From assembly GCA_902525625.1 (NCBI GenBank), contig CABZHM010000005.1:1-64000 (forward strand): a stretch of DNA of 64,000 nucleotides, written 5' to 3'. The notes under the pieces were generated by a model that ran no database searches, was not told where the DNA came from, and was given only the letters and a program-made list of their open reading frames with translations. This stretch comes from an uncultured Pelagibacteraceae bacterium (lineage in GTDB: Bacteria > Pseudomonadota > Alphaproteobacteria > Pelagibacterales > Pelagibacteraceae). Every line of letters begins with the position of its first letter. The stretch's first letter is position 1. Shown here one piece after another: positions 1-64,000 of this stretch. A program made the position numbers and the translations under genes.

Positions 1-597
1 CTCATTAATCTTATTTAAAAAAAGTAGTTCATTTTCAAAATTTTTAAAAAAGATATTACTATTTTCGAAAATAATTTCATTTTCATTTGGTTCCATGTTT
101 AATAATTTCTCGAAAAAAAATAAGTCTTTATTATTTAGTTTAAAGTCTGTTTTTTTTAATAATAAGTCTTTTACTTCTAAACTATTTATTGAGAAAAAAT
201 TTCCGAAATCAATGAACGATTTAAAAGTTTTAACATTACCTATTTCTCTTCCTTCATATAAAATTGACAAATTTTTAGTTGTAAAATGAGGTCTTGGTAA
301 AAGACCATATCTAATTTTTTCATTAAATTTTATATCAATATTGTACTTTTTTAGAATCTGATTCTTTATTTCAACTTGTGCTATATTTTTGTTGTACAAA
401 GTTGGGAGCAAAATGTAGCTCAGTGTCAAAATAATAACTGCCGATAGACCGAAAAAAACCTTATTATTCGTAAGAATATTGTTTTTTTTTGAATATTTTT
501 TTAAAAAATTTAATTTGTTAAAATAGCTTTCCAATGAATCATTTATGGATAAGAATCTTCCTTTAAATTTTTTAGGAATTAAATTCAGTTTATTCAT
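1..597 (-). CDS. AsmA-like envelope protein, N-terminal part (runs off left edge)
   Basis: The minus strand is open from an ATG at 597 to base 1 (199 codons, no stop), so only the N-terminal part is present. The translation has a basic N-terminal segment of about 45 residues, one hydrophobic segment at about 47-67 (KVFFGLSAVIILTLSYILL), then a periplasmic-looking part with YGLLPRPHF at about residues 91-99. A short N-terminal anchor followed by a 'PRP.h...' beta segment resembles AsmA-family proteins, large periplasmic proteins linked to outer-membrane lipid transport. The family call is an inference from this layout. The gene is divergent from the helicase gene with only 34 bp between the starts. 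Confidence 0.55.
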   Translation of the reverse strand, partial: MNKLNLIPKKFKGRFLSINDSLESYFNKLNFLKKYSKKNNILTNNKVFFGLSAVIILTLSYILLPTLYNKNIAQVEIKNQILKKYNIDIKFNEKIRYGLLPRPHFTTKNLSILYEGREIGNVKTFKSFIDFGNFFSINSLEVKDLLLKKTDFKLNNKDLFFFEKLLNMEPNENEIIFENSNIFFKNFENELLFLNKINE

Positions 598-631
598 AGT
601 TATTGGATCAACTTATAATTATATATTTTAA

Positions 632-2668
632 ATGGTAAACTCTGATTATTTGAAAAATCTTAATAAAGCCCAAAAAGAGGCAGTTACATCCCTTGATGGG
701 CCGTTATTAATCGTCGCTGGCGCGGGATCTGGCAAAACTAAAGTGCTTACAACTAGAATTGCAAATATTATCAAAGAAAAAAAAGCATTTCCAAATCAAA
801 TACTTGCTGTAACCTTTACTAACAAAGCTGCTAAAGAGATGCAAATGAGAGTGAGCAAAATTTTAGGATCATCTGCAATTGGATTATCTTGGCTGGGGAC
901 TTTTCACTCAATTTGTGCGAAATTATTAAGAAAACATGCATCAGCAGCTAATTTAAATTCAAATTTTACAATTATAGATAGTGATGATCAAATAAGATTA
1001 GTAAAGAACATCTGTAAATCTGAAAATGTAGATGTAAAAAAATTATCACCTAAATACATTTTAGCAATTATTGATAGATGGAAAAATAAAGGATTTTATC
1101 CTGATGAAGTAGCTATAAACAAAAAAGATGTATATGAAAAAACAATTTTGCCAATATATAGAATATATCAACAGAAACTTACAGATCTTAATTCTTGTGA
1201 CTTTGGAGACTTAATCTTACATTGCGTAAAAATTTTAGAGAGAAATAATGATGTTAGAAAAATATATAAAGAGAACTTTAAATATATCATGGTTGATGAA
1301 TATCAAGATACAAATTTTGTGCAAAACAAATGGCTTAACCTTTTAGTAGGGAATGATAAAAATATTTGCTGTGTTGGCGATGATGACCAATCAATTTATA
1401 GCTGGAGAGGTGCAGAAATAAAAAATTTTTTAGAATTTGATAAAATCTATGATAATACAAAAATTATCAGACTGGAACAAAACTATAGATCTACTCAAAA
1501 TATCCTTTCAGCGGCTTCAGACTTAATTTCAAATAACGAGAATAGAGTAGGTAAAACTCTCGAAACGACTATGGAAGATGGAGATCTAGTAAGTCTAAAT
1601 TGTTTTAAAAATGGTAAAGATGAGTCCATAGGTATATCGGATGAAATTGAAAAAATAAAAAAAAATTTTTCATTAAATAATATTGCAATATTGGTGAGAG
1701 CTATTTTTCAAACCAGAGAATTTGAGGAAAGGTTTTTAAAAATTGGATTGCCTTATAGAATATTGGGAGGAACGAAATTTTATGAAAGAGCCGAAATAAA
1801 AGATTGTGTTGCTTACTTACGTCTAGTTTATCAAGAAAAAGATGACCTTGCTTTTGAAAGAATTGTTAATAATCCCAAAAGATCAATAGGTGAAACTACC
1901 CTAAAAGATATTCACACTTTCTCAAAAAAAAATTCTCTTTGTCTAGAAATCTCTGCAAAAAGAATGATAGATCAAAATTTAATTAAACCTAAAGCAAAGG
2001 TGAGTTTAAACATTTTTTTAGATTTAATTTATAAATGGAGAAACGGTTTGAAAAAAAAAGGCATAAATCATGTCAAATTACTTCAATTAATTCTTGATGA
2101 GTCTGGATACTCAGCAAAGCTTAAAAATAAAAAAGATTTAGAAAATGAAAATAGGCTGGAAAACATCAAAGAACTTTTAAGTGCTATGAAAGAATTTGAT
2201 AACTTGGAGAGTTTTTTAGAACATGTCTCTTTGGCTACATCAATAGACCAAGACTGGGAAGGGGAAAAAATCAATATGATGACAATGCACTCCTCAAAAG
2301 GGCTTGAGTTTGATGTTGTTTTTTTACCTGGTTGGGAGGAAGGACTTTTTCCTCATCAAAAATCAATTGAAGAAAAAGGGCAAAATGGTTTGGAAGAAGA
2401 AAGGAGATTAGCTTACGTGGGTATTACACGTGCAAAAAAAAAGGTGATAATTTCTTTTTCTATGAATAGATTTTATCAAGGTGACTGGATTGATAGTATG
2501 GCCTCAAGATTTATTAATGAGCTCCCCGAAAAAAATTTAGAAAAAAATTCTTTTTTTGATCAGAATAATGAAGAGATAGAAGATTTTGAATTTAATCAAG
2601 ATATAAATTTTGATGATGATAATATTAGAAGTCCGGGTTGGATTAGATATCAAAAAAAGTTGAAATGA
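632..2668 (+). CDS. uvrD: UvrD/PcrA/Rep-type superfamily 1 DNA helicase
   Basis: ATP-dependent 3'-5' DNA helicase for repair and replication restart. All SF1A motifs are visible: Q motif near LNKAQKEAV, Walker A AGAGSGKT (about residues 30-37), Walker B VDEYQDTN, motif III DDDQSIYSWRG, motif IV QNYRST, motif V MHSSKGLEFDVVFLPG and motif VI ERRLAYVGITRAKK. At 678 residues it is slightly shorter than E. coli UvrD or PcrA (about 720), and the C-terminal tail is acidic. The motifs do not separate UvrD from PcrA or Rep. Its stop overlaps the next start by 4 bp (ATGA), so the pair is probably co-transcribed. Confidence 0.93.
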   Translation: MVNSDYLKNLNKAQKEAVTSLDGPLLIVAGAGSGKTKVLTTRIANIIKEKKAFPNQILAVTFTNKAAKEMQMRVSKILGSSAIGLSWLGTFHSICAKLLRKHASAANLNSNFTIIDSDDQIRLVKNICKSENVDVKKLSPKYILAIIDRWKNKGFYPDEVAINKKDVYEKTILPIYRIYQQKLTDLNSCDFGDLILHCVKILERNNDVRKIYKENFKYIMVDEYQDTNFVQNKWLNLLVGNDKNICCVGDDDQSIYSWRGAEIKNFLEFDKIYDNTKIIRLEQNYRSTQNILSAASDLISNNENRVGKTLETTMEDGDLVSLNCFKNGKDESIGISDEIEKIKKNFSLNNIAILVRAIFQTREFEERFLKIGLPYRILGGTKFYERAEIKDCVAYLRLVYQEKDDLAFERIVNNPKRSIGETTLKDIHTFSKKNSLCLEISAKRMIDQNLIKPKAKVSLNIFLDLIYKWRNGLKKKGINHVKLLQLILDESGYSAKLKNKKDLENENRLENIKELLSAMKEFDNLESFLEHVSLATSIDQDWEGEKINMMTMHSSKGLEFDVVFLPGWEEGLFPHQKSIEEKGQNGLEEERRLAYVGITRAKKKVIISFSMNRFYQGDWIDSMASRFINELPEKNLEKNSFFDQNNEEIEDFEFNQDINFDDDNIRSPGWIRYQKKLK

Positions 2669-4362
2669 TAAAAAAAAGGTTATCTTTTTTAAAAAAAAAA
2701 TTTAATTTATTGGGTATTGATGGATATGTAATACCTAAGAATGACGAATTTTTTTCTGAGTACTCAGAAAAAGATAGGTTAAAGACTATCTCGAATTTTA
2801 GTGGATCTGCAGGATATGCCATAGTTTTAAAAAAAAAAAATTACCTATTTGTTGACGGCAGATATACAATTCAAGCAAAAATAGAGTCCGGTAATAATTT
2901 TATAATTAAAAAAATTAAAGAAATTATCGATTGTAAACTATTTAAAAACATCACATTGGGAATCGATCCAAAGATATTTACAAATAAAGAAATTAAAAAT
3001 TTTTTTTTAAAAAATAATAAAATTAAAGAAATTAACTCTAATTTAATTGATCAAATATTTAATAAATATCCAAAACATACAAAACCTTTTTATTCTTTAA
3101 ATGATAAAATTACCGGGGAAAATTATAAAAAAAAAATTGAGAAAGTTTCAAAAATACTTTTGAAAGTAAAAGCGGATTATTTATTAATCAGTGCTCCTGA
3201 AAACATTGCTTGGTTACTAAATATAAGAGGATATGATAATCCTAATAGCCCATTACCTCACTGTCGATTACTATTAAAGAAAGATAAAAATTTTTTTATA
3301 TTATGTGATAAGTCAAAGGTTAAAAATTTAATCAAAGAAAAAAAAGTTACTAATAAACAAATAATCAATCCAAAAAATATAAGTAATTTGCTCAATAAAA
3401 TAAAGAAAGGTAAATTTATAGTTGATGATAAGACTTGTTCTATATTTTATAAGAATTCTCTAATTAAAAAACACAAAATTTTAAAAAATGATGATCCTAT
3501 ATACTTGTTGAAGTCAATTAAAAATAAAAAAGAAATTACTAATATGGCAAAAGTTCATATTGATGATGGAGTAGCTTTAACAAAATTTTTATATTGGATA
3601 AAAGAGTCAAATAAAAATAGAATAACAGAAATTGATGCTCAAAATAAATTAGAGAAATTTAGAAAAAAAAATAAAAAATATCTATTTCCAAGTTTTAATA
3701 CTATCGCTGGGACAGGGGGAAATGGAGCAATTATTCATTATAGAGCAAGAAAAGAACACACAAAAAAAATTCGTAAAAGAGACATTTTTTTATGTGACTC
3801 TGGAGGTCAATATAAATATGGCACAACAGATGTGACTAGAACTATTTGTTTCTCTAAACAACCAAGCTCAATAAAAAATATTTTTACAAAAGTTTTAAAA
3901 GGCCATATTGCTGTTGTTACATCTAATCTTAAAACCCACTACAATGGAAAATCAATAGATAAAAGAGCAAGAAAATATTTAAATGAAAGCGGCCTTGATT
4001 TCGAACATGGTACAGGGCATGGAGTAGGTTTTTTTTCTAATGTACATGAAGGACCTCAAGCTATCTCAAAATTAAATACCATTAAGTTATGTGAGGGAAT
4101 GGTACTAAGCAATGAACCTGGATATTACAAAAAAGGAAAATTTGGCATAAGAATTGAAAATCTTATATATGTTAAGAAAATAAAAAATAATATATTTTTT
4201 GAAAATCTTACTTTAGTGCCAATTGATAAAGATTTAATAAATTTCAGTCTTCTTAATAAGCTAGAAAAAAATTACCTCTTTAATTATCATTTAAATATTT
4301 ATGTCAACTTATCTAAATATTTAAACAAGAAAGAAAGAAAGTGGTTAGCTAGTTTTATTTAA
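2665..4362 (+). CDS. pepP: Xaa-Pro aminopeptidase (aminopeptidase P, M24B)
   Basis: Removes N-terminal residues preceding proline; a cytoplasmic di-metal enzyme. The C-terminal pita-bread domain carries the metal ligands: Asp in LCDSGGQYKYG and TTDVTRT, His in HGTGHGVG, Glu in NEPGYY and Glu in RIENL. The first 300 or so residues contain creatinase-like N-terminal domains. The length (565 residues) fits the three-domain form rather than the shorter E. coli PepP. It is translationally coupled to the helicase gene and its 3' end overlaps the convergent ligA by 18 bp. Confidence 0.9.
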   Translation: MIKKRLSFLKKKFNLLGIDGYVIPKNDEFFSEYSEKDRLKTISNFSGSAGYAIVLKKKNYLFVDGRYTIQAKIESGNNFIIKKIKEIIDCKLFKNITLGIDPKIFTNKEIKNFFLKNNKIKEINSNLIDQIFNKYPKHTKPFYSLNDKITGENYKKKIEKVSKILLKVKADYLLISAPENIAWLLNIRGYDNPNSPLPHCRLLLKKDKNFFILCDKSKVKNLIKEKKVTNKQIINPKNISNLLNKIKKGKFIVDDKTCSIFYKNSLIKKHKILKNDDPIYLLKSIKNKKEITNMAKVHIDDGVALTKFLYWIKESNKNRITEIDAQNKLEKFRKKNKKYLFPSFNTIAGTGGNGAIIHYRARKEHTKKIRKRDIFLCDSGGQYKYGTTDVTRTICFSKQPSSIKNIFTKVLKGHIAVVTSNLKTHYNGKSIDKRARKYLNESGLDFEHGTGHGVGFFSNVHEGPQAISKLNTIKLCEGMVLSNEPGYYKKGKFGIRIENLIYVKKIKNNIFFENLTLVPIDKDLINFSLLNKLEKNYLFNYHLNIYVNLSKYLNKKERKWLASFI

Positions 4363-6375
4363 CATTTTTAACCATTCTTTTTGTGACAATATATTTATTT
4401 TCATTTTTTTTGCTTCATCAATTTTTCTTTTTGTTGGTTTTTCACCTATTACTAAATAATTAAGTTTTTTTGATACGTTGCTAATGATTGAACCAGAATT
4501 TTCCTCTATCAATGATTTTGCTTCAGCTCTACTTATACCCTCAAGCTTGCCAGTAAACATAAAAGTTTTATTGTTTAATTTACCACCACCTATTGATGAA
4601 ATTGCATCTTTTACAAAAATTAATTCGTTTAAATCATTTAAGACCCTTAAATTTGTACTATTCATAAAAAAATTTTTTATTGAATTAATTTGAGTTTCAC
4701 CTATTCCATCAATATTGATTAAATCATCAAATTTTTTCGACTTTGCTAGAGAAATGAAATTTTTTAATGATTTTAAGTTTTTAGAAATTAATTTTGCGTT
4801 TTCTAAACCAATATGTCTAATGCCTAGTGCAAAGATGAACTTATCAAAAGAAATTGTTTTTCTTAAATTTATCGAATACTTTAAGTTAGATACAGATAAT
4901 TTACCCCAGCCTTCTAAGTTTTCAATCTTATTATAATCAAGTTTAAAAATATCTTGAGGTAATCGGATTAATTTTAATTTCCAAAAATTTTCAACTATTT
5001 TTTTACCAAATCCATCGATATTTAATGCCTCTTTTGATACAAAATGTTTAATTTTTTCTATAGATATTTTTTCACAAATAAAACCTTCACTACTACATCT
5101 TCTAACTGCGTCCTCTTTTTTAGTTGTATAGTTGTATTCCTTTATAGTTTTTGATCCACATGATGGGCAATTTAATGGAAATGAAAATTTTTTTGACTTT
5201 TTGTCTCTTAATTTTAAATCAACAGAAATTACGTGAGGTATTACATCGCCAGCTCTTTCGATTAATACAGTGTCCCCTATCCTAATATCTTTTCGAATTA
5301 TTTCCTCCTCGTTATGTAAAGTGGCGTTAGAAACTAAAACTCCACCAATATTTATAGGTTTTATTTTGGCAACTGGCGTCAATGCTCCTGTCCTACCAAT
5401 TTGAATTTCTATATTTTCAATACTAGAAATTCCACTATTTGCTGAAAACTTGTGTGCTACAGCCCATCTAGGTGCATTAGCTACATTACCAAGTCTTTTT
5501 TGCAACTTAAAGTCATTTACTTTATATACAATTCCATCTATATCAAAATCCAAATTTCCTCTTTTATTTTCTATTTCATTATAATTTTTAATTAAATTTT
5601 TAATCCCTTTTATAGTTTTATTATAAGGATTTACTTTAAAGCCCCATTCTTTTAATTTTTTTAGAAATTCATTTTGTTTAAAAACTTTCATTCCTTTTTC
5701 ATAACCATAAGTATAAGCAATAAATTTTAGTGGTATTTTTTTTGTCTCCTCAGGATTTTTTTGTCTTAAAGATCCTGAGGCAGCATTACGCGGATTTGCA
5801 AATTTACCACTTATCTTTTTGAAATCGTTATTTTGAATAAATATCTCTCCTCTGATATCTATTTCTTCTGGAAAATCTTTCGAGACAATTTTATGTGGAA
5901 TATCATTAATTGTTTTTAAATTTTCGGTAATATCCTCTCCTTCTTTACCATCTCCTCTTGATAATCCAGCAACAAACTGTCCATCTTTATATATTAATGA
6001 AGCTGAAATACCGTCAATCTTTGGTTCGGCACTGTATTCGATTTCAACAAGTTCTTTTTGATTTATAAAATTCATCATTTTTTTTTCAAAATTTACTAAA
6101 TCGTTTTGATCAAATGCATTGGCAAGTGAAAGCATTGGTACTTTGTGTGAAACTTTTTTAAAGTTTTTAGAGGGTCTAAACCCAACACTTAAAGATGGTG
6201 AATTCTTATTTTTAAGATAATCATACTGCTGTTCCAGTTTTAGAATTTCTTGTCTCAGTCTGTCATATTCACTATCCTCGACGATAGGATTGTTTTTTTC
6301 ATAATAAGACTGATTCAGCTCAACTATTCTTTTAATTTTTTCTTTATATTCTTTTTCAATTTTTTTTTTGGTCAT
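4345..6375 (-). CDS. ligA: NAD-dependent DNA ligase LigA
   Basis: Seals nicks using NAD+. The adenylation motif AEPKIDG carries the nucleotidyl lysine, followed by GRTG and AHKF motifs of the nucleotidyltransferase/OB core. A Cys-type zinc finger (CPSCG...RCSSEGFIC), helix-hairpin-helix repeats (NIDGFG, NLEGWG, NIDGIG) and a C-terminal BRCT domain starting near FMFTGKLEG follow in the usual order. The ORF can be extended to a TTG at 6384, but the ATG at 6375 lies 1 nt after the bamD stop and is preferred, giving 676 residues. It is the last gene of the long minus-strand cluster and converges on pepP. Confidence 0.95.
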   Translation of the reverse strand: MTKKKIEKEYKEKIKRIVELNQSYYEKNNPIVEDSEYDRLRQEILKLEQQYDYLKNKNSPSLSVGFRPSKNFKKVSHKVPMLSLANAFDQNDLVNFEKKMMNFINQKELVEIEYSAEPKIDGISASLIYKDGQFVAGLSRGDGKEGEDITENLKTINDIPHKIVSKDFPEEIDIRGEIFIQNNDFKKISGKFANPRNAASGSLRQKNPEETKKIPLKFIAYTYGYEKGMKVFKQNEFLKKLKEWGFKVNPYNKTIKGIKNLIKNYNEIENKRGNLDFDIDGIVYKVNDFKLQKRLGNVANAPRWAVAHKFSANSGISSIENIEIQIGRTGALTPVAKIKPINIGGVLVSNATLHNEEEIIRKDIRIGDTVLIERAGDVIPHVISVDLKLRDKKSKKFSFPLNCPSCGSKTIKEYNYTTKKEDAVRRCSSEGFICEKISIEKIKHFVSKEALNIDGFGKKIVENFWKLKLIRLPQDIFKLDYNKIENLEGWGKLSVSNLKYSINLRKTISFDKFIFALGIRHIGLENAKLISKNLKSLKNFISLAKSKKFDDLINIDGIGETQINSIKNFFMNSTNLRVLNDLNELIFVKDAISSIGGGKLNNKTFMFTGKLEGISRAEAKSLIEENSGSIISNVSKKLNYLVIGEKPTKRKIDEAKKMKINILSQKEWLKMLNKTS

Positions 6376-6376
6376 C

Positions 6377-7225
6377 TTACTCAAAAAGAGACTTAAACTT
6401 TTTTAATATTTTCTTATTCTTTTTTTTAGTCTCTTTAAAAATATAATTTTTTTTAATCTTATAATTTTTGTTAAATAAACTATAAGTATTCTCATACCAT
6501 TCTGATGACTCGTAATTATATCCGAGTAACTGTGCATATTTTTCAGCTTCATCAATTAATCCAATTACGTAGTGAACCTCTACAAGTCTATGTAATGCCT
6601 CGGCTGTATAAATTGTAGTGTCATAATCCTCAATCACAGTTCTAAAACGATTAATTGCAGGTATCCATTTTTTTCTATCAAAATAATACCTACCTATGTA
6701 CATTTCTTTAGATGCTAAAATATCATCAATTAAAGTTAATTTAAATTCTGCATCAAGTGCGTATTCAGTATTAGGGTATTCTTTTACTAAAAATTCAAAA
6801 TTGGTTTTTGCATTTTGAATTGATTGTAAATCTTTTTTTTCGTCAACTATCTTCTCAAAGTAACAAATGCCAATTAGATAATGAACGTAAGCAATATTTT
6901 TGTGAGATGGGTAGACTCTTAAAAATCTTTTTAATTCTGCTATAGAATCTAGATAATAATCTTGAATATAATATGAATAAGCTGCCATCAACGCAGATTT
7001 TGGTGCATATTCCGATTGTGGAAATAATGTTTCTGCTTCATTAAACTTTTTTGCTGCATACAAAACGTCTCCTCCCTCAAGTGCATCTTTACCCAAGTTA
7101 TAAGCCTCTAAAACTTGAAGCTCTAAACTTTTTTCTTTAATTACTGATGGTTCAATTTTATCTTTAGAGCAAGAAGCTAAAATTATAAAAAAAAAGAATA
7201 AAAATAAAGCTCTTAAAATATACAT
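6377..7225 (-). CDS. bamD: Outer-membrane assembly lipoprotein BamD
   Basis: Essential TPR lipoprotein of the BAM complex, which inserts beta-barrel proteins into the outer membrane. The N-terminus is a lipoprotein signal peptide with lipobox LASC (Cys at about residue 19), followed by SKDK. TPR-like helices follow, including YNLGKDALEGGDVLYAAKKF and YPNTEYALDAEFK. At 282 residues it is slightly longer than E. coli BamD, with a lysine-rich tail. It sits between lpxC and ligA at the 3' end of the cell-wall cluster, a position seen in many alphaproteobacteria. Confidence 0.92.
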   Translation of the reverse strand: MYILRALFLFFFFIILASCSKDKIEPSVIKEKSLELQVLEAYNLGKDALEGGDVLYAAKKFNEAETLFPQSEYAPKSALMAAYSYYIQDYYLDSIAELKRFLRVYPSHKNIAYVHYLIGICYFEKIVDEKKDLQSIQNAKTNFEFLVKEYPNTEYALDAEFKLTLIDDILASKEMYIGRYYFDRKKWIPAINRFRTVIEDYDTTIYTAEALHRLVEVHYVIGLIDEAEKYAQLLGYNYESSEWYENTYSLFNKNYKIKKNYIFKETKKKNKKILKKFKSLFE

Positions 7226-7271
7226 GAAACTTTTATATAATTTTAAACAATAATTTAAAAGAATAATATGA

Positions 7272-8192
7272 TTACGCTATAGATCTTAGTAATCTTTTAT
7301 TTATAATTGAATGTGGAAGATTTCTCTCTTGAATCTCAATTATTGAAAAATTATCTTTATTTTCAAATACTTTTTTTAATAACTGATTAGTCAAGTAATG
7401 ACCTCCTTGGGCACATTTTACACTTGCAATCATTCTATAACCAGAGGTATATAAATCCCCTAAACAATCTAGAATTTTATGATTTACAAATTCTAATCGA
7501 TTTCTTAAACCATGATTATTTAAAACCTTATCATCTTTAACTACAATAGCATTATCTAAGCTACCACCTTTTGCAAAACCCTTTTTTTTTATATTTTCAA
7601 TATCTTCGAATAAACAAAAAGTTCTCGAACTAAAAATGTCATTTAAATCATCCTCATAAATATTTATTTTATTTTTTTGATTTCCGATTACAGAATTTTC
7701 ATATTTTATTTCAAAATTTATATCTAAGCTTAATTTTGATGGTTCAATAGATATTAATCTTTCTTCCTCTTTGAAAATTACTTTTTTATTAATCTTAATA
7801 ATTTTTATTGGTGCTTCACTTTTTCTTAATCCAGTCGTTACGATCTTTTCAATAAATTCTTTAGCAGAACCGTCTAATATTGGAACCTCATCATTATCAA
7901 TTTCAATGAGAACATTATCTACTCCAAGCCCAAACAAGGCTCCCATTAAATGTTCAATTGTAGATACTTTCACACCAAACTCATTTGAAATGGTGGTGTT
8001 TAGAAAAGTGTCACTAACGTTAGAAAAGTTTGGGTAAATTATATTATTTGTTCTCAAATCTACTCTTTTGAAAACTATACCTGTATTAGGATCAGATGGT
8101 CTTAAACAAACATTTGATATTTTTCCACTATGCAAACCTACTCCACTTAAATTTAATGAATGTTTAAGTGTTTTTTGATTTAACAAAGTCAT
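7272..8192 (-). CDS. lpxC: UDP-3-O-acyl-N-acetylglucosamine deacetylase
   Basis: Zinc amidase for the committed step of lipid A synthesis. Visible signature regions are GVGLHSGK near the N-terminus, STIEHLMGALFGLGVDN with the first zinc His, the DGSA loop, and FVNHKILDCLGDLY with the second zinc His and the Asp ligand, ending with a catalytic-type His in AQGGHYL. Its 306 residues match the family. It follows ftsA after a 62-bp gap, where many alphaproteobacteria have ftsZ between them; here ftsZ lies elsewhere. Its presence shows that the cell makes lipid A. Confidence 0.95.
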   Translation of the reverse strand: MTLLNQKTLKHSLNLSGVGLHSGKISNVCLRPSDPNTGIVFKRVDLRTNNIIYPNFSNVSDTFLNTTISNEFGVKVSTIEHLMGALFGLGVDNVLIEIDNDEVPILDGSAKEFIEKIVTTGLRKSEAPIKIIKINKKVIFKEEERLISIEPSKLSLDINFEIKYENSVIGNQKNKINIYEDDLNDIFSSRTFCLFEDIENIKKKGFAKGGSLDNAIVVKDDKVLNNHGLRNRLEFVNHKILDCLGDLYTSGYRMIASVKCAQGGHYLTNQLLKKVFENKDNFSIIEIQERNLPHSIINKRLLRSIA

Positions 8193-8254
8193 AGAGAGCT
8201 TTTATTACTGATGATAATTAATTGGAAAACAACAAATATTACTAGAAAATACAA

Positions 8255-8959
8255 TCAACCAAATAAATCAAAAAATTTTTCAAAAAAACCCTTATTTTTT
8301 AATGTTTTATTTGTTAGTTTAATTTCGTTTTTATTATAACCGTCTATAATTTTGCTTACCATATGAAAATAATTGACGCTTTCATCCTTTAAATATCCTT
8401 CGATATAACTAGAGCTAACTATATTGTTCAAAGTAATTTGGTATGTTTTCAGTATTCCCTCAATCTTTCGAACTATAACTTCAGGAATACAAACAAAACT
8501 AATATCTAAAGAAAAGTTTTCACATTTTTGATTTAAGGGTACCTCAGTATAAGTGTGATTATCGATAATATAATTATCAATTAAAATGTGAATAATCTTA
8601 TTCTTTTGTATTGTATTATTACAATGATATTTTGCATCTTTTAATAAAGAACTTATAGTATTTAGATTAATCTTTTTATTATAATCATGTTTCTTAATAG
8701 AAAGTTGTAAATTAAAAAAGTCACTCGATTTAATTATCAAATTTATTTTCTCAATAAAATTATCAAGGATTTTTTCAATTTTAAAGATATTTTCGTTAAG
8801 AAAAAAATTCAGCTTTTCAAAATCCAAATGAGTGGATTTTTCATCAATAAAAAATTCCTTCTTAAAAACTGATACAAAGTCAGTTTTACGATTAACTGAT
8901 AATATTATTTTTTCAGGACCAAAAAATAAAAAAACTTCATAATTTAAATCATCCCTCAT
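8255..8959 (-). CDS. ftsA: Truncated, divergent FtsA-like divisome protein
   Basis: Only 234 residues, against about 410-430 for normal FtsA, the actin-like protein that tethers FtsZ to the membrane. Residues of about 100-195 align by eye with FtsA subdomain 1C and its flank: HILIDNYIIDNHTYTEVP matches the family pattern 'LHviPqdy.lDg...i..P', and LKTYQITLNNIVSSSY matches the 'veraGLev..lvl.pyA' segment. The actin phosphate-1 loop (DIGT) is replaced by FGPE, and no segment for subdomains 2A or 2B is present. The C-terminus GFFEKFFDLFG is an amphipathic helix like the FtsA membrane-targeting tail. The gene lies in the ftsA position, overlapping ftsQ by 11 bp. The call rests on position plus the 1C segment and tail. 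Confidence 0.7.
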   Translation of the reverse strand: MRDDLNYEVFLFFGPEKIILSVNRKTDFVSVFKKEFFIDEKSTHLDFEKLNFFLNENIFKIEKILDNFIEKINLIIKSSDFFNLQLSIKKHDYNKKINLNTISSLLKDAKYHCNNTIQKNKIIHILIDNYIIDNHTYTEVPLNQKCENFSLDISFVCIPEVIVRKIEGILKTYQITLNNIVSSSYIEGYLKDESVNYFHMVSKIIDGYNKNEIKLTNKTLKNKGFFEKFFDLFG

Positions 8960-9623
8960 TTAATATAACCTGATTATGTTGACGAAGGTCCAGAATCTTA
9001 ACTTTTTTGAATTCATTCTTATTTAATATATCTAATGATAAATTTAAAGAGTCTTGCAAATTATCTTTTGGTAATTTTATGATTACATCTAGTTTTGTTT
9101 CAATATCCCATCTTCCTGACTTGAAAAAATATAAATTTTTTATATTAGATACTTTAAAATTTGAATTTTTTATAGACTTCAAAAGATTAAAAAAAGAATC
9201 TTTATCATACTCCCCAAAGATATTTGGTAGATTATTTTTTTTTTCAATTGTCTCTATTAATTTGCCATTTGAACCTAATACAAAAGATTCTCCGTTATTG
9301 AACACATTGGCCAAAAATTTAGTTTTATTGACTTTAATTAATATTGATGAAGGATATTTCTTAAATATTGTGTAATTTTCAATTAATTTATTCGCATCTA
9401 ATTTATTTGTGAGTTCAAACTTTTTTAAAAAGAAAATATTATTTAAATTAAGTAATTGAAGGTCATTTAATAAATCCTGTTTTTCATTTTCCTGCAATCC
9501 TATTACAGTTATTTGATCTACATTTTTTAATCTAATTTCTGAGACGTGTTTACTATTCAACGTACTTAAAAGAATTATCAAAAAAATATAAGATATTATT
9601 TTTTTACTTAGACTTAATTGCAT
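8949..9623 (-). CDS. ftsQ: Cell division protein FtsQ
   Basis: Bitopic membrane protein that bridges divisome subcomplexes. It has a short cytoplasmic start (MQLSLSKK), one hydrophobic segment at about 9-22, a POTRA-type segment (VDQITVIGLQENEKQDLLNDL...) and the FtsQ beta domain ending in KKVKILDLRQHNQVIL, close to the family pattern 'iDlRl.drv.lr'. It has 224 residues, on the short side for alphaproteobacteria. It overlaps ddl by 20 bp and ftsA by 11 bp, consistent with translational coupling. Confidence 0.85.
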   Translation of the reverse strand: MQLSLSKKIISYIFLIILLSTLNSKHVSEIRLKNVDQITVIGLQENEKQDLLNDLQLLNLNNIFFLKKFELTNKLDANKLIENYTIFKKYPSSILIKVNKTKFLANVFNNGESFVLGSNGKLIETIEKKNNLPNIFGEYDKDSFFNLLKSIKNSNFKVSNIKNLYFFKSGRWDIETKLDVIIKLPKDNLQDSLNLSLDILNKNEFKKVKILDLRQHNQVILNEG

Positions 9624-10518
9624 CTTTTAAAAGTAATTCAATTAATTTAATAAAACTAATCTTTTTAAATGCTGCTATTTCAGGTACTAAAGAAAGATTT
9701 GTCATTCCTGGTTGGGTATTAATTTCCAAAAGATAAAACCTATTTTTAAAAAATTTGAAATCTGATCTTGTAACACCACTACACTTTAAGATTTTATGAG
9801 CTTTTAAGGATATATTCATTAATTTGTTATATTCATTCTTGTGTAAATCTACAGGAATTATATGCTTTGTTTTTGCCTTTATATTATATTTGGCTTGATA
9901 ATCATAAAATCTTCTCCTTGGCTTTAATTCGATAGCCCCAAGTTTATTCGATCCGATTATCGCTGCTTGGATCTCACGGCCAGGTATAAACTCTTCGATA
10001 ATAATCTTTTTATATTCTTTTAATAAATTTAATTTTCTAAAAATATTCGATTTGTTGCATATAAAAACATTTACACTTGATCCTTCGTTTATAGGTTTAA
10101 TTACAACTGGAAATTTTATTTTGATATCAATTTTTTTTATTAAATTATTTTTTGATAAATCAAACGAATAACAAAAATATTTTGGAGTTAATATATTATT
10201 TTTTATAAAAATTTTTTTTGATATCTCTTTGTCCATCGCTATGGCAGATGATATAACCCCTGAGTGAGTGTAAGGTATTTGGGTACTTTCTAAAATTGTC
10301 TGTACATAACCATCCTCTCCAAACTGTCCATGTAATGCATTAAATATGACGTTGGGTTTGAATGATTTAACAATCCTAAAAAGTTTATAATTTGGTTCTG
10401 TGATTTTAACCTCATAACCGTTTTTTTTTAATTCTTTTGCTACTTGTCTACCAGTATCAAGACTAATTATTCTCTCTTTTGAAATTCCCCCTGAAATTAT
10501 TAATATTTTTTTTTTCAA
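9604..10518 (-). CDS. ddl: D-alanine--D-alanine ligase
   Basis: ATP-grasp enzyme that makes D-Ala-D-Ala for the MurF reaction. Characteristic stretches are GGISKERIISLDTG at the start, FNALHGQFGEDGYVQ, PYTHSGVISSAIAMDKE, FPVVIKPINEGSS (ATP-grasp lysine and serine loop), IIEEFIPGREIQ, and LLEINTQPGMT with the Mg-binding Glu/Asn. It has 304 residues, a typical size for DdlB. It begins 1 nt after the murB stop and overlaps ftsQ, as in other division/cell-wall clusters. Confidence 0.95.
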   Translation of the reverse strand: MKKKILIISGGISKERIISLDTGRQVAKELKKNGYEVKITEPNYKLFRIVKSFKPNVIFNALHGQFGEDGYVQTILESTQIPYTHSGVISSAIAMDKEISKKIFIKNNILTPKYFCYSFDLSKNNLIKKIDIKIKFPVVIKPINEGSSVNVFICNKSNIFRKLNLLKEYKKIIIEEFIPGREIQAAIIGSNKLGAIELKPRRRFYDYQAKYNIKAKTKHIIPVDLHKNEYNKLMNISLKAHKILKCSGVTRSDFKFFKNRFYLLEINTQPGMTNLSLVPEIAAFKKISFIKLIELLLKDAIKSK

Positions 10519-10519
10519 A

Positions 10520-11428
10520 CTACTCCAATATTTTAATTTCTTTTTCTAAACTAATTCCAGTTTTTTTTAAAACTTCCTCAGAAACATGATCTATCAATTT
10601 TTTCATATCCTGAAACTTCGCGTTACCTTTGTTTACAAAAAAATTGCAATGTTTTTCAGATATACATGCATCACCAAAAGATTGATTTAAAGGTACAGAT
10701 TCTTCTATAAGCTGCCAAACTTTTTTATTGGTTTGCAATATTGGATTCTTAAAAGTGCTTCCACTCGTTTTGATTTTAGTAGGTTGATTTTTTTCTTTTT
10801 CAAATTTAAATTTATTTATTACATCTTCAATTTTTTTTTGATTTGACTTAGTTCCTTTAAAAGACGCACTCAAGAAAATATAGTCATCTGGTATATTATT
10901 TTTTCTGTATTCAAACTTTATATCTTTTGAGGGTATTGTTATCACTCTACCAAAATTATCAATCGCCTGAATAGAGATCAATATGTCTTTAAATTCTTTA
11001 CCAAAACAACCAGCATTCATTGATATACCTCCACCAACTGTGCCAGGGATACATGATAAAAATTCAAAACCACTTAAATTATTTTTGGAGGCGAAATGTG
11101 ATAAACTTTTATCTAATACTGCGCTACCAGCAATTATGATATCTTCACTATGTAATGTGATATTACTAAAATTTTTACCTAGCTTAATAACTACTCCATC
11201 AAATAGGTCATCAGTTACTAAAATATTTGAACCTGCACCAAGTATAAATAGCCTTTCTTGATTGTTGAGAGTTTTAAGGAAATTAATTAGTTGGTTTAGA
11301 TGATTTGCTTTAAAAAATACTTTAGATTTACCACCTATATTAAACCAATTTTTTTTTTTTAGATCATGTTCAAAATATACACTATCACCAAAACTATTAA
11401 GTATTTTTCTAAGTTGATTTGTTTTCAT
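10520..11428 (-). CDS. murB: UDP-N-acetylenolpyruvoylglucosamine reductase
   Basis: FAD-dependent reduction of UDP-GlcNAc-enolpyruvate to UDP-MurNAc. Visible features are WFNIGGKSKVFF, the FAD-binding LGAGSNILVTDD, GFEFLSCIPGTVGGGISMNAGCFG, the YRKNNIP region with the catalytic Tyr/Arg, SGSTFKNP (active-site Ser) and a GNAKFQDMKKLI-type tail. An ATG at 11458 exists, but the ATG at 11428 overlaps the murC stop as ATGA and leaves the usual N-terminus, so it is preferred (302 residues). Confidence 0.94.
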   Translation of the reverse strand: MKTNQLRKILNSFGDSVYFEHDLKKKNWFNIGGKSKVFFKANHLNQLINFLKTLNNQERLFILGAGSNILVTDDLFDGVVIKLGKNFSNITLHSEDIIIAGSAVLDKSLSHFASKNNLSGFEFLSCIPGTVGGGISMNAGCFGKEFKDILISIQAIDNFGRVITIPSKDIKFEYRKNNIPDDYIFLSASFKGTKSNQKKIEDVINKFKFEKEKNQPTKIKTSGSTFKNPILQTNKKVWQLIEESVPLNQSFGDACISEKHCNFFVNKGNAKFQDMKKLIDHVSEEVLKKTGISLEKEIKILE

Positions 11429-12822
11429 TTCATTAATTCTGGAAGTTTTCTCATCCAATTTGAAATAGTTCCAGCACCCATGCCTATTACCATTTTTTTC
11501 CCGTAAATATTTCTTTTAATAAATTTTGCTAATTGAATATTATCGCTTATTAAAAATAATTTAACTTTTGAATTTTTTATAATTTCTTTCGCGAATTCTA
11601 AATAACTGAAGGGTAATTTTATTTTTTCTCCAGCTAGATAAACTGGACATAAAATAACGATGTCTGCTTTTTGGAATGCAAACGAGAATTCCTTACGAAG
11701 ATCTCTCAGCCTTGAAATTCGGTGAGGCTGAAATACACAAACTTTTTCATAGTCTTTATAAACCTCTTTAATTCCATCTAAGACCATCTTGATTTCAGTC
11801 GGATGATGAGCATAGTCATCATAAAAATTCACATCATTAAATGTAAATATTTTATTAAACCTTCTTTGAACACCCTTAAATCTCAATAAGCCTTTTTTAA
11901 TATCTTTTATTGTAATACCAACTGTTAATGCTACAGCAGCAGCAGCTACAGAGTTTCTAATGTTGTGAATCCCAAGAAGTGGAATTTTAATTTTTTTAAT
12001 TATTTGTTTTTTTTTATTTGGTAGATTTACTACTAAGTCAAATGCTGTCATTTTTTTTTTTTGATTAATATTTCTAATTAAAAAATTTGATTTTAAATTT
12101 CTACCATACGTGTAAAAATTCTTATTTTTACTATTACTAATAAGTTCCTTGTTAATCTTATCATCAATACAAATAAATGATTTTCCAAAGGAAGGGACTT
12201 TTTCAATAAATTCGTTAAAAGATTTTTTTAAATAATTTACTGTTTTATAAAAATCCATATGTTCTCTATCTATATTTGTGATTATTGAATAGGTAGGCGG
12301 AATATGAACAAAACTCCCATCCGACTCATCAGCTTCCAATATTGACCAATCACTTTTACCTAATTTCGCTGAACTATTTAGAGAGTTAATAACTCCACCA
12401 TTAATTATTGTTGGATCTAAACTGGTTTTTTGAAAAATTGAAGCAAGAAGTGAGGTGGTAGTAGTTTTTCCGTGAGATCCGGCCACCACTATATTTTTCA
12501 TCAGCGAAACTATATGTGCCAACATTCTTCCCCTCTTTATTATTGGTAAATTTTTTCTTTTTGCCTCTATTAATTCAAGGTTATTTTTCTTAATTGCTGA
12601 CGAAATCACAACAATAGTAGCATTTTTCATATGCTGTTTTTTATGACCTATAAATATCTTTATTTTTTCTTTTTTTAATCTTTCTATATTCTTGTTTAAG
12701 GCTATGTCGCTACCTTGAACTTTAAACCCTTTCCCTCTCATGATAAGAGATAGGCCACTCATCCCAATTCCACCTATGCCAATGAAATGGATAATTTCAT
12801 TTTTTGCGAGTTCAATTTTCAT
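11425..12822 (-). CDS. murC: UDP-N-acetylmuramate--L-alanine ligase
   Basis: Adds the first peptide residue, L-Ala, to UDP-MurNAc. The N-terminal Rossmann domain starts IHFIGIGGIGMSGLS, the ATP site is VVAGSHGKTTTTS (about residues 113-125), the Mur-ligase signature EADESDGSF follows, then INRIDREH-like NIDREHMDFY, and the C-terminal domain includes FYDDYAHHPTEI and VFQPHRISRLRDL. Its 465 residues are normal for MurC. It overlaps murG by 11 bp and murB by 4 bp. Confidence 0.96.
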   Translation of the reverse strand: MKIELAKNEIIHFIGIGGIGMSGLSLIMRGKGFKVQGSDIALNKNIERLKKEKIKIFIGHKKQHMKNATIVVISSAIKKNNLELIEAKRKNLPIIKRGRMLAHIVSLMKNIVVAGSHGKTTTTSLLASIFQKTSLDPTIINGGVINSLNSSAKLGKSDWSILEADESDGSFVHIPPTYSIITNIDREHMDFYKTVNYLKKSFNEFIEKVPSFGKSFICIDDKINKELISNSKNKNFYTYGRNLKSNFLIRNINQKKKMTAFDLVVNLPNKKKQIIKKIKIPLLGIHNIRNSVAAAAVALTVGITIKDIKKGLLRFKGVQRRFNKIFTFNDVNFYDDYAHHPTEIKMVLDGIKEVYKDYEKVCVFQPHRISRLRDLRKEFSFAFQKADIVILCPVYLAGEKIKLPFSYLEFAKEIIKNSKVKLFLISDNIQLAKFIKRNIYGKKMVIGMGAGTISNWMRKLPELMK

Positions 12823-13873
12823 CTAAATTATTTAATATTTTTTGATTAACATTTATCCAAGTATTTTGATAATTTAAATAACTTAAATGTTGTTTTTTTT
12901 TGTTAAAATGGGATTTATTCTGTAAAATTTCCTCCATCAATTGTTCAATTTTTTCACTAAAGAGATTTTGTTCTAAAATCCAACAGCGATTTTTTTTTAA
13001 ATAAAAATTTGCATTTTCTAACTGATGATTATCTTTTGAATTTGGTAATGGCACCGCTATAAATGGTATATTAAGAATAGATAGTTCTGCTAATGTCGAT
13101 GCCCCCGCTCTAGTTATACAAATATCGGTTTCAACAATTTTTTCTATAAGGTTTTTATCATAATTAAAAATTTCATGTTCAATATTATTTTTAGAATAGA
13201 ATTCCTGTAATAAAGAAATATTTTTTAAATGTGTTTGCTGAATAACTTTTATCGGAAATTTTTTTGAAATATTAAGAACTGATTTATTTAAGTTTTTATC
13301 AAATATACTTGCCCCTTGACTTCCCCCAACAATTAATAAATGAAATTTCTCACTATCATTTTTATGAGTTTTTATTTTATAAAACTCCTCTCTTACAAGT
13401 GGATATATAATCACTTTTTTATATTTATATTTTTCTGGAAAATTTTTTATTTGGTCTGTGTAACAAAAAATTTTTTCACATGAACTTAAAAAAAATTTAT
13501 TAGCTCTACCTAAAACAAAGTTTGGCTCAATTAAATAAATTTTGAGATTTAAAAATTTACCCGCTAAAATTAAAGGTAATGACATATAGCCACCAGTTGA
13601 AAATAATTGACTTATTTTTTCTTTCTTGAGAAAAAATATAGATTTTATGGACAAAAATAAAATCTTAAAAAAATTGATAGGTAATAATAATAAATTCAAT
13701 TTTGGGGTATCTATTATTAAGATTTTATAAATATCTTTATTTAAGTATTTATATCCCCTATTGTCTGTTGAAATTATTATATCCTTTTTTTTTAAAAGAT
13801 GATCATGCAAAATAGTTGCTGGTATTACATGACCACCTGATCCTCCTGTAGAGATTAAAATTTTTTTTTTCAT
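12812..13873 (-). CDS. murG: Lipid II synthase, UDP-GlcNAc transferase MurG
   Basis: Peripheral inner-membrane GT28 glycosyltransferase converting lipid I to lipid II. The start is placed at the ATG at 13873, just after the ftsW stop, because the protein then begins MKKKILISTGGSGGH, the expected N-terminal glycine loop; the frame is open further upstream inside ftsW but that part is not family-like. Other signatures are STGGYMSLPLILAGK, LLIVGGSQGA and the donor-binding ITRAGASTLAELSILNIPFIAVPLP. Length with this start is 353 residues. Confidence 0.94.
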   Translation of the reverse strand: MKKKILISTGGSGGHVIPATILHDHLLKKKDIIISTDNRGYKYLNKDIYKILIIDTPKLNLLLLPINFFKILFLSIKSIFFLKKEKISQLFSTGGYMSLPLILAGKFLNLKIYLIEPNFVLGRANKFFLSSCEKIFCYTDQIKNFPEKYKYKKVIIYPLVREEFYKIKTHKNDSEKFHLLIVGGSQGASIFDKNLNKSVLNISKKFPIKVIQQTHLKNISLLQEFYSKNNIEHEIFNYDKNLIEKIVETDICITRAGASTLAELSILNIPFIAVPLPNSKDNHQLENANFYLKKNRCWILEQNLFSEKIEQLMEEILQNKSHFNKKKQHLSYLNYQNTWINVNQKILNNLDEN

Positions 13874-13875
13874 TT

Positions 13876-15000
13876 TTAATCTAATTTTCTTTTTGTTAAA
13901 TTCAAAATTATTCCCGATATGATAGACATGCTTACAATTGAAGATCCTCCGTAACTTATGAAAGGAAGAGTCATTCCTGTTGTGGGAAATAATCTTATAT
14001 TTACCCCAACATGTATCATTACTTGCATCAAAATTAAGCTTACACAACCGACCAGAATTAGTTTTGATCTATCATCGTTTTCTAAATTTACTTTTCTAAA
14101 AACTGAATGAATAAAAACTAAAAACAAAAATAAGATTAAAATTATGGCAATAATTCCAAATTCTTCTGATATAACAGAAATAATATAATCTGTGTGCGCT
14201 TCTGGCACTCTATTCTTCAAAGTCCCCTCTCCCATACCCTTGCCAAAAAATCCACCACTAACAATTGACTCTATTGCCTTATCTGATTGAAAATTATGTG
14301 TTCCGGTATCTGTGTCAAAAAAGGAGATTATTCTGTTTTTAATATAAATAAATTTTGGAATAAATATTATTAGATATGAAAATGATAGAGCTATTATAAA
14401 AAAAAAAGTGATCAAAAATATAAAATTTATTCCTGAGATAAAAATTAATACTGCCCATGAAAAAAGAATTAATAAAGTTTGACCAATATCAGGTTGTAAA
14501 GCTAGCAAAAAAACAACACTCAATGTTACTAAAAAGGAGATACAATATTTAAAATAAATATTAAGATATTTTTCGCTACTTAAAATAATGCTCAAGAACA
14601 TAATCAAAAAAGGTTTGACCAGTTCAATAGGCTGGAATCTTGGCAGCATATAAAGGTCAATCCATCTCTTGGAACCTTTGACTTCAATACCAATTAATGG
14701 AACAAGTAATAGTAGAATTATCGATACAACAAAAAAAATTATTGAAATTCTAAAAAGATTTTCCTGACTTATAGATGAAAAAATAAAAATGCAAAATATA
14801 CCAATACAAAGAAAAATTAAATGTTTGAAAAAGAATGAATAATCATTTGTATTCAATTTATCAGATGCGATCAGTGATGTAGATACAAGTGAAAAGAATA
14901 AACCCACTAAAAATAACAGAATTATAAGAGTGAGCAAAAATTTATCAATATTTTTCCACCATTTGTAATATAATTTTTGTAGTAATACTATTTTATTCAT
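13876..15000 (-). CDS. ftsW: SEDS-family septal peptidoglycan polymerase FtsW
   Basis: Polytopic glycosyltransferase that polymerises lipid II at the septum with its partner FtsI. About ten hydrophobic segments are visible. SEDS signatures present are PRFQPIELVKPFLIMFLS, LALQPDIGQTLLI, GKGMGEGTLKNRVPEAHTD, FISEEFG-like VISEEFGIIA and PFISYGGSS near the C-terminus. It has 374 residues, typical length. It overlaps murD by 8 bp and is followed 2 nt later by murG. Confidence 0.95.
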   Translation of the reverse strand: MNKIVLLQKLYYKWWKNIDKFLLTLIILLFLVGLFFSLVSTSLIASDKLNTNDYSFFFKHLIFLCIGIFCIFIFSSISQENLFRISIIFFVVSIILLLLVPLIGIEVKGSKRWIDLYMLPRFQPIELVKPFLIMFLSIILSSEKYLNIYFKYCISFLVTLSVVFLLALQPDIGQTLLILFSWAVLIFISGINFIFLITFFFIIALSFSYLIIFIPKFIYIKNRIISFFDTDTGTHNFQSDKAIESIVSGGFFGKGMGEGTLKNRVPEAHTDYIISVISEEFGIIAIILILFLFLVFIHSVFRKVNLENDDRSKLILVGCVSLILMQVMIHVGVNIRLFPTTGMTLPFISYGGSSIVSMSIISGIILNLTKRKLD

Positions 15001-16261
15001 TCATATACTTTTTTATAAGTTTATTAAAATAATCTCCCCTATCCTCAAAATTTTTGAAACTATCGAAAGAAGCTGCAGATGGGCTAAAAATTATAGTTTT
15101 TTTTAAAAATTTTTCTTTTTTTATAATTATGAATATTCTTCTTAAAGCTTCATTGAGACTTTTGAAATTGGTAAACTGAATTTTACCCTTTAACTCATTA
15201 TTAAAAAATTTTTTATTTTTTCCATATATGAAAGCTTTGATATTAGAGTAGTGCTTTTTATGTAAGTTGAATTTATCACCTATTTTTGGTATTCCACCTA
15301 GTAACCAATAAATATTCAATTTTTTCTTTAAAACTGATGTCGAAGATGAAAAAGTTGTGGATTTCGAGTCATTTATTATAGTAAGAGAAGAGCTTTTATG
15401 GATTATTTGTTGACGATATTTTAAACCTTTAAATCTTTTTAATGTTTCAAAAACTATTTTTTTCTTTAATTTTAACTTACTGGAAATTGCCACCACAAAA
15501 GACAAATTTTCGTTATTTGCCTCGTTCAAAAAGTATTCGTTATTTATTTTTTCTAAAATATTATTTGTAGAATTAGTATTAATTTTGAATAATTTTCTTT
15601 TTATTTTTTGTCTTTTTAACTCTTTGATTGTTAATAAATCTTTTTTATTGATAAAACCAAAAAAATTCTTTGACTTGCTATTTAGAATTTTAATCTTAGC
15701 TTGTACGTATTTATTAACAGTTTTATGTCTTTCTAGATGATCTGGGGATATATTCAATATGACTGCATATTTCGATTGAAAAATTTGACTATATTCGAGC
15801 TGATATGATGAGGCCTCAACTACAAAAATTGTTTTAGATTTAATATTCTTTGTAGACAAAATTGGATTACCTATATTTCCAACTAATTTCACGTCATATT
15901 TATGTCTTGATAATATTTCCCACAAAAGTTGACAAGTGGTAGATTTTCCGTTTGTCCCTGTTACTGAGATACAATTATTTTTATAAAATGAGTAAAAAAC
16001 ATCTAAATCTGTGTAAATTTTTTTTAAATTTTTTTTTAAAAATGCAGATAATTTACAATTATTTATATTTATTCCAGGACTAATTATTATGAAATCAAAT
16101 TTATTTTTTTTTACAAATTTATAGCTAACTGTTTTTTTTGAATTTCTCTTAAAATCATCATATAAAAACACATCACATTTTTTTCTCAAAAACTGAAATG
16201 CTGATAATCCACTCCTACCTAAGCCATAAATTAATATTTTTTTATTTAAAAAAATACTCAA
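14993..16261 (-). CDS. murD: UDP-N-acetylmuramoylalanine--D-glutamate ligase
   Basis: Adds D-Glu to UDP-MurNAc-L-Ala. Motifs seen are ILIYGLGRSGLSAF, SPGININN, the ATP loop SVTGTNGKSTTCQL, VVEASSYQLEYSQ, LNISPDHLERH and FSPSAASFDSFKNFEDRGDYF at the C-terminus. The frame is open upstream to an ATG at 16360 deep inside mraY, but that extension is unlike MurD. A TTG at 16261, seven bases after GGAG and 11 nt past the mraY stop, gives a start (SIFLNKKILIYGLG) at the expected distance and is preferred; the protein is then 422 residues. Confidence 0.9.
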   Translation of the reverse strand: MSIFLNKKILIYGLGRSGLSAFQFLRKKCDVFLYDDFKRNSKKTVSYKFVKKNKFDFIIISPGININNCKLSAFLKKNLKKIYTDLDVFYSFYKNNCISVTGTNGKSTTCQLLWEILSRHKYDVKLVGNIGNPILSTKNIKSKTIFVVEASSYQLEYSQIFQSKYAVILNISPDHLERHKTVNKYVQAKIKILNSKSKNFFGFINKKDLLTIKELKRQKIKRKLFKINTNSTNNILEKINNEYFLNEANNENLSFVVAISSKLKLKKKIVFETLKRFKGLKYRQQIIHKSSSLTIINDSKSTTFSSSTSVLKKKLNIYWLLGGIPKIGDKFNLHKKHYSNIKAFIYGKNKKFFNNELKGKIQFTNFKSLNEALRRIFIIIKKEKFLKKTIIFSPSAASFDSFKNFEDRGDYFNKLIKKYMNE

Positions 16262-16272
16262 ATATTTCTCCG

Positions 16273-17358
16273 TTATCTTAATTTGAGCGTTGCTAAACCA
16301 ATCATTGCAAGGATTATTGAAATAATCCAAAATCTTATAACAACTGTCGACTCTGGCCATCCTTTTTTTTCAAAATGATGATGAATTGGAGCCATTTTAA
16401 AAATTCTTTTTCCTGTCAATTTAAAAGATATCACCTGGACCATAACTGAAACAGCCTCCAAAACAAAAAGACCTCCAGTTATAGCCAATACAATCTCATG
16501 CTTTGTAATTATTCCTACAGCACCTAAGGACCCTCCAAGGGATAAGGAACCTGTGTCGCCCATGAAAATTTTTGCTGGTGGCGCGTTAAACCATAAAAAA
16601 CCAAGACATGATCCAATAATTGCTCCACAAAAAATTGATATTTCTCCTGTACCTTCTATGTAGGGTATTTGTAAATAGTTAGAAAATACTATATTTCCAG
16701 TCACGTAACTTATGAAAGCAAAACACGCGGCTACCAATATTACGGGGACTGTAGCTAAACCATCTAGACCGTCTGTGAGATTTACAGCATTTGATGACCC
16801 AATTATTACAAAGACTGAAAAAGGGATAAAAAACCATCCAAGATTTATTATGAGATTTTTAAAAAATGGAAAGTATAGGTTGGTCATATTTTGAAAATCA
16901 GCATAATAAACAAACAAACTTACTCCAATAACTGCTAATAAAATTTGTAATGTTATCTTTAATTTAGAGGAAATTCCTGATGAATTACTGTATTTAATCT
17001 TTTTAAAATCATCAAAAGCACCAAGTAACCCAAAAGAGACTGTAATATACATACAAAATAGAATATTTAAGTTCGACAGATCTGCCCATAATAAGACTGA
17101 AATTAACAAACCAAATAATATGATCACCCCACCCATTGTTGGTGTACCAATTTTTTTTACAATATGATCCTCTGGGCCGTCATCTCTGATAGGATTTATT
17201 ATTTTTTGATTAGAAAAAAATTTTATAAATGGGCCTCCAATTAGTAAAACAATTGCTAATGATGTAAAAACAGATAGGCCAGTTCTAAATGTAAGATATT
17301 TAAAAACATTTAAAAAACTGAATGTATCAACAAAGTTTAATAAAAATTGGTAAAGCAT
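16273..17358 (-). CDS. mraY: Phospho-MurNAc-pentapeptide transferase MraY
   Basis: Polytopic enzyme that attaches phospho-MurNAc-pentapeptide to undecaprenyl phosphate, forming lipid I. Signatures are GTPTMGGVIIL, DDFKK (Mg/substrate aspartates), NAVNLTDGLDGLA, FMGDTGSLSLGG and MAPIHHHFEKKGWPE. It has 361 residues with about ten membrane segments, as expected. It begins 3 nt after the murE-murF stop. Confidence 0.97.
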   Translation of the reverse strand: MLYQFLLNFVDTFSFLNVFKYLTFRTGLSVFTSLAIVLLIGGPFIKFFSNQKIINPIRDDGPEDHIVKKIGTPTMGGVIILFGLLISVLLWADLSNLNILFCMYITVSFGLLGAFDDFKKIKYSNSSGISSKLKITLQILLAVIGVSLFVYYADFQNMTNLYFPFFKNLIINLGWFFIPFSVFVIIGSSNAVNLTDGLDGLATVPVILVAACFAFISYVTGNIVFSNYLQIPYIEGTGEISIFCGAIIGSCLGFLWFNAPPAKIFMGDTGSLSLGGSLGAVGIITKHEIVLAITGGLFVLEAVSVMVQVISFKLTGKRIFKMAPIHHHFEKKGWPESTVVIRFWIISIILAMIGLATLKLR

Positions 17359-17361
17359 TAA

Positions 17362-20202
17362 TTAATTCCTCTTAATTTCCTCTATCATCTTATTAAAACC
17401 TGTCGCATTTGAGGCCTTTACCATAAGACTATCATTATTATTTAAATTATTTTTAATAAATTCAATAATTTGCGATTTGTTAGATAAAACTTGTCCCTTT
17501 TTAGAGGGTAAGAGTTTTTTAAACATATATTTCATATAGTGACCTTTTATATAAACTTTATCAATTTTGGTATTGTTAATTGTATTTGCTATTGACTCAT
17601 GAAGTTTTTTAGCATGGCTCCCTAATTCCAACATATCACCAAGTAACAGATACTTCTTAAATTTTTTTTTTGTTTTGATTTTATCGTAGTTTAAGACTGC
17701 AGATTTTAATGATAAAGGATTTGAATTATAACTTTCATCAATTAGACTAATATTTTTTTTAAAAATTTTAATTTTCGATATATCGCCTCTTCCCTGAGGT
17801 GCTTTAAATTTAAAAAAAATATTCTTATTGAACTTTGAAATATCAAAGTAAATACCTAGTATAGCTAATGCCGCTAAAATATTATAAATATTGCTTTGAA
17901 AATTATTTGAGACAAGAAAATATTTTTTAAATTTGTTAATTTTAATACAAAGTTTAAAGTGATTTTTTTCTTTTTTAATAAATAAAAATTTTATTTTGGA
18001 ATTTCTATTTTTTATTCCAAAAGAAACTAATTTGAGATTATTTTTAATTGCTATCTTTTTATGAAGATTATAAAAATCATCATCGGCATTTAATATGGCA
18101 AAACCACCTGATCTTGTGTTCAAAATAATTTCAGATTTTGCAATAGCAATATCTTTAATATCTTTAAAATTTTTAACATGTGCATAATTTATATTTGTTA
18201 TTACGCTTACGTCTGGTTGGATTATTTTTGATAAATAGTCAATTTCACCCATTTTATCCATTCCAACCTCTAGAACGCCGAACTCATCATCTTCTTTTAA
18301 ATTAAAAAGGCTTAAAGGAACCCCATATTTATTGTTGTAAGATTTAGGTGAAATACTTACTTTAGATATTTTTCTTAAAGTGCTGCCTAATAATTCTTTA
18401 AGTGTTGTTTTTCCACAACTACCTGTAATAGCTATTATTTTTGTATTTATATTTTTTCTAAAAATTTTTGAAGTATCTGAAAAAAATTTTAAAGTATCCT
18501 TTACTTTTATTTGACGATTGGTTTTAAAATTTTTGTTAATTCTATTTACAACAGCAATAGATGCTTTATTTTTGAATGCTTGTTTTACAAATTTATTTCC
18601 ATCATTCTTTTTCCCTTTAATTGCAAAAAAAATATCATTTTTCTTTACATCTCTAGAATTAATTTTTGCGGAATTCAAAGGTAATCCTGAATATAATGTT
18701 TTATTACCAGATAATTCTTTTAAAATATTGAACTTTAAATTATTAGATAAACTATTATTTTTAATATTAATTGACTTCAAAATAACTTGTTTATCTGAAA
18801 AAAAAATTTTTTTATTACCTAAGTTTTGTGTTTTCTCATGACCTTTTCCTGCAACAAGTAAGATTTCGCCAGCATTTAAATCTTTGATGGCTAAAGATAT
18901 AGCTTTGGATCTATTAGATATTTCAACAACACTTTTATTTTTTATACCTTTTTTTATGTCATCTCTAATTTTATTTGGATTTTCATATCTTGGGTTATCG
19001 TCTGTTAGATAAACTTTATCAGATAAATCAGAGGCAATTTTACCCATTTTAAATCTTTTATCTTGATCCCTATTTCCACCACATCCAAACAATAACGAAA
19101 TTTTCCTATCTTTAAATTGCTCTTTTAAATTTAATAAGCAAGTTTTCAAAGCATCTGGTGTGTGAGCATAATCGAGGATAACCTTTGAATTATTTTTGAT
19201 TTTACCGATTTCTTCAAATCTACCCTCAACTGATGTAACTTTTGGAATAACATTAAAAATTTTTTGTATATTTAGATTACTTTTCTTTGCCGCGATAATT
19301 GCCATTAATAAATTTTTTAATTGTACTTTTCCAATTAGATTAATTTTAATAACTTTAACTAATTTTTTATATTCTATTTTTATTAATTGATTTTCTCCTT
19401 CATAAGTATGAGATAAAATTTTAAGGAGATTCCCATCATTAATTTTATGAAGTTTTAAATTTTTATTTATTGAAATATTTTTGATTTTTTTGAATTCAGG
19501 CAATTTTTCATCAGTTATTACATGCCCTTTATCTTTAAGAAGATTTTCAAATAAATAGAGTTTTGCTTTTAAATAATTTTTTAAATTCTTATGATAATCT
19601 AAGTGATCCTGGGATAGATTGGTAAATATTCCTGAATTGAATAATAAACCATTGAGTCTATTTTGCTCAAGTCCATGGCTTGAGGCTTCCATAATTACAT
19701 TATCAATTCCTTTTTTTTTTAGTTTATTTAATATTTTTCCTAATTGAATTGGGTCAATTGTAGTATTGGAGAGATCAATATCAATACCATCTGACTTAAC
19801 TCCCAATGTTCCTATAGTGGCTACTCTTTTATTATTCAATTTTAAAATTTGATAGTAAAAATCACATACAGATGATTTTCCGTTTGTTCCAGTAACTGCG
19901 ATTAAATTTTTTGGCCTATTTTTATAAATCTTAAACGAAACCTCAGCAAGTAATTTTCTCACATTTTTTGAGTAAATAATTAAAATTCCTTTTAATTTAT
20001 TTTTAATTTTTTTTTCAGTAATAATTATTTTTGAACCTCTCTTTATAGCAATAGGTATAAAATTGTTACCATCGAAATTTGCTCCTTTAATTGCAAAAAA
20101 AATATCATTTTTCTTTACTTTTGAACTATCGAACGCAATACCTGAAAAGAAAGTTTTAGAATATTTTTTTTTTATATCAGGAATATAATCTTTAAGTAAC
20201 AT
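17362..20202 (-). CDS. murE-murF: Fused MurE-MurF bifunctional Mur ligase
   Basis: One uninterrupted 946-residue frame joins two ligases. The MurE half (about 1-480) has the substrate-binding domain, ATP loop VTGTNGKSS (about 103-111), Mur signature MEASSHGLEQNRL, ILDYAHTPDAL and DNPRYENP (402-409), the DNPR motif associated with meso-diaminopimelate. The MurF half (about 490-946) repeats the layout: NSAKINSRDVKKNDIFFAIKG, ITGSCGKTTLKE, EVGMDKMGEI, ITNINYAHV and DESYNSNPLSLKSA. The two steps (adding meso-DAP, then D-Ala-D-Ala) are consecutive. No stop or frameshift separates the halves. Both N-terminal domains contain the identical VKKNDIFFAIKG, encoded by a 35-bp exact repeat. Confidence 0.95.
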   Translation of the reverse strand: MLLKDYIPDIKKKYSKTFFSGIAFDSSKVKKNDIFFAIKGANFDGNNFIPIAIKRGSKIIITEKKIKNKLKGILIIYSKNVRKLLAEVSFKIYKNRPKNLIAVTGTNGKSSVCDFYYQILKLNNKRVATIGTLGVKSDGIDIDLSNTTIDPIQLGKILNKLKKKGIDNVIMEASSHGLEQNRLNGLLFNSGIFTNLSQDHLDYHKNLKNYLKAKLYLFENLLKDKGHVITDEKLPEFKKIKNISINKNLKLHKINDGNLLKILSHTYEGENQLIKIEYKKLVKVIKINLIGKVQLKNLLMAIIAAKKSNLNIQKIFNVIPKVTSVEGRFEEIGKIKNNSKVILDYAHTPDALKTCLLNLKEQFKDRKISLLFGCGGNRDQDKRFKMGKIASDLSDKVYLTDDNPRYENPNKIRDDIKKGIKNKSVVEISNRSKAISLAIKDLNAGEILLVAGKGHEKTQNLGNKKIFFSDKQVILKSINIKNNSLSNNLKFNILKELSGNKTLYSGLPLNSAKINSRDVKKNDIFFAIKGKKNDGNKFVKQAFKNKASIAVVNRINKNFKTNRQIKVKDTLKFFSDTSKIFRKNINTKIIAITGSCGKTTLKELLGSTLRKISKVSISPKSYNNKYGVPLSLFNLKEDDEFGVLEVGMDKMGEIDYLSKIIQPDVSVITNINYAHVKNFKDIKDIAIAKSEIILNTRSGGFAILNADDDFYNLHKKIAIKNNLKLVSFGIKNRNSKIKFLFIKKEKNHFKLCIKINKFKKYFLVSNNFQSNIYNILAALAILGIYFDISKFNKNIFFKFKAPQGRGDISKIKIFKKNISLIDESYNSNPLSLKSAVLNYDKIKTKKKFKKYLLLGDMLELGSHAKKLHESIANTINNTKIDKVYIKGHYMKYMFKKLLPSKKGQVLSNKSQIIEFIKNNLNNNDSLMVKASNATGFNKMIEEIKRN
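18614..18648 (-). repeat. 35-bp direct repeat, copy in the MurF half
   Basis: These 35 bases are identical to 20084-20118. They code for the shared VKKNDIFFAIKG of the MurF substrate-binding domain. The offset of 1,470 bp is exactly 490 codons, so the two copies are in the same reading frame. Confidence 0.85.
20084..20118 (-). repeat. 35-bp direct repeat, copy in the MurE half
   Basis: Second copy of the 35-base identity at 18614-18648, here coding for residues 29-40 of MurE-MurF. In both copies the flanking bases diverge at once. Confidence 0.85.
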
Positions 20203-20205
20203 AGA

Positions 20206-21894
20206 CTATTTAACCTCACCATATTTTGTGGCTAAAATAGGCCCAATTTTTTCTATAATGTGACCTGTAACTTCCACACTATTCCAACCAGCGGTATTTC
20301 TGGGACTACCTTTTAATTTAAAATTTGATCCATCTCTATAATTATAAATATATTCATTATTTATTTTAGGTGCATCTAACATAACAGCCAAAATAAATTT
20401 TGGTTTTGTTGTTGGAAAAACTGAAACAAAAGTATTAACTTTTTCTTTAGAATACGTTCCCTTAAAACTTTTATTTGCAGTCCCTGTCTTGCCACCTATC
20501 TCGTATCCATCAATATCAGCTAAATTGGCTGTGCCTTCTTTGGTAGAAACAATTTTTCTTAAGATTGGTAAAATTTTACTAGAAATGTTTTCATCTAAAA
20601 CTTTTTCAGGTCTTGTGATTTTACTATTTTTAATGAGAGTTGGATTTATATAGTAACCTCCATTAACAATGATCGAGTATGCTTTAACAATTTGAAGCAA
20701 TGTTGTGGTGATACCATGACCAAAGGAAGCTGTAGCTAATGGACATTTTCCCCAATTGAATTTTACAGGCGTCCCAACTTCCTCAATATCAAAATCAATT
20801 TTTTTTAATATTCCAATCTTTGATAAAAACAATTTAAATTTTTCTTGTCCAACTTTTTGACCAATCCTGACAGATCCTATATTTCCAGATCTTATTAAAA
20901 TTTGTTCAGCGGTAAGATCTGTGGGAATTTTATTATCATATTCCCTAATTGGAAATCCTGCACAAGTCAAAGATTCTGGTAAATCTGTGAATTTAGTTTC
21001 AGGCTCAATGATTTTTTCCTCAAAGGCTGCTGCTATAGTAAATGTTTTAAATACAGAACCAAATTCATAAACTCCTTTAGTCGCCCTATTTATATAATTT
21101 TTATCAAAAATTTTTTCTCTCTTATTGGGGTTAAAATCAGGGAGTGAAACTAATGAAAAAATTTCACCATTATTTACATTCATTAAAATAGCTGAACTTC
21201 CTTTAGTCGTAAAAATTTCATTAAACTTAATAAGTTCATTTCTAATTAAATATTGAATATCTTTATCTAAGCTTAATGTAATTGGTTTAGTTGAAACTTT
21301 GAGTTTATCGTCAAAAGATTTTTCTATTCCAGAAATACCATTATTATCATCATCTATCTGACCAATAATATGGCTGAACAAATTTTTTTCAGGGTATACT
21401 CTAACAAGTCTATCCTCAGATTGAATAGATTTATCACCAAGTTTCATTATTTTATCATAATTTTCTTGTGATATTTTTTTTTCAAAATAAAAAAAATTTT
21501 TTTTTTTCATCTTTTCTTCAACAAGATCATAATCTTTATTGGGGAATATATATTTCAAATTAAGTATTAACTTCTCTTTATTTATGATCTTTTTTGTGCT
21601 GATGCCAATATCTATAGAATTTACAGTTTTTACTAAATAATTACCGTTTCTATCAACCACATCCGCTCTATAAAGTTTTTGAGTTGAATTGGGTAAATTT
21701 GATTTAATAATTTTAATATCATTTCTTGAACCGAGATGAATTAAATGAATAGAAAAAAGAGTCGAAATGATAAAAAAAATAAAAAAAATAAAACTTACTC
21801 TGTTAAATGTAATATTTAAATTAGATTTTCTTTTTTCATAAAAAAAATCATTTTTTTGATTTTCTGAAGTAATAGTTAAGTTATTTTTTTTCAT
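20206..21894 (-). CDS. ftsI: Septal peptidoglycan transpeptidase FtsI (PBP3)
   Basis: Class B penicillin-binding protein that cross-links septal murein with FtsW. It has a cytoplasmic start, one membrane segment at about 34-52 (FIFFIISTLFSIHLIHLG), a pedestal domain beginning RADVVDRNG, and a transpeptidase domain with the catalytic SxxK in GSVFK, SGN in RSGNIGSV and KTG in GGKTGTANK. It has 562 residues, normal length. It overlaps ftsL by 14 bp. Confidence 0.96.
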   Translation of the reverse strand: MKKNNLTITSENQKNDFFYEKRKSNLNITFNRVSFIFFIFFIISTLFSIHLIHLGSRNDIKIIKSNLPNSTQKLYRADVVDRNGNYLVKTVNSIDIGISTKKIINKEKLILNLKYIFPNKDYDLVEEKMKKKNFFYFEKKISQENYDKIMKLGDKSIQSEDRLVRVYPEKNLFSHIIGQIDDDNNGISGIEKSFDDKLKVSTKPITLSLDKDIQYLIRNELIKFNEIFTTKGSSAILMNVNNGEIFSLVSLPDFNPNKREKIFDKNYINRATKGVYEFGSVFKTFTIAAAFEEKIIEPETKFTDLPESLTCAGFPIREYDNKIPTDLTAEQILIRSGNIGSVRIGQKVGQEKFKLFLSKIGILKKIDFDIEEVGTPVKFNWGKCPLATASFGHGITTTLLQIVKAYSIIVNGGYYINPTLIKNSKITRPEKVLDENISSKILPILRKIVSTKEGTANLADIDGYEIGGKTGTANKSFKGTYSKEKVNTFVSVFPTTKPKFILAVMLDAPKINNEYIYNYRDGSNFKLKGSPRNTAGWNSVEVTGHIIEKIGPILATKYGEVK

Positions 21895-22198
21895 TTCCTT
21901 TGAAGATATTGGAATTATCGATAGATAAATTATTCAATTTTTTAGTTATTGTTTTTATGGTTTTTATATTCCTCTGAACTAAATCTTTTTCAAAAAACTG
22001 TGATTGGTAGTGAAGTAATTTTTCAGTTGAGCTCAAATATTCAAATTCTAATCTTGTATCACCCAATTCATTTTCATAATCTTTTAAACTTTCATTTACT
22101 GCAAATATTTCATCTTCAATTTTTTTTGTAGAATTTTTTATGAGTGCCGTTGAGAATATCAAAGAAAATATGAAAATTATTACTGTAAATTTTTTCAT
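21881..22198 (-). CDS. ftsL: FtsL-like small division protein
   Basis: A 105-residue bitopic protein: a hydrophobic N-terminal segment (about 4-20, [17 protein letters not shown]) followed by a charged, helical, coiled-coil-like part ([32 protein letters not shown]). FtsL sequences are poorly conserved, so the call rests on size, topology and its place between rsmH and ftsI. In other bacteria FtsL pairs with FtsB and FtsQ to activate FtsWI. It overlaps rsmH by 4 bp and ftsI by 14 bp. Confidence 0.8.
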
Positions 22199-23205
22199 AA
22201 TTTATTACTTATATTTTCGACCTCGAGTAAGGACTTGAATTTTTCAGAAATATCCGTGCTAAAATCATAAAAATCTTTTTTTTTAATAACAAACCTTAGT
22301 TTTGCTGACCTGGATGAAAAATTTTCAGATAACTCTTGTTTGCTGGGAATAATTGGCTTTCTCTGACTCATGGAAAATAATGGCTCTGACTGAGTCATCT
22401 TAGGCTGATACCGTGAAATGCTTTTATTTTCAGATAAACTTCTAAAAAAATATTTTACAATTTTATCCTCTAATGAGTGAAAAGTAACTACTGCAAGTTT
22501 TCCATCTTTTTTCAAAATTTTTGAAGCATTTATTAATCCATAAACTAGCTCGCTAATTTCTTGATTTACGAATATTCTGATTGCTTGAAAAACTTTTGTT
22601 GAAACATGAATTTTAGAATATTTTTTTCTTTTTACTGATTCGATAATTTTTACCAAATCTTTTGTATTAATTTCATGCTTCACTCTCTCGATAACTATAT
22701 TATTTGCAATTTTTTTTGCTTCTTTTTCCTCTCCAAAATACCTAAAAATCTTTTGTAAATCATTTGCTGAAAGTTTATTAATTACATCGTTAGCTGAAAA
22801 ATTATTTAATCCTAATGTCATATTAAGTTGACCTTGAGAATTGAATGATAATCCTTTTTTATTATCTCTAAGTTGATTTAGAGAATAACCTAAGTCAAAG
22901 ATTACCCCTTTAATATTTTCATTTTTTAACTTTAAATTTTTTAATTGACTAAATTTGATATTTTTAAAAAAAAATCTATCTGTAAAACTTCTTTTGATAC
23001 GATCTGCAATTTTTTTACTTTCAATATCTCTATCAATGGCTATTACTTTAGTATTTGGAAATTTTAATATTTCTTTTGTATATCCACCCTGACCAAAAGT
23101 ACAGTCAATAAATGTGCCACCATATTGAGGGGAAATAATGCTAATAATTTCTTTTAGCAGTACCGAATAGTGCTTTGATTTTTTCGATACTATGGTGGCT
23201 TCCAT
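22195..23205 (-). CDS. rsmH: 16S rRNA (cytosine1402-N4)-methyltransferase RsmH (MraW)
   Basis: SAM-dependent methyltransferase acting on C1402 of 16S rRNA. Visible family stretches are [31 protein letters not shown] (SAM loop), [36 protein letters not shown] and [17 protein letters not shown]. The usual DLGvSS motif reads DLGYSL here. It has 336 residues, a slightly extended family length. It normally follows mraZ directly; here ftsZ lies between them. Confidence 0.94.
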
Positions 23206-23223
23206 TTATTTTCTTGAAGACCA

Positions 23224-24699
23224 TTAATTTTTTTGTCTTCTCAAAAAAGCAGGTATTTCTAGATCATCCTCTTCATTTTCATTTTCTGAAGGACTTAATA
23301 GGTCATTTGAATCTGGACTATTATTTTCAGAGCTAAATAAATCTGGCTCATTTGTGTCGACTCCAAATTCTCTCAAATCACTAGATTTATCTTTCATTTC
23401 GTCTATCGTATCTGATGTTTCTTGACTAAAAGAAATTTCCTCATTTTCATAAGTATTATCTTGAGGCTTTTCAATTTCCTGATTTTTTAATAGTTCATGA
23501 TGATATTGATTATTCACATCATCAACTGATTGATTATCCATTTGATTTTGTAAACTATCATTGACTATTTCATTCTCTAATTTAAGAGCATTTGCACCAT
23601 GAGAAACAGGATTTGAACTGCTCCCATTAAATGAAAAAGATTGTGTCAATCCGTTAGTAGCAAAATCAGAATATCCTGGATTCCTATTTTGAATTCTATG
23701 AACCATATTTATCACTGATTTAGTTTCAGGTTGTTGACCGTCTAATGAAGTTGCTACAATTGAAACTCTCATTTTTCCATCAAGTTCTGGATCTGTAATA
23801 GCACCAATAATTAATTCTGCCTCTGGATCTACTTCGGCTCTAACTTTATTAACTGCCTCGTCGACCTCAAAAAGTTTAAGGTCCTTTCCTCCAGTTATAT
23901 TTACCAATAGTCCTTTGGCACCCTTTAAAGTGTAATCGTCAATTAATGGATTGCTAATTGCCATTTCGGCTGCTTTCATTGCTCTACCTTCACCTTCTGC
24001 CTCTCCAGTTCCCATCATTGCTTTCCCCATTGAAGCCATTACAGACTCAACATCTGCAAAATCAAGATTTATCAGTCCAGGTCTAACCATTAAGTCAGTT
24101 ATGCTTTGAACACCGTGCATAAGAACATTATTTGATAAATTAAAAGATTCCTCAAATGTAGTTTGTTCATTTGCAATTTTGAATAAATTTTGGTTTGGAA
24201 TTACAATAATTGTATCAACATGTCTTCTAAGTTCTTCCAAACCTTGTTGGGCTCTTCTCATTCTTGAAGGACCTTCATATAGAAAAGGAAGAGTTACTAC
24301 GCCAACTGTTAAAATATTAAGTTCTTTTGCAGCCCTTGCTATTACATGAGCTGCACCAGTACCAGTTCCACCTCCCATTCCAGCTGCAATAAATACCATA
24401 TTCGCACCTTGTAAAATGTTGATAATATCATTTAAAGACTCATCAGCTGCTGCTTGACCAATATCAAGTTTGGCCCCAGCGCCTAGGCCTTTTGTTAGAT
24501 TTAAACCAATTTGAATTTTTGATTTTGCTTTACTGTGTTTTAAATCCTGCGCATCAGTGTTTACAGCAATAAATTCAACACCTTGCATTCCATTATCAAT
24601 CATCTCATTAATGGCATTGCCACCAGCACCACCTATGCCCATCACTAAAAGTCTTGGTTGCAACTCTTTTATTTCTGGTACTTTAAAGTTAATTGTCAT
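23224..24699 (-). CDS. ftsZ: Cell division GTPase FtsZ
   Basis: Tubulin-like GTPase that forms the division ring. It starts [18 protein letters not shown], with the tubulin signature [16 protein letters not shown], the T7-loop region [11 protein letters not shown], and an acidic disordered linker of about 150 residues. The conserved C-terminal peptide [10 protein letters not shown], the docking site for FtsA, ZipA and other partners, is intact. It has 491 residues, typical for alphaproteobacteria. A strong ribosome site (AGGGGG) stands six bases before the ATG. It lies 17 bp after mraZ and 18 bp before rsmH, an unusual place. Confidence 0.98.
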
Positions 24700-24716
24700 T
24701 ATATCCCCCTACTTTA

Positions 24717-25172
24717 TTATTTGTTAAATTGACTCTCCCATTTAAGACTTGAACGATTTGTATTTGCCTTCTTTCTAGCGTTAGCCCTAAATTTTTCAAA
24801 AATTGTTGGTTCCCAAATTTGGAATGTTTTTCCTTGACCAACAAAAATCATGCTATTTTTAATTTTTGCATGCTTTAGTAGTTTTGATGATAATGAAATT
24901 CTCCCTTCACTATCAAATTGCAAATTTGTGCTTTCAGATAAAATTGATGTAGCGAAAAAATCTCTTTTTTCTTCAAAAGGATTCAGCGAGTCTATTGTAT
25001 TTGAAATTTTTTCTATTCGATCTTGAGGCCATGCTTCGATTGATTGATTATTAAAAGATGGATAACAAATCACACCATTATATCCAAGATTAGATAAATA
25101 TGATCTAAAGCTTGCAGGCACTGACACCCTTCCTTTTTTGTCTAATTTGTTTTCGTACGTCGATAAAAACAT
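24717..25172 (-). CDS. mraZ: Transcriptional regulator MraZ
   Basis: AbrB-like DNA-binding protein of the division/cell-wall cluster, known in several bacteria to repress its own promoter. The N-terminal half begins MFLSTYENKLDKKGRVSVPASFR, and a second repeat carries FDSEGRISLSSKLL; each half is a swapped-hairpin DNA-binding unit with the D.KGR/D.EGR signature. It has 151 residues, typical. The start is set by the conserved N-terminus. The nearest purine-rich site (AAGGAG) lies about 20 nt upstream, longer than usual. An operator-like array overlaps the promoter just upstream. Confidence 0.96.
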   Translation of the reverse strand: MFLSTYENKLDKKGRVSVPASFRSYLSNLGYNGVICYPSFNNQSIEAWPQDRIEKISNTIDSLNPFEEKRDFFATSILSESTNLQFDSEGRISLSSKLLKHAKIKNSMIFVGQGKTFQIWEPTIFEKFRANARKKANTNRSSLKWESQFNK

Positions 25173-25200
25173 AAGCCATAAATTCTTTTATTCTCCTTAA

Positions 25201-25244
25201 ATGGGAATATATGGGATATTATGGGTTTTTAGGATAGCTGTCAA
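25201..25244 (-). promoter_or_regulatory. mraZ promoter with three MraZ-box repeats
   Basis: Read on the minus strand, TTGACA (25239-25244) and TAATAT (25216-25221) are separated by exactly 17 bp, a consensus sigma-70 promoter. On the plus strand ATGGG occurs at 25201, 25211 and 25221, three direct repeats with 10-bp phasing that cover the -10 box and the start region. TGGG-type repeats at 10-bp spacing are the known binding pattern of MraZ, so autorepression is expected. This single promoter may drive the whole run down to ligA. Confidence 0.85.
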
Positions 25245-25330
25245 TACTAAGGTTAATTTGGTAATAATCAAAAAATTTGTCTGAAATTTATCAAAACTTG
25301 ATCGATTTAATTAATTAAATTATTTGGAAA

Positions 25331-25687
25331 ATGCCAGATGAACTATAAGCCGGGTTCTGTCATTTAAATTTATCATTTGTCTAGGCTTAAGATCACTCTA
25401 AAGCTCAAGCAACTAACCCTGATGACGAGCCAAGGATGGCTTTTAGTTTTATAACAATGTCATCTCTACTTAGTCTTGCTCCCAGTGGGGTTTTCCAGCA
25501 TTCATTGTTACCAATAGAACCGGTGTGCTCTTACCACACCTTTTCACCCTTGCCATGTTATGGCGGTTTATTTTCTGTGGCACTATCCCTAGGGTTGCCC
25601 CTGCCAGGAATTACCTGGCACTGTATCCTTGTAGAGTCCGGACTTTCCTCTTTGAATTATCAAAGCGATAAATCGTTCATCTGGCAT
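25331..25687 (-). ncRNA. rnpB: RNase P RNA (class A)
   Basis: Catalytic RNA that matures tRNA 5' ends. On the minus strand the conserved 5' block GAGGAAAGTCCGGACTC and the 3' block ACAGAACCCGGCTTATAG are both present, along with the P4-type core. The ends ATGCCAGATGAAC and GTTCATCTGGCAT pair perfectly to form helix P1, which sets both boundaries (about 357 nt). The open frames across this interval are chance products of the structured RNA. It lies between the amidase gene and the mraZ promoter. Confidence 0.97.
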
Positions 25688-25732
25688 AAACAATTTATAA
25701 TTTAATTATTAAATATCAAGCTCTATAATATA

Positions 25733-26437
25733 TTATTTTATAAGACTTTTACTTATCAAAAAACATTCTTCATCAACTTTTCCGTTAATTAAACCTTGTC
25801 TAAATCTTCTTTGAAAAGCTTTAATTAAATATTTTTTTTCATATTTACCATAACCAATTTTATGAAGATTTTTAAAAAAAATATTTTTTTTTAAATTGTC
25901 AATTTTTTGGTATCTTAGTCTTTTTATTCGTTTTTCATCTAATCTATGCCACTGACATAAGTTGTCTTTAAAAAGATCTCTCCATGGAAATTTTTCTCCA
26001 GGGTCTTTTTTTCTATTTGGTGCTATATCTGAATGACCTAAAATATTATTTGTTTTAATTTTGTATTTTTTAATGAGGTATTTCAGTAATTTTTTTAAAG
26101 ATATAATTTGTTTTGTATCAAATTTTTTATAATCATGATCATGACCAGGATTGTGAATTTCAATTCCTATTGAATATTTGTTCAATAATCTAAAATCTTT
26201 CCAATAAGATTTACCAGCATGCCATGCTTCAAATAATTCTGGCACCATATTTATAATACATCCATTAGATTTTATAAAATAATGAGAGCTTACATTTGAA
26301 TTTTCTGTCAACTTTTTTATAGCTGCAATCTCACTTTTCATTCCAGTATAGTGAATTATTATAAACTTAATTGATTTTTTTCTTCTTTTATTAATGGAAA
26401 AATTAATCGAATAATTTCTTGTCAAATTTAGGCCCAT
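25733..26437 (-). CDS. N-acetylmuramoyl-L-alanine amidase (Amidase_2, AmpD/AmiD-like)
   Basis: Zinc amidase that cleaves the bond between MurNAc and L-Ala. The T7-lysozyme-like fold is visible as FIIIHYTGM (first zinc His), VSSHYFIKSNGCIINMVPE, AWHAGKSYW, SIGIEIHNPGH and GHSDIAPNRKKDPGEKFPW, with the second His and the DPG-type zinc ligands. The C-terminal 60 residues resemble a peptidoglycan-binding module (YLIKAFQRRFRQGLINGKVD). There is no clear signal peptide, so it may act on recycled muropeptides in the cytoplasm, or it may be exported in a way I cannot see. Confidence 0.85.
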   Translation of the reverse strand: MGLNLTRNYSINFSINKRRKKSIKFIIIHYTGMKSEIAAIKKLTENSNVSSHYFIKSNGCIINMVPELFEAWHAGKSYWKDFRLLNKYSIGIEIHNPGHDHDYKKFDTKQIISLKKLLKYLIKKYKIKTNNILGHSDIAPNRKKDPGEKFPWRDLFKDNLCQWHRLDEKRIKRLRYQKIDNLKKNIFFKNLHKIGYGKYEKKYLIKAFQRRFRQGLINGKVDEECFLISKSLIK

Positions 26438-26500
26438 TTTTAAACTAATTTTTAATAAAATGTTAATTTACATTATATTTTCATGTAATATAAAACCATA

Positions 26501-27289
26501 ATGTTTAAAAAGTTATTAATAATTTTAATTACAACTCTTACGTTAAGTTCATTTGCTCATGCTGGATCTGACGGGGAGTTACTATTAAAAAAAAATCAAC
26601 CATCAGAAGTTAAGGATTGTTTTGAGGGGTTAAACAGAGCTACTTTTGCATTTAATCAAACATTAGATGGTGTAATTTTTAAACCTGTTGCGAAAATTTA
26701 CAGAATGTTACCCTCCCCAGCTAGAAAAGGAGTGAGTAACTCTTTAAATAATTTATCACATTTAACAACCATTCCAAATAATTTACTTCAAGGTGACTTT
26801 AAAAAAGCTGGAGCAAATACTGGTAGGTTTATAATTAACACTACATTAGGGATTCTTGGCTTAATTGATGTGGCCCAGTACTTTGGATTAAATGAATATG
26901 AAAAAGAAGACTATGGACAAACGTTTGCTAAACTAGGTGCACAACCAGGTTGCTACTTAGTTTTACCTGTGTTAGGACCAAGTACTGCAAGGGATACCAT
27001 TGCATCAAGTTTAAATTTTTTAGGTGGAGATCCTTGGTATAACGTGACAGTAAAAAACAACACTAATTATTTAAACGAGTCAGATTACTATGCGTCGAGA
27101 ATAGGAGCAGGCGTTGATTTTAGAGCTAAAAACTATGACTCAATCAATAATTTAGAGGATAATTCAATAGATTTTTATGCTTCCGTAAAAAGTTTATATT
27201 TGCAAGACAGACAGCAAAAAATTTTAAATACTAGAAAAATTGTAGACACACAAGATGATAGTGAATGGGAAGAGATCGAGAGTCAGTAA
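26501..27289 (+). CDS. mlaA: MlaA/VacJ-family outer-membrane lipid asymmetry protein
   Basis: In the Mla pathway MlaA removes misplaced phospholipids from the outer leaflet and hands them to MlaC. Family stretches are CFEGLNRATFAFNQTLDGVIFKPVAK, NNLSHLTTIPNNLLQGDFKKAG, RFIINTTLGILGLIDVAQ and DYGQTFAKLGAQPGCYLVLPVLGPST. It has 262 residues. The N-terminus is a type I signal peptide (cut after AHA) with no lipobox cysteine, whereas E. coli MlaA is a lipoprotein. It is followed 10 nt later by mlaC; the other Mla genes are not in the window. Confidence 0.92.
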   Translation: MFKKLLIILITTLTLSSFAHAGSDGELLLKKNQPSEVKDCFEGLNRATFAFNQTLDGVIFKPVAKIYRMLPSPARKGVSNSLNNLSHLTTIPNNLLQGDFKKAGANTGRFIINTTLGILGLIDVAQYFGLNEYEKEDYGQTFAKLGAQPGCYLVLPVLGPSTARDTIASSLNFLGGDPWYNVTVKNNTNYLNESDYYASRIGAGVDFRAKNYDSINNLEDNSIDFYASVKSLYLQDRQQKILNTRKIVDTQDDSEWEEIESQ

Positions 27290-27299
27290 ATTTTAATAG

Positions 27300-27890
27300 A
27301 TGAAGACAGTAAAAATTTTTACAGTAATTTTTTTATATTTTTTTGGTACGAGTAATCTATTTGCTATAGAACCAGATATATTTGTTCAATCAACAGTAAA
27401 TAGAGCATCTAAAATTTTATCAGAGGAAATTTCAAAAAATAATAAAATAGAGCAACTTAAACTAGTTGCTCAAGATACTGTTGATATAAGAGGTATCGGT
27501 TTATATACTTTAGGTTCTGCTAGAAAAAGTTTAGGTGAGAACCAAAAAAATGAATACCAAAAATTATTTAATAAATACTTTCTTAAAAGTTTTTCTAGTC
27601 GATTGGCTGAGTATACAAATCCTGAGATAGAAGTTATTGGAAAAGAAAAACTCAATGAAAATTATACTATTGTTAATAGCCTACTAAAGGGCACTGAAAA
27701 AAGACCTGAGGTAAAAATTGACTGGAGAATTTACACTAAAAATGTTGATAAACCTTTAATTAGAGATCTTATAATCGAGGGTTTAAGCTTAGCTAGAACT
27801 CAAAAAGAGGAGTTTGCATCAATACTAAATTCTAATGATGGAGATATCAATGCTCTATTTAAAAGCTTAGAAAAGTTTTCATCAGAGTAA
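27300..27890 (+). CDS. mlaC: MlaC-type periplasmic phospholipid-binding protein
   Basis: Periplasmic shuttle that carries phospholipid between the outer-membrane MlaA complex and the inner-membrane MlaFEDB transporter. It has an N-terminal signal peptide (VKIFTVIFLYFFGTSNLFA) and the Tol/Ttg2 domain: DIRGIGLYTLGSARKSL, YQKLFNKYFLKSFSSRL and WRIYTKNVDKPLIRDLIIEGLSLARTQKEEFASIL. It has 196 residues, the family length, and is in an operon with mlaA. Confidence 0.9.
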   Translation: MKTVKIFTVIFLYFFGTSNLFAIEPDIFVQSTVNRASKILSEEISKNNKIEQLKLVAQDTVDIRGIGLYTLGSARKSLGENQKNEYQKLFNKYFLKSFSSRLAEYTNPEIEVIGKEKLNENYTIVNSLLKGTEKRPEVKIDWRIYTKNVDKPLIRDLIIEGLSLARTQKEEFASILNSNDGDINALFKSLEKFSSE

Positions 27891-27903
27891 TTCATTTATT
27901 GTT

Positions 27904-27980
27904 TGGTGGGCCCGCCAGGACTCGAACCTGGGACCAATACATTATGAGTGTACTGCTCTAACCAACTGAGCTACAGGCCC
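27904..27980 (-). tRNA. tRNA with CAU anticodon (probably Ile2, possibly elongator Met)
   Basis: A complete 77-nt cloverleaf with encoded CCA on the minus strand. The acceptor GGGCCTG pairs with CGGGCCC apart from mismatches at its inner end, the D-arm is AGCTCAGTTGGTTAGAGC, the anticodon loop CTCATAA lies in stem GTACA/TGTAT, and the T-arm is CCAGG TTCGAGT CCTGG. The initiator-type three G-C pairs are absent. The variable region TTGGTC resembles tRNA-Ile2, whose CAU is modified to lysidine by TilS, but sequence alone does not exclude elongator Met. Confidence 0.93.
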
Positions 27981-28054
27981 AATGAATGAATTATTTTTTA
28001 CAATAATTTATCGGATTAAACAAGAACAGATCTTTTTAATGATAATATTTATAG

Positions 28055-28129
28055 TGGTGGGCCGTGTTGGTTACGCTCCAACTACCCCTGCAATGTCAAT
28101 GCAGTACTCTACTATTGAGCTAACGGCCC
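28055..28129 (-). tRNA. tRNA-Val (GAC), with atypical D- and T-loops
   Basis: A 75-nt cloverleaf with encoded CCA. The acceptor GGGCCGT/ACGGCCC pairs fully, anticodon stem CTGCA/TGCAG encloses TTGACAT (anticodon GAC), and T-stem GTTGG/CCAAC pairs fully. The T-loop reads AGCGTAA instead of the near-universal TTCRANY, and the D-loop AATAGTA lacks the GG pair that normally docks into it. All stems are intact, so this does not look like random decay. Confidence 0.88.
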
Positions 28130-28140
28130 AAAAATGAATC

Positions 28141-29964
28141 TTAACTTTCTAAGAAACTTTTTAACTGTTTTGATCTACTTGGATGTTTTAATTTTCTTAG
28201 AGCTTTAGCCTCTATTTGTCTAATACGTTCTCTTGTGACAGAGAATTGTAAACCTACTTCTTCTAAGGTATGATCTGTATTCATTCCAACCCCAAATCTC
28301 ATTCTTAAGACTCTTTCCTCTCTGGGAGTTAGAGTTGATAATATTTTTGTTGTAGCTTCTCCTAGGTTTGATTTTATCGCTTGTTCTAAAGGTGCTAACG
28401 CTTTTGTATCTTCTATAAAATCACCTAAACTACTATCCTCCTCATCACCCACGGGTTTTTCAAGAGACACTGGTTCTTTCGAAATTTTAAGAACCTTTCT
28501 AACTTTATCTAAAGGCATTCTTAATTTTTTAGCCAGTTCCTCAGGTGTTGCTTCTCTACCAAATTCACTTAGTATTAATCTTTGGGTTCTAACAATTTTA
28601 TTTATTGTCTCAATCATATGAACTGGTATTCTAATTGTTCTTGCTTGATCAGCAATAGATCTTGTAATTGCTTGTCTTATCCACCATGTTGCATATGTAG
28701 AAAACTTATAACCTCGTCTATACTCAAATTTATCAACAGCTTTCATCAAACCGATATTGCCCTCTTGGATTAAATCTAAAAATTGTAAGCCTCTGTTTGT
28801 ATATTTTTTAGCAATTGAAATAACTAATCTTAAATTAGCCTCTACCATTTCTTTTTTTGCAATTCTTGACTCTTTTTCACCTTTTTGAATTCTACTAACT
28901 AATTTTTTATAATCAGTTACTGACATTCCAAGTTTGTGACTTATTTCCACTAATCTATCTCTAATATTTTTAAAATCGTTTTTATTTTTTGAAAAAAATT
29001 GTTTCCATAATGAATTGGTATCTAAAAATTTTTTTAAATTTGGATTGATCTCATTACCTATATAGAACTTAATAAATTCATTTCTTGATATCTTGTGATC
29101 AATTGCTAAACGTAAAAGGTTACCCTCTAAAGAAACAATCTTTCTATTTTCAACATAATGTTTTTGAACAAGCTCCTCTAAAACAGACGGGGACAACTGA
29201 AGAGATTTAATGTTTACTAAAATATCATTTACAATTTTGTCATGACCTTTTTCTTTAGCAGGTGAAAATGTTTTTGAATTTAAAACACAGTCAAGTTTTT
29301 CTTTTTGATATTTAATTAACTTATTATATTCCTTAGTTAATACACTTACTGTTTTTAAAACTTTAGGTTTAATCTCACTTTCCATTGCAGCGAGAGTGGG
29401 ATTGAAATCATCATCTTCCTCATTAACACTCTCTTCTTTATCTAGTTCTCCAGAATTTTTTTGTTTTGCGCTGGGACCTGTGGTTTCATCTTCCATATAA
29501 TTTGTATCGATATCAATTATTTCTCTTACTAAAATTTCGTCTTTTTGAAGTTTTTCATTCCAATCAAAAAATTGTTGGGCTGTAATAGGACTTTGAGATA
29601 AAGCTATTAGCATTACATCTTTTCCAGCTTCAATTCTTTTGGCAATAGATATCTCACCCTCTCTTGATAATAGTTCAACTCCACCCATTTCTCTAAGATA
29701 CATTCTGATGGGGTCATCACTTTTCTCGATTGTTTTTCCATCTTCTTTAGATGAATTTTCTTTTTTTCTAAGAACTTTAAAATCAGATTTTTTTTCAACT
29801 AAAGTAACTTTTTCATCTAGAATGTGAATGAAAGCTTGTGCTAAATTTTCGTCAGATAAATTTCGTTTCCCAAGAGACTTACTTAATTCCTCATAAGTTA
29901 TAAATCCCCTATGAGTCCCTCGACCCATCAATCTTGCAAATGATTTAGTAATAATTCTTTCCAC
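28141..29964 (-). CDS. rpoD: Primary sigma factor RpoD (sigma-70)
   Basis: Housekeeping sigma subunit. Region 1.1 is at the N-terminus ([21 protein letters not shown]), region 1.2 is [21 protein letters not shown], then a non-conserved acidic spacer, region 2 with [27 protein letters not shown] and the promoter-melting [17 protein letters not shown], region 3, and region 4 ending in [20 protein letters not shown]. It has 607 residues, slightly short. It is the only sigma factor in the window, which matters for the partner-switching genes further right. Confidence 0.97.
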
Positions 29965-30031
29965 AGCTTTTAAGTTTGAAGAGTCTTATATAATGTTAAA
30001 TTCGTAAAAATCCATTAATAAATAATGCAAA

Positions 30032-31810
30032 TTAATTGATATTTTGCTTTTTTTTGAGCTCTTTTAACTCATTAAAAGTTGTCTCACTTAAATCCTTAGA
30101 AAACTTAGATTCTAGCTCTTGAATTCTTAGCTCCAAATTATAACTATTTAAATCTCTATTTAAGTCATCAAGAAATCCAATAACCTCAAGGTTGTCTATA
30201 TTTTTTTTTTCAAGAATATATTTAATTGGAGCAAACTTATCTATTTTCTCTATTAGTTGATTGTCAATTTCCAGATCTTTAATTGTTATTTTATTAGCAG
30301 ATTTTAATTTAGAAATGATTTTAGCAAAAATTTGTTTATTTACCTCAGTAAATAACGAGGTATTTTCTATTAAATGTAAGTTCTCTTTCATTAAATCTAA
30401 ATTATTCATTAAAAGGTAAATGAATGAAAACTCTTTTAATTCAATTGCTGATAGAGATTTGCTTTCATTAAAATATTTTTTTGTTGCATCAAGAGATTTA
30501 GCTTTTTTCACATAAACAAATTTTTTACTTGTGTTAGTATGAGGTGCTAATTCTGAAATTTTATCTAAAAAATACTCTAAAACGTATTTCTTTATATATT
30601 CATCTTTAATAGAGTTTGCTATTGATCTAAGTTTTTTCTCAAAAATGGCCATTGATGAGGGGTTGTTTTGAGTTTGTTTTTTATGATGAACAAAAATGAA
30701 CTGATGAATAGATAGTTTGCTTTTTTTTACAAAGTCTAAAAAATAATTCTTACCATTTTTATTTATAAAACTATCAGGATCCTCATTATCAGGTAAAAAT
30801 AAAAATGAAATTTGTTTCTCTGGTTTTAAATATACAATTGAATTTTCAGCTGCTCTCAAAGCTGCTTTATATCCACTTTCATCTCCATCAAAACAAATAA
30901 TTATGTCATCAAAAAACTGATTCAATGTTATGATCTGTCTATCAGTAAGAGAAGTCCCCAAATTTGCTACAGCATTTTCGATGCCATTTTTAACTAAACC
31001 AACTACATCCATATAACCCTCAACAAGAAAAATATGATTTAATTTGTTAGATAATTTCCTGGCTAAATCTAAATTATATAAATTCGAACCCTTCTTAAAA
31101 AAAGAGGTTTCAGGTGAATTGATATATTTAGCCATGTAATCACTCTTTTCGATTATTCTTCCACCTAATGCGATTGGTTGTCCAGAAATATTATTTATTG
31201 GAAAAATTAGACGACCTTTAAATCTTTCAACGTAAATTTTCTTTTTTTCATCTAAATAAAATAATCCTGTATTGATTAACGCTTCCTCATTAAAATCATT
31301 TTTTAGCTTATCAAAAAAATTAGGATTTTTTTCTATATATCCTATTTTAAATTTTTTAACTTGTTCTTTACTGATAGCTCTATCTTTTAAATAATTTCGT
31401 GCGTTATTATGAATTTCATTTTTAATTAATTCGTCATGATAGAATTCAACGTAACGATTAAAAATTGAACAATATTCTTTCCATTTCTTCTCTCTTTCCT
31501 CATCTTGTTTAGTAAACATGTATGGCTGCATACCAGCCATATTTGCAAGATATTTTACCGCTTCACCAAATCTTAAATTTTGTGTTTTCATAACAAAGTC
31601 AAAAATATTTCCATGTTCAGATGTTGCGAAACAGTGATAAAATTCTTTTTCATCATTAACTGTAAATGATGGTGTTCTTTCATTTTTAAAAGGAGAAAGA
31701 CCAATGAATTCTTTTCCTCTTTTTTTCAAACTTACAAATTTTGACACAACCGCAGAAACCTTTAATCTAGTTTTTATTTCATCAAGATATTCTTTTGGAT
31801 ATTTCATCAC
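30032..31810 (-). CDS. dnaG: DNA primase DnaG with degenerate zinc-binding domain
   Basis: Makes RNA primers for replication. The N-terminal CHC2 domain fold is recognisable (FIGLSPFKNERTPSF...FYHCFATSEHGNIFDF), but three of the four usual zinc ligands are replaced: Cys to Ser39, His to Lys42 and Cys to Thr63; only Cys60 remains. The RNA-polymerase core (GRLIFPINNISGQPIALGGR) and Toprim motifs (FLVEGYMDV, FDGDESG, DPDS) are intact. It has 592 residues, normal length. It sits between the YqeY gene and rpoD, echoing the classic rpsU-dnaG-rpoD layout. Confidence 0.95.
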   Translation of the reverse strand: MMKYPKEYLDEIKTRLKVSAVVSKFVSLKKRGKEFIGLSPFKNERTPSFTVNDEKEFYHCFATSEHGNIFDFVMKTQNLRFGEAVKYLANMAGMQPYMFTKQDEEREKKWKEYCSIFNRYVEFYHDELIKNEIHNNARNYLKDRAISKEQVKKFKIGYIEKNPNFFDKLKNDFNEEALINTGLFYLDEKKKIYVERFKGRLIFPINNISGQPIALGGRIIEKSDYMAKYINSPETSFFKKGSNLYNLDLARKLSNKLNHIFLVEGYMDVVGLVKNGIENAVANLGTSLTDRQIITLNQFFDDIIICFDGDESGYKAALRAAENSIVYLKPEKQISFLFLPDNEDPDSFINKNGKNYFLDFVKKSKLSIHQFIFVHHKKQTQNNPSSMAIFEKKLRSIANSIKDEYIKKYVLEYFLDKISELAPHTNTSKKFVYVKKAKSLDATKKYFNESKSLSAIELKEFSFIYLLMNNLDLMKENLHLIENTSLFTEVNKQIFAKIISKLKSANKITIKDLEIDNQLIEKIDKFAPIKYILEKKNIDNLEVIGFLDDLNRDLNSYNLELRIQELESKFSKDLSETTFNELKELKKKQNIN

Positions 31811-32271
31811 TATTTATTTAATAATCCCTTAATTATTGATCCCGCTTTAGCAAAATCAATTTTATCAGAATGTTCTTTTTTAAGTTCACCCATAACTTTA
31901 CCCATATCTTTAATAGAAGAAGCACCTAATTTTGAAATAATCTCTGCACAGATTTTTTTCGTATCTTCCTCGCTTAAAAGTTTTGGTAAAAAACTCGATA
32001 TAATATCATACTCATTTTGCTCAACTTCCAATAAATCTGTTCGATTATTTTTTTTATAAATTTCAATTGATTCGGCTCTTTGCTTAACCATTTTTTTAAA
32101 TAGCTTTTTTATATCCTCCTCATCTGTTTCTTTTTTATTAGGACCCGATCTATTTTGAATATCTAGATCTTTTATAGATGATAAAATTAACCTATAAGTT
32201 GATATTTTTGTTTTATCTTTAGATTTTAAAGCGTTTTTGTATTCAGTTTCGATTGTTTCTTTTAAAGACAT
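31810..32271 (-). CDS. GatB/YqeY domain protein
   Basis: Small (153 residues) YqeY-family protein, homologous to the tail domain of the amidotransferase subunit GatB that binds tRNA. Family features are the helical start SLKETIETEYKNALKSKDK, ISTYRLILSSIKD, ESIEIYKKNNRTDLLEVEQNEYDIISSFLPKLLSEEDT and the C-terminal SSIKDMGKVMGELKKEHSDKIDFAKAGSIIKGLL. It is commonly found next to dnaG; here the reading frames touch at one base. Its exact role in the cell is not known to me. Confidence 0.9.
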   Translation of the reverse strand: MSLKETIETEYKNALKSKDKTKISTYRLILSSIKDLDIQNRSGPNKKETDEEDIKKLFKKMVKQRAESIEIYKKNNRTDLLEVEQNEYDIISSFLPKLLSEEDTKKICAEIISKLGASSIKDMGKVMGELKKEHSDKIDFAKAGSIIKGLLNK

Positions 32272-32346
32272 AATTTTTAATCTACTTTAAAGCAAAAAAT
32301 TCTCAAAAGAAAAATTGTTTTTTTTCAATTTTATAATACATCTCTG

Positions 32347-32375
32347 TTGCGATAATAATCCAATTATTGTATTAA
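32347..32375 (+). promoter_or_regulatory. Candidate sigma-70 promoter for carAB
   Basis: TTGCGA (32347-32352) and TATTAA (32370-32375) are spaced by 17 bp, ending 21 bp before the proposed carA start. It lies in the 125-bp divergent gap with the YqeY gene. I see no attenuator or riboswitch in the gap. Confidence 0.4.
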
Positions 32376-32396
32376 CCTTTAACTTATGAGTTGTAA

Positions 32397-33593
32397 TTGA
32401 TCAAAAAAGCAAAAAAAACTAACTCAAAAAAAATCTCAGATAAACAAACAGGTATTTTAGTTCTTGAAAATAAAAAAATTTTTAAAGGCATCGGTATTGG
32501 CTACCAAGGAACTGCCACCGGAGAAGTTTGCTTTAATACCTCTCTCACAGGCTATCAGGAAATAATTTCTGACCCCTCTTATGCTGGACAAATAATCAAC
32601 TTTACTTTTCCTCATATTGGTAATGTGGGCACCAATAGTGAAGATCATGAGTCTGATAAAATTTGGACGAAAGGTGTCATATTTAACTCAGAAATAACTT
32701 CACCCTCAAATTATAGATCTTTTTTACATTTAGATGCGTGGCTGAAAAAAAATAAAATTGTTGGTATCACTGGCTTAGACACTAGAAATTTAACCAATTT
32801 TATAAGAGATAAAGGGGCACCAAAAGGTACAATATCAACCTCAAAAACAGGAAAATTTAACATAAATAAGATCATTAATACAACCTCTAAGTGGAGTGGA
32901 TTGAAAAATTTAGATCTTGCAAAAGAAGTTACGACAAAGAAAAATTATCTTTGGAAAGATTTAAAAACTTGGAAAAAACAAATTGGATACCAAAAAAATA
33001 AACAAAAATCTTTTCATGTTGTTGCTATAGACTATGGAATTAAAAAGAATATTTTAAGATATTTTTCTGACTTTAAATGTAAAGTTACAGTTGTTCCATG
33101 TAATGCTAGTTATGAAAAAATTTCATCGCTAAAACCTGATGGAATATTTCTATCAAATGGTCCTGGTGACCCAGCTGCAACCGGAAAATACGCTATTGGA
33201 ATAATAAGAAATCTTATAAGAAAAAACTTTCCAATATTTGGAATTTGTCTCGGCCACCAATTACTTGGTTTAGCCTTAGGAGCAAAAACTAAAAAAATGA
33301 AACTTGGACATCGTGGAGCCAATCATCCAGTAAAAAACTTTATTAATGATAGTGTTGAAATTACCAGTCAAAACCACGGTTTTGAAATTGTTAAAGAGGG
33401 TTTGCCAAAAAATCTTCAAATTACACATAAATCTTTATTTGATGGAGGTATTGAGGGAATTCGATTAAAAAATAAACCTGTGTTTTCTGTGCAATATCAT
33501 CCAGAGTCAAATCCAGGACCACAGGATAGCGTTTATCTTTTTCAAGAATTTATAAACAACATAAAAAAAAATGCCAAAAAGAAAAGATATTAA
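32397..33593 (+). CDS. carA: Carbamoyl-phosphate synthase small subunit
   Basis: Glutaminase subunit feeding ammonia to CarB for arginine and pyrimidine synthesis. The N-terminal domain shows [22 protein letters not shown] and DPSYAGQI, and the class I amidotransferase domain has the catalytic Cys in [15 protein letters not shown] and His/Glu in [11 protein letters not shown]. There is no ATG in a suitable place; a TTG at 32397 is used, giving 398 residues with a lysine-rich extension. The true start could be a nearby non-ATG codon. The 3' end overlaps carB by 23 bp. Confidence 0.93.
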
Positions 33594-36500
33594 AAAAATT
33601 TTAGTCATTGGAGCTGGGCCAATAATTATTGGTCAAGCTTGTGAATTTGATTATTCGGGAACTCAAGCATGTAAAGCATTAAAGGATGAAGGTTATAAAG
33701 TAGTTTTAGTAAATTCAAATCCAGCAACAATAATGACTGACCCAGATATTGCAGATAAAACTTATATAGAACCAATTACTTTAGAAATACTTGAAAAAAT
33801 TTTAAAAAAAGAAAAACCCGATGCAATTTTGCCAACCATGGGTGGTCAGACTGCATTGAACTTAGCAATGGAAGCAGAAAAAAAGGGAGTTCTCAAAAGA
33901 TACAAAATAGAACTAATTGGTGCTAATTCAAAAGCAATCTCTAATGCTGAAGATAGGAAAAAATTTAGAAAAAACATGATGGATATTGGCATAGATTTAC
34001 CAAAATCAAAGGTTGTAAATAAGTTTAATCAAGCCTCAAAAGTTTTAAAACAAATTGGTCTACCAGCTATTGTCAGACCTGCATTTACACTCGGTGGTCT
34101 TGGAGGTGGAATTGCTAAAACAAAAAAAGACTTTTACAAAATAATTAAAAATGGATTACACGAGTCTCCTGTAAGCCAAGTTCTAGTTGAAGAATGTTTA
34201 GAGGGTTGGAAGGAGTTTGAAATGGAGGTTGTAAGAGATAAGAAAGATAATTGTATTATTATTTGTTCAATTGAAAATGTTGATCCTATGGGAATTCATA
34301 CAGGTGACTCTGTTACAATTGCACCAGCGTTGACACTTACCGATAAAGAATATCAAGTAATGAGAAATGCATCTATTGCATGCCTTAGAAAAATTGGAGT
34401 TGAAACAGGAGGATCTAATGTTCAGTTTGCCATAAATCCAAAAAATGGACGAATGGTTATTATCGAAATGAACCCAAGAGTATCAAGATCATCCGCCTTA
34501 GCTTCAAAAGCAACAGGATTTCCTATTGCCAAGATTGCAGCAAAACTTGCTGTTGGCTACACACTAGATGAATTAAAAAATGAGATAACAAAAGTAACCC
34601 CTGCCTCTTTCGAACCAACTATTGACTATGTAGTTACAAAAATTCCAAGGTTTACTTTTGAAAAATTTTCGACCTCACCCGCAACTTTAGGTACATCAAT
34701 GAAATCAGTTGGTGAAGCGATGGCAATAGGTCGAAATTTTAAAGAGTCTTTACAAAAAGCTTTGGTTTCTCTTGAAACAGGCTACTCAGGCTTAGATAGA
34801 GTTTTTAATGTTAGTAAAAAAGAAATAGAGAAAAAACTTAAAGAAAATATCCCTAATAAACTTTTACTTGTTGCAGAAGCTTTAAGAAAAAAAATAAATA
34901 TAAAAAAAATTCACAGTTTATCTAAAATTGATCCATGGTTTTTAGATCAAATTAAAGAGATAGTTGATAATGAAAATCAAATAAAAACTAAAGGTCTTCC
35001 AAAAAATTTTGTAGAATTTAATAAAATAAAATCTATCGGTTTCTCAGATAAAAAAATATCTGAATTAACCAAAATTCCTGAGAGTGTCGTAAGAAAAAGA
35101 AGAATGGCTTTAAAAGTATTACCTGTTTATAAAAAAGTGGACACTTGTGCTGCAGAATTTAAATCTTTTACCCCTTATATGTACTCAAGTTATCAAAGAA
35201 ATTTTTCACTCAACTCTGAGTGTGAGGCAGAGCCAACTCAAAAGAAAAAAATTATTATCTTAGGAGGTGGTCCAAACAGGATTGGTCAGGGAATTGAGTT
35301 TGATTATTGTTGTTGCCAAGCAAGTTTTGCCCTGAAAGATGTAGGTTTCGAAACAATCATGGTCAACTGTAATCCAGAAACTGTATCAACAGATTATGAC
35401 ACAAGCGATCGATTGTATTTTGAACCTCTTAAAGAAGAGTATGTTTTTAATATCATTAAGAAAGAGCAAGAGAAAGGTAACTTAATTGGAGTAATAGCTC
35501 AATTTGGTGGTCAAACTCCTATAAAGCTAGCTGAATTTTTATATCAAAACAAGCTTCCAATATTAGGCACTCAATATACTTCCATTGATCTCGCTGAAGA
35601 CAGAGATCGATTTAGAAATCTTTTAAACAAATTAAAACTAAAACAAGCCGAAAGTGGAATTGCTAAAACTTATAAACAAGCAATAAAAATTGCCGACAAA
35701 ATTGGTTTACCTTTAATTGTAAGACCTTCCTATGTTTTAGGTGGAAGAGCTATGGAAATTGTATATGAGAAAAACGATTTAAAAAGGTTTGTTGAAGAAG
35801 CCTTCAAAGCTGCTGAAGACAATCCAATATTAATTGATAAATTTATCAATCAAGCGATGGAAGTTGATGTGGATGCATTATCTGATGGAAAAGATGTATT
35901 TGTTGCAGGAATTATGCAGCATATTGAAGAAGCTGGAATTCACTCTGGAGATTCAGCATGTAGCCTCCCCCCTGTTTCAATTAAACCGTATTTGATTAAA
36001 GAAATAGAAAAACAGACAAGAAAATTAGCTTTAGCTCTTAAGGTTAAAGGGTTCATGAATATTCAATTTGCAATTAAAAAAGATCAAATTTATGTAATTG
36101 AAGTCAATCCAAGAGCAAGTAGAACTGTGCCTTTTGTATCGAAAGCAAAAGGTCTGCCTCTTGCTAAAATTGCTTCAAGAGTTATGGCAGGTGAAAAATT
36201 GTCTAAATTTAATTTAAAAGATAAATCCAAAGGAATGTATGCTGTTAAAGAAGCAGTTTTTCCATTTAATAAATTTCCAAATAGTGACTTACTTTTAGGT
36301 CCTGAAATGAAATCAACTGGTGAAGTAATGGGTTTTGATAAAAATTTTGGAATGGCCTTTGCTAAAAGTCAGATTGCCTCTGCTAATTCTTTACCAAAAG
36401 ATGGTCTTGCTTTTATATCTTTGAAAGATGCACACAAAGATGAAGGAATTAGTTTAGCAAAACAGTTGATCAAGCTTAAATTTAAATTGTGTGCTACTAA

Positions 36501-36795
36501 AGGAACTGCTGAATATATTAGAAAATTTGGTATGAAGTGTAAGAAGATAAATAAAGTTAGTTCAGGTACTCCCCACATTGTTGATGTTTTAGATGCTAAA
36601 AAAATTGCGCTAGTGATTAATACTGGTGGCGGTAACAGCGAATATCGAGTGAATGATGCCATAGCTTTAAGAAGAGCAACTTTAAAAAATAAAGTTCCTT
36701 ATTGCACAAATATGTCAACAGCTTATGCCTGTTTAGAGGCGATTAAATCACTAAAAACTAAAAAATTAGAAGTTACTGCTTTACAAAATATTTAA
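33571..36795 (+). CDS. carB: Carbamoyl-phosphate synthase large subunit
   Basis: Large subunit (1,074 residues, full family length) with two ATP-grasp halves that make carbamoyl phosphate. The first half starts [23 protein letters not shown] and contains GGQTALNLA and [13 protein letters not shown]; the second starts [21 protein letters not shown] and contains [10 protein letters not shown] and [12 protein letters not shown]. The C-terminal MGS-like allosteric domain ([11 protein letters not shown]...VINTGGG) is present. It is translationally coupled to carA and ends 1 bp before the convergent autotransporter gene. Confidence 0.97.
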
Positions 36796-36796
36796 G

Positions 36797-39013
36797 TTAA
36801 AAAGTTCCAGAAATTTCTATATTCGCACCATAATCAGGAATTTTACTAAACAAACTATAATTAGAGTTTAGTTTTAAATTAAAATTACCTAATTGTTTTA
36901 GATAGCTGACTTTCGTATTATTATTATTTATTGGATCATAAATTACATCAAAATTTGCATTATGGTTTTTCATGCTACCAAACTTAATCAACAAACTTTC
37001 TTTATGGCCACTTTTGTCTAGACTTTGAAATCTTTCGTAATTAATTGCAATTGTACGACCATCTGAATTCATATATTCAAAACCTATATTCCCTTTTACA
37101 TTGTGTAATGAATGTGTACTTATAGTTTTCTTAAGAGTAGTATTATCAACATGATTTTTTACATGATGATCAATGTTTGGTGTTAAATCATAAATATATT
37201 CAATAAATCCATTTCGGCTTATGGTGTCATCATTTAAATATAAAATATTGTCAAATTTCAAGCCTGCAGAAATATTTCCTGTTTTAAATGTAAGACTCTC
37301 GTGACTTTCAACGCTATTAGAAACAACACCAAAATCGGTATAATCTGAAAATTGAGTGATGCCCATTTCAAGCCTACCAAACGGAATTAATTCATATTTG
37401 GTATACTCATTTTCATTTTCATAGCTCATTGATGTATAAATTTGTTTGCCATTTCTATTGCCGGTAACTTGATCTTTGCCTAACTGGTCTATCATTAAAT
37501 AACTAGCACCAAATAATAAATTAAGATTAGACCGATTTTTTAGAGGTACACTACTGTATATATTCAGAGAAAATGTTTGCGCATCTAATTCATCACTTGA
37601 CCCATCATCTATATCAACCTCGTCATTACCGTATCGAAATGCATAACCAAAAATCTTTTTATCTACAAATTTATCTGCACCAAACATGATGCCTCTTGTT
37701 TTAACTTCCTTAGCTTTAGAGGATGCTGTATCACCTACCCTTCCAAATGAAATATCTCCATGAGACCAGTAAGACCAATTCTTTTTATTTATTTTAGAAT
37801 TTTCTTTTTTTAATGATGCTTGAGTATATTCAATATCGTTTAATGAATTTTCTAAATTCATTTTTAGCGCTGCTAAAATTGGGTTATGAATATTTAACTT
37901 AATATTATGATAAGCTAAATTAGCTCTTTCATCATTTCTTCTTAACCATTCAAATCTTTTGAAAATTGTTGAGGAATTTTGATGAATTACATTTTTAGCA
38001 ATTTCTACTTGAGCCCCTATTGCTGTAACAGCATCTGTTTCACAAATTACAATTCCATAAGGACAAACTAAATCATATTCATATACTCTATCGAGATCAC
38101 CTGATCCACCAATTTCGTACGTTGTCTGATAGAGTTTCATTCCGTCACTAGAAAAGCCTAATCCAAGTGGAGTTCCTGTTCCACCTGATGCATTAAAGAA
38201 ATTGTTTATACTCCCAACAAAAGTTGCTGTGCTTGTATGAAAAGGTGTCGATAATTTATAAACAGCAATCTTTACAAGTGAACTAGCACCGGTAAAAGAG
38301 TCAATTACGTACATTCTTGTTCCATCATCGTCAAATTCTACATCTTGTTCGAATGATACAAGTGTTGAGGTAGTATCCACTTCATTTACAGAGGTTGCTG
38401 TGGATGGAACGAAAGCAGTGCCTAAGTCATATTCTACAACTCCCCCGTCACCACTAGCATCATTACCACCATCAAGAAGATACATCTTGGTTCCATCATT
38501 ATTAAATTCAATATCACGTGATGCAACAGTTCCATCGCCTCCTCCAATTCCTGCAACATAATTAATTCCATCATCTGCTTCTTGTGAAGAATCTGAGATA
38601 TCATATGGAGTAGTCAGGGTATGAATATTTAATGGACCATTTGAACTTATAGCAATAACTTTTGTTCCATCGCTATTAAATGCATGACCTTGAATAAAAC
38701 TACCTAAATCGTCTGATCCAGCATTTAAATCTAATCGAACCTCAGAAGAAGTATCCATTGTACTAATGTCGAAAGGTGTAGTTAAAGTAAATTGACGCAA
38801 AAAAGCAAAACCCGTTTTATTCGAAAAATTAGTGAAATGAATTTTTGTTCCGTCTGGACTAAAAGTAACATCTGCTGGACCACCAATAGCATCACCAGTA
38901 ATATCAGTTACAGCAGCTGATTGCTTGAAAACTGGCATAACCACTGCAAATGAATTAGAGGTTAAAACAAAAAAAGAAATAATAAAAATTTTTAAAAATA
39001 ACCTACTTATCAT
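36797..39013 (-). CDS. Autotransporter-like protein with beta-propeller-like passenger
   Basis: A 738-residue surface protein. It has a Sec signal peptide (LFLKIFIISFFVLTSNSFA), then a passenger of about 310 residues with five or so repeats of the type 'FSPDGTKIHF', 'FNSDGTKVIAI', 'FNNDGTKMYLL', 'FDDDGTRMYVI', 'FSSDGMKLYQ', as in beta-propeller blades. A helical linker follows (KNVIHQNSSTIFKRFEWLRR), then a C-terminal barrel resembling autotransporter domains (SHGDISFGRVGDTASSK, GIMFGADKFVDKKIFGYAF) ending in Phe. Ligand and function are unknown. It is the last gene of the minus-strand block that begins with the pilins. Confidence 0.75.
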   Translation of the reverse strand: MISRLFLKIFIISFFVLTSNSFAVVMPVFKQSAAVTDITGDAIGGPADVTFSPDGTKIHFTNFSNKTGFAFLRQFTLTTPFDISTMDTSSEVRLDLNAGSDDLGSFIQGHAFNSDGTKVIAISSNGPLNIHTLTTPYDISDSSQEADDGINYVAGIGGGDGTVASRDIEFNNDGTKMYLLDGGNDASGDGGVVEYDLGTAFVPSTATSVNEVDTTSTLVSFEQDVEFDDDGTRMYVIDSFTGASSLVKIAVYKLSTPFHTSTATFVGSINNFFNASGGTGTPLGLGFSSDGMKLYQTTYEIGGSGDLDRVYEYDLVCPYGIVICETDAVTAIGAQVEIAKNVIHQNSSTIFKRFEWLRRNDERANLAYHNIKLNIHNPILAALKMNLENSLNDIEYTQASLKKENSKINKKNWSYWSHGDISFGRVGDTASSKAKEVKTRGIMFGADKFVDKKIFGYAFRYGNDEVDIDDGSSDELDAQTFSLNIYSSVPLKNRSNLNLLFGASYLMIDQLGKDQVTGNRNGKQIYTSMSYENENEYTKYELIPFGRLEMGITQFSDYTDFGVVSNSVESHESLTFKTGNISAGLKFDNILYLNDDTISRNGFIEYIYDLTPNIDHHVKNHVDNTTLKKTISTHSLHNVKGNIGFEYMNSDGRTIAINYERFQSLDKSGHKESLLIKFGSMKNHNANFDVIYDPINNNNTKVSYLKQLGNFNLKLNSNYSLFSKIPDYGANIEISGTF

Positions 39014-39019
39014 GTTGAT

Positions 39020-41071
39020 TTATTTTTTTTTTATTAATTCAGTATTATTGATGTTTATTGCCATACAAGTAATATCGTCTCTTAATTTTTCGGCACCCCA
39101 ATTTAATTCCTTTTCAATTGACTCCACAATATTTTTTGGTGTCACTTCTGACATGCCATCTATGATTTTTTGTACTCCTTCAGCGCCTAATTCCTCACCA
39201 TTTTTCAAATACCCTTCGGTTACGCCATCAGTATAAACTACAAATGTCTTATCCTTAAGGTTCATAGTATTGGATTTAACCATAGACTCTGTAAAATATT
39301 TAATAATCCCAATGGGTGGCATTTCTGACTTAATATACTCATAATTTTTATTTTGATCAAAGGTCAAAATACTTTCATGACCAGCATTAATAAATACGAG
39401 TTCTCCAGTTTTAATGTTTAATTTTCCAAAAACAGCAGTTACAAACATCCCTTTAAATTTAGCCTCAACAAGCTCATTGTTCACTCCAAAGACAACTTTT
39501 TCTAAAGGGAACTTTAAATTAGTAAGCGTTCTAAATATGGACGATGCTTTGGCCATATACATACCAGCCTTTACTCCTTTTCCTGATACATCAGCTAATG
39601 TGAAAAAATATTCTTCAGGGGTAGATCTTACCACATCAAAATAGTCTCCAGATACATCTCTTGCTGGAACGTTTCTGGCAAAAATAAAATTTTCAAATTT
39701 TGATATATCTGGGAATAAGCTTTTTTGAACCCCTGCAGCAAGCTCTCGTTCTTTTAATAATTTTGCTTCTTTTTGTAAATTATCTAAAGCTATTTTGTTT
39801 TCCTCGATAAATCTAAAGTAAAGACCAGTTAAAAAAGTAGCAGTTACGATAAATATGGGATAACTCATATCAACTAATTCAGATCTAAATTTATAAATAG
39901 AAAATCCAATAATTATGATTGCCAAAATATTTCCAAAAAAAATCGATAAACTTAGTTTTGGTTTTACTTTTTGAGATAAAATAAATGTAATTACAGCAAC
40001 AAAAATAGAAAATAATAACTCAAATATATATGTGTTTGGGTTTCTTACCAAATACGATTTATCCAAAATATTTTCAATAACATTAGCATGAACTTCAACT
40101 CCTGGTATAGTTACTCCAAGAGGAGTTTTAACTAAATCGAACAACCCTTGCGCTGAAGCACCGATTAAAACGTATTTATCTTTAAAAAAATCTGTTTGAA
40201 ATTTACCGTCATAAACATCTCCAGCTGAGATATATTGATTTTTATCTGACTTTTTATATTTAATCCAAATGATCCCATTAGGATCCGAGTCTATCTTATG
40301 AGGTCTTGCGCTAATTCTTTTAATTCCAACTTCATTTAATTCAACATAAATATTTTTTTGTTCAGAACCAACTCTGACCATTTCTAAACCCATAGTTGGA
40401 TACATTTTTTTATTAAATTGAACAATTAAAGGTAGAGATCTAATGATACCATCTAATTGATCTAAAAAAGAAATAGATCCTAAACCTTTGACATTTTTTT
40501 CCAATACTTCAAGTGAACCTATTGAATAAGGATAAGAATATGTAAATTGCTTTGGTTCCCCACCTTTAGATAAAAATCTGGCTTTTGCTTTTCGATCATA
40601 ATTTGAATGGGATGGAACATTACTTCCCAGAACTGCTATTATTGATTTAGATTCTTTAAGTTTCTCTGCAAATATATCATCGGGACTTTTTAAATTTTGA
40701 AGTTCTGCCATGTCAGATGGAATTAAACCATATGATTGAATTATAGCATCAGGCGATTGTTTATCTTTTTCAGTGAAAAAAATATCAAAACCTATTGCCT
40801 TAGGGTTTGATTGATTTAACTTATCTAGGATTTCTGCAAAGACAATTCTATTCCATGGAAACTGGCCGAACTTACCTAAACTTTTTTCATCAATATCTAT
40901 TATTACTACTTCTGAATTTTTTTTTTCTGCAAATACTTTTTGATATAAGTCAAAACTCAAGAATGAAATAGATTTAATAAAACTTGGATTAATTATTTTT
41001 AAGAAAATTAAAAAAACAAGTAATAATGAAAAAATTACATAGTTTAGATGTTTGTGTAAAATTTGCTTCAC
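39020..41071 (-). CDS. CHASE2-sensor SpoIIE/RsbU-type Ser/Thr phosphatase
   Basis: Membrane receptor of 683 residues. An N-terminal membrane segment (about 11-30) leads into a periplasmic CHASE2 domain (VVIIDIDEKSLGKFGQFPWNR, KAIGFDIFFTE, GLGSISFLDQLDGIIRSLPL, YVLIGASAQGLFD), then three membrane segments (about 350-415). A coiled-coil linker (LLKERELAAGVQKSLFP) and a PP2C-like SpoIIE domain follow, with metal-site motifs SGDYFD, LADVSGKG, YTDGVTEG and DDITC. Such phosphatases dephosphorylate STAS antagonists. The probable substrate is the STAS protein at 47577-47876. The signal sensed is unknown. Confidence 0.9.
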   Translation of the reverse strand: MKQILHKHLNYVIFSLLLVFLIFLKIINPSFIKSISFLSFDLYQKVFAEKKNSEVVIIDIDEKSLGKFGQFPWNRIVFAEILDKLNQSNPKAIGFDIFFTEKDKQSPDAIIQSYGLIPSDMAELQNLKSPDDIFAEKLKESKSIIAVLGSNVPSHSNYDRKAKARFLSKGGEPKQFTYSYPYSIGSLEVLEKNVKGLGSISFLDQLDGIIRSLPLIVQFNKKMYPTMGLEMVRVGSEQKNIYVELNEVGIKRISARPHKIDSDPNGIIWIKYKKSDKNQYISAGDVYDGKFQTDFFKDKYVLIGASAQGLFDLVKTPLGVTIPGVEVHANVIENILDKSYLVRNPNTYIFELLFSIFVAVITFILSQKVKPKLSLSIFFGNILAIIIIGFSIYKFRSELVDMSYPIFIVTATFLTGLYFRFIEENKIALDNLQKEAKLLKERELAAGVQKSLFPDISKFENFIFARNVPARDVSGDYFDVVRSTPEEYFFTLADVSGKGVKAGMYMAKASSIFRTLTNLKFPLEKVVFGVNNELVEAKFKGMFVTAVFGKLNIKTGELVFINAGHESILTFDQNKNYEYIKSEMPPIGIIKYFTESMVKSNTMNLKDKTFVVYTDGVTEGYLKNGEELGAEGVQKIIDGMSEVTPKNIVESIEKELNWGAEKLRDDITCMAININNTELIKKK

Positions 41072-41130
41072 ATTAAAAACTAATATGTAATTTAACTAAA
41101 GTAAATAAATCTTATTGAATGAAGATCTGA

Positions 41131-42414
41131 TTATTTCTTTTTTCTTCTTTTCTTTTTAGCTTTTTTCTTTTTAGCAGCTTTTCTTTTCTTAACGACTCTT
41201 TTTTTCTTGGCTACTTTCTTTTTAACTTTTTTCTTAGGTTTTTTCTTAACTACTTTTTTCTTCTTTTTAGGTTTTTTCTTGACTGCTTTTTTCTTTTTAG
41301 CTGGTTTTTTCTTGACCGCTTTTTTCTTTTTAGTAGCTTTTTTCTTAGTAGCTTTTTTCTTAGTAGCTTTTTTCTTAGTAGCTTTTTTCTTAGCCGGTTT
41401 TTTCTTAGTAACTTTTTTCTTTTCAGTTTTTGTTACTTTTTTCTTAACAGCTTTTTTCTTTTTGCCTTTTTTGTTTTTTGCTTTAGCTTTTTTCTTTTTG
41501 CCTTTTTTCTTGCCCTCGTCTAATTTAGCTTTTTTCTTTTGCTTTTTAGCTTTAGCTTTAGCTTTCTGAGCTTTTTTCTTTTCAGCTCTTTCGGCTTTGA
41601 TTGCTACTTTTTTCTCTTTATCTTTTTTAATGTTCTGTTTGATAATTGTTTTAATTTCCTCTTTTTCAAAACCTAGGGATTTTAATTCTTTTTTTAAACT
41701 TTTTCGTAATTGTTTTCTCTCAGCTTTAGTCTCATTAGGTGAAAGTTTCGCAACTCTTAACGCTTTCATCTTTTTATTAAATTTCTTTAATTGGTTCTTT
41801 GTAATTTTCTTTGCTTGTCCAGGAGCTTTTCCTTTAGACATTGAAGCCATACTATAAGGATTATCTAATAAGGTTTGACCAAGATTATTTCCAACTAATA
41901 CTGCACCTGGTCTCATACCTAGCGTATTATTTTTTCCAGGACCGATTAATAGAGTATCTGTTTTTCCTTTTGAAACTATAGTTTGAAATTCTGTTCCTCT
42001 TGAACCCAAAGTTCCCTCAGGTACCTCAACTGTAAGACTGTCTGGATTTTTTTTGCTGATTAATCCTGAGATGACTTTTAAACTTCCTTGTTTGACACTT
42101 GCAACTATTTTTCCATCATTTGTTTCTGGATCAAAAATAAACGTATCCATTACTACTTCAGAATCTTCTCCAACAGTAAAAGTAGATTGATCTAACAACA
42201 AAATTTGTGTGCCTGAGCCAGCTCCTGCATAAATAGTTTCGTTTAGATAAATTTTATCTCCAGCTTTTAATTCTCTAGTTTCAGTCTTCACTGTTCCTGA
42301 AATAGCTCCAACTATTCCAACAAGTTGCTTTTCAATACTTAGCTTCTCCGCAGCATTTGCTGATGTAGAGGTAATTAAGAATAAACCAAAAATTGCACTA
42401 ATAATTTTTTTCAT
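41131..42414 (-). CDS. Secreted FecR-domain protein with histone-H1-like polylysine tail
   Basis: The start is placed at the ATG at 42414, which begins a clear signal peptide (MKKIISAIFGLFLITSTSANA); the frame opens six codons earlier. Residues of about 25-160 form a FecR-like domain (VGIVGAISGTVKTETRELKAGDKIYLNETIYAG, STFTVGEDSEVVMDTFIFD, VEVPEGTLGSRGTEF). The last 220 or so residues are almost entirely Lys, Ala, Val and Thr, with repeats such as KKKAT and KKKAVKKKP, like histone H1 or AlgP tails. A Sec-exported protein with such a basic tail is odd; it might bind DNA, LPS or acidic polymers outside the inner membrane. It lies between CHASE2-phosphatase and TPR-barrel genes. Confidence 0.85.
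   Translation of the reverse strand: MKKIISAIFGLFLITSTSANAAEKLSIEKQLVGIVGAISGTVKTETRELKAGDKIYLNETIYAGAGSGTQILLLDQSTFTVGEDSEVVMDTFIFDPETNDGKIVASVKQGSLKVISGLISKKNPDSLTVEVPEGTLGSRGTEFQTIVSKGKTDTLLIGPGKNNTLGMRPGAVLVGNNLGQTLLDNPYSMASMSKGKAPGQAKKITKNQLKKFNKKMKALRVAKLSPNETKAERKQLRKSLKKELKSLGFEKEEIKTIIKQNIKKDKEKKVAIKAERAEKKKAQKAKAKAKKQKKKAKLDEGKKKGKKKKAKAKNKKGKKKKAVKKKVTKTEKKKVTKKKPAKKKATKKKATKKKATKKKATKKKKAVKKKPAKKKKAVKKKPKKKKKVVKKKPKKKVKKKVAKKKRVVKKRKAAKKKKAKKKRRKKK
41330..41395. repeat. Tandem 15-bp repeats coding KKKAT units
   Basis: About four consecutive near-identical 15-bp units (plus-strand pattern AGCTTTTTTCTTAGT) code for ATKKK repeats in the FecR-protein tail. Looser versions of the unit extend on both sides. 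In-frame units like these can change copy number by slippage without breaking the gene. Confidence 0.85.
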
Positions 42415-42455
42415 TAGAGCTGAAAATAGCAAATTTACTGGAAAAACAAAATATC

Positions 42456-42476
42456 TTTTTTGTTCAAAATGGGTGT
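42456..42476 (-). promoter_or_regulatory. Candidate operator/promoter element upstream of the FecR gene
   Basis: Read on the minus strand, CCCATTTTGAACAAAAAA lies about 40-60 bp upstream of the FecR-protein start. It matches the corresponding strand of the palindrome at 47508-47532 in 18 of 21 positions, counting flanking bases. Weaker relatives occur upstream of other genes in this block. Confidence 0.45.
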
Positions 42477-42533
42477 TAAAAAGCCTGGAAATACCAATTT
42501 TATGATTAAATTTATCTCCTAATTTAAAACAAT

Positions 42534-43835
42534 TTAATTCAATCTGAATGATTTAGAAAAACTTAAAGAAAAAGAATCTGTAATGTAATCATAATTGATA
42601 ATATTAGCATCAGAAATTAACTTTTCGTAGGATAAATTTATAAATAAACTTCTATTTGGATCAATTGTTGGAAATATATCACCAATTGCTTTAGTTAACA
42701 TTATATCAAACGTGTTAGTAAAATCTGATCTGATAGTATTATTAACTGATGTGTCCTCTTTCTTGTAATCATTAAAACTAAAACTATTAGTGACAGCTAT
42801 GTAGGCCCATGGAAATGCAAAATTTAAACCTAGTCCAATATCATAATTTTCATAATCATTTCCTGAATCAACTCTCGCATCACTATCGCTATAACCTAGA
42901 CTGATATTTGTTGTTATTAATTCATTTAAAATAAAATCATGACCTAAAGTAATGCCGTGACCACTTGAGTTTGTTTCATTAGCAGTTGTATCCATAATGT
43001 TATTATTGCCTTTTGAATTTGAGTATGACCATCCATAACTAAAAGAATTCCTTTCACCGACTGAAAAGAAACCGCCAAGGCCGTACATCTTGGAGAAACT
43101 ATCAGAATCGTGTTGGTAGTCTGATTTACTTAAAATTAAATATGGACTTATACTTTGTCCGGCAAAAACAGTATCTAAACCTAAAGTTAAACCATAACTT
43201 TGATAGTCATCATCAGTTTCAAAATATTGTTCAGACGAAGTATGCGATAAATTTATTAATAAAGAAGATTCTTCACCAACTGGTCTTGAAGCTGACAAAC
43301 CCATACTACCACTTAAAGTTCTATCAAATTTTGGTGAGTTAAATACTTCACGAGCTCCTGAAGAGTCTTTAAATCCTGAACTTGAAACACTGTTGACGTT
43401 ATCTGAAAATACTGCTCCAGTAGAAAAATCTGCTGCAAACGTCCAAAGTCCAGGTTCTCTATCTTTAAGCTCCTCTTCAATTTCTTGTAAGGTTTCTAAA
43501 TCTTCAGCAGAAAGATCCCTTCTCAACTTCATCTCTTCAATTATAGTGTTTGCTTTTTCAGGTGAGTCAACTTGGACCAGAACAGATAGTAAATATAATT
43601 TTATTTCAGTGTTATCAGGGTAAAGCATATTCAATCTTTCAAGTGTGGAGATTGTTTGCTTAAAATTTCCCATTTTACCTTGTTGTTGGGCATATTTTAA
43701 ATTCAAGTCTAAATCATTTGGTTTTTGTAAAATTTGCATGTATGTGATATTTTTTTCCGAAGAGACAGCAAAGGTTGTCATTAGCAACAAAATTGAGGTG
43801 AAAACAAATATTAGCTTGTTAGTGTTTAAATTCAT
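42534..43835 (-). CDS. TPR plus outer-membrane beta-barrel protein
   Basis: I do not recognise a named family. The ORF opens at a TTG at 43871, but the ATG at 43835 gives a good signal peptide (NLNTNKLIFVFTSILLLMTTFAVSS) and is preferred, giving 433 residues. After it come TPR-like helices (DLNLKYAQQQGKMGNFKQTI, LNMLYPDNTEIKLYLLSVL) to about residue 115, then alternating, aromatic-ended beta strands to the C-terminus (FSLSFSKSFRLN), as in a barrel of the outer membrane. Neighbours are the FecR protein and the Amt-phosphatase. It could export or anchor a surface component, but that is inference. Confidence 0.65.
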   Translation of the reverse strand: MNLNTNKLIFVFTSILLLMTTFAVSSEKNITYMQILQKPNDLDLNLKYAQQQGKMGNFKQTISTLERLNMLYPDNTEIKLYLLSVLVQVDSPEKANTIIEEMKLRRDLSAEDLETLQEIEEELKDREPGLWTFAADFSTGAVFSDNVNSVSSSGFKDSSGAREVFNSPKFDRTLSGSMGLSASRPVGEESSLLINLSHTSSEQYFETDDDYQSYGLTLGLDTVFAGQSISPYLILSKSDYQHDSDSFSKMYGLGGFFSVGERNSFSYGWSYSNSKGNNNIMDTTANETNSSGHGITLGHDFILNELITTNISLGYSDSDARVDSGNDYENYDIGLGLNFAFPWAYIAVTNSFSFNDYKKEDTSVNNTIRSDFTNTFDIMLTKAIGDIFPTIDPNRSLFINLSYEKLISDANIINYDYITDSFSLSFSKSFRLN

Positions 43836-43895
43836 AAAAGTGAAAGATATTAAGTCTATTGTTTTTTTCAATTAATATTTTTTTGGGAATTAATA

Positions 43896-46049
43896 CTATT
43901 TTCCAATACTTATTACTGTTAAGTCATCAGTCAGTTTTTGATTTTTACTCGTATTTATGACCATTCTAGTTATGTCACTTAATTGTTGAGTGGTATCTTT
44001 ACTGTAATTAGCCTCAATTATATCTATCGATCCATCGATACCTATTTCTTGTCCTTTATCATTTAAGCTTTCAGATAGTCCATCAGTGAATGCATAAAAT
44101 CTTGACCCGTTTAGTTTCATTTTATTAATATTATAAATACTTTTGTCTTTCTGTTTGATAACACCCAAGGGAGGCGCTGAACTTTGAAACTGCTCATATT
44201 TACCATGATCATTTCTAACAATTGCAGGCTGGTGACCCGCGTTTACCCATCTAATTTCATCTGTAATTAAATTGTATTCACCAATTATTGAAGTTACAAA
44301 CATTCCACCAGTTTTAGTATTATTTAAATCATTATTCATATGCAAAACCATTTCATCTGGATCTACTTTTGATTGGGACAAAACTTCGAATAAAGTAGAC
44401 GCTTTTGCCATAACCATTCCAGCGTGAATACCCTTGCCAGCAACATCAGCAATTATAAAATAAATATTATCATTGTGAGGATAAAAACTAAAGAAATCAC
44501 CTGAAACTTCTCTGGCTGATAGGTTGATACCGTGAACAGGATAATTTTTTAAATTTCTTTTTGGTAAGAAGTTTTCTTGAACTTTTACTGCTAATTTGAC
44601 CTCTTTAGAAATTCTTTCACGCCACTTATTTCTTTCTTCTTCTGTTGTTTCAAGCTTACTCATTAACTTATTATAATAAAGACCAATTACACCACCAGCA
44701 GTAAACGGATCTTGAGGTCCCCTTACTTTAAGATCTCCAGATTCTGATTGTTTGTTTAAAATTGAAATTAAATCATGCTCAATTGAAACCGCATTATGCT
44801 CTGCAATATTTAATCCTAATTCCTCTTGGACGGTACTTACTCTTAATGGATAAAATTTATTTACAAAATTCAAAATTATAAATGAAGAGATAAAAGTAAA
44901 TGATCCAATAGCCAAAATTCCTATTAATTGAATCTTAATTTGTGAAAATCTATCAAGACCAGTATCTAAGACGTTTAAATCACTAAAAAAGCCAACTGCT
45001 AAGGTTCCCCAAATTCCAGCGGCCAAGTGAACTGGAACAGCACCAACAACATCATCTATTTCAAATCTATTTAAAAGTTCATTAACAAAAATTGCAATGA
45101 TTGCACCAATGATACCTACAAAAATAGATGTAACTGACGTCATTGAATTACATCCTGCGGTAATTGCAACTAAACCAGCTAACGGACCTAAAATAATATA
45201 AAAGGGATCGGGTTTTTTATGTTTAATATATGAAATACCTAATCCAGTTAATAAACCAAAAGCAGCAGCTAAAAATGTATTAATTAGAATTAAAGGCACA
45301 ACTTCATCCATTGCACCGTTGCTTCCGCCATTAAAACCAAACCATCCAAACCACAAAATAAGTGTACCTAAAACTGCGAGTGGAAAACTAGATCCAGTGA
45401 ATTTACCTTTATTAGCATTAGAGTATTTACCAATTCTTGGTCCCAAAATAATTACCGCTGCTAAAGCAATCCATCCACCTACAGAATGTACAATAGTACT
45501 TCCAGCAAAGTCAACAAAACCTAAATCTGAAAGCCACCCTGTTGATCTAACAGAACCAGTTGCAACTAATAACTGATCAACGGTATCATATTTTGAGAGA
45601 TAACTTGAAGACCATGCCCAATGACCAACTATAGGATAAATAATACCTGTAGCAAGAACAGTCATAATCAAATAACCATTAAATTTCATTCTTTCAGCAA
45701 CTGCACCTGAAATAATTGTTGCGGCAGTGGCAACGAACATTGCTTGAAATACAAAATAAGTCATATATTCCGCTTTGGTGGTTTTGAAAAAAAATAAATC
45801 AGTGCCAAAAAAACCGTAATAAGAAGTACCAAACATGATACCAAAACCAAATATCCAGAAAATAACTACAGATACTCCAAAATCTGCAGCGTTTTTAAGG
45901 GCAACATTAATGCTATTTTTGTGCCGTGATAAACCAGTTTCCATACACATAAAACCTGCTTGCATTATGAAAACTAGAATTGCGCAATCTATCACCCATA
46001 AAGTATCAATGTTACTTGTTAGTACATCAATTACGTCTTGGGGCATCAT
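43896..46049 (-). CDS. Ammonium transporter fused to SpoIIE/RsbU-type phosphatase
   Basis: A 717-residue fusion. Residues of about 10-410 are an Amt/MEP channel with 11 or so membrane segments; the twin pore histidines (STIVHSVGGW and VPVHLAAGIWG), the gate phenylalanine region (FQAMFVATAATIISGAVAERM) and FDGAGS-like VDFAGS are present, so transport looks possible. A linker of about 90 residues follows, then a PP2C-like SpoIIE domain with SGDFFSF, IADVAGKGIHAG, VNAGHQPA, FTDGLSES and DDLTV. The layout suggests that ammonium passage or binding controls dephosphorylation of a STAS antagonist. It lies downstream of the pilins and a small lipoprotein. Confidence 0.93.
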   Translation of the reverse strand: MMPQDVIDVLTSNIDTLWVIDCAILVFIMQAGFMCMETGLSRHKNSINVALKNAADFGVSVVIFWIFGFGIMFGTSYYGFFGTDLFFFKTTKAEYMTYFVFQAMFVATAATIISGAVAERMKFNGYLIMTVLATGIIYPIVGHWAWSSSYLSKYDTVDQLLVATGSVRSTGWLSDLGFVDFAGSTIVHSVGGWIALAAVIILGPRIGKYSNANKGKFTGSSFPLAVLGTLILWFGWFGFNGGSNGAMDEVVPLILINTFLAAAFGLLTGLGISYIKHKKPDPFYIILGPLAGLVAITAGCNSMTSVTSIFVGIIGAIIAIFVNELLNRFEIDDVVGAVPVHLAAGIWGTLAVGFFSDLNVLDTGLDRFSQIKIQLIGILAIGSFTFISSFIILNFVNKFYPLRVSTVQEELGLNIAEHNAVSIEHDLISILNKQSESGDLKVRGPQDPFTAGGVIGLYYNKLMSKLETTEEERNKWRERISKEVKLAVKVQENFLPKRNLKNYPVHGINLSAREVSGDFFSFYPHNDNIYFIIADVAGKGIHAGMVMAKASTLFEVLSQSKVDPDEMVLHMNNDLNNTKTGGMFVTSIIGEYNLITDEIRWVNAGHQPAIVRNDHGKYEQFQSSAPPLGVIKQKDKSIYNINKMKLNGSRFYAFTDGLSESLNDKGQEIGIDGSIDIIEANYSKDTTQQLSDITRMVINTSKNQKLTDDLTVISIGK

Positions 46050-46058
46050 TGTTATGTA

Positions 46059-46349
46059 TTATCTATAAATACTCATGGGGTCGTAAATGCAATCTGATTG
46101 ATCAATAGTCTCGAAAAAAATTTCATTTAACTCGGATGAATGAAAAGTCTGACAATATTTTTCTTCTGTAACTTCCGCTTGTAAACTATTTTTTGCTTCT
46201 TTCACAGCCAGCGAGCTAGCAAAAGATGTAGATGCTTGAGAAATAGTTCCACCAGTAGCTAATGTGATACTTGGATTTACCATAGCAGAATATTGAGTAC
46301 AATTACCTAAAAACGGAAAAACTATTAAAATTAAGGTCAATTTTTTCAT
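46059..46349 (-). CDS. Small putative lipoprotein, function unknown
   Basis: Starting at the ATG at 46349 (the frame opens at 46376), the 96-residue product has a lipoprotein signal peptide, KKLTLILIVFPFLGNC, with LGNC as lipobox. The mature part (TQYSAMVNPSITLATGGTISQASTSFASSLAVKEA...) is Ser/Thr/Ala-rich and carries two further cysteines. I do not recognise the family. It lies between the second pilin and the Amt-phosphatase, 9 bp before the latter. Confidence 0.65.
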   Translation of the reverse strand: MKKLTLILIVFPFLGNCTQYSAMVNPSITLATGGTISQASTSFASSLAVKEAKNSLQAEVTEEKYCQTFHSSELNEIFFETIDQSDCIYDPMSIYR

Positions 46350-46436
46350 ATAAAACGATTTAAATATAACACTCAAACAAATTTAAAAACTATTTATATC
46401 CATTTTGGGTTAATCTGCAATTTCATATTTTAGCTA

Positions 46437-46871
46437 TCAACATTCAGTAGAATCAATACTACCACTATCATCTATATCTAACTGGCAATCACCAAGACCT
46501 ATAGCTCTCACAGTATAAGAAGTTGTACCTGGCGAAAACGCACAAAAAAGAAAGCCATTTTCTTGTTTTATGTAATTTGCTTTTCCAAATAGATCCGTTC
46601 CTATCGCTTGGGTTGTGGCTACAGATGGTGTACACTCCGTTTCTACAGTTGGTGCTTCGCAATAACCATCAATGGTAGAATAATAAGTCCCACAGCTAGC
46701 ATAATGATCTGTTTGAGCTAATCCGATTTGCATTAAGACATTTTCTGCAGCTTTTTTTTTTGTACCATCGACATAACCATTATAGGACACAACACCTATT
46801 GCTGATAAAATTCCAATTATAGCAATCACGACTAGGAGCTCGATTAAAGTGAAACCCGAGCTCTTAGTCAT
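46437..46871 (-). CDS. Type IV pilin-like protein (second pilin)
   Basis: A 144-residue prepilin. The short leader MTKSSG is cut before FTLIELLVVIAIIGILSAIGV, the class III signal with Glu5; the rest of the conserved helix follows (NGYVDGTKKKAAENVLMQI). The globular part has six cysteines and ends in LDIDDSGSIDSTEC, an EF-hand-like acidic loop that may bind calcium. PilD (58775-59539) should process it. It lies 15 bp after the first pilin. Confidence 0.92.
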   Translation of the reverse strand: MTKSSGFTLIELLVVIAIIGILSAIGVVSYNGYVDGTKKKAAENVLMQIGLAQTDHYASCGTYYSTIDGYCEAPTVETECTPSVATTQAIGTDLFGKANYIKQENGFLFCAFSPGTTSYTVRAIGLGDCQLDIDDSGSIDSTEC

Positions 46872-46886
46872 AAAATTTTAAGTCTA

Positions 46887-47411
46887 TTATTCTAATCCAA
46901 CGTCGTCTGATAATGGATCTGCATCTGAGTCATATTTTGACGTAACTGTAATTGTGTTTCCACTTCCTGAAACTGTTACGTTACCCAACGCAGACGTACA
47001 ATCAACACCATGTGAGTCACCACCACTGTCCTCTTCCTCAGCCTCAGCCTCAGGGGCAGTTGCAGATGCTTGAACAGCAGTGCAAGCAGTATCAAAAGGA
47101 TTTTTATCAGCGAATGGACTAGAGGTACCCAAATATGTAACAATATCATCTCCAGCTGAAGATGAATTTACTGAAGTATTATAACTGGCACAAGTCATAC
47201 CTCCTAGAATTGTTCCATCAGAGTCTAAACTGCATTTTTTTGTCTCTGCAGCTATCGATTTAACTACATTGGCATGAATAGTTTTTACAGCATTTTTCTT
47301 AGCAGCACCTGTGTATCCATTATAGGCAACAACACCTACTGCAGCTAAAATACCTATGATTGCAACAACAACCAATAATTCTATTAGTGTAAAACCTTTG
47401 TTATTTTTCAT
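46887..47411 (-). CDS. Type IV pilin-like protein (first pilin)
   Basis: A 174-residue prepilin with leader MKNNKG, cleavage before FTLIELLVVVAIIGILAAVGV, Glu5 present, then NGYTGAAKKNAVKTIHANV. The globular domain has four cysteines and an acidic insert (EAEAEEEDSGGDSHG). It is the first gene of the minus-strand pilin block, transcribed away from the STAS/kinase pair with a 165-bp shared upstream region. As the promoter-proximal pilin it may be the major subunit; that is inference. Confidence 0.92.
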   Translation of the reverse strand: MKNNKGFTLIELLVVVAIIGILAAVGVVAYNGYTGAAKKNAVKTIHANVVKSIAAETKKCSLDSDGTILGGMTCASYNTSVNSSSAGDDIVTYLGTSSPFADKNPFDTACTAVQASATAPEAEAEEEDSGGDSHGVDCTSALGNVTVSGSGNTITVTSKYDSDADPLSDDVGLE

Positions 47412-47507
47412 TTTAGTTCCTCTTTTTTATTTAATTTTTAATTCTTATTAATAATTTTCAATAAGTAAATACTTTATAAACGCTATATTATCTATCAAAA
47501 ATAAATG

Positions 47508-47532
47508 TTTTTTGTCCATAATGGGCAAAAAA
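47508..47532. promoter_or_regulatory. 25-bp near-perfect palindrome between pilin and STAS genes
   Basis: The arms TTTTTTG and CAAAAAA flank an inner TCCAT-A-ATGGG; all 12 pairs match except one (T at 47515 against G at 47525). It lies about 45 bp before the STAS start and about 97 bp before the pilin start, well placed to control both. It matches the FecR upstream element on one strand. Confidence 0.6.
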
Positions 47533-47576
47533 TATACATTTTGTGTTTTATTTATGTTATCAGTTAAAAATTATTT

Positions 47577-47876
47577 ATGTCTTATAAAGTAACCGAAGAA
47601 GGAAATGTCAGCACTGTCTTTTTAAATGGAGAGATAGATATGGACGTTACCGAAAAAGCTAAAGAAGTAATTTTACCTATAGTAGAGTCAGGCAAAGAAG
47701 TTCATCTTAATTTAAAAGATGTATCATACATGGATTCTTCGGGAATTTCTGTCCTTATTGAAAGCCACCAAAAAGCTCTTGAAAATAATACCAAGGTTAT
47801 TGTCAAAGAGGTAAGTAAATCTGTTTTAAAGGTAATCATGATGGCAAAACTTGAACAGATTTTAAACTTAGAATAA
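47577..47876 (+). CDS. STAS-domain anti-sigma factor antagonist (SpoIIAA/RsbV type)
   Basis: A 99-residue single STAS domain. The start TVFLNGEIDMDVTEKAKE and the core HLNLKDVSYMDSSGISVLIESHQKA are typical. The phospho-acceptor motif MDSSG places the serine at residue 54 or 55. In partner switching the unphosphorylated form binds the HATPase kinase and frees its target; RsbU/SpoIIE phosphatases reactivate it. It overlaps the kinase gene by one base (TAATG) and is one of only three plus-strand genes in the pilus region. Confidence 0.94.
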   Translation: MSYKVTEEGNVSTVFLNGEIDMDVTEKAKEVILPIVESGKEVHLNLKDVSYMDSSGISVLIESHQKALENNTKVIVKEVSKSVLKVIMMAKLEQILNLE

Positions 47877-48289
47877 TGAATATTGAAGAATCTAAAGATT
47901 TTCTTGTAAGCACAGCTAGTTTAAAAGACGTAAGAACTTTCTCTAGAGAAGTATTTGAAAAAATTAATTTACCACAAGATCAAAAAGATGAGCTTGTATT
48001 AGCAATAGCTGAAGCGGCACAAAATATCGTTAAACATGCCTATAAGGATGTTGCAGAAACATCAGATAGAATGGAGATTAGAATTTCACTTAAAGATAGT
48101 GATTTAGAGATAGGTTTTTTTGACAAAGGAAAAGCAGTAATACCAGAAAATATTAAACATAGAAAATTAGATGATATTAAACCAGGTGGTCTTGGAACTT
48201 TTTTTATAAAACAAATTATGGATGCGGCTGTTTTTAAAAAAGATCAAAAAGAGTGGGTAAACCATTTGGTGCTTACCAAAAAAATTTAA
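47876..48289 (+). CDS. HATPase anti-sigma-type serine kinase (RsbW/SpoIIAB-like)
   Basis: A 137-residue GHKL kinase of the HATPase_c_2 class. The N-box ELVLAIAEAAQNIVKHAY has Glu46, Asn50 and His54, the G1 box is FFDKGKA (Asp83, Gly85) and the G2 box PGGLGTFFIKQIMD. Such kinases phosphorylate a STAS partner and sequester an output protein, often a sigma factor. No sigma factor, HPt or other output gene is adjacent, so its target is unknown. The 3' end overlaps the convergent pilC by 4 bp. Confidence 0.93.
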   Translation: MNIEESKDFLVSTASLKDVRTFSREVFEKINLPQDQKDELVLAIAEAAQNIVKHAYKDVAETSDRMEIRISLKDSDLEIGFFDKGKAVIPENIKHRKLDDIKPGGLGTFFIKQIMDAAVFKKDQKEWVNHLVLTKKI

Positions 48290-49521
48290 CCAATCAATGC
48301 ACCAACGTTAAAGATTGGTGAATACATTGCAATCATTAATCCACCGATCATAATCCCCATAAAGACAATCATTATTGGTTCAATCAAACTTGACATATTA
48401 TCAACAGCTCCATCAAATTCTTCCTCATAGTACATTGCAACAGAGCCAAACATTTCATCTAATTGCCCAGTTTGCTCACCAACAGAAATTAATTGACTAA
48501 AAGTTGGAGGAAATAATGGTTCTTTCAAAAATAGTTTTGTTAGAGTGTCTCCAGAAAAAACTCCCTTTTTAACATTTTCCAAAGCTTCTGTTACAACTAC
48601 ATTATTACTCACTGATTTTGCAATCTCTATACTTTCCAATAAATTTACCCCAGCTGCACTCAAATTTCCCATTATTAAAGAAATTCTTGCAAGCAGTGAT
48701 TTTAATATTAAATCACCAAAAACTGGTAGCTTTAAAACTTGTTTGTGCCATCTATACTTAATCATTTCATTTTTAGCTGTTAAATATTTAAATCCTACAA
48801 AAAAGGAAATTAAACTTATTAATAAAACCATTCCTCCTGTTCCTCTTAAAAAATCACTCATTGACATAATAACTGCTGTTGGGGCTGGTAAATCTAAACC
48901 CATTCCCGCATACATTTTTGCAAAAACAGGGACGACTTTAATCAACATAAATGCACTAACAGTTATTGCTACTGAAAACATTATAGCAGGATACATAAGT
49001 GCAGATTTAATTTTCTTTTTTATTTTTTCTTTTTTTTCTAAAGAGTCGACAATCTTTAATAAAAATACGTCTAATTTACCGCTGGCTTCTCCAGCTTTTA
49101 TAAGATTACAATAAACGTTATCAAAATATTGAGGATATTTTTCAAAACATTTAGAAAGCGTTACCCCTCCTTCAAGACTTTTTCTAATATCTTCGATCAC
49201 CTCTTTTATTGCTGGACCCTCTAACTGGTCTCTTAGCATTGCTAAAACTTCAAGTATTGGTAAGCCTGCTTTAACCATGGTTGCAAACTGTTTTGAAAAA
49301 ATTAAGACGTCTTCCGTTTTAACTTTTGGTTTACCAAAAGAAAAACCTTTACCTTTTGTTTTAGCTTTAGTCTCTGCTTTTTTCTTTTTTGATCTTATTA
49401 AGTTAGTAATAATTATTTTTTGCTCTTTGAGCTTATGAGATGCTTCCTCTTGATTGATGGCCTCAATATCACCCTCTACATATTTGCCATCTGCAATGCC
49501 TTTATAAGTAAATGCTTCCAT
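48286..49521 (-). CDS. pilC: Type IV pilus inner-membrane platform protein PilC
   Basis: A 411-residue platform protein. It has an N-terminal segment FTYKGIADGKYVEGDIEA, a lysine-rich linker, then two T2SSF domains: FSKQFATMVKAGLPILEVL...CNLIKAGEASGKLD and LLARISLIMGNLSAAGVNLLES...ISVGEQTGQLDEMF, each followed by membrane segments (LMYPAIMFSVAITVSAFMLI and LIEPIMIVFMGIMIGGLMIAMYSPIF). It couples the assembly ATPase PilB to pilin insertion. It is the last gene of the pilMNOPQBC run. Confidence 0.96.
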   Translation of the reverse strand: MEAFTYKGIADGKYVEGDIEAINQEEASHKLKEQKIIITNLIRSKKKKAETKAKTKGKGFSFGKPKVKTEDVLIFSKQFATMVKAGLPILEVLAMLRDQLEGPAIKEVIEDIRKSLEGGVTLSKCFEKYPQYFDNVYCNLIKAGEASGKLDVFLLKIVDSLEKKEKIKKKIKSALMYPAIMFSVAITVSAFMLIKVVPVFAKMYAGMGLDLPAPTAVIMSMSDFLRGTGGMVLLISLISFFVGFKYLTAKNEMIKYRWHKQVLKLPVFGDLILKSLLARISLIMGNLSAAGVNLLESIEIAKSVSNNVVVTEALENVKKGVFSGDTLTKLFLKEPLFPPTFSQLISVGEQTGQLDEMFGSVAMYYEEEFDGAVDNMSSLIEPIMIVFMGIMIGGLMIAMYSPIFNVGALIG

Positions 49522-49542
49522 TTTTTTTTAAGTATATAGTAA

Positions 49543-51294
49543 TTATGAGGCTGATAAAACCCGCTCATATTCCCTAAAATTAAGTTCTCCATTAGCAATT
49601 AGTCTTCTTCCCATATCTTGCATGGTTTGAAAACCCTCTTTAATTGCTATTTCTCTTAACTCAGGTGTTGTTGCTTTTCTAAGAATTGCCTCTTTCACTG
49701 GTTTTGAAACAACTAAAATTTCATAAAGACCTTGTCTTCCCTTGTAGCCAGTATCTTTACATTTAGGACAACCTTTTCCTTTAAGAGCTTTTACTCTTGA
49801 AGCTAGCTCAGGCGTGAACCCTAAGTCTTGTAAAACTTTTGGATTAACATCATCGTCTGGAACTCTACATTCTTTACATGTTCTTCTAGCTAATCTTTGC
49901 GCTAAAACCATTTGGCAAGCTGCACTAATTAAATAATCAGGAGTACCCATGTTTTGTAATCTAGTTATCGTACTTGGAGCATCATTCGTGTGCAAAGTAC
50001 TAAATACTAAGTGACCTGTTAAAGCAGCTTTCAATCCAATATCAACTGTTTCTTTATCTCTCATCTCCCCAACAAGTATTATTTCCGGGTCTTGTCTTAA
50101 GAAAGATCTTAAAGCCGCAGCAAAACTTAACCCAATGTCATCTTTTATTTGAACTTGCCCTACGCCATCTAGCTCATATTCAACAGGATCTTCAGCTGTT
50201 AGGATATTTAAGTGAGGCTTGCTTACCTCTTTTAAAATACTATAAAGAGTTGTTGATTTACCAGATCCTGTTGGTCCAGTTACAAGTATTAAACCTTGAG
50301 TTCCATGAATTGCTTTTCTTAAATTCTGTAAGTCAACATCCTCAAAATTTAATTGCTCTAAAGTTATGTCACCAGCATCTTTATTTAAAACCCGCATTAC
50401 TATTCTCTCGTTATTAGCGGTTGGTAAAATCGATAAACGTAAATCAACAACTTTACCATCTATCTTGAAATTTATTGCTCCATCTTGAGGTAATCTTCTT
50501 TCGGCAATATCTAATTTACCCATTATTTTAAATCTTGTAACAACCGCTCCATAATTATCATGAAGAAATTTTTTATATTGTTCTTGCTCTTGGAGCATTC
50601 CGTCTAATCTGTATCTAACTCTTGAGCTAAATCTGTATGGTTCGATATGAATATCACTAACACCTGATTTAATAGCTTCTGCTACAACTGCTGTACTAAA
50701 TTTTATTACTTCCGATTCATTTTCAATTGCTTCTATATCTTCTTCAGGAGTTTTTTCTAAGACCTCACCCGCCTCACCTAAATCAGAATCAAAGGTTTTT
50801 ATTTTCTCTCTATTCTCTTGTCTAATCGTTGCAGTTGTAACATCTCCACTCTCTGATTGAAGTTTTTCAATAAACTCTGAAATTTGTGAAACTTTTGCAG
50901 CATGTAGCTCTATATTCTTTTTTGTAATTGCTTTCAAATTTCTCATTAGACCAAGCTTTGAACTATCTGAAATTGCAATGTGAAGAGTTTTACCATCAAC
51001 TTTAAAAGGCGCTACAAAATTTACGTTTATGTAATTTGAAGGCAGCACGCTTTTAATTTCTTCGCTTATTTGAATTTTAGAAAGATCTACAATTTCAAGA
51101 CTTTGTTCTTTTACTAAAACATTTAAAATTTTATTTTCGTCAGTGAGCTTAAGTTCAAATACTGCATCTATCTGAGATTTATTTCCCTCAGTGCTAATCT
51201 TTTTAATATTAATTAAATCTTTTCCAGAAATAATATCATTATCAATTAATACATTGATTAAATTAATTTCACTTTCTCTGCTGATTTTAAGCAT
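49543..51294 (-). CDS. pilB: Type IV pilus assembly ATPase PilB
   Basis: Secretion ATPase (583 residues) powering pilus extension. It has an MshE/GspE-type N-terminal domain (about 1-150), then the ATPase core: Walker A GPTGSGKSTTLYS, Asp box TAEDPVEYELDGVGQVQI, Walker B RQDPEIILVGEMRD, His box TGHLVFSTLHTNDA, and a tetracysteine zinc site CKECR...CPKC. The zinc motif and the N-domain mark it as an assembly ATPase rather than PilT. It is immediately adjacent to the secretin gene. Confidence 0.97.
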   Translation of the reverse strand: MLKISRESEINLINVLIDNDIISGKDLINIKKISTEGNKSQIDAVFELKLTDENKILNVLVKEQSLEIVDLSKIQISEEIKSVLPSNYINVNFVAPFKVDGKTLHIAISDSSKLGLMRNLKAITKKNIELHAAKVSQISEFIEKLQSESGDVTTATIRQENREKIKTFDSDLGEAGEVLEKTPEEDIEAIENESEVIKFSTAVVAEAIKSGVSDIHIEPYRFSSRVRYRLDGMLQEQEQYKKFLHDNYGAVVTRFKIMGKLDIAERRLPQDGAINFKIDGKVVDLRLSILPTANNERIVMRVLNKDAGDITLEQLNFEDVDLQNLRKAIHGTQGLILVTGPTGSGKSTTLYSILKEVSKPHLNILTAEDPVEYELDGVGQVQIKDDIGLSFAAALRSFLRQDPEIILVGEMRDKETVDIGLKAALTGHLVFSTLHTNDAPSTITRLQNMGTPDYLISAACQMVLAQRLARRTCKECRVPDDDVNPKVLQDLGFTPELASRVKALKGKGCPKCKDTGYKGRQGLYEILVVSKPVKEAILRKATTPELREIAIKEGFQTMQDMGRRLIANGELNFREYERVLSAS

Positions 51295-52833
51295 CTATAA
51301 AATCCTTGGTGCGATAAACACTAATAGTTCATCCATGTTATCAGTATTTGCTTTACCTTTAAATAAATTTCCAACAACTGGAACATCTCCTACCCCAGGA
51401 GTTTGTTGTTTGCTGTTAGTTAGAGCATTCTTTTTAATACCGCCTATAACTACGATATCGCCATCAGCTATTAATAATTTTGTACTAATTTCCATTTTAT
51501 TGATTGCAGGATCCCCTGGGTTAGATCTATTAGGCGTATCATTATTAACTTGGATATCCAAAAGAACATTTCCATCTCCAATAATACTAGGTGTAACAGT
51601 CATTTTTAAAGCTGCCTCTTTAAATGATGTATCGGCTCCCTCTGAAGAACTTGACTGGTATGGTATTTCCTCACCTTGTGTGATAGTTGCGACCTGGTTA
51701 TCTAAAGTAAATATTTTTGGATTCGATATAGTTTTTCCCATCCCCTGTGACTCGAGTGCAGTTATTTCAGTCTTTAAAACTGCGGATCCTGTTTTCTTTA
51801 ATATTCCAATACCACTTGTCTTACCAGCTGCTCCAAAATTTGTTATGGAGTCAGTAGTGGAACCTATGACAGCAGTAGCTGCACCTATATCTGCATCTCC
51901 TGATGAGCCTGCTTGAACACCACCTATTATCTCACCCTGTCTTCTATAGTATCCACCAAGAGCCGTGCCTAAAGCTCTTTCAAAATCTGAATTTGCCTCA
52001 ACAATAAAAGCTTCAATTAAGACTTGTCTTGTTCTAACATCAATTTCTTTAATTATTTTATCGACTACATCTAAATCTTTTTCTTTTCCTCTTGCAATAA
52101 TTGATCTTGTTGTTTTTTCTTCAGTAATTTGAACCAAAGAAATTCCACCATCAACTGCTTTAAATAACTCATCTAAAGTAGCTTTGGCTTCAGCAGGACT
52201 TATATAATAAAGTCTAAATATTTCTGAAATTAATGGCTCTACAGAGTCCTCTAATTCAACTTTTTTTCTTACAGCCGAGGCTCTTGCTGATTTTGTGGAT
52301 TCTTGTTGAGTTAAATTTGATGGAGAGTGAACTCTTATTAAGTTGCTTTGAACATCAAAATCAGCTGCGTAGTTTTTTAAATCTAAAAGTGCATTAAAAG
52401 CTTTGTCCCATGGAATATCAATTAATTGTGCTGTTACTGATCCAGCAACTTCATCACCAATGAGAATATTTATCTCACCTGCTTTCGCCATCAATTCTAT
52501 TGCAGTTCTATAATCTAGATTTTTAAAATTAAATGAGATATTTTGCTTTAATAATTCATATTCATCGCCAATTAATAAATAGTTTCTTGCTTTTTGTGAA
52601 GAAATTTGTTTTCTTTTACCAAGTTTAATTACATCAGCCTCAGCTGGTTTTGGCCCCATCTTGGCAGTTTTATCAACTTCTATTTTGCCTTTCTTTTTTA
52701 TGTCATCTTTTATTAAAGGAGTGTTATGTTTAAATTTTTTTGTTCCAAATTTACCATCAGTAGCGCAACCACTTAAAAGCAAGGTTGAAAAAATGCTAAA
52801 TAAAATAAAAAATTTAATATTTTTAAAATTCAT
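51295..52833 (-). CDS. pilQ: Lipoprotein secretin of the pilus (PilQ/MshL-like)
   Basis: Outer-membrane pore for the pilus, 512 residues. The N-terminus is a lipoprotein signal peptide with LSGC lipobox. An STN-type domain follows (FKNLDYRTAIELMAKAGEINILI), N1-type domains (RLYYISPAEAKATLDELFK...), then the secretin domain with RQVLIEAFIVEANSDFERALG, SQGMGKTISNPKIFTLDNQVA and VPVVGNLFKGK...ELLVFIAPRIL. The short lipoprotein form is more like MshL or PulD than the long PilQ with AMIN domains. Overlaps pilP by 11 bp. Confidence 0.93.
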   Translation of the reverse strand: MNFKNIKFFILFSIFSTLLLSGCATDGKFGTKKFKHNTPLIKDDIKKKGKIEVDKTAKMGPKPAEADVIKLGKRKQISSQKARNYLLIGDEYELLKQNISFNFKNLDYRTAIELMAKAGEINILIGDEVAGSVTAQLIDIPWDKAFNALLDLKNYAADFDVQSNLIRVHSPSNLTQQESTKSARASAVRKKVELEDSVEPLISEIFRLYYISPAEAKATLDELFKAVDGGISLVQITEEKTTRSIIARGKEKDLDVVDKIIKEIDVRTRQVLIEAFIVEANSDFERALGTALGGYYRRQGEIIGGVQAGSSGDADIGAATAVIGSTTDSITNFGAAGKTSGIGILKKTGSAVLKTEITALESQGMGKTISNPKIFTLDNQVATITQGEEIPYQSSSSEGADTSFKEAALKMTVTPSIIGDGNVLLDIQVNNDTPNRSNPGDPAINKMEISTKLLIADGDIVVIGGIKKNALTNSKQQTPGVGDVPVVGNLFKGKANTDNMDELLVFIAPRIL

Positions 52834-53329
52834 TTGCCTCTTTTATTTGGTTTTTAAAATTCATAATTATGTACTGGTTATCGTCAGCTTTTTCAAAAAC
52901 TGCTCTTTTTATACTTACGTCAACAAGTTTTACACCACTTAAGACTTCTTCAAATAATTCTACTGTCATAAATTCACCATTGTCATCAACTAAGGTAATA
53001 AAACTATTATCTTTGGCAGAAAATGATCCAACGAGTTTATAAGATCTTAATTTTACTGCACTGGATGTAGGTGTTACTTCTGTAACTATGTTACTAGCTG
53101 TTGAAGCGTCTCCAGCAAATGGATCATTTAAGGGCAACGGTTCTTCTTGTACAACAATTTGACCTGTTTCTTTAGTAATGTTTTCTTGTTGTGCTGCTTG
53201 CTTCTCTTTGACTTGTTTATTAATCTCTTTTGCTTTTTCAACAATGTTTTGGTCGTGACTATCTGACATTACTTTCTGTGAGAAAGTAATAACTATTAAA
53301 ACCAAAAATATGAGTCTAAAAAAATTCAT
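52823..53329 (-). CDS. pilP: PilP-like pilus alignment protein
   Basis: A 168-residue protein with a signal sequence or anchor (FFRLIFLVLIVITFSQKVMS), a charged, disordered linker, the short motif LPLNDPFAG and a small beta domain (YKLVGSFSAKDNSFITLVDDNGEFMTVEL) as in PilP and GspC HR domains. PilP links the inner-membrane PilN-PilO pair to the secretin. There is no lipobox, unlike many PilP proteins. The call depends on size, domain pattern and position between pilO and pilQ. Confidence 0.75.
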   Translation of the reverse strand: MNFFRLIFLVLIVITFSQKVMSDSHDQNIVEKAKEINKQVKEKQAAQQENITKETGQIVVQEEPLPLNDPFAGDASTASNIVTEVTPTSSAVKLRSYKLVGSFSAKDNSFITLVDDNGEFMTVELFEEVLSGVKLVDVSIKRAVFEKADDNQYIIMNFKNQIKEANEF

Positions 53330-54017
53330 CTGGTAAACCCACTATTGTTAATACACCAGTTACAGCTACCGTACTGGTTGTATCTCCTTTTATCACTTTA
53401 ATTGTTTCTTTGTCAAAATTTAACATTTTTTGAGACATAGCTACTTGTCTCTTAAACTTAATATATCCAAGAAAATTGCCCTTTATTTGAAAATTTACAG
53501 GTATTCTGTAATACGCAATATTTTTTTTAACACTGGTGTCAACTTTCTTCTTTCTTTTTCTTTTTTTCTTCTTTTTCTTTTTATCTGTCGAAGCGATAGC
53601 TGATGCCTTTGTTATAGCCTTTGCTTTGCCCTTTTCGATCTTTGAAATAACTAAGTTGTTTATCCCAGCGAATTCACTGAGTGTTTCATAAAGACCCTCA
53701 ACCTCAGCTTTACTGTGGAATAAAGTAGAATATTGCTCGTATCGAGGAGTAAGTTTTTTTATTTTAGCTTTACTAGTTTTAATTACTTGATTCATCTTTG
53801 TTATCTCAGCTTGTTTTTTTTGCATGTTATCCAACTGAGCTTTTTTCTTCTCAACTATTGGACTTAAAACAGCGTAATAAATGATTAAGAATATAATTAC
53901 TGACAAGAATCCAATACCAAATTTAATTAGAATTTTTTTATCTATCGATTTAATTTTAGCTTTTACACTTTCTAAATTGATATTCTTTAAATCTAAACTA
54001 ATATTCTTTAAGTCCAT
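53316..54017 (-). CDS. pilO: PilO-like pilus alignment protein
   Basis: A 233-residue bitopic protein: a cytoplasmic start, membrane segment at about 33-52 (FGIGFLSVIIFLIIYYAVL), coiled coil (VEKKKAQLDNMQKKQAEITKMNQ), then a ferredoxin-like periplasmic domain (LYETLSEFAGINNLVISKIEKG ... IPVNFQIKGNFLGYIKFKRQV). A basic run of 12 Lys/Arg residues (about 146-157) interrupts the periplasmic domain. Position after pilMN and before pilP supports PilO. Confidence 0.85.
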   Translation of the reverse strand: MDLKNISLDLKNINLESVKAKIKSIDKKILIKFGIGFLSVIIFLIIYYAVLSPIVEKKKAQLDNMQKKQAEITKMNQVIKTSKAKIKKLTPRYEQYSTLFHSKAEVEGLYETLSEFAGINNLVISKIEKGKAKAITKASAIASTDKKKKKKKRKRKKKVDTSVKKNIAYYRIPVNFQIKGNFLGYIKFKRQVAMSQKMLNFDKETIKVIKGDTTSTVAVTGVLTIVGLPDEFF

Positions 54018-54020
54018 AAA

Positions 54021-56462
54021 TTATCCCTTAACATCCACAAAAACTGTAAAGCTCTTTTTAATATCTGCAGAATCTCCAGCCTTACCTTTGTAATTCATTT
54101 TTCCAAGTGATGCTTGTAAAACTAACTCCTGCTTTCCTAAGTTATTAATTAACTTCAAAATGTCTTGATCGGTTGCAGCTTGACCTTTTATAATCACTTT
54201 ATTCTTACCATTGTATTCAACTGATGCAAATTTTATTCTTTTAGGAACACTCATAGCAACCTGAGCTAAAACTCTATAGCTATTCTGTTTATTTGATTTT
54301 AAACTTTTACTCAATTTTAAGGTGTTTGTAATTATAGCTAACTCTTTTTTTATTTTCTTTTGTTCAGATATTTTAGCTTTATGAGTTTTTAGGACAGTAT
54401 TGTAATTAACTAGTTTTTTATTGTAAGATTGGATATTCCAGAATGATAAGCCAAAAAGAATTATATATATTGCGGCTACTGAAGCAGCTATACCTTTGAA
54501 AGCAAAACTTGAAAAAGCTTTCATTTTTTTCTCTTTTATCATTCCCTTTCTATTGGGTAATAAGTTTATATTTTTGACAGCAGTTACAAATTTATAATAC
54601 CCAAATACATCCAATTTTCTAAAAGCAAGACCTACAACTGACGATAAATACGATCTGTTAATTAAATCTACTTTTTCTTTATTTTGCTGAGGGATTAATA
54701 ATCCATCGATTGGATCAAATAAATTAAAACCAACATTTAATAGACCCTTTCTAAAACTTGACAAGAAATCCTCAACATTTTTTAAATCTGAGACTACTTT
54801 TATGTTTCTTATTCTTTTCTCATATTTGGTCTCAAAATCTTGAACAGCTTGTTTTACTTGAGTTAAAAATCTTCTTACCAATGCTTCTTTTTCTTCAACA
54901 TCTTGTGACTCTAATAATATTTTTCTATCTTGGCCTCTTAAAAAAATATCAGTAATTATTGGATTATTGTCGTACAAAATCATTAAATAATTTTCATCTA
55001 AACCAAATTCTAGAACTGCAGTAAGATTTACATCATCTGCTTTATTTGAGATTTGATTTATTTGATCAACAGCAGATTTTAATGCAAAGCATTTTACATC
55101 AATTATAACTGGATTGAGATTACTTTGCTTGATTATGGAGGTATAATTGTTTATGTCAGCTAATTTTGAAGCGACAAATAAAATATCCATTGTATTAGCT
55201 TTTTCATTTCTATTAATAACTTGATGGAAAATTGAGTAATCGTCTAAGTTATCAGTCAATTGAACTAAATTTTCCCAAAGTGAATTAGTTTCAATAGCTT
55301 TTTGCAATTCCTCTTCTTTCATCAATGGTGCTGTTACAACTCTTATAATCGCACTTGTGACAGGTATAGCAATTGCAGCATTTAAAGTTGTGATTTTAGA
55401 TTTTTGTAATGCAATTGTAAGTTCTGCTCCTAATTTTTCTCCATTATCTAAAACATTTGCATCATCCGGTAAGTCGACAGGGTGAGCATAAAATTTATCC
55501 AACACCCATTGATTTGATTTATTAGTTGATACTTGAGCTAATCTTATTTCTTTGTTTGTAATTTCAACGCCAACAATTTCCTCTCCTTTAACTGCTGATT
55601 TTCCAATTTTAGATTTAAAAAAACTGGTAACTTTTTTTGAAAGTTCATTAGTTTTGAATGATGATTTTGAATCTGAACTTTTTTTTAAGAAGCTTGGTTT
55701 TTTAAGTTTAATATTTTTTAAATTATCTAAAAAAGCAAATTTTGATTTTTTATTTTCTTGTTCATCCTCTGATGATTGATTTAAAGTAGTAGTGTCAATT
55801 TTAGGTTCAGGTGAAGTGATTGCTTGACCCGTTTCTTGTTTATTATCTATTTGAGTTGATGTTTCCGGTCGAACAGAAGTTTCTTCAGTTAAAACAGGTT
55901 GTTCTTGAATTTCTTTTTCTTTTTCTTTACCTGCAACAACATCATCAAACCATTTTTCTAAAATTGGTATTGCTTCCTCCAAATTAGGAGTTCCTGATGA
56001 CGAGATTTTTTGTTTTCCATCATGATAAAGTCTTCCAACCCAATTTTTTGATTTCAATTCACCCTTGTATTTATCTTGTCGAATGTAAATATGTAGCCTT
56101 CCATCTTTCTTATGGATTACCTCATGTGAGGATCCATTATCTTCATCTTTTTTTTCAGTTGAAGTCTCGGGGATTTGTTGCTCTATGCTTTTTTGATCGT
56201 TATTTTGACTTGTATCAGAAATTATTTCATCATTTTGATTACCTGGGGTTTCATTTTCCTCTTTATTTTCATTCGGTGCATCAAATTTTTGGTTTGAGTC
56301 ATTATTTTCGTTATTATTTTGATTTAAGTCTGGGATAGGATCATTTTTTTGATTATCTGCTCCTTCAGGTTGATTATTTTCATCAACTTTAGATTGATTC
56401 TTAGACTCAGACTGAATCTTCTCTTCTTCAATAATTTTTTTTTCGTCGTCTTGATCGCTCAT
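54021..56462 (-). CDS. pilM-pilN: Fused PilM-PilN with long acidic N-terminal extension
   Basis: An 813-residue fusion. Residues 1-120 are acidic and Asn/Gln/Glu-rich, probably disordered. At about 124-180 is a small module (HIYIRQDKYKGELKSKNWVG, then LYHDGKQKISSSGTPNLEEA) that loosely resembles integrase arm-type or AP2-like domains; then another Gln/Glu-rich linker. From about 295 a PilM actin-like domain begins (GVEITNKEIRLAQ, with FGLDENYLMILY later). PilN follows at about 635: the PilN signature NINLLPNRKG, a membrane segment (FKGIAASVAAIYIILFGLSFW) and a coiled coil plus ferredoxin-like domain. It starts the pilus operon; eight motif copies stand upstream. Confidence 0.9.
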   Translation of the reverse strand: MSDQDDEKKIIEEEKIQSESKNQSKVDENNQPEGADNQKNDPIPDLNQNNNENNDSNQKFDAPNENKEENETPGNQNDEIISDTSQNNDQKSIEQQIPETSTEKKDEDNGSSHEVIHKKDGRLHIYIRQDKYKGELKSKNWVGRLYHDGKQKISSSGTPNLEEAIPILEKWFDDVVAGKEKEKEIQEQPVLTEETSVRPETSTQIDNKQETGQAITSPEPKIDTTTLNQSSEDEQENKKSKFAFLDNLKNIKLKKPSFLKKSSDSKSSFKTNELSKKVTSFFKSKIGKSAVKGEEIVGVEITNKEIRLAQVSTNKSNQWVLDKFYAHPVDLPDDANVLDNGEKLGAELTIALQKSKITTLNAAIAIPVTSAIIRVVTAPLMKEEELQKAIETNSLWENLVQLTDNLDDYSIFHQVINRNEKANTMDILFVASKLADINNYTSIIKQSNLNPVIIDVKCFALKSAVDQINQISNKADDVNLTAVLEFGLDENYLMILYDNNPIITDIFLRGQDRKILLESQDVEEKEALVRRFLTQVKQAVQDFETKYEKRIRNIKVVSDLKNVEDFLSSFRKGLLNVGFNLFDPIDGLLIPQQNKEKVDLINRSYLSSVVGLAFRKLDVFGYYKFVTAVKNINLLPNRKGMIKEKKMKAFSSFAFKGIAASVAAIYIILFGLSFWNIQSYNKKLVNYNTVLKTHKAKISEQKKIKKELAIITNTLKLSKSLKSNKQNSYRVLAQVAMSVPKRIKFASVEYNGKNKVIIKGQAATDQDILKLINNLGKQELVLQASLGKMNYKGKAGDSADIKKSFTVFVDVKG

Positions 56463-56482
56463 ATATAACTCAAAATTTTTTT

Positions 56483-56815
56483 TCTAACACAATATAACGA
56501 ATCTCTAACACAAAATTATAATTTAGTCTAACACAAAATTTTAAGGTATATGTTCAAAATGAGTAGAATGGTAAAAATGTCAATAAAATAGCCATTTTTT
56601 ATAAAATAAAATATTTATTAAATTTTTTCTTTAAAAAAATTTTTTAATAAACTCTAACACAAATCTTAAATATTGAATTGTGTTAGAGTATTTATATTTT
56701 GTGTTAGAATATTTAATTTTAAATTTTTTTCAAAAAAGTCAATAAAATCAACAAAAATTAAAATTATTCTAAATTTCATTTTTTTTGTGTTAGAGTTTTA
56801 ACTTTATGTGTTAGA
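56483..56815. promoter_or_regulatory. Array of eight TCTAACACA-type motifs upstream of pilMN
   Basis: Forward copies (TCTAACACA) begin at 56483, 56504, 56527 and 56653. Reverse copies (TGTGTTAGA) end at 56687, 56708, 56794 and 56815. Each core of nine bases is exact and is followed by A/T, giving a 13-bp site (about TCTAACACAAAAT). Steps between neighbours are 21, 23, 21 and 21 bp, close to two helical turns, with longer gaps in between. The first site is 20 bp from the pilMN start codon. The pattern looks like a multi-site operator for a cooperatively binding regulator. Confidence 0.8.
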
Positions 56816-56884
56816 GTTAAATATTCTCTGAATTTTTCACTCAAAAATTGTAGACTCAGCATTTAATTTGTTAAAAATTTATCT

Positions 56885-56910
56885 ACTCAATTCAAAATTG
56901 AGTTTTTTTT
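56885..56910 (+). terminator. Rho-independent terminator-like hairpin, plus strand
   Basis: ACTCAATT (56885-56892) pairs with AATTGAGT (56896-56903) across a 3-nt loop and runs into eight T's, the last stem base being the first T. It fits termination of plus-strand transcription, but no plus-strand gene lies upstream of it in this gap. The rest of 56816-57013 shows only A/T-rich sequence with homopolymer runs and no other feature that I can support. Confidence 0.5.
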
Positions 56911-57013
56911 AAAAAAAAAAATGATTTTTTTCTCTTTTTAAGCGAAAATCAGATAGTAATTGAACTTCTTGGATAATTTTCTAAAAAATTTTTTTTTAAA
57001 CACATTTTTTATT

Positions 57014-57244
57014 TTAATTAGGCTCACTTATTATGTCAGTAGTTAGTTCCTGATAAATTAGAACTGTAATTGCGTTAAGATTATTTATAATTCTGTTAAA
57101 ATTCCAATTAGTATCAACATTACTATAATTTAATTCTCTAAAGCAATAAACTCTTGCTCGTGGAAGCGTTGGAAATATATCCTCAAAGATAATATTAAGC
57201 TGATTTGTTTTTTTTTTCAATTGTAAAATTATATCTACAAACAT
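57014..57244 (-). CDS. Small hypothetical protein
   Basis: A 76-residue frame (MFVDIILQLKKKTNQLNIIFED...) with mixed hydrophobic and polar composition, no signal peptide, no recognisable domain. It lies between the GAF-phosphatase gene and the motif array on the same strand. The only support is its length in an A/T-rich gap and a non-repetitive composition; it could be spurious. Confidence 0.3.
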   Translation of the reverse strand: MFVDIILQLKKKTNQLNIIFEDIFPTLPRARVYCFRELNYSNVDTNWNFNRIINNLNAITVLIYQELTTDIISEPN

Positions 57245-57325
57245 TTGATGTCACCCAAAATAAAAGAGCAAAAATAATTATGCGAACGAAATCGTTATCT
57301 TGCTTATCGCGAACATAAAAAAGAA

Positions 57326-58675
57326 TTATACTCCGTCTACAACAACAATAGTCAGATCATCTTTTTGAATACGGCCGGACTTAATTATATCCTCAACAAT
57401 TTTATTTAATCTTTCATGGTTAGGTGTTTGTTGATACTTTGTGATATAATTTTTGAATCCATCAGACTCTAACATGTTACCTTCAGAATCTTTTATCTCA
57501 GTTATGCCATCAGTGAATACATACATTGAGCTCTCAGAAAATTTTATTGTCGTCTCTTTGTATTTTATCTTTGGCATAATTCCTAAAGGTGGTCCTGCTT
57601 CTGTATAGTTTGTAAAGTTTCCATCCTTAGAATGAATTAGTGGTGGTTCGTGTCCTGCATTAGCAAGTAGTAATTCTTTTTTATTACTATCATATATGCC
57701 AATAAGCATTGTCACAAACATTCCACGCGCAGCCGTTTCACAAATTTCAGAATTCAGTAAGTTCAATAAATCAGCAGCAGAAAAAATTGTTTTACTTAAG
57801 CATCGATAAAGACTTGAAGCTTTTGACATTAAGAGAGAAGATTTAATTCCTTTACCAGATACATCTGCAACTCCAAAACCAAATTTACCATTACCTAGAT
57901 CAGAAAAATTATAAAAATCACCAGACACAACTTTTGCTGGGATATTTATTCCTGCTATAGGAAAGTTTTCTTTTTTATTTTGCGACAACAAAGTTTTTTG
58001 TATCTCACCAACAATTTCAATTTCTTTTTGCATTCTATTCTTATCAACTAAATCTTTTGCCATCTTAGCATTGTTAATTGCTAATGCAGCTGGACCAGAC
58101 AAAGTTTCTAAAAGTTTTCTATCATTCTCTTCAAAAAGTTTATTATTAGTTTTTTTGTTTAAGCAATGAATAACACCAATGCATTCATCTGATACAATTA
58201 AAGGGGAACATAGAACTGAATACGTAGTAAAATTTGTTTTATTATCTAAATCAAAATAAAATTCTGCAATTTCTCTAATATCTTTTCTAACATCACCAAC
58301 TCTAACACACTTTTTCATGACCGCAGCTTTTCCCATAACTCCTTGAGTAATTGGGATTTCGAAGTCTTCTAGATATGCTTGATATTTTGAAGCGATACAT
58401 TGGAAAGATTGATTTTTTTTATCTATTAAAAAAATATTTGCCGCTTGTGCATTAATTCTTTTAATAATTAATTCTAATGAGTTATTAAGTGTTTCTTTTA
58501 AATCAAGAGACATTGCAAACTCTTGGTTCATTTTAGTTACGAGCTCTAAGTCTTTACTGCTAGTATCATCTATTTTGATTGTTTCCTTTTTTTTTACACC
58601 AAAAAACATGTGATTTATAAATTGATATTCGTTAATTTTTTGATAATTTTGAGATAGATGGAAATCATTATTCAT
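57326..58675 (-). CDS. GAF-domain SpoIIE/RsbU-type Ser/Thr phosphatase
   Basis: A soluble third phosphatase. The frame opens at a GTG at 58696, but the ATG at 58675 with AGG five bases upstream is preferred (449 residues). After about 50 residues comes a GAF domain (LVTKMNQEFAMSLDLKETLN, ANIFLIDKKNQSF, QGVMGKAAVMKKCVRVGDV, SVLCSPLIVSDECIGVIHCLNK), then a linker helix (KEIEIVGEIQKTLL) and the SpoIIE domain with SGDFYNF, VADVSGKGIKSS, ANAGHEPPLI, FTDGITEI and DDLTIVV. It probably acts on the STAS protein at 47577. Its ligand is unknown; two cysteines in the GAF domain are worth checking. Confidence 0.93.
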   Translation of the reverse strand: MNNDFHLSQNYQKINEYQFINHMFFGVKKKETIKIDDTSSKDLELVTKMNQEFAMSLDLKETLNNSLELIIKRINAQAANIFLIDKKNQSFQCIASKYQAYLEDFEIPITQGVMGKAAVMKKCVRVGDVRKDIREIAEFYFDLDNKTNFTTYSVLCSPLIVSDECIGVIHCLNKKTNNKLFEENDRKLLETLSGPAALAINNAKMAKDLVDKNRMQKEIEIVGEIQKTLLSQNKKENFPIAGINIPAKVVSGDFYNFSDLGNGKFGFGVADVSGKGIKSSLLMSKASSLYRCLSKTIFSAADLLNLLNSEICETAARGMFVTMLIGIYDSNKKELLLANAGHEPPLIHSKDGNFTNYTEAGPPLGIMPKIKYKETTIKFSESSMYVFTDGITEIKDSEGNMLESDGFKNYITKYQQTPNHERLNKIVEDIIKSGRIQKDDLTIVVVDGV

Positions 58676-58774
58676 GCGCCTAATTTCTATTTGCACCTAA
58701 GTGATGCAATTATGTTAGTACAATACTGCATTAATGGGCTCATAGAATTTTCCTCTCAAATTAAGCTCTAAACT

Positions 58775-59539
58775 GTGTTCTATATTATAGCATTTATCCT
58801 TGGAAGTATATGGGGGAGTTTTGCAAACGTTTGTATACACAGGCTTCCAAATGATGAAAGTATAGCGATTAAGAGATCATATTGTCCAAAATGCAATATA
58901 AAGATCAATTGGTTTGATAATATTCCTCTACTGTCTTTTTTTATACTTGGTGGAAAGTGTAGAAGTTGCAAAACTAAAATAGATAAAAGATATTTTATAG
59001 TAGAATTAATCAGTGTCTTAAGTTTTTTACTAATTTACCATATCTATGGATTGGCCGTCACAACTCTATTATTAGCTGTATTAAGTATTTTTTTTATAAT
59101 TATATTTTTTATAGATTTAAATCATTTTATAATTCCTAACAGCCTTACTTTTCCATTAATGATAATTGGTTTTGTAAAATCATTTGCTCCAAAATTAGAT
59201 TCAAATCTCTTTCCTATTTATCTTAACTCACTTATTGGAGGAATTATGGGTTACTTAGTCATTTGGTTAATCATTCTTTCTTATAAAAAATTTAAGAACA
59301 AAGATGGTATGGGATTAGGAGATGCAAAGTTACTTTCTGCAATTGGTTTTTGGTTCGGCTGGATATGTATTCCCTTTATAATTTTTATATCTTCTGTGGT
59401 AGCACTTCTTGTTGTAACACCATCTCTAATTAGAAAATCAAAAACAATGTCCTCACAAATTCCATTTGGTCCGTACATTATAATTGGTTGTGTGATTTAT
59501 ATCTCTTTTTTTGATAAATTTAAAATATTTCTATTCTAA
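58775..59539 (+). CDS. pilD: Prepilin peptidase/N-methyltransferase PilD
   Basis: Polytopic aspartic protease that removes prepilin leaders and methylates the new N-terminus. The start is a GTG at 58775, giving FYIIAFILGSIWGSFANVCIHRLP at the N-terminus. The cytoplasmic zinc site is two CxxC pairs (CPKC, CRSC), and catalytic aspartates are in FFIDLNHFIIPN and GLGDAKLL. It has 254 residues and about eight membrane segments. It is divergent from the GAF-phosphatase gene, and its end overlaps the convergent pilY1 by 4 bp. Confidence 0.96.
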   Translation: MFYIIAFILGSIWGSFANVCIHRLPNDESIAIKRSYCPKCNIKINWFDNIPLLSFFILGGKCRSCKTKIDKRYFIVELISVLSFLLIYHIYGLAVTTLLLAVLSIFFIIIFFIDLNHFIIPNSLTFPLMIIGFVKSFAPKLDSNLFPIYLNSLIGGIMGYLVIWLIILSYKKFKNKDGMGLGDAKLLSAIGFWFGWICIPFIIFISSVVALLVVTPSLIRKSKTMSSQIPFGPYIIIGCVIYISFFDKFKIFLF

Positions 59540-62500
59540 TAGTTTTCTCGCCAATTTCCTCTGAACACCGTAATTGCTCCGTCGTTAGCAAGTAAAGATA
59601 TAAGTGTATCTTCTTGGTCATCACTATCTGTGGTAATGTTTGCAAAAAGCTTATCTGCAAATACTTCTAATTTCGAAAGAACACCTGGCTGTAAATAATA
59701 ACAGCCTGTCTTTTCATCAAAGCCCGCGTTTGCATCCATTTGTCTGCCTGCTTGTCCAATTTCTTCTGAAGTATTAATTCCACATTCATCATCAGCAGCA
59801 CAGACATAAGCGTTTCCAACATTACACTTTATACCCTCTGGTGGTTGATAAACAGGATAATAAACCGTACCTTTAAACACAGTGGGTGATGCGGTAGCTT
59901 TGTGATATAAATTTTGTGTACTTGTATTTGGAGATCCTTCAACAGTAAATAAAGACTCATCTTGTCTTTTGTCAAATGGCTTATCTAATTTAAATACCCA
60001 GGCATCCTTACCTATCGCAGGACAATCTCCCTGATCCATTGTTTCGTCAGCAGTGTTTACACAATTTGGACTTAAAGTATATCCATCATCTGAATCAATC
60101 TTTCTTGCATTCAAAGCCTCAGTTATAGAACCGACACCTCCAGAATTTACCATTCTAAAATTTGGAAAATCGAAATCTCTAATTCCATATAAGATGTTGT
60201 CCATTCCTCTTGATTTCCGCGAGATGTCATTAAAGTCCCCAGTGGCTCCAAACAAATATAAGTTTTTAGTATCCATTCCAAAAGCAGCATCCATTCCAAA
60301 AAAACTAACTCTGCCGTTTTCAGCATTAGTATTTAGAGAAAATAAAGTAGTATAGTCATATAATTCTATCGGAGCCGGATTGGGACCTCTTGAAGTTAGT
60401 TCATTGGTTAAATTAATTTTAGAAATTTTCCCCTCATAATCGTTTACATAAACCATTGCTCCCCGCCATTTTGCACCTCTAAAAGTATCTGGAGTAATTA
60501 CAACTGGGTCACCCAATACTGCATTAGGAAGATCATCTAATGTACCTCCATAAGCACTGTTAAATGTATTGTCGATATCAACTATATCGATCAGCCCATT
60601 CCCTCCACTGGCTATTTTCCCAGGATATTGGCCTCCAGTTTGCTCATTCATAGACTCTAAATCTATTACATATACAGCTGAACCAACACCGCCGACTTTT
60701 CCAAATCCAGCAGGCATTACTGCAACATATCTATCACTATCTATTGACTCCTCTCTTTCAATTGGAAGCCTGAATATTCTTGGCGTTGCCCAAGTTTCAC
60801 CCATCTTGCTGTAATCATATACAGGGTTTTCAGTTCCTATGTTGGGGAGTTTAATAGTAAAGAAAGTTGTCTCATCACCGGGTGCTTCAGAGCCGTCATC
60901 TTCGCTGAGATTAATTACCAGCTCCTCTCTAAATGTAATTGTTGCTAATGATGCTTCTTGCTCAATCTTATCTACGGTTAGTGATGTAACAGTTCCATCT
61001 ATAACTTTTTGAACAGGCAAAGATGATGGATCTTCAATAAATTCTTCTGGCATAATATATGGAATTCTCCAAACTCTACCTTTGTAACAAGCTGCTGTAC
61101 CGCCTGAGTAAAAATTACTGTCGGACACACAATCTTTAATCTTATCTCTTTCAGTGTAATCATCTGCACCACCATTAGTAAGGTCAAGATTTCTTGCTAT
61201 TTCAATATTAAATTTTGCATTTTTAGCCTCCTCTGTGTCATTAATATTCAAGCTTCCACTTGTATAATCTAATGCTGGAGCTGGTCCGTCTTCACTATTA
61301 ATTATTGTGCCATCACTTAAAGCTATCATAACTTTACTTCGAACAAAGTCATTGTAAACAGAGTACACATGGATTGGTTTTAATGGCTCTGTCACATCTA
61401 AAATAGAGTATCCTGCGCCACCTCTTCCGTAAGGAATCATTAATATAGTACGCCAAGATTTGGTTGCCTCTGTCTGCCCATCAGGTTTCACAGCTTTAAT
61501 AAACATGTCATGCACAACTGGTGAGCCATCAACAGCGAATATTGCATTCGTACCACCTTTCGCGTTACCACCTGTACCTTGATCTAGGTTATCATTTATC
61601 ATCTCCGGTAACTTTCCAGCAATGAACGGTGGAACAAAACCCCAAAGCTCATCTCCGTTTTTAGCGTCAAACGCGTGCAACATTCCATCATTTGCTCCTA
61701 CATAAAGAACTCTTTGCCTTTGGCTTTGACTAGAAGCAAAACCAGCATAACCATTTTTTTGTCTGTAGTATGCTTCTTGATTTGTGGCCGTGTAGTTAGT
61801 GTTTGCACCTGGAGGTCCAACCTCGACGATCTGAGAATGATATATGTCCCCAAGAACGTATTCTCTTTTAGTTCCTTTTCCAGAACATCTGTCATCACCT
61901 GTACGGTAAAGAAAGTAATCCGCACCTCTGACAAAATTAATCAAGCCTTTTATGTCGTCTTCATTTCCATCTGGTCCTGGGCAAGTAGAACCCGTTTTAT
62001 GATAATCGGTAACTGTGTTTCCTAAAATTTGAAATAATTTATTAATTTCAGAACTATTTTCTTCAACCCAATTGTTCCAGCCACTATCTTTATAACTTTT
62101 GCCTTGCAAAGGGGTCCAAATTTTTCTGGTAGATATATCTCTACCTGCTAATATTGTAGCTGCATCCCAGTTATTTACAGTATCCTTATGAATAACAAAA
62201 CCGTCAGGTGTAACGCCCTTTCTCATTAAATGTCCTATCCATTGTTGTCCCTGTGCTAGTGAAAATTGTCCTTGAAATAAATCTCCACCCTCTTGCACGG
62301 TAGCTGTTATAGCTGGAGCAGAAAATGAAAGCCTACTAGCAATAATTCTCTCTATTTCACTTTTTAACTTTGTAACTAACTCTTTTGGATTTTCTGCAAC
62401 AATTCTTTGTCTACATTCTGGATCTGTTTGTTCGGATGTACCAAAATTAGGATCATCACAACTGCCAGCTTTTGCTGCTTCTTTAAATTGGTCATCTCCT

Positions 62501-64000
62501 CTATCTTTTATTCCTCCGCCGTAAGCTATAAAAATTGTCTTAACTCCTTTTGGATCTCCATTCACATCTTTGTTAACCCCCGCTGCTTTACTATCAATTC
62601 TTAAATCTCTAATTTGTTTCAAGGCCTTTTCGTGGTGTTGCCACATACCATCACCTATTACAATAACGTAGTTAAGTTGGCATTCTGGACCATCTTGAGT
62701 TACGCCAATATCTGGGTCTAACATATACTCGTAGGCAAGTTGAGAAAATGCAGTTCCATCTGTTCCAAATCTTGTTCTCATATTATCAACAGCTTCAACA
62801 ATTCGATTAGACGTATTTGGTCCAATCCCTACAGGAATACAAGAATTGTCATCACATTGCTTAGATTTACCACTAGGATGTTGAGCCGCGTTCGACCACC
62901 CACGATAATAATCACAATAATCATTACATCTTTGAAACCATTTTGCCTTAGGACACATGTTGTGACAAGAATATTCACTAAATGGTAACCATTTTCCCTT
63001 AGCTCCTTTTCCATTTTTTACTGTTCCAGCGTTCCAATACCCATATCCAAAATACGCTCCACTTGTCAACGAACTATCATTAACAACCGCTTTAATTGCT
63101 CTTTTGGCTCCCTCAGCTCTACTTATTACTTTAGTTCCCAGTTCAGCAACCCAAGTAATAGTCCCTCCGCTTATATCAAATTCTTGAATTGAATTTTTCG
63201 CATTACCAACCCAAACTCTGTCATTCGACACATGAAGACCCACGGGTATATTAAAGAGAACATTTAATGGTGCGGACGCTGTTGGACCAAATCCCCCAAC
63301 AGTTGCTGAGGTAGTTATATTCGATGAGTTAATTGATAATTTTTGCAGTGTGTGACTAGTGTTACTTGTTGCATAAATAATACTTTCATCTTGTGGATCA
63401 ATACTCATTTTTGCAACTAGATTGTAAACATTACCATTAATATTTCTTTGAAAACGTGTAGGCTCATCAAAATTTGGACAATAATTCGTACCATTTAACG
63501 TAAGTGGAATACGATAAATTTCACCGTTAACTACATAAAAAAGGCCAGTTGAGTCATCCATTGAAATTGAATTTGTTTTTCTTAAATGACTTTTAAATGT
63601 TGAATTTGCACCATTTATAGAACAATTAATTTGATTACCGGTTGTCAAATTTCGTGCAAAAACAAATTCCGATTGTACGTATCTAAAACATACCCATCTC
63701 TTTCTCTTTTTTCTTCCTACACGCCTCTCATCTACGCATATCTCTTGATGGCCTGTTACAATTAAATGGTCCTCACCTCCTATAGTTCTGATATCTAAAC
63801 CCAAAGGATATAGTCTATCGAATCTTCCATTGCTCATTTTTCCAAGTTCCACACTATCAATAACCTCTACACAATCTCCATCTGCATCGATCGCAACAAT
63901 TGTGTCATAATCCCTGGAGACTGAATATATAACCTCTTTATTTGCAGGCACAACTCCAGCAACATTTGTAGACTTATCCATTTCACCAACAGTCCTAACT
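59536..64000 (-). CDS. pilY1: PilY1-like pilus tip adhesin, N-terminus beyond the right edge
   Basis: At least 1,487 residues; the frame is still open at base 64000 and no signal peptide is seen, so the start lies outside. N-terminal repeats (about 1-320 of the visible part) are NHL/propeller-like. A Cys-rich stretch (YSCHNMCPKAKWFQRCNDYC, about 340-360) and a vWA-like segment (NYVIVIGDGMW, about 440) follow. The C-terminal half is the conserved PilY1 propeller: YVLGDIYHSQIVEVG, RVLYVGANDGMLHAFDAKNG, MIPYGRGGAGYSILDVT. PilY1 proteins act at the pilus tip in adhesion and surface sensing, and support pilus assembly. Confidence 0.9.
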   Translation of the reverse strand, partial: VRTVGEMDKSTNVAGVVPANKEVIYSVSRDYDTIVAIDADGDCVEVIDSVELGKMSNGRFDRLYPLGLDIRTIGGEDHLIVTGHQEICVDERRVGRKKRKRWVCFRYVQSEFVFARNLTTGNQINCSINGANSTFKSHLRKTNSISMDDSTGLFYVVNGEIYRIPLTLNGTNYCPNFDEPTRFQRNINGNVYNLVAKMSIDPQDESIIYATSNTSHTLQKLSINSSNITTSATVGGFGPTASAPLNVLFNIPVGLHVSNDRVWVGNAKNSIQEFDISGGTITWVAELGTKVISRAEGAKRAIKAVVNDSSLTSGAYFGYGYWNAGTVKNGKGAKGKWLPFSEYSCHNMCPKAKWFQRCNDYCDYYRGWSNAAQHPSGKSKQCDDNSCIPVGIGPNTSNRIVEAVDNMRTRFGTDGTAFSQLAYEYMLDPDIGVTQDGPECQLNYVIVIGDGMWQHHEKALKQIRDLRIDSKAAGVNKDVNGDPKGVKTIFIAYGGGIKDRGDDQFKEAAKAGSCDDPNFGTSEQTDPECRQRIVAENPKELVTKLKSEIERIIASRLSFSAPAITATVQEGGDLFQGQFSLAQGQQWIGHLMRKGVTPDGFVIHKDTVNNWDAATILAGRDISTRKIWTPLQGKSYKDSGWNNWVEENSSEINKLFQILGNTVTDYHKTGSTCPGPDGNEDDIKGLINFVRGADYFLYRTGDDRCSGKGTKREYVLGDIYHSQIVEVGPPGANTNYTATNQEAYYRQKNGYAGFASSQSQRQRVLYVGANDGMLHAFDAKNGDELWGFVPPFIAGKLPEMINDNLDQGTGGNAKGGTNAIFAVDGSPVVHDMFIKAVKPDGQTEATKSWRTILMIPYGRGGAGYSILDVTEPLKPIHVYSVYNDFVRSKVMIALSDGTIINSEDGPAPALDYTSGSLNINDTEEAKNAKFNIEIARNLDLTNGGADDYTERDKIKDCVSDSNFYSGGTAACYKGRVWRIPYIMPEEFIEDPSSLPVQKVIDGTVTSLTVDKIEQEASLATITFREELVINLSEDDGSEAPGDETTFFTIKLPNIGTENPVYDYSKMGETWATPRIFRLPIEREESIDSDRYVAVMPAGFGKVGGVGSAVYVIDLESMNEQTGGQYPGKIASGGNGLIDIVDIDNTFNSAYGGTLDDLPNAVLGDPVVITPDTFRGAKWRGAMVYVNDYEGKISKINLTNELTSRGPNPAPIELYDYTTLFSLNTNAENGRVSFFGMDAAFGMDTKNLYLFGATGDFNDISRKSRGMDNILYGIRDFDFPNFRMVNSGGVGSITEALNARKIDSDDGYTLSPNCVNTADETMDQGDCPAIGKDAWVFKLDKPFDKRQDESLFTVEGSPNTSTQNLYHKATASPTVFKGTVYYPVYQPPEGIKCNVGNAYVCAADDECGINTSEEIGQAGRQMDANAGFDEKTGCYYLQPGVLSKLEVFADKLFANITTDSDDQEDTLISLLANDGAITVFRGNWRENY

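Follow-up and report, generated by a model that had tools for sequence, protein, structure and literature searches.

The question raised by this locus is what a STAS antagonist and an RsbW-like kinase, set among the type IV pilus genes of a SAR11 bacterium, act upon. The window (the whole 64,000-nucleotide stretch analyzed here) comprises bases 1-64000 of contig 5 of a 1.06 Mb, 34-contig genome that is 86% complete. The original prediction had placed the two proteins between the pilins and the pil run, and Pfam and NCBIfam matches together with the one-base overlap of the two genes (TAATG) bear this out: positions 47577-48289 hold a real pair, consisting of an intact STAS antagonist and an RsbW/SpoIIAB-like kinase. 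The first gene (47577-47876, forward strand) encodes a STAS-only protein of the RsbV/SpoIIAA type, 99 aa in length (Pfam STAS, E 4e-15; NCBIfam ant_ant_sig above cut-off). Its predicted phospho-acceptor is Ser54/Ser55 within the motif YMDSSGI, and D53-S54-S55-G56-I57 are invariant across 17 homologues. The second gene (47876-48289, forward strand) encodes a serine kinase of 137 aa (HATPase_c_2, E 1.6e-18) that carries conserved N-, G1- and G2-box motifs (E46..N50, D83-G85 and G104-G107) and whose structure model matches SpoIIAB and RsbW. In several relatives (L034, L035, L036, L037, L174 and L175) the STAS gene is duplicated in tandem; each copy keeps the DSSG site, and the second, which has a shorter C-terminus, shares 55-65% identity with the STAS of the window.

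The assembled 86% of the genome was searched for other members of these families, and contains a single STAS protein and a single HATPase_c_2 protein above cut-off, the RsbW-type kinase itself, so that no other pair in it matches the phosphatases better. A second, weak HATPase_c_2 match was found to be an ordinary histidine kinase and not another switch kinase. Three SpoIIE proteins are encoded genome-wide, all in the same island as the STAS-kinase pair. The three phosphatases earlier predicted within 20 kb were thus all recovered there, with two amendments: the one at 43896-46049 is a fusion to an ammonium transporter, and the last open reading frame spans 57326-58696, not 57326-58675. All lie on the reverse strand and were assigned by Pfam as a CHASE2-SpoIIE protein (39020-41071), an Amt-SpoIIE protein (43896-46049; Ammonium_transp 18-420, SpoIIE 527-715) and a GAF-SpoIIE protein (57326-58696). 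Motif inspection agreed with the prediction that the catalytic motifs of the STAS, the kinase and the three phosphatases are intact. The protein components of an Rsb/SpoIIA-type module are present: a STAS protein with a phosphorylatable serine, a GHKL kinase, and SpoIIE (PP2C) phosphatases.

Two pilin genes (46437-47411, reverse strand; N_methyl) run divergently from the pair, which itself converges on pilC and overlaps it by four bases. Genes for pilC, pilB and pilQ, recognized by Pfam, occupy 48286-54017 on the reverse strand together with genes assigned by position to pilP and pilO; a fused pilMN gene with an N-terminal extension (PilM_2 and PilN) lies at 54021-56462 on the same strand, and pilD, encoding the prepilin peptidase (Pfam), at 58775-59539 on the forward strand. 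A large protein of at least 1481 aa near the pilus genes was read as PilY1-like, and further pilin-like genes and pilT are found beyond the end of the window. At 36797-39013 is encoded a 738-aa protein with no Pfam match, read as a repeat region with a barrel-like C-terminus and hence adhesin-like, whose relatives are tandemly repeated beside other pilus loci (e.g. L026 and L163). The window also contains an ordinary class A RNase P RNA gene at 25330-25684.

This arrangement is conserved across SAR11. Among named relatives, the 80 that match the kinase best are 73-97% identical to it and all come from Pelagibacteraceae or Pelagibacterales records, which identifies the bacterium as SAR11. Among these named loci pilC directly follows the kinase in 80/80, which shows that the arrangement is not due to chance; STAS and the divergent pilin precede the kinase in 75, and STAS precedes it in four more. 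In 399 genomes of the same genus the kinase was detected in 130, PilB in 142 and both in 125, counts drawn from linked genes and related genomes; roughly one sampled relative in three has the switch. An exact test on these counts treats the genomes as independent and for that reason yields no fair probability. The discordances between kinase and PilB that were opened (G013, G063, G219, G100, G187, G231 and G319) fall at contig ends, one further genome (G212) has a partial kinase, and the exception is a clade of 14 genomes, type C, with a pilus lacking the switch. A pilus locus with the switch also occurs in a complete genome of 1,456,888 bp (G408).

Two other pilus types and one genome outside the family bear on how firmly the switch is tied to the filament. 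Type B (G012, G105 and G295) has a PilB about 45% identical to that of the window type, and here the pair is split: STAS immediately precedes pilD, and the kinase is found close to pilT, some 40 kb away in G012, with the CHASE2-SpoIIE protein and its two partners in the same region. The parts are thus apart yet attached to pilus genes, which argues more strongly than anything else here against simple hitch-hiking, and no genome opened carries the kinase away from pilus genes. The type B STAS proteins (L149:9553-10056, L154:7644-8153 and L155:11358-11867) carry at the C-terminus an acidic tail of low complexity, with KIKFKR as its last residues, that type A lacks. Type C comprises the 14 genomes mentioned above, with PilB 55-57% identical; in the stretches taken from six of them no STAS, kinase or SpoIIE was found, and the pilins directly adjoin pilC. 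G051, from another family, likewise has pili without the switch. Since SAR11 pili without it exist, the switch is regulatory and dispensable for assembly. The original prediction of one integrated, pilus-linked system is accordingly supported by the sole STAS and kinase, the confinement of SpoIIE to the island, the synteny, the co-occurrence with PilB and the type B arrangement, and is qualified by the switch-less pili.

The inputs of the switch are more variable than its core, for the set of sensors differs between genomes and the STAS-kinase pair is constant. In the Amt-SpoIIE protein a complete Amt domain is followed by a cytosolic signaling domain, the architecture by which Amt signaling fusions are recognized. 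Alignment reveals that the Amt part retains the twin histidines and gate phenylalanines expected for conduction, and so the sequence does not separate sensing from transport. No Amt fusion was seen in G033 (90% complete), and two occur in each of G018 and G011. A second Amt-SpoIIE protein, about 51% identical, stands in tandem in G018, G011, G372 and G100 (L029, L032, L152 and L173). The CHASE2-SpoIIE protein has two probable partners on the basis of neighborhood conservation, both encoded on the reverse strand: a FecR-domain protein (Pfam; 41131-42432) and a TPR and outer-membrane barrel protein (42534-43871). The AlphaFold model of the latter combines helical repeats with some 14 long strands, and its matches include porin-type barrels, BcsC and PelB. 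Pilus types A and B, as well as G334, have both genes together with CHASE2-SpoIIE, and we infer that the three proteins form an input line running from the outer to the inner membrane. No SpoIIE protein was found in 24 genomes outside the genus.

Partner switches are best known for two outputs, a diguanylate cyclase or a cognate alternative sigma factor. Within the window, as had been predicted, no sigma factor other than RpoD was seen, and a genome-wide search for sigma-70 region 2, which covers the sigma-70 family, added one RpoH-like protein and no dedicated alternative sigma factor. RpoD and RpoH are likewise the set in the complete genome G012 and in relatives with or without the switch; some incomplete assemblies lack one of the two or both, and a third, weaker sigma match occurs in G018. 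Within the sigma-70 family, the cognate alternative sigma factor that marks an anti-sigma system proper was thus not found. Nor was a GGDEF protein, the output of Sia-type switches, found in the 41 genomes searched, that of the window included. Both outputs are therefore unsupported, and because no dedicated sigma factor was found for it to act on, the switch probably controls the filament more directly than through one. Of the targets first proposed, the distant alternative sigma factor was not found in the sigma-70 family, RpoD is possible with nothing to favor it, and a component of the pilus fits best. On the sequence evidence, a target in the pilus system, favored because of gene linkage, or an output borne by the STAS protein itself would fit best.

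We consider it probable, with some reservation, that these genes form a partner-switching module dedicated to the SAR11 type IV pilus, with a kinase and STAS core, three phosphatase inputs and a non-sigma output on the pilus system. Against a pilus-dedicated role it counts that physical linkage alone would give co-occurrence of the genes, and that the genomes are related. By analogy with their families, the kinase would phosphorylate STAS at Ser54/Ser55 and the SpoIIE phosphatases would remove the phosphate in response to ammonium (through Amt), an envelope signal (through CHASE2 with the FecR and TPR-barrel proteins) and a small ligand (through GAF), three inputs that would converge on one bit. 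Less certainly, the output would be something other than an alternative sigma factor: unphosphorylated STAS or the released kinase may act on a protein of the pilus system or on its expression, and pilus production or activity may in this way be set by nitrogen and envelope state. A more specific version, in which external ammonium sensed by the ammonium-channel phosphatase directly sets pilus activity and the STAS or kinase binds a motor or assembly protein without involvement of a sigma factor or c-di-GMP, is offered tentatively and is rather doubtful.

Alternatively, the kinase may be an anti-sigma factor for RpoD (or RpoH), with free kinase sequestering part of it and STAS releasing that part when the phosphatases are active. 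The nearest structural matches of the kinase, SpoIIAB and RsbW, are anti-sigma factors, which counts against a non-sigma output; the RsbW of Chlamydia is reported in complex with the housekeeping sigma-66 (PMC11619594), and rpoD sits in the window. However, RpoD and RpoH are equally present in relatives without the switch, and a global target would not account for the way STAS and kinase remain beside pilus genes under each of two arrangements. We regard this explanation as unlikely.

It is similarly improbable that the switch controls transcription of the pilus genes via a DNA-binding protein instead of acting on the pilus machine. The STAS-kinase pair and the pilins share a divergent intergenic region, and a conserved repeat array stands upstream of pilMN, both of which would suit such control. 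Within the pilin-STAS gap, however, the inverted repeat at 47505-47535 is conserved only among close relatives, and as a candidate operator it was rejected: across 76 upstream regions, dyad scores equaled those of shuffled sequences (mean 6.96 vs 6.6). The array, found by eye, consists of eight TCTAACACAA sites (one mismatch allowed) at 56483-56815, about 330 bp of an 863-bp gap; within groups the copies mostly stand 21-25 bp from one another, and their order is mirrored. Relatives repeat this number and spacing, type C with less regularity. It too was rejected as an output site of the switch, since array and switch occur independently: type C has the array without the switch, and L031-L033, L142 and type B have the switch without the array. 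Since loci exist with one of the two, with both and with none, array and switch are separate modules. The weakest alternative is that the switch travels with the pilus island merely through shared inheritance and regulates something elsewhere, e.g. nitrogen metabolism. It could draw on the pilus types that lack the switch and on the ammonium transporter among its sensors, but is very improbable given that in no genome opened does the kinase lie away from pilus genes and that even the separated parts of type B adjoin them.

The array instead keeps company with a conserved, unrecognized domain in the N-terminal extension of PilMN (55893-56129, reverse strand). Among 74 loci with enough sequence, it is present in 59/59 with this domain and 0/15 without, counts behind which stand few independent events, as these loci share ancestry and the motif was picked out by eye. 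Window and type C loci are 62-78% identical in the domain, compared with 47-49% in PilMN as a whole. Searches with the domain gave nothing in Pfam, nothing meaningful in the PDB and weak PHROG matches (one being an HNH endonuclease family, E 0.002), and in viral contigs no relatives of it and two isolated TCTAACACAA matches were found. As a hypothesis from these sequence patterns, the domain possibly binds the array, in which case a pilus protein would act on the DNA upstream of its own gene.

A switch dedicated to the pilus would have precedents among partner switches with non-sigma or undefined outputs, which include HmpUVW in pilus motility of Nostoc, BtrUVW in type III secretion, and RbaVW (PMC8256260, PMC6495340). 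In Hmp of Nostoc punctiforme (HmpU/V/W), STAS, RsbW-like kinase and phosphatase are likewise tied to type IV pilus motility, the STAS is thought to be the output and the downstream effector is undefined (PMC8256260, PMC6495340). Its host, however, is a cyanobacterium with several sigma factors, whereas in SAR11 the switch genes are embedded among the pilus structural genes and come with three sensor phosphatases, one of them an Amt fusion. The Btr system of Bordetella, which serves a secretion machine, and the alphaproteobacterial RbaV/RbaW of Rhodobacter capsulatus share an output other than a known sigma factor, but neither is described there in a pilus locus or with an Amt-linked phosphatase (PMC8256260). 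With RsbU/RsbV/RsbW and SpoIIE/SpoIIAA/SpoIIAB of Bacillus the SAR11 switch has the three protein families and the kinase fold in common; unlike them, it has no cognate alternative sigma factor that we could find in the sigma-70 family. Chlamydia Rsb is also a partner switch in a reduced genome, and its RsbW, as noted above, reportedly forms a complex with the housekeeping sigma factor (PMC11619594), but it is not pilus-linked and includes two further sigma factors. Ks-Amt5 of Kuenenia, like the SAR11 fusion, joins an Amt domain to a cytosolic signaling domain (PMC5764959), and PDB 6eu6 is among the best matches of the SAR11 protein; the output of Ks-Amt5 is a histidine kinase, whereas that of the SAR11 protein is a SpoIIE phosphatase.

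Pieces of the system have been seen before: in 2007 a hypervariable region of the isolate HTCC1062 was listed with two tandem ammonium transporters near pilin genes, and another with a "phosphatase, sigB regulator" beside pilins (PMC2217521). In the largely open-access literature searched, we found no description of a SAR11 pilus partner switch or an Amt-SpoIIE fusion, nor of this combination of parts and its prevalence in SAR11. SAR11 pili themselves have barely been studied, and a 2025 paper records merely filaments believed to be pili. These bacteria combine a single switch and a defined set of sensors with two known sigma factors, and have no c-di-GMP, which makes the question of what a partner switch targets without a sigma factor unusually tractable, and the proposed module, if true, would provide a nitrogen input to a surface structure.
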